Source: a virus. Taken from it: a DNA stretch of 43,979 nt. Below are positions 1-43,979 of this stretch, in pieces. The notes under the pieces were generated by a model that saw only the letters and a list, made by a program, of their open reading frames with translations, was not told the DNA's origin and ran no database searches. Numbering within the stretch: position 1 is the first letter of the stretch; the number at the start of each line of letters is the position of its first letter. The stretch covers positions 1 through 43,979 of the IMG/VR virus record IMGVR_UViG_3300046011_003387. One strand, 5' to 3'. The translations under genes and the position numbers were made by a program.

Positions 1-1
1 T

Positions 2-760
2 GTTAATATACCTACTGGAACAATAACAACAACAGGGCAATTTATTGCCGCATTGGCAACAACCGCAAATGTATTAGTGGGTAATCCTGGTATTATAAAT
101 ATTTTAACAATAGGTAATGTAAGAAGAACAAGTGGGAGTGGAACGGCTGAGTTTTATTATGAAGTTTATCATAGAGATTCAGGCGGAACTGAAACTCTTA
201 TTTCTACTTCTAGTAAAACACCGCCTATCAACACAAATGTTTATACAGAGTTTTTAGCAGCTTCTTTACTAAATAATGGAACTTTTTTAGCAACTGACAG
301 AATAGTTATAAAGTATTACGCTGACAGAGTCGGAAGCGGCAGCAATCCAAATTATGATTTTCAGTTTGGAGGTACAAGCCCTGTAAGAACAAACTTCCCT
401 GTCCCTGCAACAAATATACCTTTAGATGCAATACCCACAGATGGAAGTACAAATGGTGTACAGAGCAACGGTGTGTTTGATGCTTTGGCTTTGAAGCAAG
501 ATAAATTTATACAAAACACAAGCATATCGCTACTTGTTGCTGGATGGGCTTTAGTTGGAATTTACTACGAGTATACTTACACTGATGCAAATATAACTGC
601 TACGTCGTTCATTAATTTTACACCTAATAACGCTAGTAACTTAGAGGTGACGAGTTGTAAGATGCTTCCTCAGATAGATGCCGCGGCTGGAAGTTGTAAA
701 TTTTATACAATGTTTCCGCCTCAGACAGATATAGTTGGAAATTTAACAATATTTAAATAA
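2..760 (+). CDS. Tail fibre / receptor-binding-like protein, 5' end outside the window
   Basis: The reading frame is open from base 2 with no stop upstream, so the first ATG-like start at 53 (a TTG) is probably internal and the true start lies before the window. The visible part is rich in Thr, Asn, Ser and Gly, with alternating hydrophobic residues as in beta-rich fibres. Near residue 140 of the visible part lies a PTDGSTNGVQSNGVFDAL stretch followed by ALKQDK. This kind of linker is common in phage tail fibres just before a receptor-binding tip. The stop overlaps the start of the next gene (TAATG), which encodes a leucine-rich-repeat protein, and the pair probably forms the host-recognition apparatus. 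The function is inferred from composition, motif and position; no fold was identified. Confidence 0.6.
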   Translation, partial: VNIPTGTITTTGQFIAALATTANVLVGNPGIINILTIGNVRRTSGSGTAEFYYEVYHRDSGGTETLISTSSKTPPINTNVYTEFLAASLLNNGTFLATDRIVIKYYADRVGSGSNPNYDFQFGGTSPVRTNFPVPATNIPLDAIPTDGSTNGVQSNGVFDALALKQDKFIQNTSISLLVAGWALVGIYYEYTYTDANITATSFINFTPNNASNLEVTSCKMLPQIDAAAGSCKFYTMFPPQTDIVGNLTIFK

Positions 761-2955
761 TGGGAGTTCAATTACCAATACAGAATTTTTTCAAACCAAA
801 GCCTACTCCTACAGATTGGGAGAGACCTCTTGATTGGATTCCAATTACAGATGTCGCAGGCGAAGTTCAGATGTTAGTAGCTGATGTTAACCTAGCTAAT
901 TTTACAATTAGAACTCAGTTTACAAGGACAACAGGTAACATTTATATTGATTGGGGAGATGGTGTTACTGACACAATAACCACTACAGGAACTACCAATA
1001 CTTCTCACCAATATGTTATAGGCACAGGTACACCTTGCTCAAGAGGGTATACTACGTTTAAGATTAGAATTTATGGTGATCCTACTTGTGTTATTACATT
1101 TGCTCAATGTGTTGCGCCTATTATAACAGGTAACTCATTGGCTTATCAGATGGGGCTTTTAGAAGTTTATTATGGCAATGGAACAAGCGTTGCATCTGCG
1201 CCAACTTATGGTAATGTAGGTTCAGCTGCTACAGTAGTTGGAGGATTTGGATTTTTAGAATATGTAAAATTACCAGCATCTGTAGGTTGGACCTCTGGGA
1301 TTGGATTTATGTTTTCTCAAAATACATCAATACAAAAGGTAATATTACCAACTACATTTACAGGTGTTGTTGCAGATTTTAGGCACTTTTTTAGTGGCTG
1401 TACCAATCTAAGAGGAGAATATGTAATACCTAGTTCTCCCGTTTTAACAGGTAATCAATTAGAATCTACATTCTCAGGATGTTATAATATAACAAAGGTT
1501 ACATTACCAAATGTAATAAACGTAACGACACTAAATAACACATTCACAAACTGTGCATCATTAAAAAATATAACACTACCAAGTATAAGTACAGTAACTA
1601 CTTTAACAGCAATATTTGATGGATGTACTAGTTTAGAGTGGGTGAGGTTTACAGACTTACCAACTCCTGCTCTTTTAACTGGTGTTGATTTAGGAAATGG
1701 TTTTAGAAACTGCGTATCTTTAGAGAATGTATATTTTCCAGCAACCTGCTCTTCTAATGCTAGATATAGCTTAGCATCAACGTTTAGTAACTGCGCTAAT
1801 TTAAAAAGATTGCTATTTCCTTTAGGGTTTGATGCAACTTCATTGTCACTTGCATTTGGAACAGCAGTATCACTAACTTCTGTAATTTTTCAAAATGGAT
1901 TTACAGCGTGTACAACTATAGCTAACGCATTTAACGGTTGTAGAAATTTATACGAGTTAGTTCTACCATCCACTCTAGGAGGAGGATTAACCACAGGAAC
2001 TACTGCATTTGCAGGCTGCTCAGCTTTAGAGAGTGTTGTAATACCAAATACATATAACTTTACAGGAAGTTTAAGCTCTATGTTTAGTGGTTGTACAAGT
2101 ATTAGAAGTATTACAATGCCTAATACAGCGCAAAATAGTATAACAACTATGAACTCATTTGCTCAAGATTGTAGAGCATTAGAAACAATAGTTATGCCTT
2201 CTTCAATGACAGGGGCTACTGATTTAACATTAATGTTTAGTGAATGCAATAGTTTGAAGTCTATTGTACTTCCGCCTACAATGAATAGTGTTACAACGAT
2301 GGCAACAGCGTTTACAAACTGTTATGCTTTAGAAAGTATAACAATGCCAACATCAATGAGCAGTTGTAGTAATTTTAATAGTACATTCATTAGAAATAGA
2401 GAGTTAGTTACATTAACTATGCCTGCCACTGTGGGCGCAGGAACAAACTGGATTACAGCATTTTTTCAATGTCTTGCATTAAAAACGTTAATTCTACCTA
2501 CATCACAAACAACAACATTATTAAATGCAAATCAACTTATAGAGAGTTGCGGAAGTCTTACTACAATAACTAACGTTGATAAGTTAGGAAGTTTAGGAGC
2601 CACTCCCTTGGTAAATTTAAGCGGGCTTATTGGAGCTAATTTAGTGCCATCTTTAAGTTTTAGATGTCCTATGTCAATATTTGGATTTAGTGGATCAGCC
2701 ACGACCACCAATCTAATAACATCTATAAGATTTTTAAATACATCAGCAGGGCAATGGACAGGAGCTTCTCCACAGATAAACATAAGTTACACATCTCTAT
2801 CTACAGCAGCTTTAGTGACACTTTTTAATGATATGGCTGCACAAGGAGTCGTTGTAGGGAAAACAATTAACATAACAGGAGCTACAGGGGCCGCTGGATT
2901 AACGGCAGCAAATAGATTAATAATAACTTCATTAGGATGGACAATAGTGGGATAA
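760..2955 (+). CDS. BspA-like leucine-rich-repeat protein, probable receptor-binding or adhesion virion protein
   Basis: The 731-residue product carries about 17 tandem repeats of roughly 24-26 residues from about residue 185 to 610, of the form xFxxCxxLxxIxLPxxxxxxTxL (for example MFSGCTSIRSITMPN and AFTNCYALESITMPT). This is the BspA/LRR_5 type seen in surface proteins of Bacteroidetes, protists and mycoplasmas. An N-terminal IDWGDG motif near residue 67 followed by SHQYV resembles a PKD-like beta-sandwich. The Cys in each repeat is well kept. There is no signal peptide or membrane anchor, so a virion role is more likely than host-surface display. The start overlaps the stop of the upstream fibre-like gene (TAATG), consistent with coupled translation. 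A role in binding host surface proteins or glycans is inferred. Confidence 0.75.
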   Translation: MGVQLPIQNFFKPKPTPTDWERPLDWIPITDVAGEVQMLVADVNLANFTIRTQFTRTTGNIYIDWGDGVTDTITTTGTTNTSHQYVIGTGTPCSRGYTTFKIRIYGDPTCVITFAQCVAPIITGNSLAYQMGLLEVYYGNGTSVASAPTYGNVGSAATVVGGFGFLEYVKLPASVGWTSGIGFMFSQNTSIQKVILPTTFTGVVADFRHFFSGCTNLRGEYVIPSSPVLTGNQLESTFSGCYNITKVTLPNVINVTTLNNTFTNCASLKNITLPSISTVTTLTAIFDGCTSLEWVRFTDLPTPALLTGVDLGNGFRNCVSLENVYFPATCSSNARYSLASTFSNCANLKRLLFPLGFDATSLSLAFGTAVSLTSVIFQNGFTACTTIANAFNGCRNLYELVLPSTLGGGLTTGTTAFAGCSALESVVIPNTYNFTGSLSSMFSGCTSIRSITMPNTAQNSITTMNSFAQDCRALETIVMPSSMTGATDLTLMFSECNSLKSIVLPPTMNSVTTMATAFTNCYALESITMPTSMSSCSNFNSTFIRNRELVTLTMPATVGAGTNWITAFFQCLALKTLILPTSQTTTLLNANQLIESCGSLTTITNVDKLGSLGATPLVNLSGLIGANLVPSLSFRCPMSIFGFSGSATTTNLITSIRFLNTSAGQWTGASPQINISYTSLSTAALVTLFNDMAAQGVVVGKTINITGATGAAGLTAANRLIITSLGWTIVG

Positions 2956-3119
2956 CAACGGAAGGGTTTTATAAACAGGACGGAGATAGTTGGATTTATG
3001 CTCCTAACTTTATTTATTCTGAAACGTATGAGTTAAAAAAAGAATTAAAAGATACGTACTCCTATCCGGTAGATGGATGGGTATGGTATGATGAACAACC
3101 TTATAATACAGAAATATGA
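2937..3119 (+). CDS. Small protein of unknown function
   Basis: This 60-residue product is rich in Tyr, Trp and Asp (SWIYAPNFIYSETYELKK, GWVWYDEQPYN) and has no recognised domain. It overlaps the end of the repeat protein by 19 bases and its stop overlaps the next start (ATGA at 3116-3119), so it sits inside a tightly packed run of genes. Position between the tail-tip genes and the lysis genes suggests either a small tail component or a lysis accessory. I do not recognise the family. Confidence 0.6.
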   Translation: MDNSGITTEGFYKQDGDSWIYAPNFIYSETYELKKELKDTYSYPVDGWVWYDEQPYNTEI

Positions 3120-3367
3120 GAAACGCACTACACGTAATACTTGGAACAGCTATAATGTTTATAATTGGATGGTTAACTGGATTTAACGACTACACAACGG
3201 AAAGTAAGTATATTGGTGTTCCTTTATTGTCGGCCATCTTGGGTATTTTTGTGGGGTATGGATGGGAGTTATACCATTGGGACAGAACAGGTGCTTATAT
3301 AGACAAAAATGATATTATAAGAACAGCAATAGGATTTTTAATTGGGGGGTTATTAGCAACAATATGA
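3116..3367 (+). CDS. Small membrane protein, lysis-region (holin candidate)
   Basis: The 83-residue product has three hydrophobic segments, about residues 7-23, 32-48 and 66-83, joined by a charged stretch with YHWDRTGAYIDKND. It overlaps both neighbours by four bases (ATGA). Its place at the head of a cluster with another two-helix membrane protein, a coiled-coil/TM protein, a putative peptidoglycan enzyme and a spanin-like lipoprotein fits a holin or a holin partner. Holins share no universal sequence motif, so this rests on topology and context only. Confidence 0.55.
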   Translation: MRNALHVILGTAIMFIIGWLTGFNDYTTESKYIGVPLLSAILGIFVGYGWELYHWDRTGAYIDKNDIIRTAIGFLIGGLLATI

Positions 3368-3576
3368 GCAAAAAAAATTTAGATACACTTATAAACAAAT
3401 GGATAAGCAGGAAGCTATTCGTTTTTTTAATAGCCAGCGGACTATTAATGTTTGCGGACTTAGAATCTTCGGATTGGACACTAATCGCGGTTGCATATTT
3501 AAGCAGTCAAACCGTATTAGATTCCGTTACTATCTATTCTAAAATGAAAAATACAAATAATAACGAACAAGCATAA
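3364..3576 (+). CDS. Small membrane protein, lysis-region (holin candidate)
   Basis: The 70-residue product has a basic N-terminus (SKKNLDTLINKWISRK), a hydrophobic segment at about 18-33, a short polar turn with ESSDWT, a second hydrophobic segment at about 38-55, and a polar Asn-rich tail. Two-helix topology with a charged tail is typical of class II holins. The start overlaps the previous stop (ATGA). Of the three small membrane proteins in the cassette this has the most holin-like layout, but the assignment remains inference. Confidence 0.55.
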   Translation: MSKKNLDTLINKWISRKLFVFLIASGLLMFADLESSDWTLIAVAYLSSQTVLDSVTIYSKMKNTNNNEQA

Positions 3577-3579
3577 ACA

Positions 3580-3888
3580 ATGATTATGAGTGAGGACAGT
3601 GAAAGACTTGACCGCCTTGAGCACCATTTCAGAATATACAAACAAGATTTAAGCGACATCAAAGATAGTGTAAAAGAAATAAAAATACTATTAGGTGGAT
3701 CGGCTTTAAATGGCAATAAAGGGTTTGTGCATTTAATGGAATTAAACGACGAGAAAATAGAAATCTTAGAGAAAGAATTAACACAAATTAAAAACGAATT
3801 TGAGACAGCTAAGTTCTGGGGTAAAGGCGTAACAGGTGTTGCATTCGTAACATTAGGTTTAATTATTAAAAAAATATTAAGTTTATAA
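3580..3888 (+). CDS. Coiled-coil protein with C-terminal membrane anchor, XhlA-like layout
   Basis: The 102-residue product starts MIMSEDSERL; the ATG at 3586 is an alternative start. Residues about 5-75 are highly charged and predicted helical or coiled-coil (DRLEHHFRIYKQDLSDIKD, LEKELTQIKNEFE). A hydrophobic segment of about 17 residues near 82-98 precedes the C-terminus. This order (coiled coil, then a terminal TM helix) matches the hemolysin XhlA type proteins found beside holins and endolysins. It lies three bases from the stop of the holin candidate and three bases before the DUF5675 gene. It probably helps anchor or regulate the lysis machinery; this is inferred from layout. Confidence 0.55.
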   Translation: MIMSEDSERLDRLEHHFRIYKQDLSDIKDSVKEIKILLGGSALNGNKGFVHLMELNDEKIEILEKELTQIKNEFETAKFWGKGVTGVAFVTLGLIIKKILSL

Positions 3889-3891
3889 ATT

Positions 3892-4278
3892 ATGTTAATA
3901 GTAGTAAGGAGATTGTACAAAGGAGAAAACTCTGTAATAGGAGAGATGACTGTAGATGGTATTTTTGAGTGCTTTACTTTAGAGGATTTAGAAAGGCCTG
4001 TAAAAATAAAAGGAGAGACAGCAATACCAAAGGGGACATATAAAGTAATAATAAACCAATCTAACAGGTTTAAAAGATTATTGCCACTATTACTTAACGT
4101 GCCAGGTTTCGAAGGGGTAAGAATTCATTCTGGGAATACCAACCATAATACAGAAGGATGTATATTAGTTGGCCAGACAAGACACAAGGAATTCATTGGG
4201 CAATCAAGAAAAGCATTTGATAAGTTATTTAAAAAGATGCAAAAAGCAAAAGACATAACATTAATAATTCAATCATAA
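3892..4278 (+). CDS. DUF5675-family protein, putative peptidoglycan-acting lysis enzyme
   Basis: The 128-residue product matches the DUF5675 pattern. It has CFTLED near residue 27, AIPKGTY at 44-50, LPLLLNVPGF near 64-73, and the signature VRIHSGN (77-82) followed by TEGCILVG (87-94). The His79 and Cys90 arrangement (HSGN...GCI) recalls the HG...GC catalytic pair of L,D-transpeptidase (YkuD-like) enzymes, which suggests cleavage or remodelling of peptidoglycan; that functional link is inference. No signal peptide is visible, so export would need a holin. It sits between the coiled-coil/TM protein and the spanin-like gene and overlaps the latter by one base (TAATG), the usual place for an endolysin. 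No other endolysin candidate is visible nearby. Confidence 0.7.
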   Translation: MLIVVRRLYKGENSVIGEMTVDGIFECFTLEDLERPVKIKGETAIPKGTYKVIINQSNRFKRLLPLLLNVPGFEGVRIHSGNTNHNTEGCILVGQTRHKEFIGQSRKAFDKLFKKMQKAKDITLIIQS

Positions 4279-4766
4279 TGAGGAGTTTTATATTTATTAT
4301 ACTTATACTGCTAACGTCGTGTTCTTCAAGAAAGGTATTAGTAAACACGGAAGAGACGAAGAAAGATAGCGTTACAGAAACAAAGATAGTAGTTGAAAAA
4401 TCAGAGAAGAAAGATAAAGAGGATTCTACAAGCATAGTCACTAATACCGATAGCAGCGAAATAACTATAACGCCTATAGATACAAGTAAGGCTATTATAA
4501 TTGACGGCAAAAGTTATAAAAATGTTATTTTAAATATTAAAAAGAATAAGTCTAACACACTGTATACAAACACTAATAAAGAATCGAGCACAAAAAACAT
4601 CGATTCGGTAGCAACTAGTAAAACTAAAGTAAATGAACAGGAGGAGTCCAAAATTAAGTTGGTGGATAGAAAAATTAATTATCTTGGGTTATTCTGGTTG
4701 GGATTACTAATTTTAATATTATACATACTATGGCGAAACAAGCATCGGATACTAAACGTATTGTAA
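4278..4766 (+). CDS. Lipoprotein with C-terminal transmembrane helix, unimolecular spanin-like
   Basis: The 162-residue product begins with a short hydrophobic signal and a lipobox LTSC (residues 12-15), predicting lipid attachment at Cys15. The middle is a highly charged Lys/Ser/Thr/Asp/Glu-rich region without hydrophobic patches. A single hydrophobic segment at about 136-152 (LGLFWLGLLILILYILW) is followed by a basic tail RNKHRI. An outer-membrane lipid anchor plus an inner-membrane helix in one chain is the layout of u-spanins such as phage T1 gp11, which fuse inner and outer membranes at the last step of lysis. Neighbours are the putative endolysin and holin candidates. The sequence is not compared with any known spanin, so the call rests on topology and place. 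Confidence 0.7.
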   Translation: MRSFIFIILILLTSCSSRKVLVNTEETKKDSVTETKIVVEKSEKKDKEDSTSIVTNTDSSEITITPIDTSKAIIIDGKSYKNVILNIKKNKSNTLYTNTNKESSTKNIDSVATSKTKVNEQEESKIKLVDRKINYLGLFWLGLLILILYILWRNKHRILNVL

Positions 4767-4861
4767 AAAGTATATCTAGACCGGGTATACATTCTAAGAA
4801 TAAAACTTCAAGTTTAAAAACATCCAAAAATTACAAGAAGCCATATAAAGGCCAAGGCTAA
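4730..4861 (+). CDS. 43-residue basic protein, conserved phage type
   Basis: A short frame starts at ATG 4730, inside the end of the spanin-like gene, and stops at 4859-4861. The product is strongly basic. Its middle carries SRPGIHSKNKTSSLK and its end KNYKKPYKGQG. From memory, small proteins with a RPGxHxKxKTSxxKxSKNYKKxYxGQG pattern occur in many Bacteroidetes phages; this is recall, not a search. The overlap of 37 bases with the upstream gene in another frame, and the match to that pattern, argue that it is real. Function is unknown; the charge suggests nucleic acid or membrane-surface binding. Confidence 0.6.
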   Translation: MAKQASDTKRIVKSISRPGIHSKNKTSSLKTSKNYKKPYKGQG

Positions 4862-4882
4862 GTAAAAAAAGGAAAAAGCAGG

Positions 4883-4901
4883 TGATATATAAGGTATATC
4901 A
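4883..4901. promoter_or_regulatory. Inverted repeat in the groEL leader
   Basis: TGATATA at 4883-4889 and TATATCA at 4895-4901 form a perfect 7-base inverted repeat around TAAGG, 19 bases before the groEL start. It could be an operator, a weak hairpin or chance in AT-rich DNA. It lies in the only non-coding gap (4862-4919) before the chaperonin genes, so it is a reasonable place for a promoter or regulatory site. Confidence 0.3.
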
Positions 4902-4919
4902 ATTTAATCAAATAAAATT

Positions 4920-6464
4920 ATGTCGGACGCTATAGTCAAAAATTTAAGTTTTGGTAAAGAAGCCAGTGATAAGGTATTCGCTGGTATTGAAAAGTTAACA
5001 AAAGCAGTTAGCTCAACATTAGGAGCAAGCGGTAAGTGCGTATTATTGGAGGATTCTTTAGGGAGACCAATTATAACAAAAGATGGTGTAACAGTTGCGG
5101 ATTCAATTATCTTGTTAGATCCTGTAGAAAATATGGGGGCTACACTATTAAAAGAGGCAGCAAGAAAAACTGTCAGAGAAGCAGGTGATGGCACAACAAC
5201 CGCAACAGTACTAGCGCACTCTATTTTGAAGAACGCTTATGCAGTTGAAAATCCGAACGAAAGAAAAATTAAAGAAGGAATAAATAAAGCTGTTGACAAT
5301 GTTATAGCGTACCTTGAGGGAATAGCTATAACAGTTGATGATAACATGCTAAACCAGATAGCCACCATATCAACAAACAATGACCCTGAATTAGGCAAGC
5401 TGGTTGGCGATGCTTTTAGATCTGTTGGAAATACCGGGGTTGTAATGATGGAAACAACATCTGATCCAGAATGCAGCTTAGAATTAGTTGAAGGCATACA
5501 ATGCAATATGGGATTAAAGAATATGCATTTTGTAACTAATCAAAAAAGCAAAACTGCAGAACTAGACAATCCACTAGTATTATTGGTTGAATCGCCTATA
5601 GATAACATAAGACAAATACAATCTATACTAGAGTATGTTATAAAAAATAATAAATCATTGTTAATAGTTAGTGACATGGATCCAATTCCATTATCCACAT
5701 TAGCAATGAATAAATTAAAAGGCAATATAAAAATAAACATTATTGATGCGCCAACATTTGGTGTCAATAGAAAAGAAATATTTGATGATCTAGCGTTACT
5801 TACAGGAGCTACAGTAATAAACGAAGACCTTGGTGATGATTTAGATTTAATACAGCCTGATATGTTGGGAACTTGTGTTAAAAGTATTACAAGCCAAGAA
5901 GAAACAATATTACATATAGGAGAAACTCCAGAAGGCGTTTTAGAGATCATAGAAGACATTAAAAAGTCTTTATTAGAAAAACCTTCCGCAAACAAAGTAA
6001 TAGCTTTAGAAAAAAGACTAGCAAGATTAACCGGTAGAATTGCTTTAGTAAAAGTAGGAGCAAATTCTGAGATAGAATTAAAAGAATTAGCAGATAGAGT
6101 TGAAGACGCTATTTGTGCAACCAAGGCAGCGATTAAAGAAGGTATTGTACCAGGAGGAGGAATTGCTTTATTGAATGCTTCTCATAACATAGATACCTTC
6201 TCACTTGGAGAAGAAATATTGATGGATTCTATTAGAGCGCCATTCAAAACTATATTAGATAATGCGGGTATTGAAAATGCTCCATTAGAAACAATATCAA
6301 AGATTGGCTATGGCTTGAATGTTGTAACAGGAGAAACTGTTAATATGATTGAAGCTGGCATAATAGATCCATTGCTTGTTACTAAAAGCGCATTAAGAAA
6401 TGCAGCGTCTGTAGCCACAACTATATTATCAACTGATTGTGTAATTAATAATCTACGAGCATAA
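4920..6464 (+). CDS. groEL: Phage-encoded GroEL-type chaperonin (Hsp60)
   Basis: The 514-residue product is a full group I chaperonin: two equatorial halves, intermediate and apical domains. ATP-site motifs are present, TKDGVTVA (Asp55) and GDGTTTATVLA (Asp90), as is RVEDA with Asp396 and GIVPGGGIAL just after it. These three Asp correspond to E. coli Asp52, Asp87 and Asp398, so ATPase activity should be intact. It is shorter than the usual ~545 residues and lacks the C-terminal Gly-Gly-Met tail. The apical region keeps VEGIQCNMG and DAPTFG, but several hydrophobic substrate/GroES-binding positions look replaced by polar residues (GLKNMHF, IRQIQSIL). The stop overlaps groES by one base. The order groEL-groES is the reverse of bacterial operons. 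It probably folds virion proteins such as the capsid protein in the cytoplasm; that role is inferred. Confidence 0.95.
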   Translation: MSDAIVKNLSFGKEASDKVFAGIEKLTKAVSSTLGASGKCVLLEDSLGRPIITKDGVTVADSIILLDPVENMGATLLKEAARKTVREAGDGTTTATVLAHSILKNAYAVENPNERKIKEGINKAVDNVIAYLEGIAITVDDNMLNQIATISTNNDPELGKLVGDAFRSVGNTGVVMMETTSDPECSLELVEGIQCNMGLKNMHFVTNQKSKTAELDNPLVLLVESPIDNIRQIQSILEYVIKNNKSLLIVSDMDPIPLSTLAMNKLKGNIKINIIDAPTFGVNRKEIFDDLALLTGATVINEDLGDDLDLIQPDMLGTCVKSITSQEETILHIGETPEGVLEIIEDIKKSLLEKPSANKVIALEKRLARLTGRIALVKVGANSEIELKELADRVEDAICATKAAIKEGIVPGGGIALLNASHNIDTFSLGEEILMDSIRAPFKTILDNAGIENAPLETISKIGYGLNVVTGETVNMIEAGIIDPLLVTKSALRNAASVATTILSTDCVINNLRA

Positions 6465-6724
6465 TGAAAGCAGTTGGTAAAAGATTAATTATAGAGAAAG
6501 TAAAAGAAGGTACTACGGAAACAAAAGGAGGGCTTCTATTAGCGGAAAATCATAGAGAAGACATTAGATATATAGAAGCTAAAGTTATTAGTGTAGGAGA
6601 TGAAGTAGTAGGCGTTAAAGAAGGAGATCATATATTCTATGACAGACATAACGGGCATAAGATTGAGCCTGGTAAAGAAACTTACTATGTTATACGGTTA
6701 GACGATGTTGTAGTTGTGTTATGA
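6464..6724 (+). CDS. groES: GroES-type co-chaperonin
   Basis: The 86-residue product matches the 10-kDa co-chaperonin in length and layout. It has KAVGKRLIIEK at the start; a mobile-loop region ETKGGLLLAENHREDI in which the hydrophobic tripeptide that docks onto GroEL is Leu-Leu-Leu; AKVISVGDEV; VKEGDHIFYDRHNGHKIEPG; and YYVIRLDDVVVVL at the end. It would cap the phage GroEL ring and close the folding chamber. The start overlaps the groEL stop (TAATG) and its own stop overlaps the next gene (ATGA), so the three are probably translated together. Pairing with the adjacent GroEL rather than the host ring is likely but not shown. Confidence 0.93.
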   Translation: MKAVGKRLIIEKVKEGTTETKGGLLLAENHREDIRYIEAKVISVGDEVVGVKEGDHIFYDRHNGHKIEPGKETYYVIRLDDVVVVL

Positions 6725-7182
6725 GCCGTTTAGAGCCATCAGATATTAAAGAGTTAGGTTTACTAAAACATTATAGAATAATAAGACGCTGGGCTTGTAG
6801 GAACAATAATTTGACCGATGCCGATCTAGAGTTGTTAATCTATTTTGATTGCATGGAATTCTTTACAAAACAAGATTATAAAATAGGTACTTATGCTTAC
6901 AGTTGGGATAATAAGCGCTGGAACAATTTATTAAAAGAAGGGTGGATAGTGGTTTGGAGAAATAGAAACCATACAACCCAAAAATACAATATATATAAAG
7001 TTTCATTTAAGTGTAAACAACTAATAAGTAGGATGTACCGTATAATGCTTGGAAAAGAAGATTTACCAACCAGCCATAGAAATACTATAATGAGCGGTAA
7101 AACATATATGGATAACCTCATGATAACCGCAATAAAAAACGTAAACAAAGATAAAACAAGACGCAATGATGAATCAACTTGA
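6721..7182 (+). CDS. Winged-helix-like DNA-binding protein (putative)
   Basis: The 153-residue product has helical stretches LKHYRIIRRWACRNNN and TDADLELLIYFDCMEFF, then a segment with WDNKRWNNLLKEGWIVVWRNRN that looks like a recognition helix followed by a beta-wing, and a basic C-terminal tail with KNVNKDKTRRND. The pattern resembles a MarR-type winged helix. It overlaps groES by four bases (ATGA) and the next gene by 17 bases. It might regulate late phage genes or bind DNA in the virion. The fold is inferred from pattern only and no ligand pocket is evident. Confidence 0.5.
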   Translation: MSRLEPSDIKELGLLKHYRIIRRWACRNNNLTDADLELLIYFDCMEFFTKQDYKIGTYAYSWDNKRWNNLLKEGWIVVWRNRNHTTQKYNIYKVSFKCKQLISRMYRIMLGKEDLPTSHRNTIMSGKTYMDNLMITAIKNVNKDKTRRNDEST

Positions 7183-7393
7183 GCCAACGCCAATAAATCC
7201 AACAGGGTTTACAAATACAAATAATATACAAGGTGTTTTTGGAGAACAAATGCCAAATACATTTACAAGGAATGTTAATAATCCTTACAGTCAACCAGGT
7301 ATGGAGCAAGGTAATGCATTATCAACGCCTATCCCTCCTCCTGCCGGAGTTGAAACGCCTATAACACCTAAATACGATATAAACAATTACTAA
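7166..7393 (+). CDS. Small Pro/Asn-rich protein of unknown function
   Basis: The 75-residue product is rich in Asn, Pro, Thr and Gln and likely disordered (for example LSTPIPPPAGVETPITPKYD). It begins with two Met codons (7166 and 7169) inside the end of the previous gene. It lies just upstream of another small protein with a two-base gap. No domain is recognised. Its place among small structural-region genes suggests a minor virion part, but nothing in the sequence proves it. Confidence 0.5.
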   Translation: MMNQLEPTPINPTGFTNTNNIQGVFGEQMPNTFTRNVNNPYSQPGMEQGNALSTPIPPPAGVETPITPKYDINNY

Positions 7394-7395
7394 CT

Positions 7396-7614
7396 ATGGA
7401 TTTAATTACTAAGAGACACCCAATGAGTGTTCACGACAAAGAAGCAAAGATGTCAGGGGTTGGAGCTAATGCTCTATGGAATGGTCCCTTTGATACCACT
7501 GGATTACCAAAAGGCAAAGGATTAAGTTCTGGCAAAGATGGCATTATACTAAATAACGCGAAGCCTGTGTGTGATCCTAGAGCAATAACTCAAAGAGCTA
7601 AAGGCAGATATTAA
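7396..7614 (+). CDS. Small protein of unknown function
   Basis: The 72-residue product has Gly/Lys-rich stretches (GPFDTTGLPKGKGLSSGKDG) and ends basic (RAITQRAKGRY). It follows the Pro-rich gene after two bases and is followed by a 49-base leader before the next gene. I do not recognise a family. Coding is supported by the tight packing and lack of competing frames. Confidence 0.55.
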   Translation: MDLITKRHPMSVHDKEAKMSGVGANALWNGPFDTTGLPKGKGLSSGKDGIILNNAKPVCDPRAITQRAKGRY

Positions 7615-7634
7615 AATTATTACATAAACAATAA

Positions 7635-7658
7635 CCAAAACTAAAACTAAAACTAAAA
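7635..7658 (+). repeat. Short tandem repeat in a gene leader
   Basis: One CCAAAA hexamer (7635-7640) is followed by three exact CTAAAA hexamers (7641-7658), ending five bases before the ATG at 7664. The A-rich leader probably helps ribosome loading in a Shine-Dalgarno-poor host, and the repeat may raise expression of the next gene. The repeat itself is certain; the effect is inference. Confidence 0.6.
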
Positions 7659-7663
7659 ACAAA

Positions 7664-7957
7664 ATGGCAAAATTTTTATCAATCAATATTACAAACACTG
7701 GATTAACAGCAGGTAATCAATTGATTAACGCAGATCAGATTACTACTGTTACTCAAACAGCAGCTACAACCACATTAATAACTTTAGGAAACTCAAATTC
7801 AGCTGTTGATGCTGTTACGTTAACACATACAAGCACTGGTACAACTCCATCTGTTAGAGACGCAATTAATGCAGCTATTACAGCAGTTCCAGGCGGACAA
7901 GCTGTTCAAGTTGTTCTACCTGCAGGCGTTGTAGTTAGCGCTATCGCAGTAGCATAA
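7664..7957 (+). CDS. Small abundant virion protein candidate
   Basis: The 97-residue product is rich in Thr, Ala and Val with alternating beta-type residues (LINADQITTVTQTAAT, GGQAVQVVLPAGVVVSAIAVA), has no Cys and is weakly charged. It has its own A-rich leader with hexamer repeats and a hairpin terminator right after it, unlike the coupled genes around it. That suggests separate, strong expression, as expected for a capsid decoration or other major virion protein. No family is firmly recognised; the virion role is inferred from composition and gene arrangement. Confidence 0.55.
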   Translation: MAKFLSINITNTGLTAGNQLINADQITTVTQTAATTTLITLGNSNSAVDAVTLTHTSTGTTPSVRDAINAAITAVPGGQAVQVVLPAGVVVSAIAVA

Positions 7958-7971
7958 TTATTTATTTTAAA

Positions 7972-7997
7972 TCCCCTATGAAGTAATTTGTAGGGGA
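7972..7997 (+). terminator. Hairpin terminator
   Basis: TCCCCTA (7972-7978) and TAGGGGA (7991-7997) form a perfect 7-base stem around a 12-base loop, followed by AT-rich ATTTAATAAT. It begins 15 bases after the stop of the 97-residue protein gene. The tail is not a pure T run, so termination may be partial. Confidence 0.6.
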
Positions 7998-8021
7998 ATT
8001 TAATAATACCTATTATTTTAT

Positions 8022-8336
8022 ATGGCATTTACCATGAAGGGTGCTCCCTACAATATTGACAATACTCCTATCTATAATACAGATATGGAAGACAACGTAC
8101 TTGGTATGGCGCAATCTAATGGAACTATATTAATAAACAAAAACGTTTCGCCTTTAGAATTAAAGAAGAATAAGACGATAGAGCACGAGAAAGTACATAT
8201 TGCGCAAATGAAACGTGGAGATTTAGATTATAACGATTCTGATGTTTTCTGGAAAGGTAAAAAATATCCCCGATCTAAAATGAAAGAAGGAGCTAAGAAC
8301 TTGCCGTGGGAGAAAGAGGCTTATAAAAAGCAATAA
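8022..8336 (+). CDS. Small HExxH zinc-metallopeptidase-like protein
   Basis: The 104-residue product contains HEKVH at residues 55-59 within TIEHEKVHIAQM, a match to the HExxH zinc-binding motif of metallopeptidases. A possible third ligand is Glu97 or Glu99 in PWEKEAY. The preceding segment NGTILINKNVSP fits the beta-strand edge that commonly comes before the active-site helix. It has no signal peptide. It could act on phage structural proteins during assembly or on host proteins. Short HExxH matches also arise by chance, but the helix context and Gln after the second His (HIAQ) resemble DUF4157-type domains. It lies between a terminator and an exported-protein gene. Confidence 0.55.
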   Translation: MAFTMKGAPYNIDNTPIYNTDMEDNVLGMAQSNGTILINKNVSPLELKKNKTIEHEKVHIAQMKRGDLDYNDSDVFWKGKKYPRSKMKEGAKNLPWEKEAYKKQ

Positions 8337-8338
8337 AT

Positions 8339-8375
8339 ACGCGTAATAATAATATTATGTAAATCTAATATTATT
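8339..8375. promoter_or_regulatory. Leader with inverted repeat before the exported-protein gene
   Basis: The gap 8337-8380 holds ACGCGTAATAAT (8339-8350) and a perfect 10-base inverted repeat, AATAATATTA (8348-8357) and TAATATTATT (8366-8375), ending five bases before the ATG at 8381. The 12-mer recurs before a - strand gene at 42962. It may be a promoter/operator or a weak hairpin at the start codon. All-AT repeats are common in such DNA, so confidence is low. Confidence 0.3.
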
Positions 8376-8380
8376 TAATT

Positions 8381-8737
8381 ATGAAAAAAGTAATCTTTAT
8401 TATCGTATTTTTAGTGTTTAGTTCTTATGCTCAATCTCAAAAACTTACCAAAGATTTTTTGGTTGGTACGTGGGCTTCTGAAACTGTTCAGATAGAATTT
8501 TCTATTTTAAACAAAAAAGATTTTAACGTTGTGTCGTTTTCTTATTTAACCGGTAATTATTTTAAAATATTAGGTTACCAGTTTGATAAAAATAACTTTT
8601 ACTTAAATACATTGCATGAGCCAAACAACTGGGAAGCTTTATGTAAATTTATAGTTATAGATGAAAACACAATGGTAGCTGATTATGTAAGTGATTCACC
8701 GGGGGCGGTAATTTATAAAAGAATAACAAACAAATAA
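8381..8737 (+). CDS. Exported protein of unknown function, lipocalin-like start
   Basis: The 118-residue product begins with a clear Sec signal peptide: basic MKK, hydrophobic core VIFIIVFLVFSSY, and likely cleavage after the Ala in SYAQS. The mature part begins with LTKDFLVGTWASE; GTW near the start followed by beta-rich sequence recalls lipocalin-like small exported proteins, but this is only a resemblance. Two short hydrophilic loops and a single Cys follow. In a phage, an exported small protein could alter the host envelope or block superinfection. It has a separate leader and sits among virion genes like an accessory gene (moron). Confidence 0.6.
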   Translation: MKKVIFIIVFLVFSSYAQSQKLTKDFLVGTWASETVQIEFSILNKKDFNVVSFSYLTGNYFKILGYQFDKNNFYLNTLHEPNNWEALCKFIVIDENTMVADYVSDSPGAVIYKRITNK

Positions 8738-8747
8738 AAAAAATAAG

Positions 8748-9221
8748 ATGGCATTTAAGCAAAATCCAGGTAGAGGAAATAACTCTAAAACAGGGTATGG
8801 ATTACCTACTCCTTTTAAGCAAGACATAGAGCTTACTAAAAAGTACACAAAAGGTAAAAAGACATTAGCAACTCAAAGAGAAAAGGGCAATGTGGATTCA
8901 GGTATGGTTGTTGATAAAGCCTCTGGATTTGCTACAGCTAAACCTTATGAAAAGAGCTATGCTACAAATGAAAAAACAAAACAAGCATATATCGTAGGAG
9001 GTGATAAAAAAACTACTGCTACTGCTTCTTCATACGGCAATGACAAAGCAATTAAAGATTTGCGTAAGAGGTTTGTTAGCGATAGTACATCAACAATGAG
9101 AGCCAGAAACAGAAGTGCTGAATTATACAATGCTACTAGCGGAGGAACATCCCCGGATAAGTTGTCTACTAGGCAGAAAGCATCGTTAGTATCTATCGGC
9201 AAAGCTAAAAAAGTTAAATAA
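8748..9221 (+). CDS. Basic small protein, possible virion component
   Basis: The 157-residue product is rich in Lys, Thr, Ser, Gly and Ala, with little hydrophobic core (NPGRGNNSKTGYGLPTPFKQ; KGKKTLATQREKGN) and a basic end (SIGKAKKVK). It looks extended or disordered. It follows the exported-protein gene after ten bases and precedes the coiled-coil gene by 28 bases. Basic disordered proteins near terminase genes are often DNA-binding or head-inside proteins, but no family is recognised here. Confidence 0.5.
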   Translation: MAFKQNPGRGNNSKTGYGLPTPFKQDIELTKKYTKGKKTLATQREKGNVDSGMVVDKASGFATAKPYEKSYATNEKTKQAYIVGGDKKTTATASSYGNDKAIKDLRKRFVSDSTSTMRARNRSAELYNATSGGTSPDKLSTRQKASLVSIGKAKKVK

Positions 9222-9249
9222 TAAAACAAAATAAATCAAATCAAATTAA

Positions 9250-9516
9250 ATGGAAAATAAGAATAAGATTACGGATGAGCAATTAAGCATTATTGTTAAT
9301 CAGCAAAAAGAGATGAGTACCCTATTATCAAATATAGGGTTACTGGAATCTCAGAAGCACGGCTTTTTACATCAAATTGCAGAGGTTAATAAAAAAGTAG
9401 AGGAGTTCAAATTAGAGCTACAAAGACAATATGGTAATGTAAACATTAACATTGAAGATGGATCTTATACTCTTATAGAAAAACCAGCAGATGTCAAATT
9501 AGAAAAAGTCGAATAA
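9250..9516 (+). CDS. Short coiled-coil protein, conserved phage type
   Basis: The 88-residue product is a helical, charged protein with heptad-like spacing from about residue 8 to 60 (EQLSIIVNQQKEMSTLLSNI, HQIAEVNKKVEEFKLEL), then NVNINIEDGSYTLIE. From memory, proteins with this QKxxLLxxIGLLExQKH ... VNINxEDGSY pattern are widespread in marine phages as hypothetical proteins. The stop overlaps the next start (TAATG). It may be an oligomeric assembly factor; the function is unknown. Confidence 0.6.
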   Translation: MENKNKITDEQLSIIVNQQKEMSTLLSNIGLLESQKHGFLHQIAEVNKKVEEFKLELQRQYGNVNINIEDGSYTLIEKPADVKLEKVE

Positions 9517-9740
9517 TGGATTACGTAATTAGAAAAATAAGTATAGGAGTAGACTACAAGAATGAGGCTATGCACTATTCTATAGGACAGAACGTTTACG
9601 GAGGCCATGAGATTACACATATATTAAGACAAGAAGATAAATCCTGTATGATATATATAAAGAATGGGGATGAGGTAAAACCATGGAAAGAATTTTATCC
9701 TACTATGGCTATTGCTCTTGAATATGATCTAGAATACTAA
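9516..9740 (+). CDS. Small protein of unknown function
   Basis: The 74-residue product has a beta-rich look (VIRKISIGVDYKNEAMHYSI, SCMIYIKNGDEVKPW) and one Cys. Both ends overlap neighbours by one base (TAATG), placing it firmly in the operon between the coiled-coil protein and the tandem GroES-like protein. I recognise no domain. Confidence 0.6.
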   Translation: MDYVIRKISIGVDYKNEAMHYSIGQNVYGGHEITHILRQEDKSCMIYIKNGDEVKPWKEFYPTMAIALEYDLEY

Positions 9741-10351
9741 TGAGAAGTATATTTAGTTTTATTGTTAAACCAGTAAATGGTGATCGATACAACAACAAAA
9801 TTAAATTAGGAGATAAAGAGTTAATAGTAAATACTAAAATAGAAAGCTTTAAGTCTGTGAATAACTTTGCAGAAGTGATAGCAACGCCATTAGCTTACTC
9901 GACTAATATAAAAGTTGGCGATATAGTTGTAATTCACCATAATGTTTTTAGAGTGTTTTACGATATAAGAGGTAACAAAAAAAATAGTAGATCATATTTT
10001 AAAGATGATTTGTATTTTTGTGAGTTAGATCAAATTTATCTATATAAGAATACGGGTAAATGGAAAACATTTGGAGATAGATGCTTCATTAAACCAATTA
10101 AGAATACAAACCATTTAAACGCTGATAAAGAACAAAAGCTTATTGGTATACTTAAGTATGGCAATGACTCCTTAGAAGCGCTTAAAATAAACGAGGGAGA
10201 CCTTGTTGGTTATACTCCTTACGGAGAGTTTGACTTTGTCATTGATGGGCAGAGACTTTATTGTATGAAATCTAATGATATTGTAATTAAATATGAATAT
10301 AAAGGAAACGAAACAGGCTATAATCCAGAGTGGGCACAAAGCAGTTCTTGA
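9740..10351 (+). CDS. Tandem GroES-like protein (two co-chaperonin-like halves)
   Basis: The 203-residue product appears to hold two GroES-like beta-barrels. Half one (about 1-102) has FIVKPV, then FAEVIATP, NIKVGDIVVIHHNVFR (56-71) and a closing DDLYFCELDQIYLYK. Half two (about 108-190) has DRCFIKPI, IGILKYGN, INEGDLVGYTPYGEF and DGQRLYCMKSNDIVIKYE. Each half follows the GroES order: first strand, a variable loop, VxVGDxV, and a final DIxxx strand. Neither half has an obvious glycine-flanked mobile loop, so it might not dock onto GroEL in the usual way. It ends just before the terminase genes and overlaps the next gene by 59 bases. From memory, related proteins in marine phages are sometimes called GroES-like. 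Confidence 0.65.
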   Translation: MRSIFSFIVKPVNGDRYNNKIKLGDKELIVNTKIESFKSVNNFAEVIATPLAYSTNIKVGDIVVIHHNVFRVFYDIRGNKKNSRSYFKDDLYFCELDQIYLYKNTGKWKTFGDRCFIKPIKNTNHLNADKEQKLIGILKYGNDSLEALKINEGDLVGYTPYGEFDFVIDGQRLYCMKSNDIVIKYEYKGNETGYNPEWAQSSS

Positions 10352-10568
10352 GTTAATTAAAGTGGCAGAAGAAGCTATTTTAAATAATGGTGATGATGAT
10401 TTATCAGCAGACAAGTTAAAGAATGCTGCGGCTACTAAAAAGCTTGCTATTTTCGATGCCTTTGAAATCCTAAGTAGAATACAAGAGGAAACTCGAATGT
10501 TAGAGGAGGAAGAAAAAGAATCTACAGCGAAGCCGTTTAAAGGTTTTGCGGAAGGGAGATCCAAATAA
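10293..10568 (+). CDS. Putative terminase small subunit
   Basis: The 91-residue product is helical. The core is QAIIQSGHKAVLELIKVAEE, then DDLSADKLKNAAATKKLAIF and DAFEILSRIQEET, and a charged end with FKGFAEGRSK. It lies directly upstream of the large terminase gene with a one-base overlap (TAATG), the usual place for a small terminase that binds DNA for packaging. From memory this conserved type precedes terL in many marine phages. The overlap of 59 bases with the tandem GroES-like gene is long but the N-terminal residues look family-like, so I keep this start. Confidence 0.6.
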   Translation: MNIKETKQAIIQSGHKAVLELIKVAEEAILNNGDDDLSADKLKNAAATKKLAIFDAFEILSRIQEETRMLEEEEKESTAKPFKGFAEGRSK

Positions 10569-12790
10569 TGTACGAGCAAACACTATATAAAATATTACCA
10601 AACCATATAAAGCAATCGGTGATTAAACAACAAAACCGGTATAATAGATGGAAGTACGGTTACAATAAAGAGCACGATGTGATCGTTATTAGCAAGACCG
10701 GCAAGATTGGTGAAATATACGAAATACAAAATCTTAAAATAGCATTACCTTTATTAGAAGGCGGCTACAAAAGAAGTAATAAGAAAGAAGAGCAATACTG
10801 GGAGCAAATACCCGTTCCTAAGGAGCTTGAAAGAATAAAGAGTGTATTCGACTGGAATAAATACCCGGATGCATTTAAAGAGAGATGGTACGATTATATT
10901 GATACTGAATTCAAGTATAGAGACGAAGGTTTTTCATTCTATAATAACGGTACGCCATCATATATAACAGGATCGCACTATATGTACTTACAATGGAGTA
11001 AGATAGATGTTGGTGCTCCTGATTTTAGAGAATCCAATAGATTGTTCTTTATATTTTGGGAAGCTTGCAAAGCGGACCCTAGATGTTATGGTATGTGTTA
11101 CTTAAAGAATAGACGTTCTGGTTTTTCATTTATGTCCTCCGCTGAATTAGTTAACTTAGCTACTATGTCTAGTGACTCTAGGTTTGGTATATTATCAAAG
11201 TCTGGAGCCGATGCTAAAACGATGTTTACTGACAAGGTTGTTCCTATATCTTTAAACTACCCGTTTTTCTTTAAGCCAATACAAGACGGTATGGATAGGC
11301 CTAAAACAGAACTTGCGTATAGAGTACCTGCTTCAAAGTTTACCAGAAAGAAATTAGACAATAGCGAAAGCTCAGATGAAATAACTGGATTAGATACAAC
11401 TATTGATTGGAAAAATACAGGTGATAATAGTTATGATGGGGAAAAACTAAAGTTATTAGCGCATGATGAATCTGCTAAATGGTTAAAACCTGATAATATA
11501 CTTAATAACTGGCGAGTTACTAAAACGTGTTTAAGATTAGGTAGTAAGATTATCGGTAAATGCATTATGGGTTCAACATCAAATGCTTTAGATAAAGGTG
11601 GATCTAACTATAAAAAACTTTATTATGACTCCGACGTTACGAAAAGAAACCGCAATGGACAGACTAATTCAGGATTATATAGTTTGTTCATACCTATGGA
11701 ATGGTCCTACGAGGGATTCATTGATACTTATGGCATACCTGTCTTCGACACTCCAAAAACACCAGTCAAAGGTATAGATGGTAATGAAATAGATTATGGT
11801 GTTATTGAACACTGGCAGAATGAAGTAGATGGATTGAAGCACGACTCTGATGGATTAAACGAATATTACAGACAGTTTCCAAGAACAGAGCAACACGCAT
11901 TTAGAGACGAAACAAAACAATCTCTATTTAACCTTACAAAAATATACGAACAGATAGATTACAATAACGATTTAAGAAATACAAACATCTTAACACGCGG
12001 TAATTTTCAGTGGGAGAATGGTATACAAGATACAAGAGTAGTGTTCTATCCTAATAAAGATGGTAAATTTTTAATATCTTGGATACCGCCGGCTCACTTG
12101 CAGAATAATATAATATTAAAGAATGGATTAAAATATCCTGGTAATGAGCACGTTGGCGCATTTGGTTGTGATCCATACGATATATCAGGAACAACAGATG
12201 GCAAAGGGTCTAAAGGAGCGTTGCACGGTAGAACAAAATTTTCAATGGAAGAGGCTCCCTGTAACACATTCTTCTTAGAGTATATATCAAGACCGCAAAC
12301 GGCAGAGATATTTTTTGAAGACGTATTAATGGCCTGTATATTTTATGGTATGCCAATCTTAGCTGAGAACAATAAGCCAAGGTTATTATATCATTTTAAA
12401 AGAAGAGGGTATAGAGGCTTTTCAATGAATCGACCGGATAGAGCCTTTAACAAGTTGTCAACAACGGAAAGAGAAATAGGAGGAATACCAAACTCTTCTC
12501 AAGATATAATTCAAGCGCATGCCGCTGCCATTGAGACAGAAGTAGAAGACCATATTGGTTTAACAGAAACAGGCTATGGAACAATGTACTTTCAAGACAC
12601 GCTTGAGGACTGGGCAAGATTTGATATAAATAGAAGAACAAGTCATGATGCCTCCATAAGTTCTGGCTTAGCTATAATGGCCTGCAATAAAAATAAATAT
12701 ATACCCACTCAAAAGAAAGAAATAGTGTCTGTGCCTTTGGGATTTAGAAAATACAATAACGAAGGGAATACATCAAAAATTATTAAGTAA
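10568..12790 (+). CDS. terL: Terminase large subunit (packaging ATPase and nuclease)
   Basis: The 740-residue product carries an ATPase half with a Walker-A-like LKNRRSGFS (179-187), a Walker B LKLLAHDE (294-301) and motif III MGSTSN (334-339). The nuclease half has GCDPYD (Asp535), PILAEN (Glu600) and SHDASISSG (Asp694), which fit the three acidic residues of the RNaseH-like fold. It powers DNA entry through the portal and cuts the concatemer. The Walker A is atypical (Arg-Arg-Ser-Gly instead of Gly-x-Gly-Lys-Ser), as in several terminase families. The length is larger than the usual 450-650 residues because of an N-terminal extension of about 150 residues. It overlaps the small terminase by one base and the portal starts right after its stop. 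Confidence 0.92.
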   Translation: MYEQTLYKILPNHIKQSVIKQQNRYNRWKYGYNKEHDVIVISKTGKIGEIYEIQNLKIALPLLEGGYKRSNKKEEQYWEQIPVPKELERIKSVFDWNKYPDAFKERWYDYIDTEFKYRDEGFSFYNNGTPSYITGSHYMYLQWSKIDVGAPDFRESNRLFFIFWEACKADPRCYGMCYLKNRRSGFSFMSSAELVNLATMSSDSRFGILSKSGADAKTMFTDKVVPISLNYPFFFKPIQDGMDRPKTELAYRVPASKFTRKKLDNSESSDEITGLDTTIDWKNTGDNSYDGEKLKLLAHDESAKWLKPDNILNNWRVTKTCLRLGSKIIGKCIMGSTSNALDKGGSNYKKLYYDSDVTKRNRNGQTNSGLYSLFIPMEWSYEGFIDTYGIPVFDTPKTPVKGIDGNEIDYGVIEHWQNEVDGLKHDSDGLNEYYRQFPRTEQHAFRDETKQSLFNLTKIYEQIDYNNDLRNTNILTRGNFQWENGIQDTRVVFYPNKDGKFLISWIPPAHLQNNIILKNGLKYPGNEHVGAFGCDPYDISGTTDGKGSKGALHGRTKFSMEEAPCNTFFLEYISRPQTAEIFFEDVLMACIFYGMPILAENNKPRLLYHFKRRGYRGFSMNRPDRAFNKLSTTEREIGGIPNSSQDIIQAHAAAIETEVEDHIGLTETGYGTMYFQDTLEDWARFDINRRTSHDASISSGLAIMACNKNKYIPTQKKEIVSVPLGFRKYNNEGNTSKIIK

Positions 12791-15199
12791 ATGAATATAT
12801 ATACAAATCCAAACAGCGCCTTCCCTAGCCAGGTGGTAGATGATGCTACTAAGGCTTCAGAAGAATACGGGTTGCAAGTATCTCGTGCTATAGAGCAGGA
12901 GTGGTTTAACCAAGGGAGGACAAGTGGTAATAAGTATTTAACACATTGGAATAATTTTAATAAGCTTAGGTTATACGCCAGAGGAGAACAACCCGTTCAG
13001 AAATACAAAGACGAATTGTCAATAAACGGCGATTTGTCTTATTTAAATTTAGACTGGACGCCAGTACCTATATTATCAAAGTTTGTAGATATAGTTGCTA
13101 ATGGCATTTCACAAAAAACCTATGACGTAAGAGCTTTTGCACAAGACCCTGAATCACTTAAGAAAAGAACAGACTATGCATCCTCTGTTAAGTTTGATAT
13201 GGTTAACCAGCCAATAATCCAGGACGTATTACAAAAAACAGGAACTAACATAGCTAAATCAAATATACCTGGAGCAGACTTACCATCAACGCAGGATGAA
13301 TTTGAATTACACATGCAGTTATCTTATAAGCAGTCAATTGAGATCGCTGAAGAAGAAGTAATAAATACTGTATTAAAAACAAACAAATACGACTTAACCA
13401 GAAAGAGGTTAAATTATGATCTAACAACTATCGGTATTGCGGCTACTAAAACATCGTTCAATCCATCTGAAGGGATCGTTGTAGATTACGTGGATCCAGC
13501 ATATATGGTTTATTCATATACTGAAGACCCTAATTTTGAAGATATTTATTATGTAGGCGAAGTTAAAGCAGTTACAATAGCTGAATTGAAAAAACAATTT
13601 CCATATATATCAGAGGAAGAATTGCTTACAATACAGCAGATGCCGGGTAATAGGCAATACATACAGGGTTGGGGTAATTACGATGAGAACACTGTTCAGG
13701 TATTATATTTCGAATATAAGACGTATATGAATCAAGTGTTCAAGATAAAGCATAATGAGAATGGACTTGAGAAAGTAATTGAAAAAGATGATTCTTTCAA
13801 TCCGCCGCAGAATGATAACTTTGAAAGGGTGTCTAGAACTATAGAAGTATTATACACAGGGGCTAAAATTGTGGGTACAAATATGATGTTAGAATGGCAG
13901 TTATCAAATAACATGTCTAGACCCTACGCTGATACCACTAGAGTTAAAATGAATTACAATATTGTAGCTCCAAGACTATATAAAGGCAGGATTGATTCTC
14001 TTGTTAATAAATGTATATCTTTTGCGGATATGATTCAATTAACTCACCTAAAATTACAACAAGTAATGTCTAGGGTTGTTCCTGATGGGGTATTCTTAGA
14101 TGTTGATGGTTTAATGGAGGTTGATTTAGGGAACGGAACAAAGTATAATCCAGCAGAGGCGTTAAATATGTACTTCCAAACTGGTAGTATTGTTGGTAGA
14201 TCCTTAACACAAGATGGTGATTTAAACAGAGGCAAGGTGCCTATTCAAGAATTAACTACATCTAGTGGTCAAGGTAAGATACAGAGTTTAATACAAACTT
14301 ATCAGTATTATTTACAAATGATAAGAGATGTAACCGGGCTTAACGAAGCGGTTGATGGTAGTAAGCCAGATTCAAATGCTTTGGTTGGATTACAAAAGAT
14401 GGCGGCTAATAGCTCTAATGTAGCAACACGTCATATAAAAGACGGTAGTTTATATTTAACAACTGCGATATGTGAGAATATATCATTAAGAGTCGCTGAT
14501 TGTTTAAATAGTCCATTAACAGCAAATTCATTGAAGCAAAGTATATCAACTTACAATGTAGAAGTCCTGAAAGAAATTGAACATTTAAATCTGCACGACT
14601 TTGGTATATATTTAGAGATTGAGCCAGATGAAGAAGAAAAAGCGCAGTTAGAACAAAACATACAAGTTTCTTTACAAAATGGTGGAATTGATTTGGAAGA
14701 TGCTATCGACATAAGACAGGTGAAAAATCTTAAGTTAGCAAACCAACTATTAAAATTAAAAAGAAAAAAGAAACAAGAACAATTACAGCAACAACAATTA
14801 GCAAACATCCAGGCACAAGCAGACGCAAATTCGCAGAACGCGGAGAAAGCTGCATTATTTGAAGTACAAAAGCAACAAGCATTAACACAAGAAGCAATTA
14901 GTGTTGAACAAGCTAAAACGCAATTCAGAATTCAAGAGATGCAAACTGAAGCTCAGATTAAAAAGCAGCTACTAGCTGAGGAATTTAATTACAATATGCA
15001 GTTAGCACAATTAAAGGTGCAGGCCGATATGAGTAAGTTTAATCAGTTAGAAGACAGAAAAGACGAAAGAACTAAGTTACAAGCTACACAACAATCAGAA
15101 CTAATAGACCAGCGTAAGAATGATTCTTTACCAAAAGATTTCCAAAACGAAGCGACTGATCTAATGGGTGATCTAAGTGGTATGTTGGGGATGGGATAA
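12791..15199 (+). CDS. Portal protein
   Basis: The 802-residue product starts directly after the terminase stop and precedes scaffold and capsid genes, the standard portal place. The conserved segment SYLNLDWTPVPILSKFVD lies near residues 79-96; long helical and beta segments follow, with RMxx-type wing regions not clearly seen. From about residue 656 to 778 it becomes a Gln- and Lys-rich coiled coil (for example QEQLQQQQLANIQAQ), as in the barrel or crown extension of many podophage portals. It forms the dodecameric ring at the capsid vertex through which terminase pumps DNA. The family call is from context, length and this recalled motif. Confidence 0.87.
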   Translation: MNIYTNPNSAFPSQVVDDATKASEEYGLQVSRAIEQEWFNQGRTSGNKYLTHWNNFNKLRLYARGEQPVQKYKDELSINGDLSYLNLDWTPVPILSKFVDIVANGISQKTYDVRAFAQDPESLKKRTDYASSVKFDMVNQPIIQDVLQKTGTNIAKSNIPGADLPSTQDEFELHMQLSYKQSIEIAEEEVINTVLKTNKYDLTRKRLNYDLTTIGIAATKTSFNPSEGIVVDYVDPAYMVYSYTEDPNFEDIYYVGEVKAVTIAELKKQFPYISEEELLTIQQMPGNRQYIQGWGNYDENTVQVLYFEYKTYMNQVFKIKHNENGLEKVIEKDDSFNPPQNDNFERVSRTIEVLYTGAKIVGTNMMLEWQLSNNMSRPYADTTRVKMNYNIVAPRLYKGRIDSLVNKCISFADMIQLTHLKLQQVMSRVVPDGVFLDVDGLMEVDLGNGTKYNPAEALNMYFQTGSIVGRSLTQDGDLNRGKVPIQELTTSSGQGKIQSLIQTYQYYLQMIRDVTGLNEAVDGSKPDSNALVGLQKMAANSSNVATRHIKDGSLYLTTAICENISLRVADCLNSPLTANSLKQSISTYNVEVLKEIEHLNLHDFGIYLEIEPDEEEKAQLEQNIQVSLQNGGIDLEDAIDIRQVKNLKLANQLLKLKRKKKQEQLQQQQLANIQAQADANSQNAEKAALFEVQKQQALTQEAISVEQAKTQFRIQEMQTEAQIKKQLLAEEFNYNMQLAQLKVQADMSKFNQLEDRKDERTKLQATQQSELIDQRKNDSLPKDFQNEATDLMGDLSGMLGMG

Positions 15200-15229
15200 G
15201 TTTATTAACCAATTTTATATTATTATATT

Positions 15230-16408
15230 ATGTCACAAGAAGTAAAGCAAGAAGGAGACTTTAAAATGAAAGCAAAGAAACCTTCGGTAAAAAAATTAAA
15301 TAAAGTAGATGAGCCTATTAAGGTGGATCTTACGGAAAAAAAAGAAGAGATAACAAGAGTAGTAATCCCTAAAGAAGATACAGATGCCGTTCAAGAGCAA
15401 ACAACAGATGAAAGCGTGCTACGCGATAAACAGCCCGAAGTGGGATTGCAAGAAGTGGTCGAAGGAAACCAAGGGGCCGCTGAAAATGTTATTGAAGAAA
15501 TCTTTGAACAAGAAATAAAGAAGGAAGTTGCAGACATTAAAGATGAATTGCAATTCCATACACAAGCACAGGAAAACAATAATGTTCAGTTACCGGAAAA
15601 TATAGAGAAGCTAGTTTCGTTTATGCAAGAAACAGGTGGAACTATTGAAGACTACGTTAGACTGAATGCTGATTACTCAAATGTAAACAATGTTGCTTTA
15701 TTAAAAGAATACTATAAAAATACTAAACCTCACTTAGATGCGGAGGAAGTAGAATTCTTGCTTGAGGATAAATTCTTTTTCGATGAGGACATCGATGATG
15801 AAAGAGAGATCAAATTAAAGAAGATGGCTTTTAAGGATGAAATTTCTAAAGCTAAAAACTTTTTAGAGGAAGCAAAACAAAAATATTACGCAGAGATTAA
15901 GGCAAGGCCTGGAGTTAATGCAGAACAACAAAAAGCTGTTGATTTTTTCAATAGATATAATACCGAGCAAAACAAAGTGGCTCAACAACAAGAGATGTTT
16001 AAAAAACAAACGTCTAATCTTTTCAGCAACGAATTCAAAGGTTTTGAATTTAACTTAGGTGAAAAAAGATTTAGATACAATGTTCAAAATCCAAATCAAG
16101 TTGCCGAAACTCAATCAAATATACAAACCTTCGTCGGAAAGTTTCTAGACAAAGAAGGCAATGTATCAGACGTACCGGGTTATCATAAGGCTTTGTATTC
16201 AGCAATGAATGCTGACAAAATAGCTGCTCATTTTTATGAACAAGGAAAGGCTGACGCTGTTAAACAAGTTGTCAGTAGTTCCAAAAATCCAAGCACGGAT
16301 GCTCCTAGAACTGCTAGTGAGCCATTCATTAATGGACTTAGAGTTAAATCTATAAGCGGCCAGGATTCTTCAAAACTGAAGATCCAAACAAAGAAATTTA
16401 ACAATTAA
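15230..16408 (+). CDS. Capsid scaffolding protein (putative)
   Basis: The 392-residue product is very acidic and Gln/Glu/Lys-rich with long helical stretches (about 60-110 and 185-275). It begins with a Lys-rich region (KMKAKKPSVKKLNK) and ends with a basic segment (SGQDSSKLKIQTKKF). This composition and its place between portal and major capsid protein match scaffolds, which guide procapsid assembly and leave or are cut before packaging. The leader TATATTATTATATT before its ATG resembles the one before the gene at 17950. An ATG at residue 13 could be an alternative start. Confidence 0.72.
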   Translation: MSQEVKQEGDFKMKAKKPSVKKLNKVDEPIKVDLTEKKEEITRVVIPKEDTDAVQEQTTDESVLRDKQPEVGLQEVVEGNQGAAENVIEEIFEQEIKKEVADIKDELQFHTQAQENNNVQLPENIEKLVSFMQETGGTIEDYVRLNADYSNVNNVALLKEYYKNTKPHLDAEEVEFLLEDKFFFDEDIDDEREIKLKKMAFKDEISKAKNFLEEAKQKYYAEIKARPGVNAEQQKAVDFFNRYNTEQNKVAQQQEMFKKQTSNLFSNEFKGFEFNLGEKRFRYNVQNPNQVAETQSNIQTFVGKFLDKEGNVSDVPGYHKALYSAMNADKIAAHFYEQGKADAVKQVVSSSKNPSTDAPRTASEPFINGLRVKSISGQDSSKLKIQTKKFNN

Positions 16409-16421
16409 AAATTAAAAAACT

Positions 16422-17870
16422 ATGGCAAATGTAACGCCTTCATTCGGTTCAATTAAACCGTCTCAAAAACAACAAGCATTAGAGTCTAACTATTTGAATT
16501 TTACAAATGGTACTAATGATTTCGCGCAACAATATTTACCAGAAATCTACGAGCAAGAAATTGAGCGTTATGGTAATAGAACTTTATCAGGTTTCTTACG
16601 TATGGTAGGAGCTGAAATGCCAATGTCTTCTGATCAAGTAGTTTGGTCTGAACAAAACCGTTTACACATTGCTTACACAAACGTTACGTGTGCTTCTGCA
16701 AGTACATTGACATTTGTTACTGGCGGAACAGGTACTAACTTTGTAAACAACGTTATTTCTGTTGGACAAACTTTGGTTGTAATGAGCCCTACTACAGGTA
16801 AAGAATTAAAAGTATATGTAACAGCTTCTACGGCTAATGCAACTACTGGTTCAGGTGGAGCAACTAACCCTGCGGTTATTACAGTTAAACCATATACTCA
16901 AGCTGATTTAGCTGGAACGGTTGACTTTACCGCCGCTACGAATCTTAAGATCTTCGTATATGGATCTGAGTTTGCTAAAGGCACAACTGATTCTACTTTG
17001 AACTCTGTTACACCTTCGTTCACACAATACAGTAACTCACCTATTATTATCAAAGAGAGATACCAAATTTCTGGATCTGATACTGCTCAAATCGGTTGGG
17101 TTGAAGTAGCTACTGAAGATGGTGCTTCTGGATACTTATGGTACTTAAAAGCTGAATCTGAAACAAGATTACGTTTCGAAGATTACTTAGAGATGTCAGT
17201 TATTGAAGGTGAATTAGTTGGTGGTGGATCTACATTAGGATCTAACAACATCAAAGGAACTCAAGGTCTTTTCTCCGCTGTTAGAGAAAGAGGTAATGTT
17301 GTAAACAACTTTGCTGCTTCTTCTGGTATTGGTGATTTTGATTCAATCTTGAAAAACTTAGATACTCAAGGAGCCATTGAAGAGAACATGTTATTCTTAA
17401 ACCGTTCAACCTCTTTGGAGTTTGACGATATGTTGGCATCTTTATCTTCTGGTGCCGCTGGTGGTGTAGCTTACGGTTTATTCGAAAACTCTGAGCAAAT
17501 GGCATTGAACTTAGGTTTCTCTGGATTTAGAAGAGGATCTTACGATTTCTACAAAACTGACTGGAAGTACTTAAACGATGCATCAACTCGTGGAGGAATG
17601 GCTACTACATCAATTGATGGATTACTTGTTCCTGCTGGTACATCAACCGTATACGATCAACAATTAGGTACTAACATCCGTAGACCATTCTTACACGTTC
17701 GTTATAGAGCTAACCAAGCTGACGATAGAAGAATGAAATCTTGGATCACTGGGTCTGTTGGAGGTGCTTATACTTCTGATCTTGATGCAATGCAAGTACA
17801 CTTCTTATCTGAGAGATGTTTAGTTACTCAAGGAGCTAATAACTTCGTGTTATTTACAGCTTCTGTATAA
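16422..17870 (+). CDS. Major capsid protein
   Basis: The 482-residue product follows the scaffold by 13 bases. Its features fit an HK97-fold capsid protein: a helical N-arm with YLPEIYEQEIERYGN near 38-52, a beta-rich middle with long Thr/Gly-rich loops, SPIIIKERYQISGS and a long spine-helix region (LRFEDYLEMSVIEGEL). Codon use is shifted toward C-ending codons (AAC, TTC, TAC) and GGT/GCT compared with neighbours, a sign of strong expression. A terminator-like hairpin follows it. No catalytic motif is present. Position, size and codon bias together make this the main shell protein. Confidence 0.88.
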   Translation: MANVTPSFGSIKPSQKQQALESNYLNFTNGTNDFAQQYLPEIYEQEIERYGNRTLSGFLRMVGAEMPMSSDQVVWSEQNRLHIAYTNVTCASASTLTFVTGGTGTNFVNNVISVGQTLVVMSPTTGKELKVYVTASTANATTGSGGATNPAVITVKPYTQADLAGTVDFTAATNLKIFVYGSEFAKGTTDSTLNSVTPSFTQYSNSPIIIKERYQISGSDTAQIGWVEVATEDGASGYLWYLKAESETRLRFEDYLEMSVIEGELVGGGSTLGSNNIKGTQGLFSAVRERGNVVNNFAASSGIGDFDSILKNLDTQGAIEENMLFLNRSTSLEFDDMLASLSSGAAGGVAYGLFENSEQMALNLGFSGFRRGSYDFYKTDWKYLNDASTRGGMATTSIDGLLVPAGTSTVYDQQLGTNIRRPFLHVRYRANQADDRRMKSWITGSVGGAYTSDLDAMQVHFLSERCLVTQGANNFVLFTASV

Positions 17871-17883
17871 CAAATATGGTGAT

Positions 17884-17912
17884 ATTACCCCTGCTGAATT
17901 TGTGGGGGTAAT
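17884..17912 (+). terminator. Hairpin terminator after the capsid gene
   Basis: ATTACCCC (17884-17891) and GGGGTAAT (17905-17912) form a perfect 8-base stem with a 13-base loop, 14 bases after the capsid stop, followed by TATTACCTTTTAAA. The lack of a clean T run suggests partial termination, lowering expression downstream of the capsid gene, or an RNA-end stabiliser. Confidence 0.65.
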
Positions 17913-17949
17913 TATTACCTTTTAAAAATTTATTAAATTATATTATATT

Positions 17950-18798
17950 ATGGCAACAAAAACCACAACAAAAAAAGAATTAGAATTAAATGACCTTGAA
18001 GAAACAATGACCGCAGAAGAGGTAGTTGTACACAAAGAACCAAAACAAAAATCATTAAAAGATACCTGGGTAATTAAGGATAGAACCTATACAATAGCTG
18101 ATAGTCATTCTCCTTTAACATATACTTTACAAAGTAGACACTCATTAAGGTACCCGCTATTATGGTTTAATAAAGAAACAGGAGATCAAGAAGAGTTGAG
18201 ATACGCAACTAACCAAAACTCTCCATTAGTATCACAACAGAAAGGGCAGGTTACATTAGGGCATATTATATTTGAGAATGGAGTATTGAATGTACCTAAA
18301 GAAAAACAAAACTTGCAAAAGTTATTATCACTTTATCATCCTGGCTTAAATATTAGGTATACAGAATTTGATCCTACATTGGAAGCAGAAGATGAATTAG
18401 AGGATATAGAATTGGAAATCCACGCTATGAATACTGCATTGGAAATGGATATTGATCAAGCGGAATCTATCGTTAGAGTAGAGGTTGGATCAAGAGTAAA
18501 CAAGATGAGCTCAAAAGAAATTAAAAGAGACTTATTGTTGTTAGCTAGGAATAATCCAGCATTGTTTATAGAATTAGCAAATGATGATAATGTTCAACTT
18601 AGGAATATAGCTATTCGAGCGGTTGAGGCAAACATTGTAACTTTATCGCAGGACAATAGGACATTCCATTGGACTGAGAATAACAGGAAGCTAATGACGG
18701 TACCTTTTGATGAAAATCCATATTCAGCCATGGCGGCCTTCTTCAAAACAGATGAAGGTATAGATGTGCTCAAGTCTATAGATAAAAAATTAAAATAA
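17950..18798 (+). CDS. Conserved virion-region protein of unknown function
   Basis: The 282-residue product begins with a charged Lys/Thr/Glu-rich segment (1-37), then KDTWVIKDRTYTI and QSRHSLRYPLLWFN, SLYHPGL near 127-132, an acidic stretch (AEDELEDIELEIH) and a helical end. It lies alone between two hairpin terminators, so it has its own transcription control. From memory, similar proteins sit right after the capsid gene in related marine phages. It may be a head-completion or head-binding protein; nothing in the sequence identifies an activity. Confidence 0.6.
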   Translation: MATKTTTKKELELNDLEETMTAEEVVVHKEPKQKSLKDTWVIKDRTYTIADSHSPLTYTLQSRHSLRYPLLWFNKETGDQEELRYATNQNSPLVSQQKGQVTLGHIIFENGVLNVPKEKQNLQKLLSLYHPGLNIRYTEFDPTLEAEDELEDIELEIHAMNTALEMDIDQAESIVRVEVGSRVNKMSSKEIKRDLLLLARNNPALFIELANDDNVQLRNIAIRAVEANIVTLSQDNRTFHWTENNRKLMTVPFDENPYSAMAAFFKTDEGIDVLKSIDKKLK

Positions 18799-18816
18799 TA
18801 CGTAATATTAATATAT

Positions 18817-18840
18817 AGGCGGTAGCTCTGGTTACCGCCT
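18817..18840 (+). terminator. Hairpin terminator
   Basis: AGGCGGTA (18817-18824) and TACCGCCT (18833-18840) form a perfect 8-base stem with an 8-base loop, GC-rich against an AT-rich background, flanked by TAATATTA on both sides (18803-18810 and 18840-18847 region). It begins 18 bases after the preceding stop and is followed by TAATATTATAATAAAT. A good intrinsic terminator candidate. Confidence 0.7.
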
Positions 18841-18863
18841 TAATATTATAATAAATATATAGT

Positions 18864-19574
18864 ATGGCAATAAATGTAAATACGGTTTATAGAACTGTTT
18901 TATTAATAATCAATAAAGAACAAAGAGGTTACTTAACCCCAGACGAATTTAATAGAACAGCTTCCCAAGTACAGCTTGAGATATTCAATGAGTATTTCGA
19001 AAGTCTTAACCAACAACTAAGAGTGCCTGGTAATGACAGCGAGTACAGCGATCGTATAAAAAACTTAGAAGAGAAAATTGCAATATTCCAAGATAGCGGT
19101 AACTGCACTTTTTCTAGTGGCAAGTTTAATTTGCCTACATTAGTATCACCATACGAGTTTTATAAATTAGGCACTGTTATATATAACGACGAGAAAGAAG
19201 TTCAATACGTTCAGCCTAATGAGTTATTAGAGCTTAATTTATCGCCAATAACAAAGCCGTCGGTATACTGGCCGGTTTATACTTATAAAAACTTTAAAAT
19301 AACAGTATCGCCAAACACTATTCAAACCGGTATTTCATGTACATATATAAGAAAACCGCTTGATCCAAAATGGAACTTCACATCTACCCCTCAAACTAAT
19401 TTCCAATATGTATATACGCCTGTAGGCTCTCAAGACTTTGAGTTGCATCCTACAGAACAGGTTAGTTTAATAACAAGAATATTACTTTATTCTGGAATAG
19501 TTATTAAGGATCCGCAGATAGTACAAGCAGCTGCTCAACAAGTACAAATGGAAAATATTAATTCAAAAAGTTAA
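18864..19574 (+). CDS. Head-tail connector/ring-type structural protein (putative)
   Basis: The 236-residue product opens with INVNTVYRTVLLIINKEQR and GYLTPDEFNRTASQVQLEIF, a helical N-terminus that I recall as a conserved block in many Bacteroidetes and marine phage virion proteins. The second half is beta-rich. It follows the post-capsid gene and precedes a larger structural protein by six bases, a position typical of connector or tail-tube A proteins. The molecular assignment is from place and pattern, not from a known fold. Confidence 0.6.
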   Translation: MAINVNTVYRTVLLIINKEQRGYLTPDEFNRTASQVQLEIFNEYFESLNQQLRVPGNDSEYSDRIKNLEEKIAIFQDSGNCTFSSGKFNLPTLVSPYEFYKLGTVIYNDEKEVQYVQPNELLELNLSPITKPSVYWPVYTYKNFKITVSPNTIQTGISCTYIRKPLDPKWNFTSTPQTNFQYVYTPVGSQDFELHPTEQVSLITRILLYSGIVIKDPQIVQAAAQQVQMENINSKS

Positions 19575-19580
19575 TAAAAA

Positions 19581-20798
19581 ATGCCTATACCTAACAACGG
19601 ATTAATAACCGAAACAAATAGACAATACTACGAAGGAGCACAAGGCTTTATAACAGGTGTTGGTACAACTCAATTTACTACAACGTTTAATACAGATTTA
19701 GTTTTTGGCAGTTGGGATCCAAACGAAATAAACTATGCCTTAAACAACTTTAAACTATATACAAGCCCGAATGGATTACCAGATACATTTGAAGAGTACG
19801 TATCAGCATATACCGTAGCAAATAACGTTATAACAATAACTCCAGCTCTAGCAACAGGAACTTATGTTGTTGTTCAATTAAAGATACTAGATGGTGGAAA
19901 TTACGGCGATAAGGACGCGTTTGGCACCACGGTAGAAGAAAACTATGGCAGCTACTCTTATATCTCCTTAAACGACGTTATAAACAACTTTATGGTTGCT
20001 TATGTAGGAACTGGAAAACTAATCGGAGCAGTTAAGCGAACTGATGTTATATTCCATGCAAAACGTGGTATGCAAGAGTTTAGTTATGATACGCTAAAAA
20101 GTATAAAATCACAGGAGTTAAATATACCGCATAGTTTGAGTGTTGCAATACCTCAAGACTACGTTAACTATGTTAAAATGTCATGGATCGATCATCACGG
20201 CGTTAAACATCCTATATATCCAGTTAATGCTCTAACTACTAATCCTTATGAAAATCCAATACAAGATAATAGAGGATTGCCGATACAAGATAACTTTAAC
20301 GCGAACATCGAGGGCGATTCATTAACAGAGGAAAGATGGAACAGCAATAAAGGATTTGTTGGAGTGAATTTTGAGAACAGTTTAGATGATAGCCTATATA
20401 ACGGAGACAACTGGGTACAAGATAGATTCTTTGGAAGACTATATGGTTTAGACCCGCAATATGCTAATATGAATGGTTATTTTTCTATAAACGATAGAGA
20501 GAATAAAATATCTTTTAGCAGTGATTTAGTTGGTAAATTAATTGTACTTGAGTATATATCTGATGGATTAGCTTATGATTTGGATTCTAGAATACCTAAA
20601 ATGGCTGAAGACGCAATGTATGCTTATATATTACATGCTGTTGTTGCTCATCGCTCTGGGTCGCAAGAGTATCTTGTTAGAAGACTGCAGCAAGATAAAA
20701 CAGCAAAATTAAGGAATGCTAAAATAAGACTTTCAAATATCAAGCTTGAAGAAATAACTCAAGTATTTAGAGGCAAATCTAAATGGATTAAACACTAA
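19581..20798 (+). CDS. Tail adaptor / tubular protein A-like structural protein (putative)
   Basis: The 405-residue product has a beta-rich N-terminal third, a central block DVIFHAKRGMQEFSYDTLK and SVAIPQDYVNYVKMSW near 150-200, and a basic helical end (EYLVRRLQQDKTAKLRNAK; VFRGKSKWIKH). The central and C-terminal parts recall adaptor proteins that ring the portal in short-tailed phages. It lies between the connector-like gene and the very large nozzle-like gene, three bases away. A role as an adaptor between portal and nozzle is inferred. Confidence 0.6.
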   Translation: MPIPNNGLITETNRQYYEGAQGFITGVGTTQFTTTFNTDLVFGSWDPNEINYALNNFKLYTSPNGLPDTFEEYVSAYTVANNVITITPALATGTYVVVQLKILDGGNYGDKDAFGTTVEENYGSYSYISLNDVINNFMVAYVGTGKLIGAVKRTDVIFHAKRGMQEFSYDTLKSIKSQELNIPHSLSVAIPQDYVNYVKMSWIDHHGVKHPIYPVNALTTNPYENPIQDNRGLPIQDNFNANIEGDSLTEERWNSNKGFVGVNFENSLDDSLYNGDNWVQDRFFGRLYGLDPQYANMNGYFSINDRENKISFSSDLVGKLIVLEYISDGLAYDLDSRIPKMAEDAMYAYILHAVVAHRSGSQEYLVRRLQQDKTAKLRNAKIRLSNIKLEEITQVFRGKSKWIKH

Positions 20799-20801
20799 GA
20801 A

Positions 20802-23800
20802 ATGGCAGAATCAAAAAATATATTTTTAAAATCTAAAATGAATAAAGATTTCGATAATCGTCTTTTACCAGAAGGCGAATATCGAGATGCATTAAATATA
20901 TCTGTTGGTAAATCTGAAAGCCAAAATGTTGGGTCTTTACAGAATATACTTGGAAATCAAGTTTTACAAAAACCATCTGGTACTGGTACGGTAAATTTTG
21001 AAGAGGACACTACTTTAGAGTGTATAGGCTTTGTAGTAGATAATGAAAAAAATAGAATCTATCAATTCTTAACAAATTACACAGATGGTAATCCATCATT
21101 AAATCAATTACCACCAGACAACAGAACTATGAAGATCTCTGTTTACGATGCAAACAATAGCGGTAATCCATATACTTCATTAGTCGAAGGAACGTTTCTT
21201 AACTTCTCTACAACCAATATAATAACTGGAGTTAATATTCTTGAGAACTTATTGTTCTGGACTGACAATAGAAACCAGCCTAGAAAGATAAATATTGATA
21301 GTGCACTAGCAAATTCTGCAGAATCATCAACACCTTATTATACTAATTCAGAGCAATTATCTGTAGCAAAATATGCTCCATTTAAATCACCGTTATTATA
21401 TAGCGAAGTAAATAATATTGACGTAATAAACGCTGGTATATATGGAGGAGATAATACAAGGTTAGAAATATTAACAGAAGATATACAAAATTTAGGCTTG
21501 ACTATTGGATGCCAACTGATTAGTGAAGGGTTTGATATTTCGCAAGGGGATTCGGCTATAGTTTTTAATATACTTGAAGCATCTGCAACCACATCTTACG
21601 TATACATTACAGGTATTTGGTCTATAACAGCTCCAACAACGCTAGGTTTTTATAAGTCATCTATGCAGACAGATGCAACTGCAGCGGCATTTAGTGGAAA
21701 CAATAACTTCTTACAAGATAAATTTATAAGATTTAGCTATAGATTTAAATTTGATGATAATGAGTATTCATTAATGGCTCCATTTACACAGCCAGCATTT
21801 ATACCTAGGCAGAAAGGCTATTTTGTTAATGGCAATGAGGAAGCAGCATATAGATCAACTGTTTTAGAATGGATGGAGAACAGCATTAATGAGGTTGGTT
21901 TGTTTATTGAATTGCCAGACAATACAAATAATATATTTAATAACTACAAGATTAAAAGTATAGATATACTATATAAAGAATCCGACTCATTAGCAGTTAA
22001 AGTAGTTGAAACAATTGATATAGCTAAGGTACAATTACAGTTCCCGGATACTAATCTGTACTCATACAAATATAGATCTCAAAAACCTAAGAAAACATTA
22101 CAAGAGGCAGAAACGCTAAGAGTATCGGACAAAGTTCCAGTTAGAGCTTTAGCACAAGAAGTTTCAGGTAATAGAATAATTTATGGTAATTTTGTTAATC
22201 AAAATACACCGCCGGCAAATATAGACTATAATATAACGGTAATTGATAAAGACGTTCCATTTACACAGTATGTAGCATGGGCGGAATACCCTAGTCATAC
22301 GCTAAAAGAAAATAGAACATACCAAGTGGGCTTTGTTTTATCTGACAAGTTCGGCAGAGAGTCTTCAGTTATATTGTCTTCAGCTGAGCCATTTACTTCA
22401 GGAGAGGCTACTTCATATAGTGCATCGTCAATATTTGTTCCATACAAAAATGAGCAAACTATAAATGATGTTAGGCAATGGCTAGGCAATGAGCTTATTG
22501 TTATATTGAATAACGAGATAGCATCGTCTAAAGATGAAGCAACAGGTACACCAGGTTTATATGCAACTGTTTCCGGTGCAATTGAGAATAGCAGCGAAGG
22601 ATTCCAAATAGTAAGTGGAAGTATAGTTGGCAATGACTATACATTTGAATTACCGCCATTGCCATTAGCACCTGGCGACCCGCAGCCGCAGGTTAATATT
22701 CCTGTTGAGGGTGGGTTTTTAAGAGGCAAATATAGAGATTATGTTAAGGTTACTGAGGTTATTCCAGATCCAATTATACCATCAACGTGGATAGTAACCA
22801 CTGAATATCCCATTAATGATTTATACTTACCTAATGAAGATAATGATCCTGACGTAAAGTATTCTTATGCGATAAACGAAGGTGGCTGGTACTCATATAA
22901 GATAGTGGTAAAACAACAAGAACAGGAATACTATAATGTATATGTTCCTGGTATGCTTGCGGGTTACCCAAATCAAACAGTTGAAACATTTCCAGATAAT
23001 GAAGACACTACTACTTGTCATTTTGTTTCTATAAATGATAATATAAATAAAGTTCCTAGAGATTTATCCGAGGTAGGACCTAACCAAACACAATACAGGA
23101 GTAGCGCGCAGTTATGGACTAGAGTTGCAAATAATTTAGCAGATGACAACGCACAATACTACCCTACAACACAATCTGAGGTTGTTAATACAATTGCTCC
23201 AGCTACAGATTTGAATTTTTTACCAATAAGCACAACAAATCCAATAGCAACTTCTTCAGATAATTTTTATCAATTTGATACATCTCCATTAATAAACAGA
23301 GTTTCTACAGCGGCTCCGGTAGGTGTTACAGCTGCTACTATGGCGCCTGTTCTTGGTGTATTTGAAACAGAACCTGTATCATCTGCGTTGGATATATTTT
23401 GGGAGACCTCAACAACTGGATATATATCAGACATAAATTATGATGTATTATCTGGATCAGATACTATAATCGGCACCTCCAGTTTAGACTTTTTATATAG
23501 AGAAGATCAAGAATATGATGGAGCCGGTGAAGACACTGGAGCTAGCAACAGCCCGTTTATAACAGATTACTTTTATTTTAGAGATAGCTCAGGAATACGT
23601 GTTGATGATATAGACAACTTGATTTTCACTGCAAAAGCAGGAGGGGAGATTGTTGTAGGTAAATTTGCTTTAATAAGAAATGATGTGCCTGGCGATTTCT
23701 TTGAAATGTACAGGATTAAAATATTGCAAAGCGATTATTATTTTGGCATAAATGCAGATGTTGACACGGCTTTTGAATTTATATTCAATATTACACACAC

Positions 23801-24893
23801 AGTTGGATCTGTAGTTTATAATCCTACAATATCAACAGGTATATTGTACCTTACAAATGTTGTGCCGGTAATACTAAATCCCGCAGTTGATAACGAAACA
23901 TATTATTTACCATATAATCCAGCAATTGCACCGGTGATTGACTGTGTTGGTGAAAATGGTAATGTTAGTTCCACTGAGCCTAATAGACTAGCGGATTTAT
24001 ATTGGTCATTAGAATCAAACGCATATCCATCATATTTCGGTATGGACAGTGACACGGGAGTTCTAAGATGCTTGTCAACTACTGTGCCTGGAGGAAATTA
24101 CGAATTAACAATTAAGTTGCAAGACGCTTGTAATGCGTTTGGAGTTCAATCGCCTGCTGTAGGTCCTTTATTTGCAGAACGTACGGTTTTTATAGACGTG
24201 GCTACTTTTACACAAGGCTGTTCGGAGTTTACTGGATGGATAGGCTCTCCAATTGGCGAGGAGCCGGATATCGTGTACCCGGTGCTTGTTAATGGGTATA
24301 TAAACCTTTGGAAATTGTTAAACCCAGGGGAGACAATAGTTTCTAGTACTGTAACAATGTATAAATACACAGATGAAGGAGGCAATACTTATATATTAGG
24401 GGAAGACGTTGTACAGGATCCCTTAGCGGTTGTTTTTCCACAAGGAGCCTTATACACAGGTAATGGTAATTTTAATGGCGTTGTGCGCTTAACTCCTACG
24501 TTGGCTTTCTCGCCTGTAGCTTTAGACCTATTTTTTCAGGGAGAAATAACAACTTCTGAAGGCAGACCTGTTTTCGTTGACTTCTTTATAGAAGGAGAGA
24601 TTACCGGGCCATATGCGTCGGCTAGTACATCTTGTACTATTTCGTTAGATCCCCCTGGTCCGCCGTATGTGCCTCAAACGCCGGCAGGGTTTACTATATT
24701 TAATAATTCAAATTTACCTGTTGTATTTTCAGGATTAGCTGCTGATGGTGAAACAATAATAGGAGGTACGATAGCCGCTGGCGGAAACGCTAAAAGCATC
24801 AGTCAAGGCGGAACCTATTTAGAGGTTAGAGAAGATAGTATAACCGCTACTGGAGCAGTTGGAACAGATGTTATAATTACATATTACCCTTAA
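20802..24893 (+). CDS. Large tail nozzle / tail-stabilisation-like protein
   Basis: The 1363-residue product starts with KSKMNKDFDNRLLPEGEYRD and ALNISVGKSE, a block I recall at the start of podophage nozzle or tail-stabilisation proteins (gp12/P22 gp10-like beta-propeller proteins). The first ~560 residues are repeated beta structure. Later parts look like inserted modules: near residues 1027-1130, SDTGVLRCLSTTVPGGNYEL and IKLQDA resemble a cadherin/Ig-like repeat, and the last 75 residues are Gly/Thr-rich beta. It probably forms the tail exit tube with outward-facing binding modules. Length is well above classical nozzles (about 800 residues), in line with extra domains. No enzymatic motif is seen. 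Confidence 0.65.
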   Translation: MAESKNIFLKSKMNKDFDNRLLPEGEYRDALNISVGKSESQNVGSLQNILGNQVLQKPSGTGTVNFEEDTTLECIGFVVDNEKNRIYQFLTNYTDGNPSLNQLPPDNRTMKISVYDANNSGNPYTSLVEGTFLNFSTTNIITGVNILENLLFWTDNRNQPRKINIDSALANSAESSTPYYTNSEQLSVAKYAPFKSPLLYSEVNNIDVINAGIYGGDNTRLEILTEDIQNLGLTIGCQLISEGFDISQGDSAIVFNILEASATTSYVYITGIWSITAPTTLGFYKSSMQTDATAAAFSGNNNFLQDKFIRFSYRFKFDDNEYSLMAPFTQPAFIPRQKGYFVNGNEEAAYRSTVLEWMENSINEVGLFIELPDNTNNIFNNYKIKSIDILYKESDSLAVKVVETIDIAKVQLQFPDTNLYSYKYRSQKPKKTLQEAETLRVSDKVPVRALAQEVSGNRIIYGNFVNQNTPPANIDYNITVIDKDVPFTQYVAWAEYPSHTLKENRTYQVGFVLSDKFGRESSVILSSAEPFTSGEATSYSASSIFVPYKNEQTINDVRQWLGNELIVILNNEIASSKDEATGTPGLYATVSGAIENSSEGFQIVSGSIVGNDYTFELPPLPLAPGDPQPQVNIPVEGGFLRGKYRDYVKVTEVIPDPIIPSTWIVTTEYPINDLYLPNEDNDPDVKYSYAINEGGWYSYKIVVKQQEQEYYNVYVPGMLAGYPNQTVETFPDNEDTTTCHFVSINDNINKVPRDLSEVGPNQTQYRSSAQLWTRVANNLADDNAQYYPTTQSEVVNTIAPATDLNFLPISTTNPIATSSDNFYQFDTSPLINRVSTAAPVGVTAATMAPVLGVFETEPVSSALDIFWETSTTGYISDINYDVLSGSDTIIGTSSLDFLYREDQEYDGAGEDTGASNSPFITDYFYFRDSSGIRVDDIDNLIFTAKAGGEIVVGKFALIRNDVPGDFFEMYRIKILQSDYYFGINADVDTAFEFIFNITHTVGSVVYNPTISTGILYLTNVVPVILNPAVDNETYYLPYNPAIAPVIDCVGENGNVSSTEPNRLADLYWSLESNAYPSYFGMDSDTGVLRCLSTTVPGGNYELTIKLQDACNAFGVQSPAVGPLFAERTVFIDVATFTQGCSEFTGWIGSPIGEEPDIVYPVLVNGYINLWKLLNPGETIVSSTVTMYKYTDEGGNTYILGEDVVQDPLAVVFPQGALYTGNGNFNGVVRLTPTLAFSPVALDLFFQGEITTSEGRPVFVDFFIEGEITGPYASASTSCTISLDPPGPPYVPQTPAGFTIFNNSNLPVVFSGLAADGETIIGGTIAAGGNAKSISQGGTYLEVREDSITATGAVGTDVIITYYP

Positions 24894-24903
24894 AATAAAC
24901 GAA

Positions 24904-26529
24904 ATGGCAGCAGCAATAGAGGTAAAATTCTTTAATTCATACTTATTAAAAAGAATAAAGTCAATCCAACCCGTAAGCCCTATAACTATACCAGAGGCCG
25001 AAGGAGATACTTATAGCTTTTCAGAGGGAGATAGTGTGTTTTTATATACTCCAGACAGTGGAACATTGCCTACTGAAATAGGCGCTGGACAAGAATTAAC
25101 GTACACGCAGGATGGTATTGAATATAGTTTTATTATTATCGGATGGGAGGATATTGGAGGAGGTGTATTTAAGATATACTTAAATAAAGCAATAACTTCG
25201 GATAGTTTTGACAATACAACTATTCCTTTAATTGAATTAAATTTTGGAGAAATAATAGACTTTAATTATATACCAGGAGGTCAGGGATACACTAGTGATC
25301 CAGCTAAAGATTGGTATATAGAAGAATCTAGAATACGTGGGGGTTATAACAATACTTCAACAGATTATGGCGTTAGAGCCTATATAGTTGAAGAATCAAC
25401 AACAAGACAGAAGAGACTTAGCTCTCTAATATACTCTGGTATTTTCAACTCTAGAACAGGCGTTAACAATACAAACCAGTTTTCCGTAGCAGAAGATATT
25501 ACAAGAACATTGGACCCAGCACAAGGATCAATACAGAAGCTATATTCAGAGGATACAAACTTAATTATATTCCAAGAATTAAAAGTAAGCAGAGCTCTTA
25601 TAGATAAGAACGCCATTTATTCGGCTGAAGGAGAACCAATTACAACATCATCACTTGACGTTATAGGCCAGGTACAAGCTTACTCCGGTAACTACGGTAT
25701 TAGTACAAATCCTGAAAGCTTTGCGGTTTACGGGTATAGAAAGTACTTTGTTGACAAAAACAAAAACGTAGTGCTTAGACTTTCACAAGATGGTATTACT
25801 GAAATATCGGGTAATGGCATGGTTGATTACTTCAGGGATGTAATAGCTATAACAGAAGATACTGGTAAGATAGTTGGATCTTGGGACATGCATAATAAAT
25901 TATATACCGTATCTATTCAAACACCTGCAAACAGTATTAATCCACAATTCCATACTTTATCTTTCGATGAAGATTCATTAGGATGGACTAGTAGATTCTC
26001 TTTTAAACCAGACTTTGGTTTTAGTCTTAGAAGTGATTACTTCACCGCTTTTGAAGGTAATATATGGAAGCATTATTCAACAGGAGTGCCATATTGTAAT
26101 TTTTACGGGAATCAATATTTATCCAGTGTAACTGTGGTTATGAATCCAGACCCGTCATATTCTAAAACATTCCAGACTGTGAACTACGAGGGATCACCAG
26201 GGTGGGCTTTAACTGATATATTTACAGATTCAAGTATTGGTATTCCAATAACGTCAGCATCGTCTCCTACGAGCTTAGCGGGGTTAGAAAATCAATTGTT
26301 CTTGAATAACTTTAAAGCAAAAGAAAACAAATACTTTGGCAATATAGTTAACACAACATTGGCAGCTAGCGGAGAGGTTACTTACGGACAATCAATATCT
26401 GGTATATCTGGATTTTATATGATAGGAACATTTACATTCCCAGATCCATTTCCGTCGCGTATTGACTATAGTAGACCGGCAACATTATTTGCGGTCTCTT
26501 CAACATTTGCACAATCATTAAGTAATTAA
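24904..26529 (+). CDS. Second tail/nozzle-type structural protein
   Basis: The 541-residue product is rich in beta structure with repeated Tyr/Gly/Ser strands. Segments such as SFAVYGYRKYFVDKNKNVVL and DVIAITEDTGKIVGSWDMH resemble propeller blades of nozzle proteins. It directly follows the 1363-residue nozzle-like protein and may be the other half of a split nozzle, or a separate tail protein. The leader to the next gene is ten bases. The function is assigned by context and blade-like pattern. Confidence 0.55.
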   Translation: MAAAIEVKFFNSYLLKRIKSIQPVSPITIPEAEGDTYSFSEGDSVFLYTPDSGTLPTEIGAGQELTYTQDGIEYSFIIIGWEDIGGGVFKIYLNKAITSDSFDNTTIPLIELNFGEIIDFNYIPGGQGYTSDPAKDWYIEESRIRGGYNNTSTDYGVRAYIVEESTTRQKRLSSLIYSGIFNSRTGVNNTNQFSVAEDITRTLDPAQGSIQKLYSEDTNLIIFQELKVSRALIDKNAIYSAEGEPITTSSLDVIGQVQAYSGNYGISTNPESFAVYGYRKYFVDKNKNVVLRLSQDGITEISGNGMVDYFRDVIAITEDTGKIVGSWDMHNKLYTVSIQTPANSINPQFHTLSFDEDSLGWTSRFSFKPDFGFSLRSDYFTAFEGNIWKHYSTGVPYCNFYGNQYLSSVTVVMNPDPSYSKTFQTVNYEGSPGWALTDIFTDSSIGIPITSASSPTSLAGLENQLFLNNFKAKENKYFGNIVNTTLAASGEVTYGQSISGISGFYMIGTFTFPDPFPSRIDYSRPATLFAVSSTFAQSLSN

Positions 26530-26539
26530 ATTAAATAAA

Positions 26540-26947
26540 ATGGAATTAACAGTAAGAGCATTACAAGAATCAGATTGGGATACTTTACAATCATGGTGGA
26601 CTAAATGGAATTGGCCAACAGTTATAAAAGAAATGTTGCCATTAAATGGTTGTGGTGGATTAATAGTTTATAAAGGAAATATTCCTATTGTTGCTGGGTT
26701 TTTATATTTAACAAACTCTAATATAGCTTGGATGGAATGGATTATTTCAAATAAGGATTATAAAGAGAATGATAGAAAAGAAGCATTGGAAACTTTAATA
26801 TTAGAACTAGAAAATATTGCTTTAAGTGTTGGGAAAGATATAATATTTAGTGTAAGTAAAAGTAAAAGTTTAATAAACATCCATAAAGAATTAGGATATA
26901 CGATTGATGAAAGTCCATCGTATGAAATTTCAAAAAAATTGATATAA
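26540..26947 (+). CDS. GNAT-family acetyltransferase-like protein
   Basis: The 135-residue product fits the GNAT layout: LTVRALQESDWDTLQSWW at the N-terminus, a central strand pair with GGLIVYKGNIPIVAGFLYLT and IAWMEWIISNKDYK, a helix ALETLILELENIALSVG, and a C-terminal IHKELGYTIDE like the last GNAT strand-helix. The Arg/Gln-x-x-Gly-x-Gly/Ala acetyl-CoA loop is not clear, so activity is uncertain. It sits among virion genes, two bases before the internal virion protein gene, which suggests a virion-assembly or host-modifying role. The substrate cannot be told. Confidence 0.6.
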   Translation: MELTVRALQESDWDTLQSWWTKWNWPTVIKEMLPLNGCGGLIVYKGNIPIVAGFLYLTNSNIAWMEWIISNKDYKENDRKEALETLILELENIALSVGKDIIFSVSKSKSLINIHKELGYTIDESPSYEISKKLI

Positions 26948-26948
26948 T

Positions 26949-27695
26949 ATGGCAGCAATAACAGCAGCGGTTGGGGCAGGAGTCTCCTTAATAGGCGGAG
27001 CCGTAGGAGCTCACCAGGCAAGTCAAGCAGCAAAAGGAGCACGTAATGATGCAAAGCGTGCGAAAGCGGAGATGGATGCAATTAGAGCAAACAGACAACC
27101 AATAACAAATCCTTATGCCTCAACAATGGATATGAGTGCTCTAGCGAGTGATTTATCCGGAATGATAACAAATCCTTATGCAAATTTAGGTGTAGCAACG
27201 CAGGCGGCAGAAATGCAAGCCGAACAAGCAGATATGGCGTTGGCTAATACATTAGATACATTAAGAGCAACAGGGGCTGGTGCGGGTGGAGCGACCGCTT
27301 TAGCGCAGGCAGCATTACAAAGCAAAAAAGATATTTCTGCTAGTATAGAACAGCAAGAAGCAGCTAATGAAAAACTACGTGCTCAAGGAGAAATGGAACG
27401 TAATCAAATGAAAATGGCTGAACAACAAAGATTACAATCTATAAAAATAAGTGAAGCACAAAGAGTACAAGGGGCTGAGGCAGCCGGGCAACAATTTATG
27501 TTCGGAGCTAGAGAAGATAGAACTAATGCAGACTTAGGGCAGCAGGCTGGACAATATGCTCAGGCTCAACAAAATCAAGTATCTGCCAACGCAGCACAGG
27601 CGGCTGCATGGGGTGGAGCAATACAAGGAGTTGGATCAGCATTAGGCGGACTGGCCGGCGGATTAGGAGGAACACCAGCAGCAAAAACAGAATAA
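26949..27695 (+). CDS. Internal virion (ejection) protein, T7 gp14-like
   Basis: The 248-residue product begins with a Gly/Ala-rich hydrophobic segment (AAITAAVGAGVSLIGGAVG), followed by long Ala/Gln/Glu helical stretches (for example AAEMQAEQADMALANTLDTL) and a Gly-rich hydrophobic end (ALGGLAGGLGG). This is the pattern of T7 gp14-type ejection proteins that enter the cell envelope during DNA entry. It is the first of three genes ordered small, medium, giant, as in T7 gp14-gp15-gp16. The identity rests on layout and composition. Confidence 0.7.
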   Translation: MAAITAAVGAGVSLIGGAVGAHQASQAAKGARNDAKRAKAEMDAIRANRQPITNPYASTMDMSALASDLSGMITNPYANLGVATQAAEMQAEQADMALANTLDTLRATGAGAGGATALAQAALQSKKDISASIEQQEAANEKLRAQGEMERNQMKMAEQQRLQSIKISEAQRVQGAEAAGQQFMFGAREDRTNADLGQQAGQYAQAQQNQVSANAAQAAAWGGAIQGVGSALGGLAGGLGGTPAAKTE

Positions 27696-27709
27696 AAAAA
27701 ATATAATAT

Positions 27710-29305
27710 ATGAGTGCATACGATAATCCAGCAATAATAAAAGACGATACTGCAATGATTTGGGCTCAAGGCCTAGGCAGTGTTGGCCAAGCGTTTACAG
27801 AAAGTTTTAATATCGCAAGGAAGGAAAGAGAAGCCAAAGAGAAAGAAGCTAGAATAGAAGCAGAAAGGAAAGCTAAAGAAGATAAACAGGACGCTATAAA
27901 TAAACAAGTATTTAATAGTGAGCAAAACTATAGATACCAGACTAGAGTAGCCCAGATCAACGATGGTTTAGTTAAAGCCGGTGTTAGCCCAGATGGCACT
28001 GCCCTAGTTAATGACTATAGCATTAATACTAGTAAGGCGGAAGCTGAAGCAAACTTTAATACCGCATTTGAAGTATTAAGCAAAGAGCAACAAGATAAAA
28101 ATAGCTTATATGCATCTCAGCGAGCAAAAGGAGAGCAAAACTTAACTAGGGTTGCTGGAGGATTGTACTCACAAGCTCAAGCTATTAGAAATGGGGATAT
28201 TAATCAAACAAATATTGCTAATATAAAATTTAAAGGTAATAACATTTTAGATCAAACATTGAATAGAATTACTACTTATTCATTGGCATACCCGGACGAG
28301 GATAAAACTACAAAAACTTTAGATTACGATGCCAATGGGGATCCATCAGATATTACTTTACGTGTAGACACCAAAATAGGAGATCGTAATACTCTTATAA
28401 AAACGTTCAGAGAAACAAACCCTGGAGTAAGCCAGGAAGAAATAGAATCAAAAATTACCGAAGGTATTAATAAGGGCTTTATTACCGCGACAGGCGAAAC
28501 AGGGAGTGAACAATATACTCTTAACTTCAAAAAGAAAATTAACTCAGATTATGACGGAACGCTATATACCACAATACCTGAAATTAAGTTTGGGGATGTA
28601 CCTGTTACAGCTGGAGTATATAGTAAAGATAGCGATACGGAGGTGTCAACTATTTATATGCTTCCTACTGAATTTGCGGACGTAGCCGGTAACGCTAAGT
28701 TAGGTAGAGAACAAGGAACTGTTAAATACCAAAGAACGCCAGTCGATATAAACGCAATAAGATTCGCTGTGAGGCCATCGTTATTAGCAAAAGCAGAAGG
28801 TCTAATAGCGTCTTATTTTCAAGATCCAGATACTGCAGATGGTATACTACAAAAATTAGGTTTTGGGACTAATTATGCATCCAAGAATTTTGCTACAAAA
28901 GATCTTAAAGAACAAGCGGAGATGTTGGCTAAACAGATGGAAGAGAGCGAAATTAAAAATATAATTTCAAAATCTCAACTTAAACAAATTGATGGACAGT
29001 ATTATAAAATGGATGCTGAAAATATCAAAATATTTGATAACGCATCAAGTAGCTCTCGCTCTAGTTCAACAGGTGGACCAACAAAAACAGAGTTGAAAAA
29101 AGAGCAAGATTTAAAAGGCGTAATAAAGCAAGTATGGGATATGCAAAATACAAGCACTGCTGATCTAGATTATGATGGGCGCAAAGTATCACACAGTGGA
29201 GGAGAGTTTATTATACAGACTCCTGGTATAAATAAAGACATGCCTATTAAAACGAAAGAAGACGTTATTAAATATTTAAAAACAGGAGCATATACTCCAA
29301 AATAA
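27710..29305 (+). CDS. Internal virion (ejection) protein, T7 gp15-like position
   Basis: The 531-residue product has a helical, charged N-terminal part (EREAKEKEARIEAERKAKED), a long mixed middle without membrane segments, a Ser-rich linker (ASSSSRSSSTGGPTK) near 445-460 and a basic C-terminal ~70 residues. It lies between the gp14-like protein and the giant protein and is six bases before the latter. Its place and size fit the middle ejection protein that forms a tube with the others. No enzyme motif is seen. Confidence 0.6.
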   Translation: MSAYDNPAIIKDDTAMIWAQGLGSVGQAFTESFNIARKEREAKEKEARIEAERKAKEDKQDAINKQVFNSEQNYRYQTRVAQINDGLVKAGVSPDGTALVNDYSINTSKAEAEANFNTAFEVLSKEQQDKNSLYASQRAKGEQNLTRVAGGLYSQAQAIRNGDINQTNIANIKFKGNNILDQTLNRITTYSLAYPDEDKTTKTLDYDANGDPSDITLRVDTKIGDRNTLIKTFRETNPGVSQEEIESKITEGINKGFITATGETGSEQYTLNFKKKINSDYDGTLYTTIPEIKFGDVPVTAGVYSKDSDTEVSTIYMLPTEFADVAGNAKLGREQGTVKYQRTPVDINAIRFAVRPSLLAKAEGLIASYFQDPDTADGILQKLGFGTNYASKNFATKDLKEQAEMLAKQMEESEIKNIISKSQLKQIDGQYYKMDAENIKIFDNASSSSRSSSTGGPTKTELKKEQDLKGVIKQVWDMQNTSTADLDYDGRKVSHSGGEFIIQTPGINKDMPIKTKEDVIKYLKTGAYTPK

Positions 29306-29311
29306 TTATCT

Positions 29312-32300
29312 ATGCTAGAATACGAGCTTGACGGAAAAATATATACAGAACAGGATTTAATTAATGAGGCCGGAGGTAAAGATAAACTTTCGGCTTACAT
29401 TAAAAGTAAGGGTTTTAAAGTAGCTACTAAAAAGGCAAAACCATCAACTAAAACAACTTTAACAGATTCACAATTTGGATTTGATAAAGAGGGCAAATAT
29501 ACACAACAAAAAGAGCAATTTTCTGAACTAAATAAAACTAAAAAGAAAAAGCCAACAGCTATAACTCCAGGTGTAAATGATTTTGGAGCTAAAATTGAAA
29601 ATGAGTTAAAGCCATTTAACTTTAAGGAAACCGGTAAAACAAAAGAGTACAAAGCCATTGAAGCGGCAAAAGCGCAAGAGGCTGAGAAAGCTAAAAATGA
29701 AATAAAACCAAGGTTAAGACCATTAGAAATACAAAAAGAAAAAGCAAAAAAAGAAGAAAGCGGGTTTTTAAATTATCTAGGAGAAAGTTTTGACCAAGGT
29801 ATTAGCACATTAGTTCAGTCTTTTTATAAAATACCTGAGTTTACCTATGATGTTGCTGCTACTATAACAAATCCTATTGGGCGCGCAATTGGCAAGCTAG
29901 GCGGAGTTGAAGTTGAAGATGCTTCATCAGAGCGTATAATGAATACACTTGGAATTAAAAACGTTCCTGCTGAAATTTTGCAAAAGAGAATAAACGAATC
30001 AAATAAAATAATAAAAGACTATAGTGATAAAAACGGTGCAGACCCATTAACAGCAATAGAGAATGGCAATTATTTAGGAGCCGCTAAACTAGTAGCCGGA
30101 GGAACAGTCCAATCATCACCAATGATGGCCGCTGCGATATTAAGCGGTGGTAGTTCATCTGCTATGGCTGGAATTGCTACATCTTCCGCTATATCAAAAG
30201 CGGAACAGTTAAAAATTGAAAATCCAGAAATGGATGTACAAACTAGAACAACTAATGCCGCAGTTGCCGGCGTTCTTGAAGGCTATTTAGGCCAATTGTT
30301 TACAGGTGCTTCAGGAGCAGTTGTAAAGAAAATAATAATGGACAAAGGCGCTAAAGCAGGAGCAAAAATTATTTCTAATGGCATCGTAGGAACGGTAGAA
30401 AAAGCTATTGAGAAAAGCCCAATGATTGGTGTGCTTGGAGAAATAGCGGAAGAAAGTGCTGTTGAGTTGGGGAATCAATTAAATGACATTAATTCTGGTA
30501 TTAGAACCGAGTTAGATTACCGACAAATAACAAATGCCGGTATTATAGCTACTGGCATGGCTGGAACTAATACTGTGCCTATATATGCTGCTAAGGGTTA
30601 TATGAAGGCAACTGAGTATAACAAAGTAAAACAAGTTAACAAAGAAATAAACGGACTTACAACTCAATTATCCAATCCATATATAAGCGCCCCAGATAAA
30701 AAAATAATTGCAGCAAGAGTCAATAGGCTTATCGGTGAGAATAAAGCTATTGTAGGTACCAGTTTAGAGAAGGTAGAGGCTTTGCCAGAAAATGTAAAAA
30801 CAGAGCTTAATACATTAAATACTGGGCTAGATGATTTAAAAAGTAAATACTTGGAATTAGTTGATAATACTGACTTACCTGTTGATGTCAAAAAAGCAAT
30901 GGGCAGTGAATTAGCATTACAAGCAAAGGAAATACAAGATAGAAAAACCAGTATAATTGAAGGTAATTATATATATGAAGATTTTAAAAAATTACCAGAA
31001 GCAGAACAGAATAGAATAAAAGTTTTGGCTAATGAGACATTGGTAGCTGATTCTGAATTAACAGACAACCCTAAAACAAAGTTTAATGAGGATGAAATAA
31101 AAAGGGAGGCTATTAATATTTATAATGCGGAAATTAGAGCAGGTGATGTTGAAACGGATGTGCAGAGGACTAAAACCGCTGCTAAAGCTTTAGGATTATC
31201 CGAAGATCTTGACATGCCAGAACTAAACACCGCTAATGATGTAATAACCTATCTAAGTGAAAATACTAACCTAGATGAAAACACTATAGACGAATTAGCT
31301 GATTCTTACGGAGCATTTATACCATTATCAAATGGCAAAGAGGCTCTAATTATAAATAAAGAGGCGGCTAATATGGATCAAGTAGTTACTACAGGCCAGC
31401 ATGAGTTTCTACATAAACTTATATATAAAGCAGTAAAGGATAATCCAAATCTACAAAAGAAAATAGGGACGGATTTATATGAGCATTTGGAAAAGTACAT
31501 TGGCACCGAAGATTTTAATAACACAGAATTTAAAAGCAGATACGACACCTATAAAGCCGACTTTGAATCTACTAAAGCAACTTTAGAAAATAAAGTAAAA
31601 AAAGCAAAAGACTATTTTGAAAGAGGTCTTATAAAAGAAGAAAGATATAACCAAGCAATTACAGAGGCTGACCAAGCAGTTGCATCTGCAGAAGGTAAAT
31701 ACCTAGAAGAAACATTGCCTTTATTATCGGAATCATTAACAAAAGGAGACATTAAGTATAACGAAACATTTTTTACAAAAATTGGCGATATATTACGTAG
31801 AGTATTTCAGAAATACGGTTTAAGTAAAGTAAAATTTAATACCGGAAAAGATGTATTTAATTTTGTTAAAGATTATAATAAAAGCTTTGAGAAAGGGCAA
31901 TTTACAAAAGCGTTTAAAGCGTTGGCAAAAGAAGGCCAATATAAAGGTTCTATTGCTAAAGGTAACGCGCCAGTTAGAGCTAAAGCTAAAACCACTGTGA
32001 AGAAAAGCCAACCATTATCTCAAGTTGAAAGTTTAAAAAAACAGCTTAAAGATATACAAGATAATGAGTTTGATTATGATCCTGACGATTTTGATCAACA
32101 AGTTGCTAATCTACAGAATAAAATTAAAAAAGCAGTTGAAAAAGAAAAAACAGCTCCTCCTGTGGAAACCAAAAAGGAAGTTACAGAAGAAGAAGCTGAT
32201 AAGGAAATAATAAAAAATGAAAGATCTTCATTGTCTTCTGATAAAGTACAAAAAATATATGACGACAAAGGAGTAAATGGTGCGCAAGACATTATAGACC

Positions 32301-35300
32301 TATTTAGACCTATTACTAAGAAATTAGTAAACAGAAGAATGGATGCCCCAGGATTTGATAGAGAGTTATTAACCGATGAGATAGAAACCGGCACAGGCGG
32401 TATTTTAGATTTAATAACAAAATACAAGCCAGAAAGCGGTATACCTTTAGCTGCGTTTATTAACAAGTATTTGCCGGTTAGAGCTATTGCGGCATCTAGA
32501 AGAGTACTGGATAAAGACTTTAGTAAAGATGTCACTGAGGAGAAAGGTTTAATGGCTGAAGAAACTGTTTCTGAGATAAAAGAAAAACCAAAATATAAGA
32601 ATGCATTAGAATCGAATGTTTTTGACCCAGAAGCGCTAGAAACAGCCAAAAACAAGATCATAACAGTAGTAAGAACGTTAAAATCTAAAATAGATGAACC
32701 AATAAGTTTAAACCGCACTGTTACGCCTATAATAGCTGAAATTAGAGATGAGATTGGTAAGCAATTGGATATTGATCTTAAGACCGCAATGGGCGGTAAA
32801 AAAGATGATCAACTTAAGAAATGGTTGGTAAAGAATAAGCGCTATGTCTTAGAGAACATGACTACAACATGGTTAATGGGTAAGGATGGACAAGGAGGTA
32901 TCCCTCAAGCTATTCAAAAGCAGATTGATGGAAGATGGGTTAATTATCCTGATTGGGTTGGTAAAAAAATTGATAGGGAAACCACTTCAACTGATTTAGC
33001 AGGTAGGACGTCTGGAGCAGAGCTAGTTAGACGTTTACCTAGTGTGGCTAATAATGTTTCTGAAGCAGATTATCTTTCACAAATACTAGAGCCTAGCGGT
33101 AATCCTATTAGAGGTAGAAAAGAATCCTTAGCTAAAGCAATAGCGGAAGAAGCTGCTTTTGATATAATTAACAAAGATTTTGAAGACGGGGGCCCAATTT
33201 TTGAGGCATTTAAAGCAAATCAGGAAAGGCTTGGCGTTTACTTAAAGGATAATGTTACTAATGAATTCGCGAAGCAAGCCGAAAGAGGTAATGTTAAATT
33301 CTCTAAAAAATTAATTAAAGGATTCGAGATATCCCAGAATAAGTTAGGCAAAGATATATCTAATGCTGAAACAATTACAGACGAAATAAAAGTTATTAAT
33401 AATTGGATTGCTAGCGATGGCAGATCTATAAGAACTTTGGCATTTGAAATTGGTAAAGGGTTAAAACAATTTACCACAAATAGAGGTTTGTTTGAAAATA
33501 TAATTTTACCAATAATTAAAACGTATTCAAAATTTGAGGGTATCGTTGGGGAAAATTCATATAAATTAGGAAAAGCTGAAAAAGGAGAATCTATATACTT
33601 TGGCGAAACTAAAGTCCCTCTATGGGCAGATACCACCGTTATAAAGAAAAATTGGGAAGGATTTGTCAATAAAATTGACGAAGAAGCAGTAAAAGCAACA
33701 AATGAGCTAATTAATGTTGTCAAGTATTTTAAAGACAATAATCAAACGAAAGAAGATTTTGAATCATATTTAGCTTTGTTGAGATGGGATCAAAGAAGTT
33801 TAATTAGAAAAGTGTCAAAATCAGGCATTGGGGTATTAGAATTAAATAGGAGCCAAGAACCAAGGCTTGAGCACAATCCGCCGGTACAAAATATTGTGGA
33901 AAAAACTATAGATTTATTTGAAGGCAAAATAAGCGAAAAAGAATTCAGACAATTTATAGATAAAGCGAAAGTAAACTTAGTGCCTAAAGCACTTGAGGAT
34001 ATGCTCCCTAATTATATAGAGAGTGAAAATAGAATGTATGATACTCAGGCTGTTTTGTATCTTCAAGATTTAATAGACAAAGGATTTAAAATTACAGGCT
34101 TAGAAAAAGAGTACGGATCAAAAGCAAAGTTTAATTCATTAGTAAAATTAGCAAAATCAGGTGTAACTTCAAAAGCAAATATTCAAAATTCTAACAATAT
34201 AATCGCTATTAACTCATCATTACCAATTAAATATTCTAAATCACCAAAAGGAATTTCTGTTTTTGATTTCGATGACACTGTTGGTTTAACAAAAGGTAAT
34301 GTGCTGTACATGATGCCTGATGGTTCAACTGGCAAGTTAAACGCTGAAGAATTTGCTAAAGAAGGTTCCAATCTTTTATCAGAAGGAGCGGTATTTGATT
34401 TCTCTGAATTTAGCAAAGTAGTCGAGGGCAAACCGGGACCTATGGTTGAGAAAATGAAAAAGATGATTGGTAAATTTGGGCCAGACAATTTCTTTATTCT
34501 AACAGCTAGACCCGCTGATGCTGCTGTGCCTATCCACGAATTTCTATCATCGATAGGTATTAATATACCGTTAGAGAATATAACCGGATTAGGTAACAGT
34601 GCTGCGCAAGCAAAAGCCGACTGGATAGTAGGCAAAGCAGCTGAAGGATATAATGATTTTTACTTTGCAGATGACGCACCTCAAAATGTTAAAGCAGTTC
34701 AAGACGCTCTAGATGTTCTTGATGTTAAATCAAAAATACAACAAGCTAAACTTAAATTTAGTAAATCAATGTCTGCACGTTTCAATGAAATCATTGAGGA
34801 GAATAAAGGCGTTGAAAGCTATAAGGTATATTCTGATATTACCGCTAGAAGACGAGGTTTAAAGAAAAACAGGTTTGATCTTTATGTCCCGCCATCTGCA
34901 GCAGACTTTGAGCTATTACTTTATAACTTTATGGGAAAAGGAGCATTAGGTGAATCGCAGAAAGAATTTTTTGAAGATGCTTTGATAAAGCCATATATAA
35001 ACGGAGTGAACTTAATGGATGCTGTTAGACAATCTATAAAAAGAGAGTATAAGGCATTGTTAAAGTCATTCCCTGAGATTAAAAAAGAACTTGAAAAGTT
35101 AACACCAAATAAAGATTTTACTTATGATCAAGCGATGCGTGTTGCTATTTGGGATCAATTTAATGTTGAAATTCCAGGCTTGTCTCAAAGAGATAGAATT
35201 TACTTGTCAGATCTTATTAATAATGACCCAGATCTTGCTGCTTTTAAGGACGGCTTGATTGTAATGGGTAGACAAAAAGACGGGTGGTTGCCTCCAGGTA

Positions 35301-37027
35301 CTTATTGGGATGCTGATACTATTATTTCTGATTTGTACAATATAACAGAAGGATCAGGTAGAAAAAAATTCTTAGGTGAGTTTATTGAAAATGTAGAAGA
35401 GTTATTTGGAACGTGGTCTGAAGGAATGCTTGTTGGGCCAAATATGAATAAGATTGAAGCCGTTTACGGAACAAATGTTAGAGAAGCGTTAGAAGATTCT
35501 ATATACAGAATGACTAATGGTAAGAACAGAAGCTTTGGACAAGATAGAGAAACAACAGCTTGGAACAGTTGGGTAAATGGATCTACGGGGGCAATCATGT
35601 TCTTAAACACTCGTTCGGCTGTACTACAGATGTTAGGAGCAGTTAACTTTTTGAACTGGAGAGATAATAATCCTTACAATGCTGGTAAAGCATTCCTAAA
35701 CCAACCACAATATTGGAAAGACTTTGCTCGTATATGGAACTCTGATAAGTTAAAAGAAAGACGTGGAGGTTTAAGAGAAGATGTGGCGTCTGCTGAGATT
35801 GCTAACGCTGCCGCAGGAAGTAAGAATAAAGTAGTGGCAGTAACATCGTACTTATTGAAGATAGGATATACACCTACACAATTAGCAGATAGTTTCGCTA
35901 TCGCTTCTGGAGGTGCTCCATTCTACAGAAACAGGATTAACTCTTATTTGAAAGAAGGATTAACAGAGCAAGAAGCAGAAAACAAAGCGTGGCAAGATTT
36001 CTCAAAAATATCGGATGAAACGCAGCAGTCAGGTGATCCAAAAGATATATCAAAACAACAGTCAAGTGCTGCTGGTAGATTACTATTGGTTTTCCAAAAC
36101 TTTACAATGCAACAATCTCGTATCGTTAAGAAAGCTGCTTTAGACCTTAAGAATGGTAGGGGTGATGCTAAAACAAACATAGCTAAGATAGCGTATTATT
36201 TAGCGGTACAGAATATAATGTTCTCGACGTTACAGCAAGGCATCTTTGCCACTTTCTTTGATGATGATGAGGAAGAAGATAAGAAAGCTAAAACAAAAAA
36301 AGAAGCTGCTTATGATGTTGCTAATGGCGTGCTTGATAGTATACTTAGAGGTACAGGATTCCTTGGAGGTGTTGTTTCAACTTTAAAGAATACAGTTGTT
36401 AAATACCTTGAGGAACGAGCTAAGAAACAAAAAGCTGAGTACGCTAAAGTTGTACTGGAATTTGCTAATATGTCGCCTCCTATTGGATCTAAATTAAGGA
36501 AGACTTATTCTTCATTACAACAGACAAAGTACGATAAAGACTTAATAGAAGAAAGAGGGTGGGGTGTTATGCAAGATGGTAGAGTTCATTTAGGGCCAAT
36601 GTATTCTGTAACCGGTAAATTAGTTGAGGTAGGAACTAACTTTCCTATGGACCGATTAGTTAACAAGGTAGAGAATGTTTCTCAAGCATTTAACTCTGAA
36701 AACACCACAATGCAACGAATTGCTACCGGATTAGGTTACTCTCCGTGGACTGTTGGTATTGAAGGAACTAAAGGAGATATACTTATAAAAGAGGCCGCTA
36801 AAGAAAAGCGCAAGGAAGAAGGCACAATAAAAGCCAAAGAGACTAGAAAAGAAAATGCTGAAAGATTAAAAGATAGCATTAAAAGTTTGTCTCCGGAAGA
36901 GAGAATGAAGTATAGACGTGCAAAAGCTCTAGAAAAAAGAGAAAAAAGAATAGAAAAAGCAAAAGAAAAAAGAGAAGAAAGGCGCAAGAAAATGGAAATG
37001 ATAAACAAGTTAAACGCAAACAAATAG
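29312..37027 (+). CDS. Giant multidomain internal virion / polyvalent protein (HExxH, sigma-2-like, HAD)
   Basis: The 2571-residue product holds several modules. The N-terminus (1-40) is a small domain with YELDGKIYTEQDL. Gly/Ala-rich hydrophobic stretches lie near 255-350. An HExxH site QHEFLH (His697, Glu698, His701) fits a zinc metallopeptidase. Residues about 985-1075 match sigma-70 region 2 (LLTDEIETGTGGILDLITKY, PESGIPLAAFINKYLP). A HAD phosphatase domain follows: FDFDDT (Asp1652/Asp1654), LTARP (Thr1731), a Lys before it in KADW, and ADD (1787-1788). Three K(F/Y)SK linkers lie at 1329, 1640 and 1815. Near 2290-2317 a hydrophobic helix pair and then a very basic coiled-coil tail follow. 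It is last in the ejection-protein run, like T7 gp16, so it probably enters the cell with the DNA. Functions of the modules are inferred. Confidence 0.8.
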   Translation: MLEYELDGKIYTEQDLINEAGGKDKLSAYIKSKGFKVATKKAKPSTKTTLTDSQFGFDKEGKYTQQKEQFSELNKTKKKKPTAITPGVNDFGAKIENELKPFNFKETGKTKEYKAIEAAKAQEAEKAKNEIKPRLRPLEIQKEKAKKEESGFLNYLGESFDQGISTLVQSFYKIPEFTYDVAATITNPIGRAIGKLGGVEVEDASSERIMNTLGIKNVPAEILQKRINESNKIIKDYSDKNGADPLTAIENGNYLGAAKLVAGGTVQSSPMMAAAILSGGSSSAMAGIATSSAISKAEQLKIENPEMDVQTRTTNAAVAGVLEGYLGQLFTGASGAVVKKIIMDKGAKAGAKIISNGIVGTVEKAIEKSPMIGVLGEIAEESAVELGNQLNDINSGIRTELDYRQITNAGIIATGMAGTNTVPIYAAKGYMKATEYNKVKQVNKEINGLTTQLSNPYISAPDKKIIAARVNRLIGENKAIVGTSLEKVEALPENVKTELNTLNTGLDDLKSKYLELVDNTDLPVDVKKAMGSELALQAKEIQDRKTSIIEGNYIYEDFKKLPEAEQNRIKVLANETLVADSELTDNPKTKFNEDEIKREAINIYNAEIRAGDVETDVQRTKTAAKALGLSEDLDMPELNTANDVITYLSENTNLDENTIDELADSYGAFIPLSNGKEALIINKEAANMDQVVTTGQHEFLHKLIYKAVKDNPNLQKKIGTDLYEHLEKYIGTEDFNNTEFKSRYDTYKADFESTKATLENKVKKAKDYFERGLIKEERYNQAITEADQAVASAEGKYLEETLPLLSESLTKGDIKYNETFFTKIGDILRRVFQKYGLSKVKFNTGKDVFNFVKDYNKSFEKGQFTKAFKALAKEGQYKGSIAKGNAPVRAKAKTTVKKSQPLSQVESLKKQLKDIQDNEFDYDPDDFDQQVANLQNKIKKAVEKEKTAPPVETKKEVTEEEADKEIIKNERSSLSSDKVQKIYDDKGVNGAQDIIDLFRPITKKLVNRRMDAPGFDRELLTDEIETGTGGILDLITKYKPESGIPLAAFINKYLPVRAIAASRRVLDKDFSKDVTEEKGLMAEETVSEIKEKPKYKNALESNVFDPEALETAKNKIITVVRTLKSKIDEPISLNRTVTPIIAEIRDEIGKQLDIDLKTAMGGKKDDQLKKWLVKNKRYVLENMTTTWLMGKDGQGGIPQAIQKQIDGRWVNYPDWVGKKIDRETTSTDLAGRTSGAELVRRLPSVANNVSEADYLSQILEPSGNPIRGRKESLAKAIAEEAAFDIINKDFEDGGPIFEAFKANQERLGVYLKDNVTNEFAKQAERGNVKFSKKLIKGFEISQNKLGKDISNAETITDEIKVINNWIASDGRSIRTLAFEIGKGLKQFTTNRGLFENIILPIIKTYSKFEGIVGENSYKLGKAEKGESIYFGETKVPLWADTTVIKKNWEGFVNKIDEEAVKATNELINVVKYFKDNNQTKEDFESYLALLRWDQRSLIRKVSKSGIGVLELNRSQEPRLEHNPPVQNIVEKTIDLFEGKISEKEFRQFIDKAKVNLVPKALEDMLPNYIESENRMYDTQAVLYLQDLIDKGFKITGLEKEYGSKAKFNSLVKLAKSGVTSKANIQNSNNIIAINSSLPIKYSKSPKGISVFDFDDTVGLTKGNVLYMMPDGSTGKLNAEEFAKEGSNLLSEGAVFDFSEFSKVVEGKPGPMVEKMKKMIGKFGPDNFFILTARPADAAVPIHEFLSSIGINIPLENITGLGNSAAQAKADWIVGKAAEGYNDFYFADDAPQNVKAVQDALDVLDVKSKIQQAKLKFSKSMSARFNEIIEENKGVESYKVYSDITARRRGLKKNRFDLYVPPSAADFELLLYNFMGKGALGESQKEFFEDALIKPYINGVNLMDAVRQSIKREYKALLKSFPEIKKELEKLTPNKDFTYDQAMRVAIWDQFNVEIPGLSQRDRIYLSDLINNDPDLAAFKDGLIVMGRQKDGWLPPGTYWDADTIISDLYNITEGSGRKKFLGEFIENVEELFGTWSEGMLVGPNMNKIEAVYGTNVREALEDSIYRMTNGKNRSFGQDRETTAWNSWVNGSTGAIMFLNTRSAVLQMLGAVNFLNWRDNNPYNAGKAFLNQPQYWKDFARIWNSDKLKERRGGLREDVASAEIANAAAGSKNKVVAVTSYLLKIGYTPTQLADSFAIASGGAPFYRNRINSYLKEGLTEQEAENKAWQDFSKISDETQQSGDPKDISKQQSSAAGRLLLVFQNFTMQQSRIVKKAALDLKNGRGDAKTNIAKIAYYLAVQNIMFSTLQQGIFATFFDDDEEEDKKAKTKKEAAYDVANGVLDSILRGTGFLGGVVSTLKNTVVKYLEERAKKQKAEYAKVVLEFANMSPPIGSKLRKTYSSLQQTKYDKDLIEERGWGVMQDGRVHLGPMYSVTGKLVEVGTNFPMDRLVNKVENVSQAFNSENTTMQRIATGLGYSPWTVGIEGTKGDILIKEAAKEKRKEEGTIKAKETRKENAERLKDSIKSLSPEERMKYRRAKALEKREKRIEKAKEKREERRKKMEMINKLNANK

Positions 37028-37053
37028 AATAGGCACCATACCTAAAGTTGCGT

Positions 37054-37093
37054 AAAAAAGAAAGGGGACCACATAAGTGAATCCCCTTCTTTT
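37054..37093. terminator. Bidirectional terminator between convergent gene blocks
   Basis: A run of As and GAAAGGGGA (37060-37068) pairs with TCCCCTTC (37082-37089), with an inner CAC...GTG. The flanking A run (37054-37059) and T run (37090-37093) give a hairpin with a T tail on the + strand and, read backward, a T tail on the - strand. It sits between the last + gene (stop 37027) and the last - gene (stop 37095), so it can end transcripts from both sides. Confidence 0.8.
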
Positions 37094-37094
37094 A

Positions 37095-37298
37095 TTATTC
37101 TTCAGTTTCTTCATCCAGAGGCTTAACTCTTTCAGTTACAACTTTCATAGCTTCATCATATCCCGGCATTTCTTTCATAACTTGATATGTTCCTACCGCC
37201 ATTGTTTTTGTATTTTCAATCTCCTTCAATACAAACTGAGCGATCCTTGATAGAGCCTCTATCTTATTCTGCATTTCTATTAATTTATTTTCTTTCAT
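37095..37298 (-). CDS. Short helical protein of unknown function
   Basis: The 67-residue product is charged and helical (KLIEMQNKIEALSRIAQFVL, AMKVVTERVKPLDEETEE). It overlaps the start-side gene (the oxygenase) by four bases (ATGA) and is the last gene of the - strand block, ending two bases from the bidirectional terminator. I recognise no family. Confidence 0.6.
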   Translation of the reverse strand: MKENKLIEMQNKIEALSRIAQFVLKEIENTKTMAVGTYQVMKEMPGYDEAMKVVTERVKPLDEETEE

Positions 37299-37858
37299 TT
37301 TTTTATTTTATAAAACATTACGAATACAACTCTACTTTCTGTAAACTCATTTGGATACTTACTATGGAAGTAATTACACGGATAAGATATTAACCTATTC
37401 TTTTTATGCCCTATAACAGACTTTAAATACCATAGATCGAGGTCATTAGCATCTTCATTTAGCAATCTATTTTGCTCTGTCACAGTGATATTAGAAAGCT
37501 TATCACCATGTTTTTTGTGCTCCCAAAAAGCTGTGCCATTCAACCCCTCTTGTTTAGTTTCTGATAGATATAAAACACAAGCCCTATCCGGTTGTTGGCC
37601 TTCTATTATAGAATCGTTGTGTATACGCCAGTCATTATCTTGACCTTCTTTTGCTTCACGAATAAAATATAGTATAGGCTCAATTCTATTGCTCTCTAAA
37701 TCTTCAATTTCAAATTTTATAATATCAGCAATAGGCTTTGGAACATTCTTAACCCAGAAGGATTTTCCAGGAGTTTTTAGTTCCTGGAATTCATCCTTAT
37801 TTGAGCTTAATAATTCAATTAAATTATCATCTAAAAAATCATCTTTTATATAAATCAT
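37295..37858 (-). CDS. 2-oxoglutarate/Fe(II)-dependent oxygenase
   Basis: The 187-residue product has the iron-binding set of the cupin-type 2OG oxygenases. WRIHNDS gives His80 and Asp82 (HxD), FHSKYP gives His165, and ESRVVFVMF gives Arg176, the usual 2OG-binding Arg about ten residues after the distal His. ACVLYLSE precedes the jelly-roll centre. These enzymes hydroxylate protein side chains or nucleic acids, and phages often carry them near DNA-metabolism genes. The substrate cannot be predicted. It follows the exported-protein gene and overlaps the last gene by four bases. Confidence 0.85.
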   Translation of the reverse strand: MIYIKDDFLDDNLIELLSSNKDEFQELKTPGKSFWVKNVPKPIADIIKFEIEDLESNRIEPILYFIREAKEGQDNDWRIHNDSIIEGQQPDRACVLYLSETKQEGLNGTAFWEHKKHGDKLSNITVTEQNRLLNEDANDLDLWYLKSVIGHKKNRLISYPCNYFHSKYPNEFTESRVVFVMFYKIKK

Positions 37859-37892
37859 ACAATTACATACTTGCTTTTCCTGGTTTTAATTA

Positions 37893-38240
37893 TCATTGTT
37901 TTTTTTTCAATTTAAATTTTAACATTTCTTTTTTATTTGTATAGAAATACAATTCGTCATTCAAAGTTAAAAATAAAGTATAATAGTATACATTGTCTGA
38001 GCAGGTATAAAGATTACCTATTGGCTGTTCCTTTTCATTAAACAATAAGCGCTTAGATGAAACGCCTAGCTCTTGTTCAAACAAATATATACTATCATTC
38101 TTTATTTCAAAACAGCCATCTTTATTTATAATATTAAATTTACCTAAAGAATCTCTTAAATAAATTTCATTATAGTAATACTCTTGTGAGAATAAACTAT
38201 AGGTAAGCAATAACATTACTATTAAAAATTTCTGTTTCAT
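37893..38240 (-). CDS. Exported small protein of unknown function
   Basis: The 115-residue product has a Sec signal peptide (MKQKFLIVMLLLTYSLFSQ) with likely cleavage near Ser18-Gln19. The mature part is Tyr-, Leu- and Lys-rich and beta-like (NVYYYTLFLTLNDELYFYTN), with two Cys at about 43 and 79 that might form a disulfide. It lies between the ribonucleotide reductase gene (5-base gap) and the oxygenase gene. Export in a phage suggests a host-envelope effect; no family is recognised. It is unrelated in obvious sequence to the other exported protein at 8381. Confidence 0.55.
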   Translation of the reverse strand: MKQKFLIVMLLLTYSLFSQEYYYNEIYLRDSLGKFNIINKDGCFEIKNDSIYLFEQELGVSSKRLLFNEKEQPIGNLYTCSDNVYYYTLFLTLNDELYFYTNKKEMLKFKLKKKQ

Positions 38241-38245
38241 GGTGT

Positions 38246-40114
38246 TTATGTTATTTCACAATTACCACCGCCACAGGCGGCAGAATCACTAAAGTTAGTA
38301 TTGTCTTGTACTTCAATAACTTTTGATAGATCAACATCTTTTAATGCGAGCATCATTTCCTCATATTGTTCTTTAGTACAATCTTCAAACGGAGTTTGCT
38401 TATATGTTCCGCCATGGTATGGCAATACCGATAAACCATTATAGTATTCTTTATTTGCCCACATCCATTCACCTACAATTTTCCATTCATCATCTCTTAC
38501 GGAAACTGTACAAGAAACATTGTGCGTATTGTTGCCTTTATCGTGGCCAGTCTTAACCCAATCCTTAGAAATCAATTTAACTCTTTCTAATAGATCTAAT
38601 GTTGACTCATGGCGCGTTATGGCACCATTAGGAGCCTTCTGAGGCACAGAAACGACTGCTTGTAATGTTGGATTAAAATATTCATCTTCGATCAGTTCTG
38701 GATGATTTATTGCAAGATAGGAATAGATTGCTTCATTCTTACCTAATCGCATTCTCCTAATGTAATAATCATTATGCCAAGCGTGAATACCGCTAGATGT
38801 GCCGAGTACAAGACTAGTTGTGCCAGCGGGCTTAACAGCTGTAGTGCGGGCAGCCTTGTTAATACCGAGAGCAGCAGAAATAACATTATTGGTATCTTTA
38901 ACAACTTGAGCCGCTTCTTCATAATTTAAATTTAAGTTAGACTTTGATGCAATACCTGTCATTGATACGCCAAGCAATGCGTCCTTTTCTGTATTCTTTC
39001 TCCATATATCTCGTAAGTAATGAAAGTCTGAATACGATGCTTGCAGTGTCCCGATAAACGACGCTGCAGAAGATCTTGCGTTAAAATCATCTTGATCTTC
39101 AATATCTGCCATATTGATTTCAGTTAGATTACAGAACTGATACGGCCTTAAAGCAATCTCGCAACAAGGATTTGTACCCCAATCTTTATCATTAGTTAGA
39201 TATATACCAGGTTCTCCAGATCCAGATGCTTCAATACGTTCCCACACTTTATCAAATGTTTTTTTGTCAATCTTATGACGCAATAAAACAACAGAGTTAT
39301 TTGATCTACCTCTTTGCGGATTATCTTCCCACCAATTACCCGCCTTACAATTTAACATTGCATCTGAATCAAGATCAAACAAACTAATCATTGCGGCTCT
39401 GCGAATACCCCCGGCTAGAACAGCATCGGCAATATGGCACTGAATATCGTGGCACTCGATGTCTGTTAATTTAGATCTGTCATCCTTTTGACGTAGCACA
39501 GCCTCAATCTTAACTAACGCAATTCTAAGCGGCTCGGGTCCGGGAGCTTTACCACCAGCGGTTATGAGCAATGCGCCTTTAGGTCTTATGTCAGAAAAAT
39601 CAAACTCTATGTGAGATGTTAATCCTCCTGTGTAAGATTTAAATAAAGCCTTGACTGCGTCTGCCCAGCCAATTATACTATCCTGAACAACATACTTTTT
39701 CTTACGATTGTAATTAGGTTTTCTGATTTCAGGAAGTTTCTCAATGTGGTGGTTTTGGACCGAATAACCAACGCCAGTCCCTCCAAGCAATAAAAACATA
39801 GTCTCAGAAAAACTATGAATACTATCAACAGGTAGGAAAGCACAGTTATAAACGCGAGCATTATTAAGCTCAATAGCTTTACCGCCAAACTGTAGGCTTC
39901 GCATCGAAGGTAAAACCTTTTTAGTGAATACAAAATTCTTGTAAACTTGCTCAATTGATTCTTTCATTTTAGGAAATTTAGATGTATGCATCTCCATATT
40001 CCTGGTTACTAATTCATCCCACGTTTCTCTTCTTTCTTTTTCCGGCAGGTACTTCGCGTATTTCGTATACACGGTTATATCGGACAATATTTGCTTATCT
40101 AAGCTTAAACTCAT
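38246..40114 (-). CDS. nrdJ: Adenosylcobalamin-dependent (class II) ribonucleotide reductase
   Basis: The 622-residue product is a monomeric class II reductase of the Lactobacillus RTPR type. Conserved blocks are VLPSMRSLQFGGKAIELNN, ARVYNCAFLP (Cys91), GGTGVGYSVQ, AGGIRRAAMIS, NPCCEI with Cys317 and Glu319, and QFCNLTEIN (Cys328). The C-terminus CGGGNCEIT supplies Cys614 and Cys619, the swinging redox pair with x4 spacing. These match the five Cys and the Glu of the RTPR mechanism (C119, C408, E410, C419, C731, C736). It makes deoxyribonucleotides from ribonucleotides without oxygen or a second subunit, using host B12. It is shorter than the ~739-residue prototype. The role is dNTP supply for phage DNA replication. 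Confidence 0.95.
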   Translation of the reverse strand: MSLSLDKQILSDITVYTKYAKYLPEKERRETWDELVTRNMEMHTSKFPKMKESIEQVYKNFVFTKKVLPSMRSLQFGGKAIELNNARVYNCAFLPVDSIHSFSETMFLLLGGTGVGYSVQNHHIEKLPEIRKPNYNRKKKYVVQDSIIGWADAVKALFKSYTGGLTSHIEFDFSDIRPKGALLITAGGKAPGPEPLRIALVKIEAVLRQKDDRSKLTDIECHDIQCHIADAVLAGGIRRAAMISLFDLDSDAMLNCKAGNWWEDNPQRGRSNNSVVLLRHKIDKKTFDKVWERIEASGSGEPGIYLTNDKDWGTNPCCEIALRPYQFCNLTEINMADIEDQDDFNARSSAASFIGTLQASYSDFHYLRDIWRKNTEKDALLGVSMTGIASKSNLNLNYEEAAQVVKDTNNVISAALGINKAARTTAVKPAGTTSLVLGTSSGIHAWHNDYYIRRMRLGKNEAIYSYLAINHPELIEDEYFNPTLQAVVSVPQKAPNGAITRHESTLDLLERVKLISKDWVKTGHDKGNNTHNVSCTVSVRDDEWKIVGEWMWANKEYYNGLSVLPYHGGTYKQTPFEDCTKEQYEEMMLALKDVDLSKVIEVQDNTNFSDSAACGGGNCEIT

Positions 40115-40131
40115 ATTTATATTTTTGTTTT

Positions 40132-40365
40132 TTAATTATCAATTTCTAAAGCAATATCTACAAAAGGCAAGTACAACACGTGTGTTTTAAAATCCGCTTC
40201 CTCATACGTTCTAATACCAAATAATATCCCAGGGTATATACCAACCGATAATGTCCAGCTCTTTTCTGGAGGAGGTGATGGAGTATTATGCCTTGGATTC
40301 TCTACTACGGGGTCTTCGATTGGCCCTATTGTTGCTCCCTTAATTGGTTTTTTCTTGTTGCTCAT
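40132..40365 (-). CDS. Small protein upstream of the reductase gene
   Basis: The 77-residue product has a basic Pro-rich start (KKKPIKGATIGPIEDP, NTPSPPPEKSW) and a hydrophobic C-terminal half with GIYPGILFGIRTYEE and THVLYLPFVDIALEI. From memory, small proteins of this type occur near ribonucleotide reductase genes in Bacteroidetes phages. It is 17 bases before the reductase start on the - strand. The conserved ILFGIRTYE-HVLYLPF pattern hints at an envelope or protein-interaction role; function is unknown. Confidence 0.6.
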   Translation of the reverse strand: MSNKKKPIKGATIGPIEDPVVENPRHNTPSPPPEKSWTLSVGIYPGILFGIRTYEEADFKTHVLYLPFVDIALEIDN

Positions 40366-40367
40366 AA

Positions 40368-40550
40368 TTAATAATTGTTAGTGTTAATATTTAATTCTTC
40401 TTGTTTCTTTAGTATATCTTTATACTTTATTCTGCCTTTAATTTCAAATGACCATCTGATCCATTTATCAAATTGCCTTTCAGCATATTTTTTTCTTGCT
40501 AGTCTTTTCTCTTCTCTAGAATTAGTTTCACGGTCTTTAGGCATTGGCAT
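40368..40550 (-). CDS. Small basic protein of unknown function
   Basis: The 60-residue product is very basic and helical (SREEKRLARKKYAERQFDKW, KGRIKYKDILKKQEELN). It lies between the first homing endonuclease gene and the 77-residue gene with gaps of six and two bases. It may bind nucleic acid. I recognise no family. Confidence 0.55.
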   Translation of the reverse strand: MPMPKDRETNSREEKRLARKKYAERQFDKWIRWSFEIKGRIKYKDILKKQEELNINTNNY

Positions 40551-40556
40551 TGTGAT

Positions 40557-41153
40557 TTATAATTTATTATATTTAAGGTTTTCTATAGCAACTTTGCGAT
40601 TTGTTTTTCTTTTATTTGTATATGATGGATCAATAATTCCGTTTAATCTTTTTATAGTGCCTTTACTAATACCAGTGTATCGTTGGCACTCTGCAATAGA
40701 ACAATATTCAATTCCTTCCCATACAACTTTTTTTCTAGCAGGTTGTGATATTTTATTTTTTAAAATAGACTCTTTAGTATGTTTCATACCAACCCTTTTT
40801 TTATGCCCATTTTGAGGCATACTTTTGTCTTTGTTAGGATGTATTTTACCATACATTGGGTTTTTGCTGCCGGCTCTATCATATGGTTTATCAGTGCAGT
40901 CACCACCTCCCTCACATACATTAGTTAAATTATTTAATCCTATTAAGTTTATTAAAATTTCCTCAATACTATAAGCTTGTTGTTCTGACAGATTACCAAT
41001 TAATTTAATAACTTCCCAATTAGGGTATTTATTTATAGTATTGTTCCAATGAAGACTTCTATAAGCTTTTGAATACGCTCTTTTTCCGCATCCTTTGCCT
41101 ATATAAAAAATCCCATTTTCGTTGGTGTGCAAGTATATATAATATTTATCCAT
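40557..41153 (-). CDS. GIY-YIG homing endonuclease with NUMOD modules
   Basis: The 198-residue product has the GIY-YIG nuclease domain: YYIYLH (Tyr5-Tyr7), FYIGKG (17-21), Arg25 and the Glu64/Glu65 pair in YSIEEILI. A NUMOD3-like segment follows at about 90-130 (GSKNPMYGKIHPNKDKS). A DNA-binding HTH-like module is at 145-175 (YCSIAECQRYTGISKGTIKR). Such free-standing enzymes cut one strand or both at a target in phages lacking them and spread by repair. It lies between the resolvase gene and a small gene and overlaps none. Its start is 11 bases past the resolvase stop. Confidence 0.9.
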   Translation of the reverse strand: MDKYYIYLHTNENGIFYIGKGCGKRAYSKAYRSLHWNNTINKYPNWEVIKLIGNLSEQQAYSIEEILINLIGLNNLTNVCEGGGDCTDKPYDRAGSKNPMYGKIHPNKDKSMPQNGHKKRVGMKHTKESILKNKISQPARKKVVWEGIEYCSIAECQRYTGISKGTIKRLNGIIDPSYTNKRKTNRKVAIENLKYNKL

Positions 41154-41164
41154 AATATATATTA

Positions 41165-41632
41165 TTACTCGTTTGTACTACCTTTTACTTTTTCAAGATG
41201 TTTTTTTATTATCTCAATTGCCTTATCACAGTCTGAATGTGTTTGCGGCTTCAGTAATAGCCTGCCGGGATCGTTTTTATGTATCCAATCTTTAAACAAC
41301 TTATACCTTAGAGAAAAGCTCTCATTAGCTCTCCCCTTTGTTTCACAAGTCCATCCATCACCCTCAAAATCTGGAGTGTATTTAATACCTAATACTTTTT
41401 TATTTCCTCTGTCTACAAAATCTCCTTTACCATTAGATTGCCTCTCAATAGAGCTACTATCAAATTGGAATGTATCTAACAGTTGATAAGTTCTGCCTTC
41501 GTATTTTACATCTATATTAGCTTCTTTTAAAGACTTATACATATACTTTTCTAAGCCAGAAGCGAAAATAATAGAATCGTATATTACCTTCTTTGCAACT
41601 ACTGGGCCTTTCTTTTTTGATCTTTTAATCAT
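41165..41632 (-). CDS. T7 endonuclease I-like Holliday-junction resolvase
   Basis: The 155-residue product resembles T7 gp3 (endonuclease I): IIFASGLEKYMYKSL gives Glu28, KYTPDFEG gives Asp88, and TCETKGRANESFSLRYKLF gives Glu97 and Lys99. These match the catalytic Glu20, Asp55, Glu65 and Lys67 of the T7 enzyme, in the same order. It cleaves branched DNA, such as four-way junctions, during replication and packaging preparation and can break down host DNA. It has a longer linker between the first Glu and the Asp than T7. It overlaps the NTP-PPase-like gene by eight bases. Confidence 0.88.
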   Translation of the reverse strand: MIKRSKKKGPVVAKKVIYDSIIFASGLEKYMYKSLKEANIDVKYEGRTYQLLDTFQFDSSSIERQSNGKGDFVDRGNKKVLGIKYTPDFEGDGWTCETKGRANESFSLRYKLFKDWIHKNDPGRLLLKPQTHSDCDKAIEIIKKHLEKVKGSTNE

Positions 41633-41987
41633 CTATTGTGAATGTATAAAGACAACTACCATGACCACGCTTATTCTTCAAATGATTTTTCTTTTTTTTT
41701 GAAAAAAACTTTTGAGATACTAACATAGCATCTATAACATCAATGTCGTTTATAGATTGCAGCAATGCTTTTTCTTCACGTAGTGTAGTTATTTCTTCTT
41801 TTAATCGTTGAAGATACAAGGTAGCATCCATAAGTTCTGTTTGAATTTGCTTTAAGAAAAACGTTAATCCACTTCTATCTTCTTCTAATGTTGTACCATA
41901 CTTATCGATGCCCGCCTCCGATCTACTAACCATCTTATTAATTACGTTTAATAATACAGGATCATTAACATTTATTGTTACTTGCAT
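41625..41987 (-). CDS. Small NTP-PPase/MazG-like protein, longer paralogue
   Basis: The 120-residue product begins with INVNDPVLLNVINKMVSRSE, GIDKYGTTLEEDRSG and IQTELMDATLYLQRL, the helical pattern of small MazG-like all-alpha NTP pyrophosphohydrolases. About 23 of 54 positions match the 68-residue protein at 43042-43248, so the two are paralogues. After residue 65 it has an extra coiled coil and a basic end with KKKKNHLKNKRG read through a run of nine As (9 Ts on the + strand at 41692-41700), so the tail may be frameshifted. It overlaps a homing endonuclease gene by 23 bases. Catalysis is not certain, since only part of the MazG acidic set is seen. Confidence 0.65.
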   Translation of the reverse strand: MQVTINVNDPVLLNVINKMVSRSEAGIDKYGTTLEEDRSGLTFFLKQIQTELMDATLYLQRLKEEITTLREEKALLQSINDIDVIDAMLVSQKFFSKKKKNHLKNKRGHGSCLYTFTIDD

Positions 41988-42528
41988 AAAATTTACTTAT
42001 TATTTTTGATTGTTTATAATTATTTTTTACCCATCTGCTTATTGTACTTTGAGAAACGTTAAAATATTTTGAAGCTTCAATACCGCTATTAAACACCATA
42101 CCATCAATCTCATACATAAAACATCTACTTAAGCTCATTTTTTTCTTTGATTCTTCGCTAACTTTTTTTCCTAAATGAGCCTTACTAATCTTTTCTTTTG
42201 TAATTTCTGAAACAGGAGCTCCATATCTTGGGTTGTTTATTCCTTGCATATTTCTACCTATTTTGTATTTAGCTAATCCGCCAGGAACAATATTAACGAG
42301 ATTGTTTAGTCCTATAGTTTCTATTATTATTTCTTCTAACTCGTAAGCACCCTCCTCTGTTAAATTTTCTGCAAGTTTAATGTAATGCCAATTGCTTTCT
42401 TTAATTTTATTTATAAAAGTTTTGCATCTATTTGTTTTATTATATATTCTTGTTCCTGCTCCTTTGCCTATATAAAATACTACATTATTACTGTAATACG
42501 CATACACGTAAAATCTATTATCATTCAT
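41965..42528 (-). CDS. GIY-YIG homing endonuclease, second copy, with NUMOD modules
   Basis: The 187-residue product has FYVYAY (Tyr7-Tyr9), FYIGKG (18-23), Arg27 and Glu65/Glu66 in AYELEEI, the GIY-YIG catalytic set. A NUMOD3-like part is at about 93-135 (GINNPRYGAPVSEITKEK, then AHLGKKVSEESKKKMS) and a NUMOD1-like HTH at 147-172 (FNSGIEASKYFNVSQSTISR). It is diverged from the other GIY-YIG protein at 40557. It lies between two paralogous small NTP-PPase-like genes, so it may have entered that locus as a homing element. It overlaps the downstream NTP-PPase-like gene by 23 bases. Confidence 0.9.
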   Translation of the reverse strand: MNDNRFYVYAYYSNNVVFYIGKGAGTRIYNKTNRCKTFINKIKESNWHYIKLAENLTEEGAYELEEIIIETIGLNNLVNIVPGGLAKYKIGRNMQGINNPRYGAPVSEITKEKISKAHLGKKVSEESKKKMSLSRCFMYEIDGMVFNSGIEASKYFNVSQSTISRWVKNNYKQSKIISKFYASNNKC

Positions 42529-42530
42529 AA

Positions 42531-42962
42531 TTATAAATGTCTATGAATAGCTTGTCTACTTATATTAAGTACATTCGCTATAAAGGTTATTGATTCCTCT
42601 GGTAATAATTCTTGTATCATTTTAATTTTATCTTTAGTTTTTAATCTTTTATTGTTACTTATTTCCATAACTTGTTTTGTAGATTCTAAAGATTCTTTCA
42701 TTTTATTAAGGTACAAATTAGAAGCTTTTATCTTTCTGTCTGCTAATTCTCTACTCCATTTGTAGAGCCATTCATTAAGCCAGCTATAAGGCTTCTTCCA
42801 GTTGTCAAATCCTTCAATGCAATGCAACTCCCATTTGTTCCCGTGTATTTTATGTAACCACCAGTATTCAAATCCATCAAAAGTAATCTTGTGATTTTCT
42901 GGAATACATAATGATTCAAGGTCTTTGTCAGACCAACTCGTTATGTTCATATCTATTTCCAT
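42531..42962 (-). CDS. Protein with C-terminal helix-turn-helix
   Basis: The 143-residue product has an N-terminal part rich in Trp, Lys and His (GFEYWWLHKIHGNKWELHC), a helical middle (SRELADRKIKASNLYLNKMK) and a C-terminal HTH-like end (SITFIANVLNISRQAIHRHL). It ends two bases before the homing endonuclease gene. The HTH could bind DNA, and the protein might belong to the same mobile unit. Leader 42963-43041 contains an inverted repeat. No known family is recognised. Confidence 0.55.
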   Translation of the reverse strand: MEIDMNITSWSDKDLESLCIPENHKITFDGFEYWWLHKIHGNKWELHCIEGFDNWKKPYSWLNEWLYKWSRELADRKIKASNLYLNKMKESLESTKQVMEISNNKRLKTKDKIKMIQELLPEESITFIANVLNISRQAIHRHL

Positions 42963-42976
42963 TTGGTTATATTTAT

Positions 42977-43017
42977 ATTATTACGCGTTTACATGGGAAC
43001 TTACGGCAATTGTAAAC
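42977..43017. promoter_or_regulatory. Inverted repeat and 12-mer in the leader of the HTH gene
   Basis: The 79-base gap holds GTTTACA (42987-42993) and TGTAAAC (43011-43017), a perfect 7-base inverted repeat with 17 bases between. On the - strand, ACGCGTAATAAT (42977-42988) lies 15 bases before the ATG at 42962. The 12-mer matches the one at 8339-8350 on the + strand. It may be a promoter or operator, perhaps autoregulated by the HTH protein; unproven. Confidence 0.35.
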
Positions 43018-43041
43018 ATTTATTTTACAACTTATTAAAAG

Positions 43042-43248
43042 TTAGTCTATTATATTTAATACTTTTTCTATATATAAGATTCCGTCTTGCAACTCTTCTT
43101 GTAAATGATTAAGCCAGACAAATACATCTGATTGATCGTCACGCATTGTTTTGCCGTACTTCGCAAAGCCAACATCAGATCTATCTACAAACTTATTTAC
43201 TACAGATTGAACAACCGGATCTCTAAACTCAATTTCTTGTTTTGTCAT
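43042..43248 (-). CDS. Small NTP-PPase/MazG-like protein, shorter paralogue
   Basis: The 68-residue product carries DPVVQSVVNKFVDRSDVGFA, KYGKTMRDDQSD and LNHLQEELQDGILYIEKV, one MazG-like helical unit with an EExxD-type acidic motif (LQEELQD). It is a paralogue of the 41625 protein without that protein's tail. It begins one base after the stop of the MazG gene. It might hydrolyse nucleotides as part of dNTP control or bind the MazG protein. The short length is below typical MazG (about 100 residues), so it likely acts as an oligomer. Confidence 0.65.
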   Translation of the reverse strand: MTKQEIEFRDPVVQSVVNKFVDRSDVGFAKYGKTMRDDQSDVFVWLNHLQEELQDGILYIEKVLNIID

Positions 43249-43249
43249 A

Positions 43250-43897
43250 TTATAATGTGGTTTTAATGTGGTTAGTTAATGATGGTGCTGTTGTGCCCGC
43301 GCAATCTTGTTTAACAAATGTGCCGTTGACCATAGAGCCTTGTCTAGACTTAATAACGTCATAAGCTGATACAACACATTCTTCAACTTTTAAGCCTTCT
43401 AACGCAGCTAAATTAGTCAACACAACAATCATGTCCCCAATAGCATCAGTTAATTCTGCTTTGTCTTTTTTAAGAATTGCTCTTGCTAGCTCACCGGACT
43501 CTTCACAAAGTTTTGTATATTGTGTTTTAGAATCACCGCTTTCGTATATTCCACGCTCATTAGCCCATTGTCTGATCAAGTCGTATACGTTGTTAGGATC
43601 GAAAGTTAAAGGATTAGTAGCAGTTGGTTTTACAACATTATTTACAGCATTAGTTACAAGCTCATTTACAGCATCATTGGTTTTTTCAAATAATACTTTA
43701 TTATATACATAACAAGCGGTATTTCTAAACATTGACTCACGAGCATTGTCTACTAATATTCTAACTAAATCTGGTGTTACAGTATATTTACCATAACTTG
43801 TTTCAAATGTATGACCTAAGTTATCCATTAAATAGCCTTTTAATTTGTTTACAGGAACAGGGAATGTTGTTGTTTGATCTGTTACATTAGTGTACAT
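43250..43897 (-). CDS. MazG-type nucleotide pyrophosphohydrolase with N-terminal extension
   Basis: The C-terminal 100 residues fit MazG: QYTKLCEESGELARAI gives Glu132, Glu133 and Glu136 (EExxE), and AELTDAIGDM gives Glu148 and Asp151 (ExxD), the metal-binding set. It probably hydrolyses NTPs or dNTPs, or alters the alarmone level, as in other phage MazG proteins. The first ~100 residues (NKLKGYLMDNLGHTFETSYG, then FRNTACYVYNKVLF) are unassigned. The leader is A-rich and nearly the same as that of groEL, which supports this start, but the frame is also open to the window edge, so an earlier start outside the window cannot be excluded. Confidence 0.8.
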   Translation of the reverse strand: MYTNVTDQTTTFPVPVNKLKGYLMDNLGHTFETSYGKYTVTPDLVRILVDNARESMFRNTACYVYNKVLFEKTNDAVNELVTNAVNNVVKPTATNPLTFDPNNVYDLIRQWANERGIYESGDSKTQYTKLCEESGELARAILKKDKAELTDAIGDMIVVLTNLAALEGLKVEECVVSAYDVIKSRQGSMVNGTFVKQDCAGTTAPSLTNHIKTTL

Positions 43898-43979
43898 AGT
43901 TTTATTTGATTTAAATTGATTAATAGGACTTTTTTCTGCATTATCGTAAGAAGCAAAATCTTTTTTATATTTAAAGAAT

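Follow-up and report, generated by a model that had tools for sequence, protein, structure and literature searches.

The 43,979-nucleotide stretch of viral DNA analysed here in its entirety (the window; positions 1 to 43,979 of IMG/VR record IMGVR_UViG_3300046011_003387) encodes a giant protein of 2571 residues that is probably a virion protein of the polyvalent, ejection type from a Bacteroidota phage, with kin among the Flavobacterium elemo phages, the Pervagoviridae and Pachyviridae and, by cassette order, the Crassvirales. We favor this reading because of the protein's homology to the virion protein gp101, its crAss-like gene order, its conserved catalytic residues, structural matches to enzymes and sigma factors, purifying selection, module swapping among relatives, and matches to predicted polyvalent proteins in BFVD. 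A preliminary description made from the sequence had recognized an HEFLH motif, a sigma-2-like stretch and a complete set of HAD motifs in the 2571-residue chain; all three hold up, and are conserved across relatives beyond chance.

The TerL and portal proteins place the phage near the Flavobacterium elemo phages, MW202828, and the Cellulophaga phages phi38:1 (Pervagoviridae) and phi19:3 (Pachyviridae). The ORF of the giant protein (29312..37027, + strand) is intact, with an ATG start and no internal stop, and is the last gene of the structural block, at the end of a cassette ordered muzzle, C1, C2, giant protein; a strand switch and then an RNR gene follow on its 3′ side. Muzzle/tail proteins are encoded by two ORFs (20802-24893 and 24904-26529, together 20802..26529, +; phrog_14478, with Pfam crAss_MUZ_C at 1.5e-10 in the second ORF), a two-ORF form also present in relatives. 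Next come a 135-residue protein (p135; 26540..26947, +), which matches phi38:1 gp98 (hhalign P 7e-8) and phrog_17252 (1.5e-31), and a C1-like protein of 248 residues with a hydrophobic N-terminus (p248; 26949..27695, +), which matches phi38:1 gp99 (hhalign P 2.7e-7) and, weakly, the membrane segment of crAss001 gp45 (hhalign P 0.0015). The 531-residue protein that follows (27710..29305, +) is assigned to the C2 or phi38:1 gp100 slot by position only, with no sequence similarity found. Elsewhere, the window encodes a phage GroEL (4920-6464; phrog_5725, E 8.7e-133), also carried by the elemo phages, MW202828 and phi38:1, a BspA-type leucine-rich repeat protein (760-2955; LRR_5, E 1.4e-31), and two GIY-YIG homing-endonuclease-like genes amid other early genes (40557-41153 and 41965-42528, −). 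A 187-residue gene adjoining the giant gene (37295-37858, −) matches DUF6445 just under the cut-off, and about half of the near relatives have it alongside.

The giant protein is very probably carried in the virion, a placement made from its relatives. Its N-terminal virion module (residues 190-620; 29879..31171, +), defined by profile matches and hydropathy, is helical, with Ala/Gly-rich hydrophobic stretches at 271-289, 320-338 and 409-427. A profile of this module scores 63.9 bits against the elemo giant protein, 60.5 against phi38:1 gp101, 41.0 against the giant protein of Tenacibaculum phage Gundel_1 and 35.2 against phi19:3 gp129, the best shuffled or reversed decoy reaching 9.1 bits; hhalign with a thin N-terminal alignment missed phi38:1, the same match that hmmsearch finds far above the decoys. 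The module is thus homologous to Cellulophaga phage phi40:1 gp101 (gp101 being 99.9% identical between phi40:1 and phi38:1), which occupies the same cassette slot after gp098-gp100 and is found in virions by MS/MS, phi40:1 gp097-gp101 having been annotated from experimental proteomics of particles. In contrast to the protein described here, phi38:1 gp101 has 1691 residues, and does not match the zincin, MID or C-terminal profiles of the window. The C-terminal helical module (residues 1830-2571; 34799..37024, +) is ∼43-97% identical across relatives, and its profile scores 16.4 bits against Gundel1_74, the 2482-residue ‘structural protein’ of Gundel_1, versus 2.9 for decoys; Gundel1_74 thereby matches at both ends, with an HExxH in between, but differs in showing a weak GNAT match and no HAD match, and in having its cassette before the terminase.

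The window cassette also parallels that of crAss001, where muzzle gp44, C1 gp45, C2 gp46 and giant gp47 precede a strand switch and, further on, an RNR gene. crAss001 gp45-gp47 are virion cargo (PMC10172136), and gp47 is likewise giant and packaged, with an HEAFH motif at residue 2157. No sequence homology between the window cassette and gp46 or gp47 was found by hmm or hhalign comparison (only three gp47 relatives being available), and crAss001 differs in packaging RNA polymerase as well (gp49/gp50). In T7, the ejection proteins gp14, gp15 and gp16 are a small, a medium and a giant virion protein in a row. The preliminary description, which had compared the two smaller proteins preceding the giant one with the T7 gp14/gp15 order, was right that they precede it, but the likeness to gp14-gp15-gp16 is one of size order only and the analogy is loose; closer are the cassettes of Pervagoviridae/Pachyviridae phages, as in phi38:1/phi40:1 gp097-gp101, and, by position, the C1-C2-gp47 order of Crassvirales (crAss001 gp44-gp47). 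Its reading is partly supported: the gene belongs to a virion cassette, the protein has a syntenic homologue in phi40:1 virions, and the domain mix is of polyvalent type, ejection itself being putative.

Relatives of the giant protein are numerous in IMG/VR (187 rows of related loci, some contigs giving more than one), and identities run between ∼43% and 97%. Neither the whole protein nor any of its domains has a significant match in Pfam, PHROG, NCBIfam or PADLOC. Queried by tblastn against 50,697 phage records, the whole protein found no match, nor did its C-terminal part in phages, and the sigma-like part plus MID found a single chance match (E 8); phmmer and hmmsearch of PDB sequences gave chance matches only, and plain Foldseek of the models against PDB gave none at E<0.001. 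Two models were compared structurally, one of residues 190-1380 (the first model, of fair quality only at pLDDT 68) and one of the second half (residues 1381-2571). As to the domain searches and predicted folds that the preliminary description named as checks, sequence models match none of the domains, structure comparison by VIA-align matches HAD phosphatases and sigma factors, and the zincin is recognized from conserved residues and strand/helix order. Neither the zincin nor the MID, X and C-terminal modules had a reported PDB match, which is uninformative about their folds.

The zincin-like metallopeptidase domain (approximately residues 629-829; 31196..31798, +) contains HEFLH at 697-701, of which H697, E698 and H701 are invariant in all 62 aligned relatives within a region otherwise poorly conserved, and a third ligand, E800, that is invariant downstream in 68/68. 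By these residues, the domain is a predicted gluzincin-type zinc peptidase. An HExxH with a downstream Glu is the signature of zincins in polyvalent proteins, whose MPTase is described as carrying HExxH on one helix and a metal-binding Glu on the helix that follows (PMC5512222); the arrangement of HExxH and E800 fits this description. The predicted model shows strands and then the HExxH helix, and the elemo giant protein has a homologous zincin (25.4 bits, with decoys at or below 3.6 in the same run).

The HAD phosphatase domain (residues 1641-1820; 34232..34771, +) has all four motifs of its superfamily, D1652-x-D1654-D-T (motif I, DxD), T1731-A-R-P (motif II), K1768 (motif III) and D1787-D1788 (motif IV), with D1652 conserved in 55/55 aligned relatives, D1654 in 54/55, and T1731 and K1768 each in 58/59. 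Its predicted model has a Rossmann-type HAD fold, and nearly all leading VIA-align matches over residues 260-430 of the second-half model are HAD phosphatases, the best being the T4 Pnkp 3′ phosphatase (Z 8.5, 2.8 Å, 118 residues), followed by class B and C acid phosphatases among others. From this fold match, a nucleic-acid 3′-phosphatase is a reasonable first guess. Upstream of the HAD domain lies a variable domain X (residues 1371-1640; 33422..34231, +), delimited by alignment and swapped in relatives. A conserved [LYW]EH..P (xEHnPP, with E1520-H1521) occurs in domain X at 33869-33886 (residues 1520-1525); by this motif at most, X is possibly nuclease-like. MID (residues 1100-1370; 32609..33421, +), a conserved domain without an assigned fold directly 3′ of the sigma-like slot, is found in nearly all relatives, mostly at 40-92% identity.

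The sigma-70 region-2-like domain (residues 972-1067; 32225..32512, +) is delimited by VIA-align, hhalign and dN/dS, and its predicted model has the helical fold of region 2. Of the 50 VIA-align matches listed for the first model, about 15 are to sigma factors, covering model residues 779-881 (residues ∼968-1070 of the protein): sigma-S (Z 7.9; 3.4 Å over 91 residues), sigma-32 (Z 7.3), and sigma-A and WhiG (6-7), with an overall range of Z 6.1-7.9. Since such values are only moderate for a helical domain, the profile test matters. When the family was compared with E. coli-type sigmas by hhalign, it scored 25.7 versus 10.4 ± 1.9 (maximum 18.2) in 200 column shuffles, and residues 1019-1053 paired with sigma-S 115-149, in a register that agrees with the structural alignment; E. 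coli sigma-S, sigma-32, FliA and RpoD as single templates gave the identical register, with only sigma-S and sigma-32 outscoring unrelated proteins. With HMMER, a core profile of the sigma slot placed rpoS at 9.7 bits, barely above decoys at 8.2, and with a wider profile two decoys outranked rpoS; the sigma claim therefore rests on hhalign plus structure. As a predicted fold, sigma region 2 is a good structural call, and its role we only infer.

Whether such a fold acts in transcription is a separate matter, and we give a little under even weight to the alternative that the segment shares only the region-2 fold and serves as a helical module for DNA binding or packing, with no transcription role. 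No region 4 (the −35-binding HTH) is seen in models or searches of the giant protein, and Pfam Sigma70_r2 (PF04542) does not significantly match the segment. In the hhalign register, K1052, Y1053 and V1056 occupy the slots of sigma70 W433, W434 and Q437, positions that read the −10 element, so that most −10-reading residues are missing, and the equivalents of sigma70 F419 and Y430 remain aromatic. In distant relatives the slot before MID is kept with a very diverged sequence (pattern F[DN]P..n.sl..yi...l..R). Against this alternative, two motifs, D-x-I-E-x-G-x-x-G-[IL] and Y-x-P-E-x-G, persist throughout the nearest clade and line up with sigma region 2.2, and the segment, 60-95% identical among nearer relatives, is the most constrained part of the protein or nearly so, with dN/dS of.016-.035 in four of five comparisons (lowest or joint-lowest of the protein) and.115 in the fifth. 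The label ‘sigma factor’ goes too far for a segment with no detectable region 4 and most −10-reading residues missing.

Polyvalent proteins combine at least two biochemically unrelated domains per chain, and the giant protein carries zincin residues, a HAD fold and a sigma-2-like fold in a gene that lies beside virion genes. Like the proteins surveyed by Iyer et al. (2017; PMC5512222), it joins unrelated domains including a zincin, sits in a late-gene context and shows modular swapping. No Pfam LPD model matches it. Its structural matches in BFVD include LPD and ART-PolyVal proteins: many predicted polyvalent proteins resemble the model of residues 1381-2571, those with ART-PolyVal or LPD names at E ∼1e-8 to 1e-4. 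Zincin-bearing polyvalent virion proteins, and giant structural proteins at this genomic site, are already known. A sigma-2-like or HAD domain in a polyvalent virion protein seems new, in that the survey text contains no words beginning with ‘sigma’, ‘haloacid’ or ‘phosphatase’ (PMC5512222); no description of a packaged sigma factor was found in the literature checked, in which the combination of zinc protease, phosphatase and sigma-like piece in one virion-cargo protein is likewise not described.

Close relatives exchange the N-terminal, protease and middle modules, and keep the sigma-like, HAD and C-terminal modules. For two of them (L012 and L014), identity to the window is ∼95% over the sigma-like part and 85-89% over the HAD domain and C-terminus, but only 31-34% over the N-terminal virion module and the zincin and 21-30% over domain X. 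Among the nearest 27 relatives, two (L021, L024) have a different sequence in the sigma slot, and one (L010) has lost the HAD motifs. Longer relatives have inserts within and after the HAD domain: an ART-like domain (‘IYHGAPKGKD...’) lies inside the HAD cap in L012 (16079-17656), L027 and L007, with a sub-threshold ART-PolyVal match in L012 (E 0.079), and an extra block of ∼190 residues, GNAT-like by eye and with no Pfam match, lies 3′ of the HAD domain in L012, L014, L018, L020, L024 and L027. In L007, whose C-terminal part is 95-97% identical to the window, the giant ORF is broken between domain X and HAD (15900-15990) by a frameshift or sequencing error.

A doubtful alternative, to which we assign rather less than one chance in two, is that the chain is a polyprotein, cleaved by its zincin ahead of packaging or in the course of it, a scheme proposed for P1 DdrB, so that the domains travel separately. 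Self-processing has been proposed for zincin-containing polyvalent proteins (PMC5512222), phi46:3 has two ORFs at the position of the giant gene, and the L007 frame breaks at a domain border; but N4 vRNAP is packaged whole despite its zincin (PMC5512222), the L007 break is possibly a sequencing error, and the other 26 of the nearest relatives have single uninterrupted ORFs (four cut by a contig end). A structural or tape-measure-like protein that is not ejected, its enzyme motifs mere relics, is a very improbable reading: relatives are annotated only as ‘structural protein’, but catalytic residues are invariant, every domain is under purifying selection (dN/dS.016-.15; two nearest relatives tested), and whole domains are swapped among relatives.

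For the polyvalent, ejection-type protein that we prefer, we infer packaging, ejection and later steps from the phi40:1 proteomics, the crAss001 cargo and the N4 and P1 precedents; its protease action, phosphatase action and RNA-polymerase role are likewise putative. The protein would be made late, packaged with the C1 and C2 proteins, and leave the particle ahead of the DNA, its terminal helical modules anchoring it in the particle and carrying it across the envelope. The zincin might then cleave its own chain or host proteins, the sigma-like domain might touch host RNA polymerase (or DNA) as infection begins, and the PNKP-like phosphatase might target nucleic-acid ends or another phosphate.

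The surprise here is the sigma-like domain: the annotations of MW202828, elemo and phi38:1 include no RNA polymerase, although diverged ones are possible, and the window may be only part of its genome. We regard as unlikely the specific proposal that a phage without its own RNA polymerase packages and ejects a sigma-region-2 domain within a protease-bearing polyvalent protein, in the slot of the polymerase-associated gp47 of Crassvirales, and so redirects or blocks host RNA polymerase before phage transcription. In phages without a virion polymerase, immediate transcription is usually explained by host promoters. A sigma-like domain in the particle, if true, would be a different answer to how transcription starts, and one directly testable with a domain of ∼100 residues. 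The family as a whole has fixed terminal modules and exchangeable enzyme modules between them, including the ART-like HAD-cap insert and the post-HAD block of longer relatives; if these proteins are delivered, the family would be a catalogue of what phages send first into Bacteroidota cells.

Follow-up and report, generated by a model that had tools for sequence, protein, structure and literature searches.

The DNA analyzed here is a virus record of 43,979 bases, the whole of which we call the window. An open reading frame on its plus strand (positions 29312-37027) encodes a giant multidomain protein of 2571 amino acids that has relatives in IMG/VR. This gene closes a rightward cluster that contains genes for GroEL, GroES, terminase, portal and virion proteins. 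Within the window we located the terminase large subunit at 10568-12790 (+; phrog_6681, E 5.7e-162), the portal protein at 12791-15199 (+; phrog_6547, E 2.2e-139) and a muzzle-like tail protein with a crassvirus muzzle C-terminal domain at 24904-26529 (+; PF25729, E 1.5e-10, over the cut-off). The named phages that carry relatives of the window terminase (87 records) are Flavobacterium elemo, Cellulophaga, Tenacibaculum and Maribacter phages together with one spring-water phage, which makes a bacterium of the Bacteroidota the very probable host of this virus. Among 84,980 species genomes, we recovered a single relative of the core region, on a contig of a Bacteroidetes metagenome assembly.

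The giant protein had no match in a PHROGs scan, a Pfam scan gave only matches below the cut-off and thus no family assignment, and a tblastn search against 50,697 phage records returned nothing at E 1e-3. The syntenic giant of Cellulophaga phage phi38:1 is annotated as "structural protein". From this label and the gene order, we infer that the giant protein is part of the virion, and by analogy the phage probably injects it together with its DNA. With 2571 residues, several unlike domains and a cluster shared with terminase and portal genes, it has the features of a polyvalent protein. Its modules other than the sigma-like one described below are seen as motifs only. An HExxH motif (HEFLH, residues 697-701, positions 31400-31414, +), which is zincin-like judging from the motif alone, lies upstream of the sigma-like region, as it does in 77 of the 81 giants longer than 2000 amino acids; no Pfam match in the giant protein or its pieces placed it in a peptidase family. 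Downstream, a DFDDT motif (residues 1652-1656, positions 34265-34279, +) appears HAD-like by eye, and a similar motif is found at this side in 47 of the 81 giants.

Between these motifs lies the stretch that the sequence-only reading had described as a domain resembling sigma-70 region 2 inside a virion protein. Translation of positions 32267-32536 (+) reproduced the segments as quoted and in the same sequence, at residues 986-1075 of the 2571-residue frame. The structural domain begins slightly before this stretch: residues 18-112 of the model described below correspond to protein residues 973-1067 (positions 32228-32512, +), which AlphaFold2 modeling and fold searches identify as a type-A helical domain resembling sigma-70 regions 1.2-2.4. 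The slot that holds it is directly followed by a conserved block (residues 1098-1329, positions 32603-33298, +), in which we recognised no known domain. The segment between the HExxH-containing region and this strongly conserved block is a slot in which versions unrelated in sequence have repeatedly been swapped.

We compared 94 distinct slots in all, which came from loci carrying the downstream block and from one odd relative, L179. As the block served to find these loci, it accompanies every counted version except L179. When classified by short patterns, without clustering, the slots comprised 47 of type A (the window type), 28 of type C, 9 of type B, 4 of type D, 3 of type E, 2 of type F and 1 other. 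In records with type-B slots, the downstream block is 55-72% identical to that of the window, and none of the 9 type-B slots matched the window slot by blastp. Among type-C slots, 15 of 26 did so (best E 5e-4). We also built a tree of the downstream block with 91 rows, after dropping 4 of the 94 slots for insufficient block and adding the window. The starred branches of this tree require at least four gains or losses for type B, at least four for type A and at least three for type C, and all slot types together require 16 changes, compared to 37.9 when types are shuffled. The tree and the block identities together indicate that the slot was replaced several times while the adjoining block stayed in place. 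A search for relatives of L179 returned L179 itself only, and the type-C core and the L179 piece, used as queries against the phage records, were likewise without matches.

The structural match to sigma-70 region 2 that had been proposed from the letters alone was borne out by two AlphaFold models. The first was built from the 380-residue type-A core and an alignment of 56 rows (pLDDT 80.9), and the second from a type-C slot of the relatives (23 rows, none of type A; pLDDT 79.6, pTM 0.72); the two are partly dependent, as the first alignment also held type-C rows. In Foldseek searches, all 50 rows listed for type A were sigma factors or sigma-RNAP complexes and all 50 listed for type C were sigma factors, with top E-values of 0.14 (prob 0.93) and 0.073, respectively, that are individually non-significant. 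VIA-align placed protein residues 973-1067 onto sigma regions 1.2-2.4. The best VIA-align match of the type-A model was Escherichia coli sigma70 (6ca0_F; Z 9.1, 2.7 Å over 90 residues, 9% identity), and for type C sigma factors occupied 48 of the 50 rows listed (best Z 7.6), with T4 gp55 in the first row and signal recognition particle entries in the remaining two; Z values below about 13 are frequent among helical bundles, and values of this size may arise by chance. Among the matches listed from a viral library are several sigma factors of phages and, at a probability of 0.99, a viral fragment of 1475 residues that is uncharacterised. Given that single E-values are weak, the weight of this case lies in the agreement between the two models and with the sequence results. 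On this basis, the predicted fold of the slot domain as sigma regions 1.2-2.4 is well supported; it was modeled for types A and C, and the assignment of types B, D, E and F comes only from inspection of the motif by eye.

Kinship with sigma factors was also assessed from sequence. Neither the window protein nor its pieces matched Sigma70_r2 (PF04542) over the Pfam cut-off, and Pfam detected no Sigma70_r4 (region 4) in them. The best PF04542 score of any relative's slot was a sub-threshold 10.8 bits against a cut-off of 24 (E 0.024), from a type-C slot in a 2828-residue frame of record G041. Single slots scored no better against the sigma HMM than their shuffled copies. A type-A profile alone remained inside the shuffle range (17 of 100 and 16 of 100 shuffles reached the real score) and a profile combining the versions outscored 200 of 200 column-shuffled copies, although the 15-row sigma subset used in these comparisons, picked by the letters EGN anywhere and not purely primary, carries little weight. 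When a sigma region-2 profile was run against 103 windows of 110 columns along the giant alignment, the three top scores (20.8, 18.0 and 16.4) fell over the slot, compared to 15.7 for the best window off the slot and up to 20.4 for reversed windows. The resemblance of the slot to sigma region 2 probably exceeds chance, despite this near-equal reversed score.

A mixed profile of 15 rows hand-picked across versions (types A and C, L110, L173, L174 and L179) ranked a sigma factor first among 177,635 PDB sequences (E 0.0064), with sigma-K second and RpoS fourth, in a result that is one of five comparable PDB sequence searches. These matches aligned over regions 2.2-2.4. The searches with P0001, with type C and with one type-E sequence returned no sigma factor, and the search with A2 placed sigma factors first and third at non-significant values (E 0.46 and 0.73). 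Against 553 ORFs, the mixed profile ranked ten primary-type Bacteroidota sigma ORFs at the top, which are so closely interrelated that they are worth about one match. We conclude that the resemblance to sigma-70 region 2 is very probably real.

We then compared the residues of the slot versions with those of sigma70. For type A, the register follows the structural match (model residue 111 equals sigma70 residue 447 in several VIA-align rows), and for types B, C and E it was set by motif only. The framework of the domain is kept: type A has glycine at 408 and at 411 (46/47 each) and leucine at 427 (47/47), and an aromatic residue occupies position 430 in all slots counted (47/47 type A, 27/27 type C, 9/9 type B and 3/3 type E). 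In L179, ELLQE stands at the position of DLIQE in RpoD. For the contacts of sigma70 with the beta-prime coiled coil, or clamp, we take positions 403, 406, 407, 409 and 413, and for its DNA functions we assume W433 and W434 in promoter melting and R436, Q437 and T440 in reading of the -12 element. The sequence-only reading had suggested that the domain could recruit or hijack host RNA polymerase, and the surface presumed to serve this is preserved in part. The acid at 403 stands in type A (D in 38/47) and is mostly kept in types A, B and E, while the remaining presumed contacts are changed or variable: in type A, E replaces Q406 in 45 of 47 slots, T replaces E407 in 41 of 47, and 409 varies. 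The presumed contact residues also differ from one slot version to another. The tryptophan pair W433/W434 is missing from types A, B, C and E, with lysine or arginine at the W433 position in 47 of 47 type-A slots, and type A has lost the -12-reading residues R436, Q437 and T440. Given the absence of these residues, the slot domain should not open promoters as a normal sigma factor does. Our reading of the residues is that promoter opening has probably been lost and that contact with polymerase is possible.

The genomes of relatives also encode sigma factors of ordinary kind. A separate sigma factor gene of 250-270 codons was present in 16 of the 23 viral records searched (17 of 24 records overall, one of which is a bacterial genome), and all four of the ORFs scanned matched Sigma70_r2 over the cut-off. 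The near relative L001, whose record is G032, has this gene (phrog_351 sigma factor, E 1.7e-18) some 12 kb past the giant, and the 44-kb window ends short of that place. As most relatives' genomes encode such a factor, later transcription is likely independent of the giant protein. A search for a T7-type RNA polymerase (PF00940) was negative in 19 of 19 records, in a weak test in which the controls were also without a match; by this test, no phage RNA polymerase is recognised in these genomes.

From these data we propose, as a reading to which we give a little less than an even chance, that the stretch is a diverged sigma region-2 domain, carried by an ejected giant polyvalent protein of a Bacteroidota podophage, that docks on host RNA polymerase. 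Like the cargo proteins of crassviruses, the giant protein would be ejected along with the DNA into the cell, where its zincin-like part may cut it. Its sigma2-like domain would then dock on the beta-prime clamp of host RNA polymerase, at the surface to which a real sigma2 binds. The domain itself would neither choose nor melt promoters, since the tryptophan pair, the -12 residues and a detectable region 4 are absent. It may hold polymerase at the incoming genome or exclude host sigma, in a role that ends once the phage has made its separate sigma factor, and the slot versions may be adaptations to differing host polymerases or to host counter-measures. In its fuller form, this proposal holds that an injected, exchangeable sigma2-like cassette acts as a virion-borne pseudo-sigma that captures host polymerase without reading promoters and then yields to the true sigma factor of the phage; the cassette would thereby fill the role of the crassvirus virion RNA polymerase. 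This is one joint claim, which we advance as tentative and less likely than not.

We weighed this proposal against other explanations of the same data. The reuse of an old sigma domain for structure, an option also raised in the sequence-only reading, would mean that the fold was kept as a structural or DNA-handling module of a cargo protein and that RNA polymerase is no longer met. The hydrophobic core and the aromatic residue at 430 persist from one version to the next, whereas the presumed contacts change, W433/W434 is lost in all versions counted, and the last helix stays basic (lysine or arginine at 433 throughout type A), all of which are consistent with such reuse. However, the repeated replacement of the slot exceeds the needs of a passive spacer, and the face formed by residues 402-407 is well conserved within type A (T 41, D 38, E 45 and T 41 of 47). 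We consider structural reuse rather unlikely, though a serious competitor.

Two further explanations seem improbable to us, and equally so. One is that the domain mimics sigma as a decoy for a target other than polymerase, such as an anti-sigma factor or a host defence that senses sigma. A fixed place filled by exchangeable versions fits an arms-race role of this kind, and PMC5512222 describes counter-defence domains in polyvalent proteins. The other is that an unrelated helical domain looks like sigma2 by chance. The weak single-sequence signal, the position of the type-A profile inside its shuffles and Z values that are modest for helical folds would be expected in that case, but sigma factors were returned throughout for two separately modeled versions, and a blind PDB sequence search ranked sigma first and in the right register.

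The interest of the finding hinges on polymerase being the target. If polymerase is bound by the domain, this would be a new route by which a phage reaches the host transcription machinery at once. The old problem of starting transcription on a genome that has not yet fully entered would then have a third solution, next to the virion RNA polymerase and to the modification of host polymerase by injected enzymes. It would also present a sigma2 domain acting apart from promoter recognition, in which natural swaps would reveal the surface that matters. In the literature searched (titles and openings of abstracts, with most subscription journals outside its scope), no paper reported a sigma domain as part of a virion protein or of an ejected one. 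A polyvalent injected protein is of a known kind; an exchangeable sigma2-like module within one was not found in that literature.

The slot domain shares with sigma-70 region 2 (PF04542), as known from RpoD, RpoS, sigma-K and T4 gp55, its helix order, its predicted fold and the framework of glycine, leucine and aromatic residues in regions 2.2-2.3. It differs from that family in having no Pfam match, in having no region 4 by Pfam, in the loss of W433/W434 and the -12 residues, and in being embedded in a 2571-residue protein. Polyvalent proteins are thought to be injected and to be processed by zincin-like peptidases (PMC5512222). The giant protein resembles them in its very large size, its many modules, its HExxH motif and its presence in a phage with portal and terminase. 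Some polyvalent proteins carry virion RNA polymerases (PMC5512222), and the word "sigma" has no occurrence in the main text of that paper. Crassviruses eject giant cargo proteins that include RNA polymerase, according to PMC10172136, where "sigma" is likewise absent from the main text. Crassvirus cargo, as described there, and the present phage have in common a Bacteroidota podophage, a muzzle-type tail protein and giant proteins, which are stored for ejection in crassviruses and putatively so here. Crassvirus cargo carries a polymerase (PMC10172136), whereas the window giant has a sigma2-like domain and no polymerase recognised. Profile searches found neither a sigma-like slot in the giants of the elemo phages, MW202828, phi38:1 and phi13:2 nor the downstream block in those of Cellulophaga phi38:1/phi13:2 and the elemo phages. 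As in the window, the giants of Cellulophaga phages phi38:1 and phi13:2 and of the Flavobacterium elemo phages are encoded by the last gene of the structural cluster, and gp127 of phi13:2 matches residues 267-542 of the window protein (E 2e-7).

In the 2571-aa giant protein (29312-37027, plus strand), the position of the sigma-70 region 2-like domain (window 32228-32512, with the same slot in relatives) is occupied, from one phage to another, by several versions that are unrelated in sequence. We found that these versions swap among phages, with at least four changes for type B, one of the classes that we distinguished by motif. At this slot in the relative L177, stops break the reading frame, and near relatives differ from L177 here. 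The slot lies ahead of a strongly conserved block (32603-33298) that includes GGIPQAIQK and GNPIRGRKESLAK and in which we recognised no family. Giant residues about 1333-1610 (33308-34141) were unalignable between many relatives, whereas both flanks align, and from this alignment pattern we propose that the region is likely another exchange zone. In the relative L007, two frames of 1993 and 1081 aa share the giant (L007 9001-18161), a split that is possibly a frameshift or an assembly error.

Relatives also carry a separate sigma factor of 250-270 aa in the leftward replication block, both in G032, the record of near relative L001 (56868-57650, minus strand), and in other relatives (L260-L263). 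The expected place of this gene falls past the window end.

Among the other genes of the window are phage-encoded GroEL and GroES (4920-6464 and 9740-10351; phrog_5725 and phrog_13932) and a 731-aa protein with BspA-type leucine-rich repeats (760-2955; PF13306). The leftward block contains a ribonucleotide reductase (38246-40114; phrog_367), whose match to a B12-dependent-type insertion domain was slightly below the cut-off.
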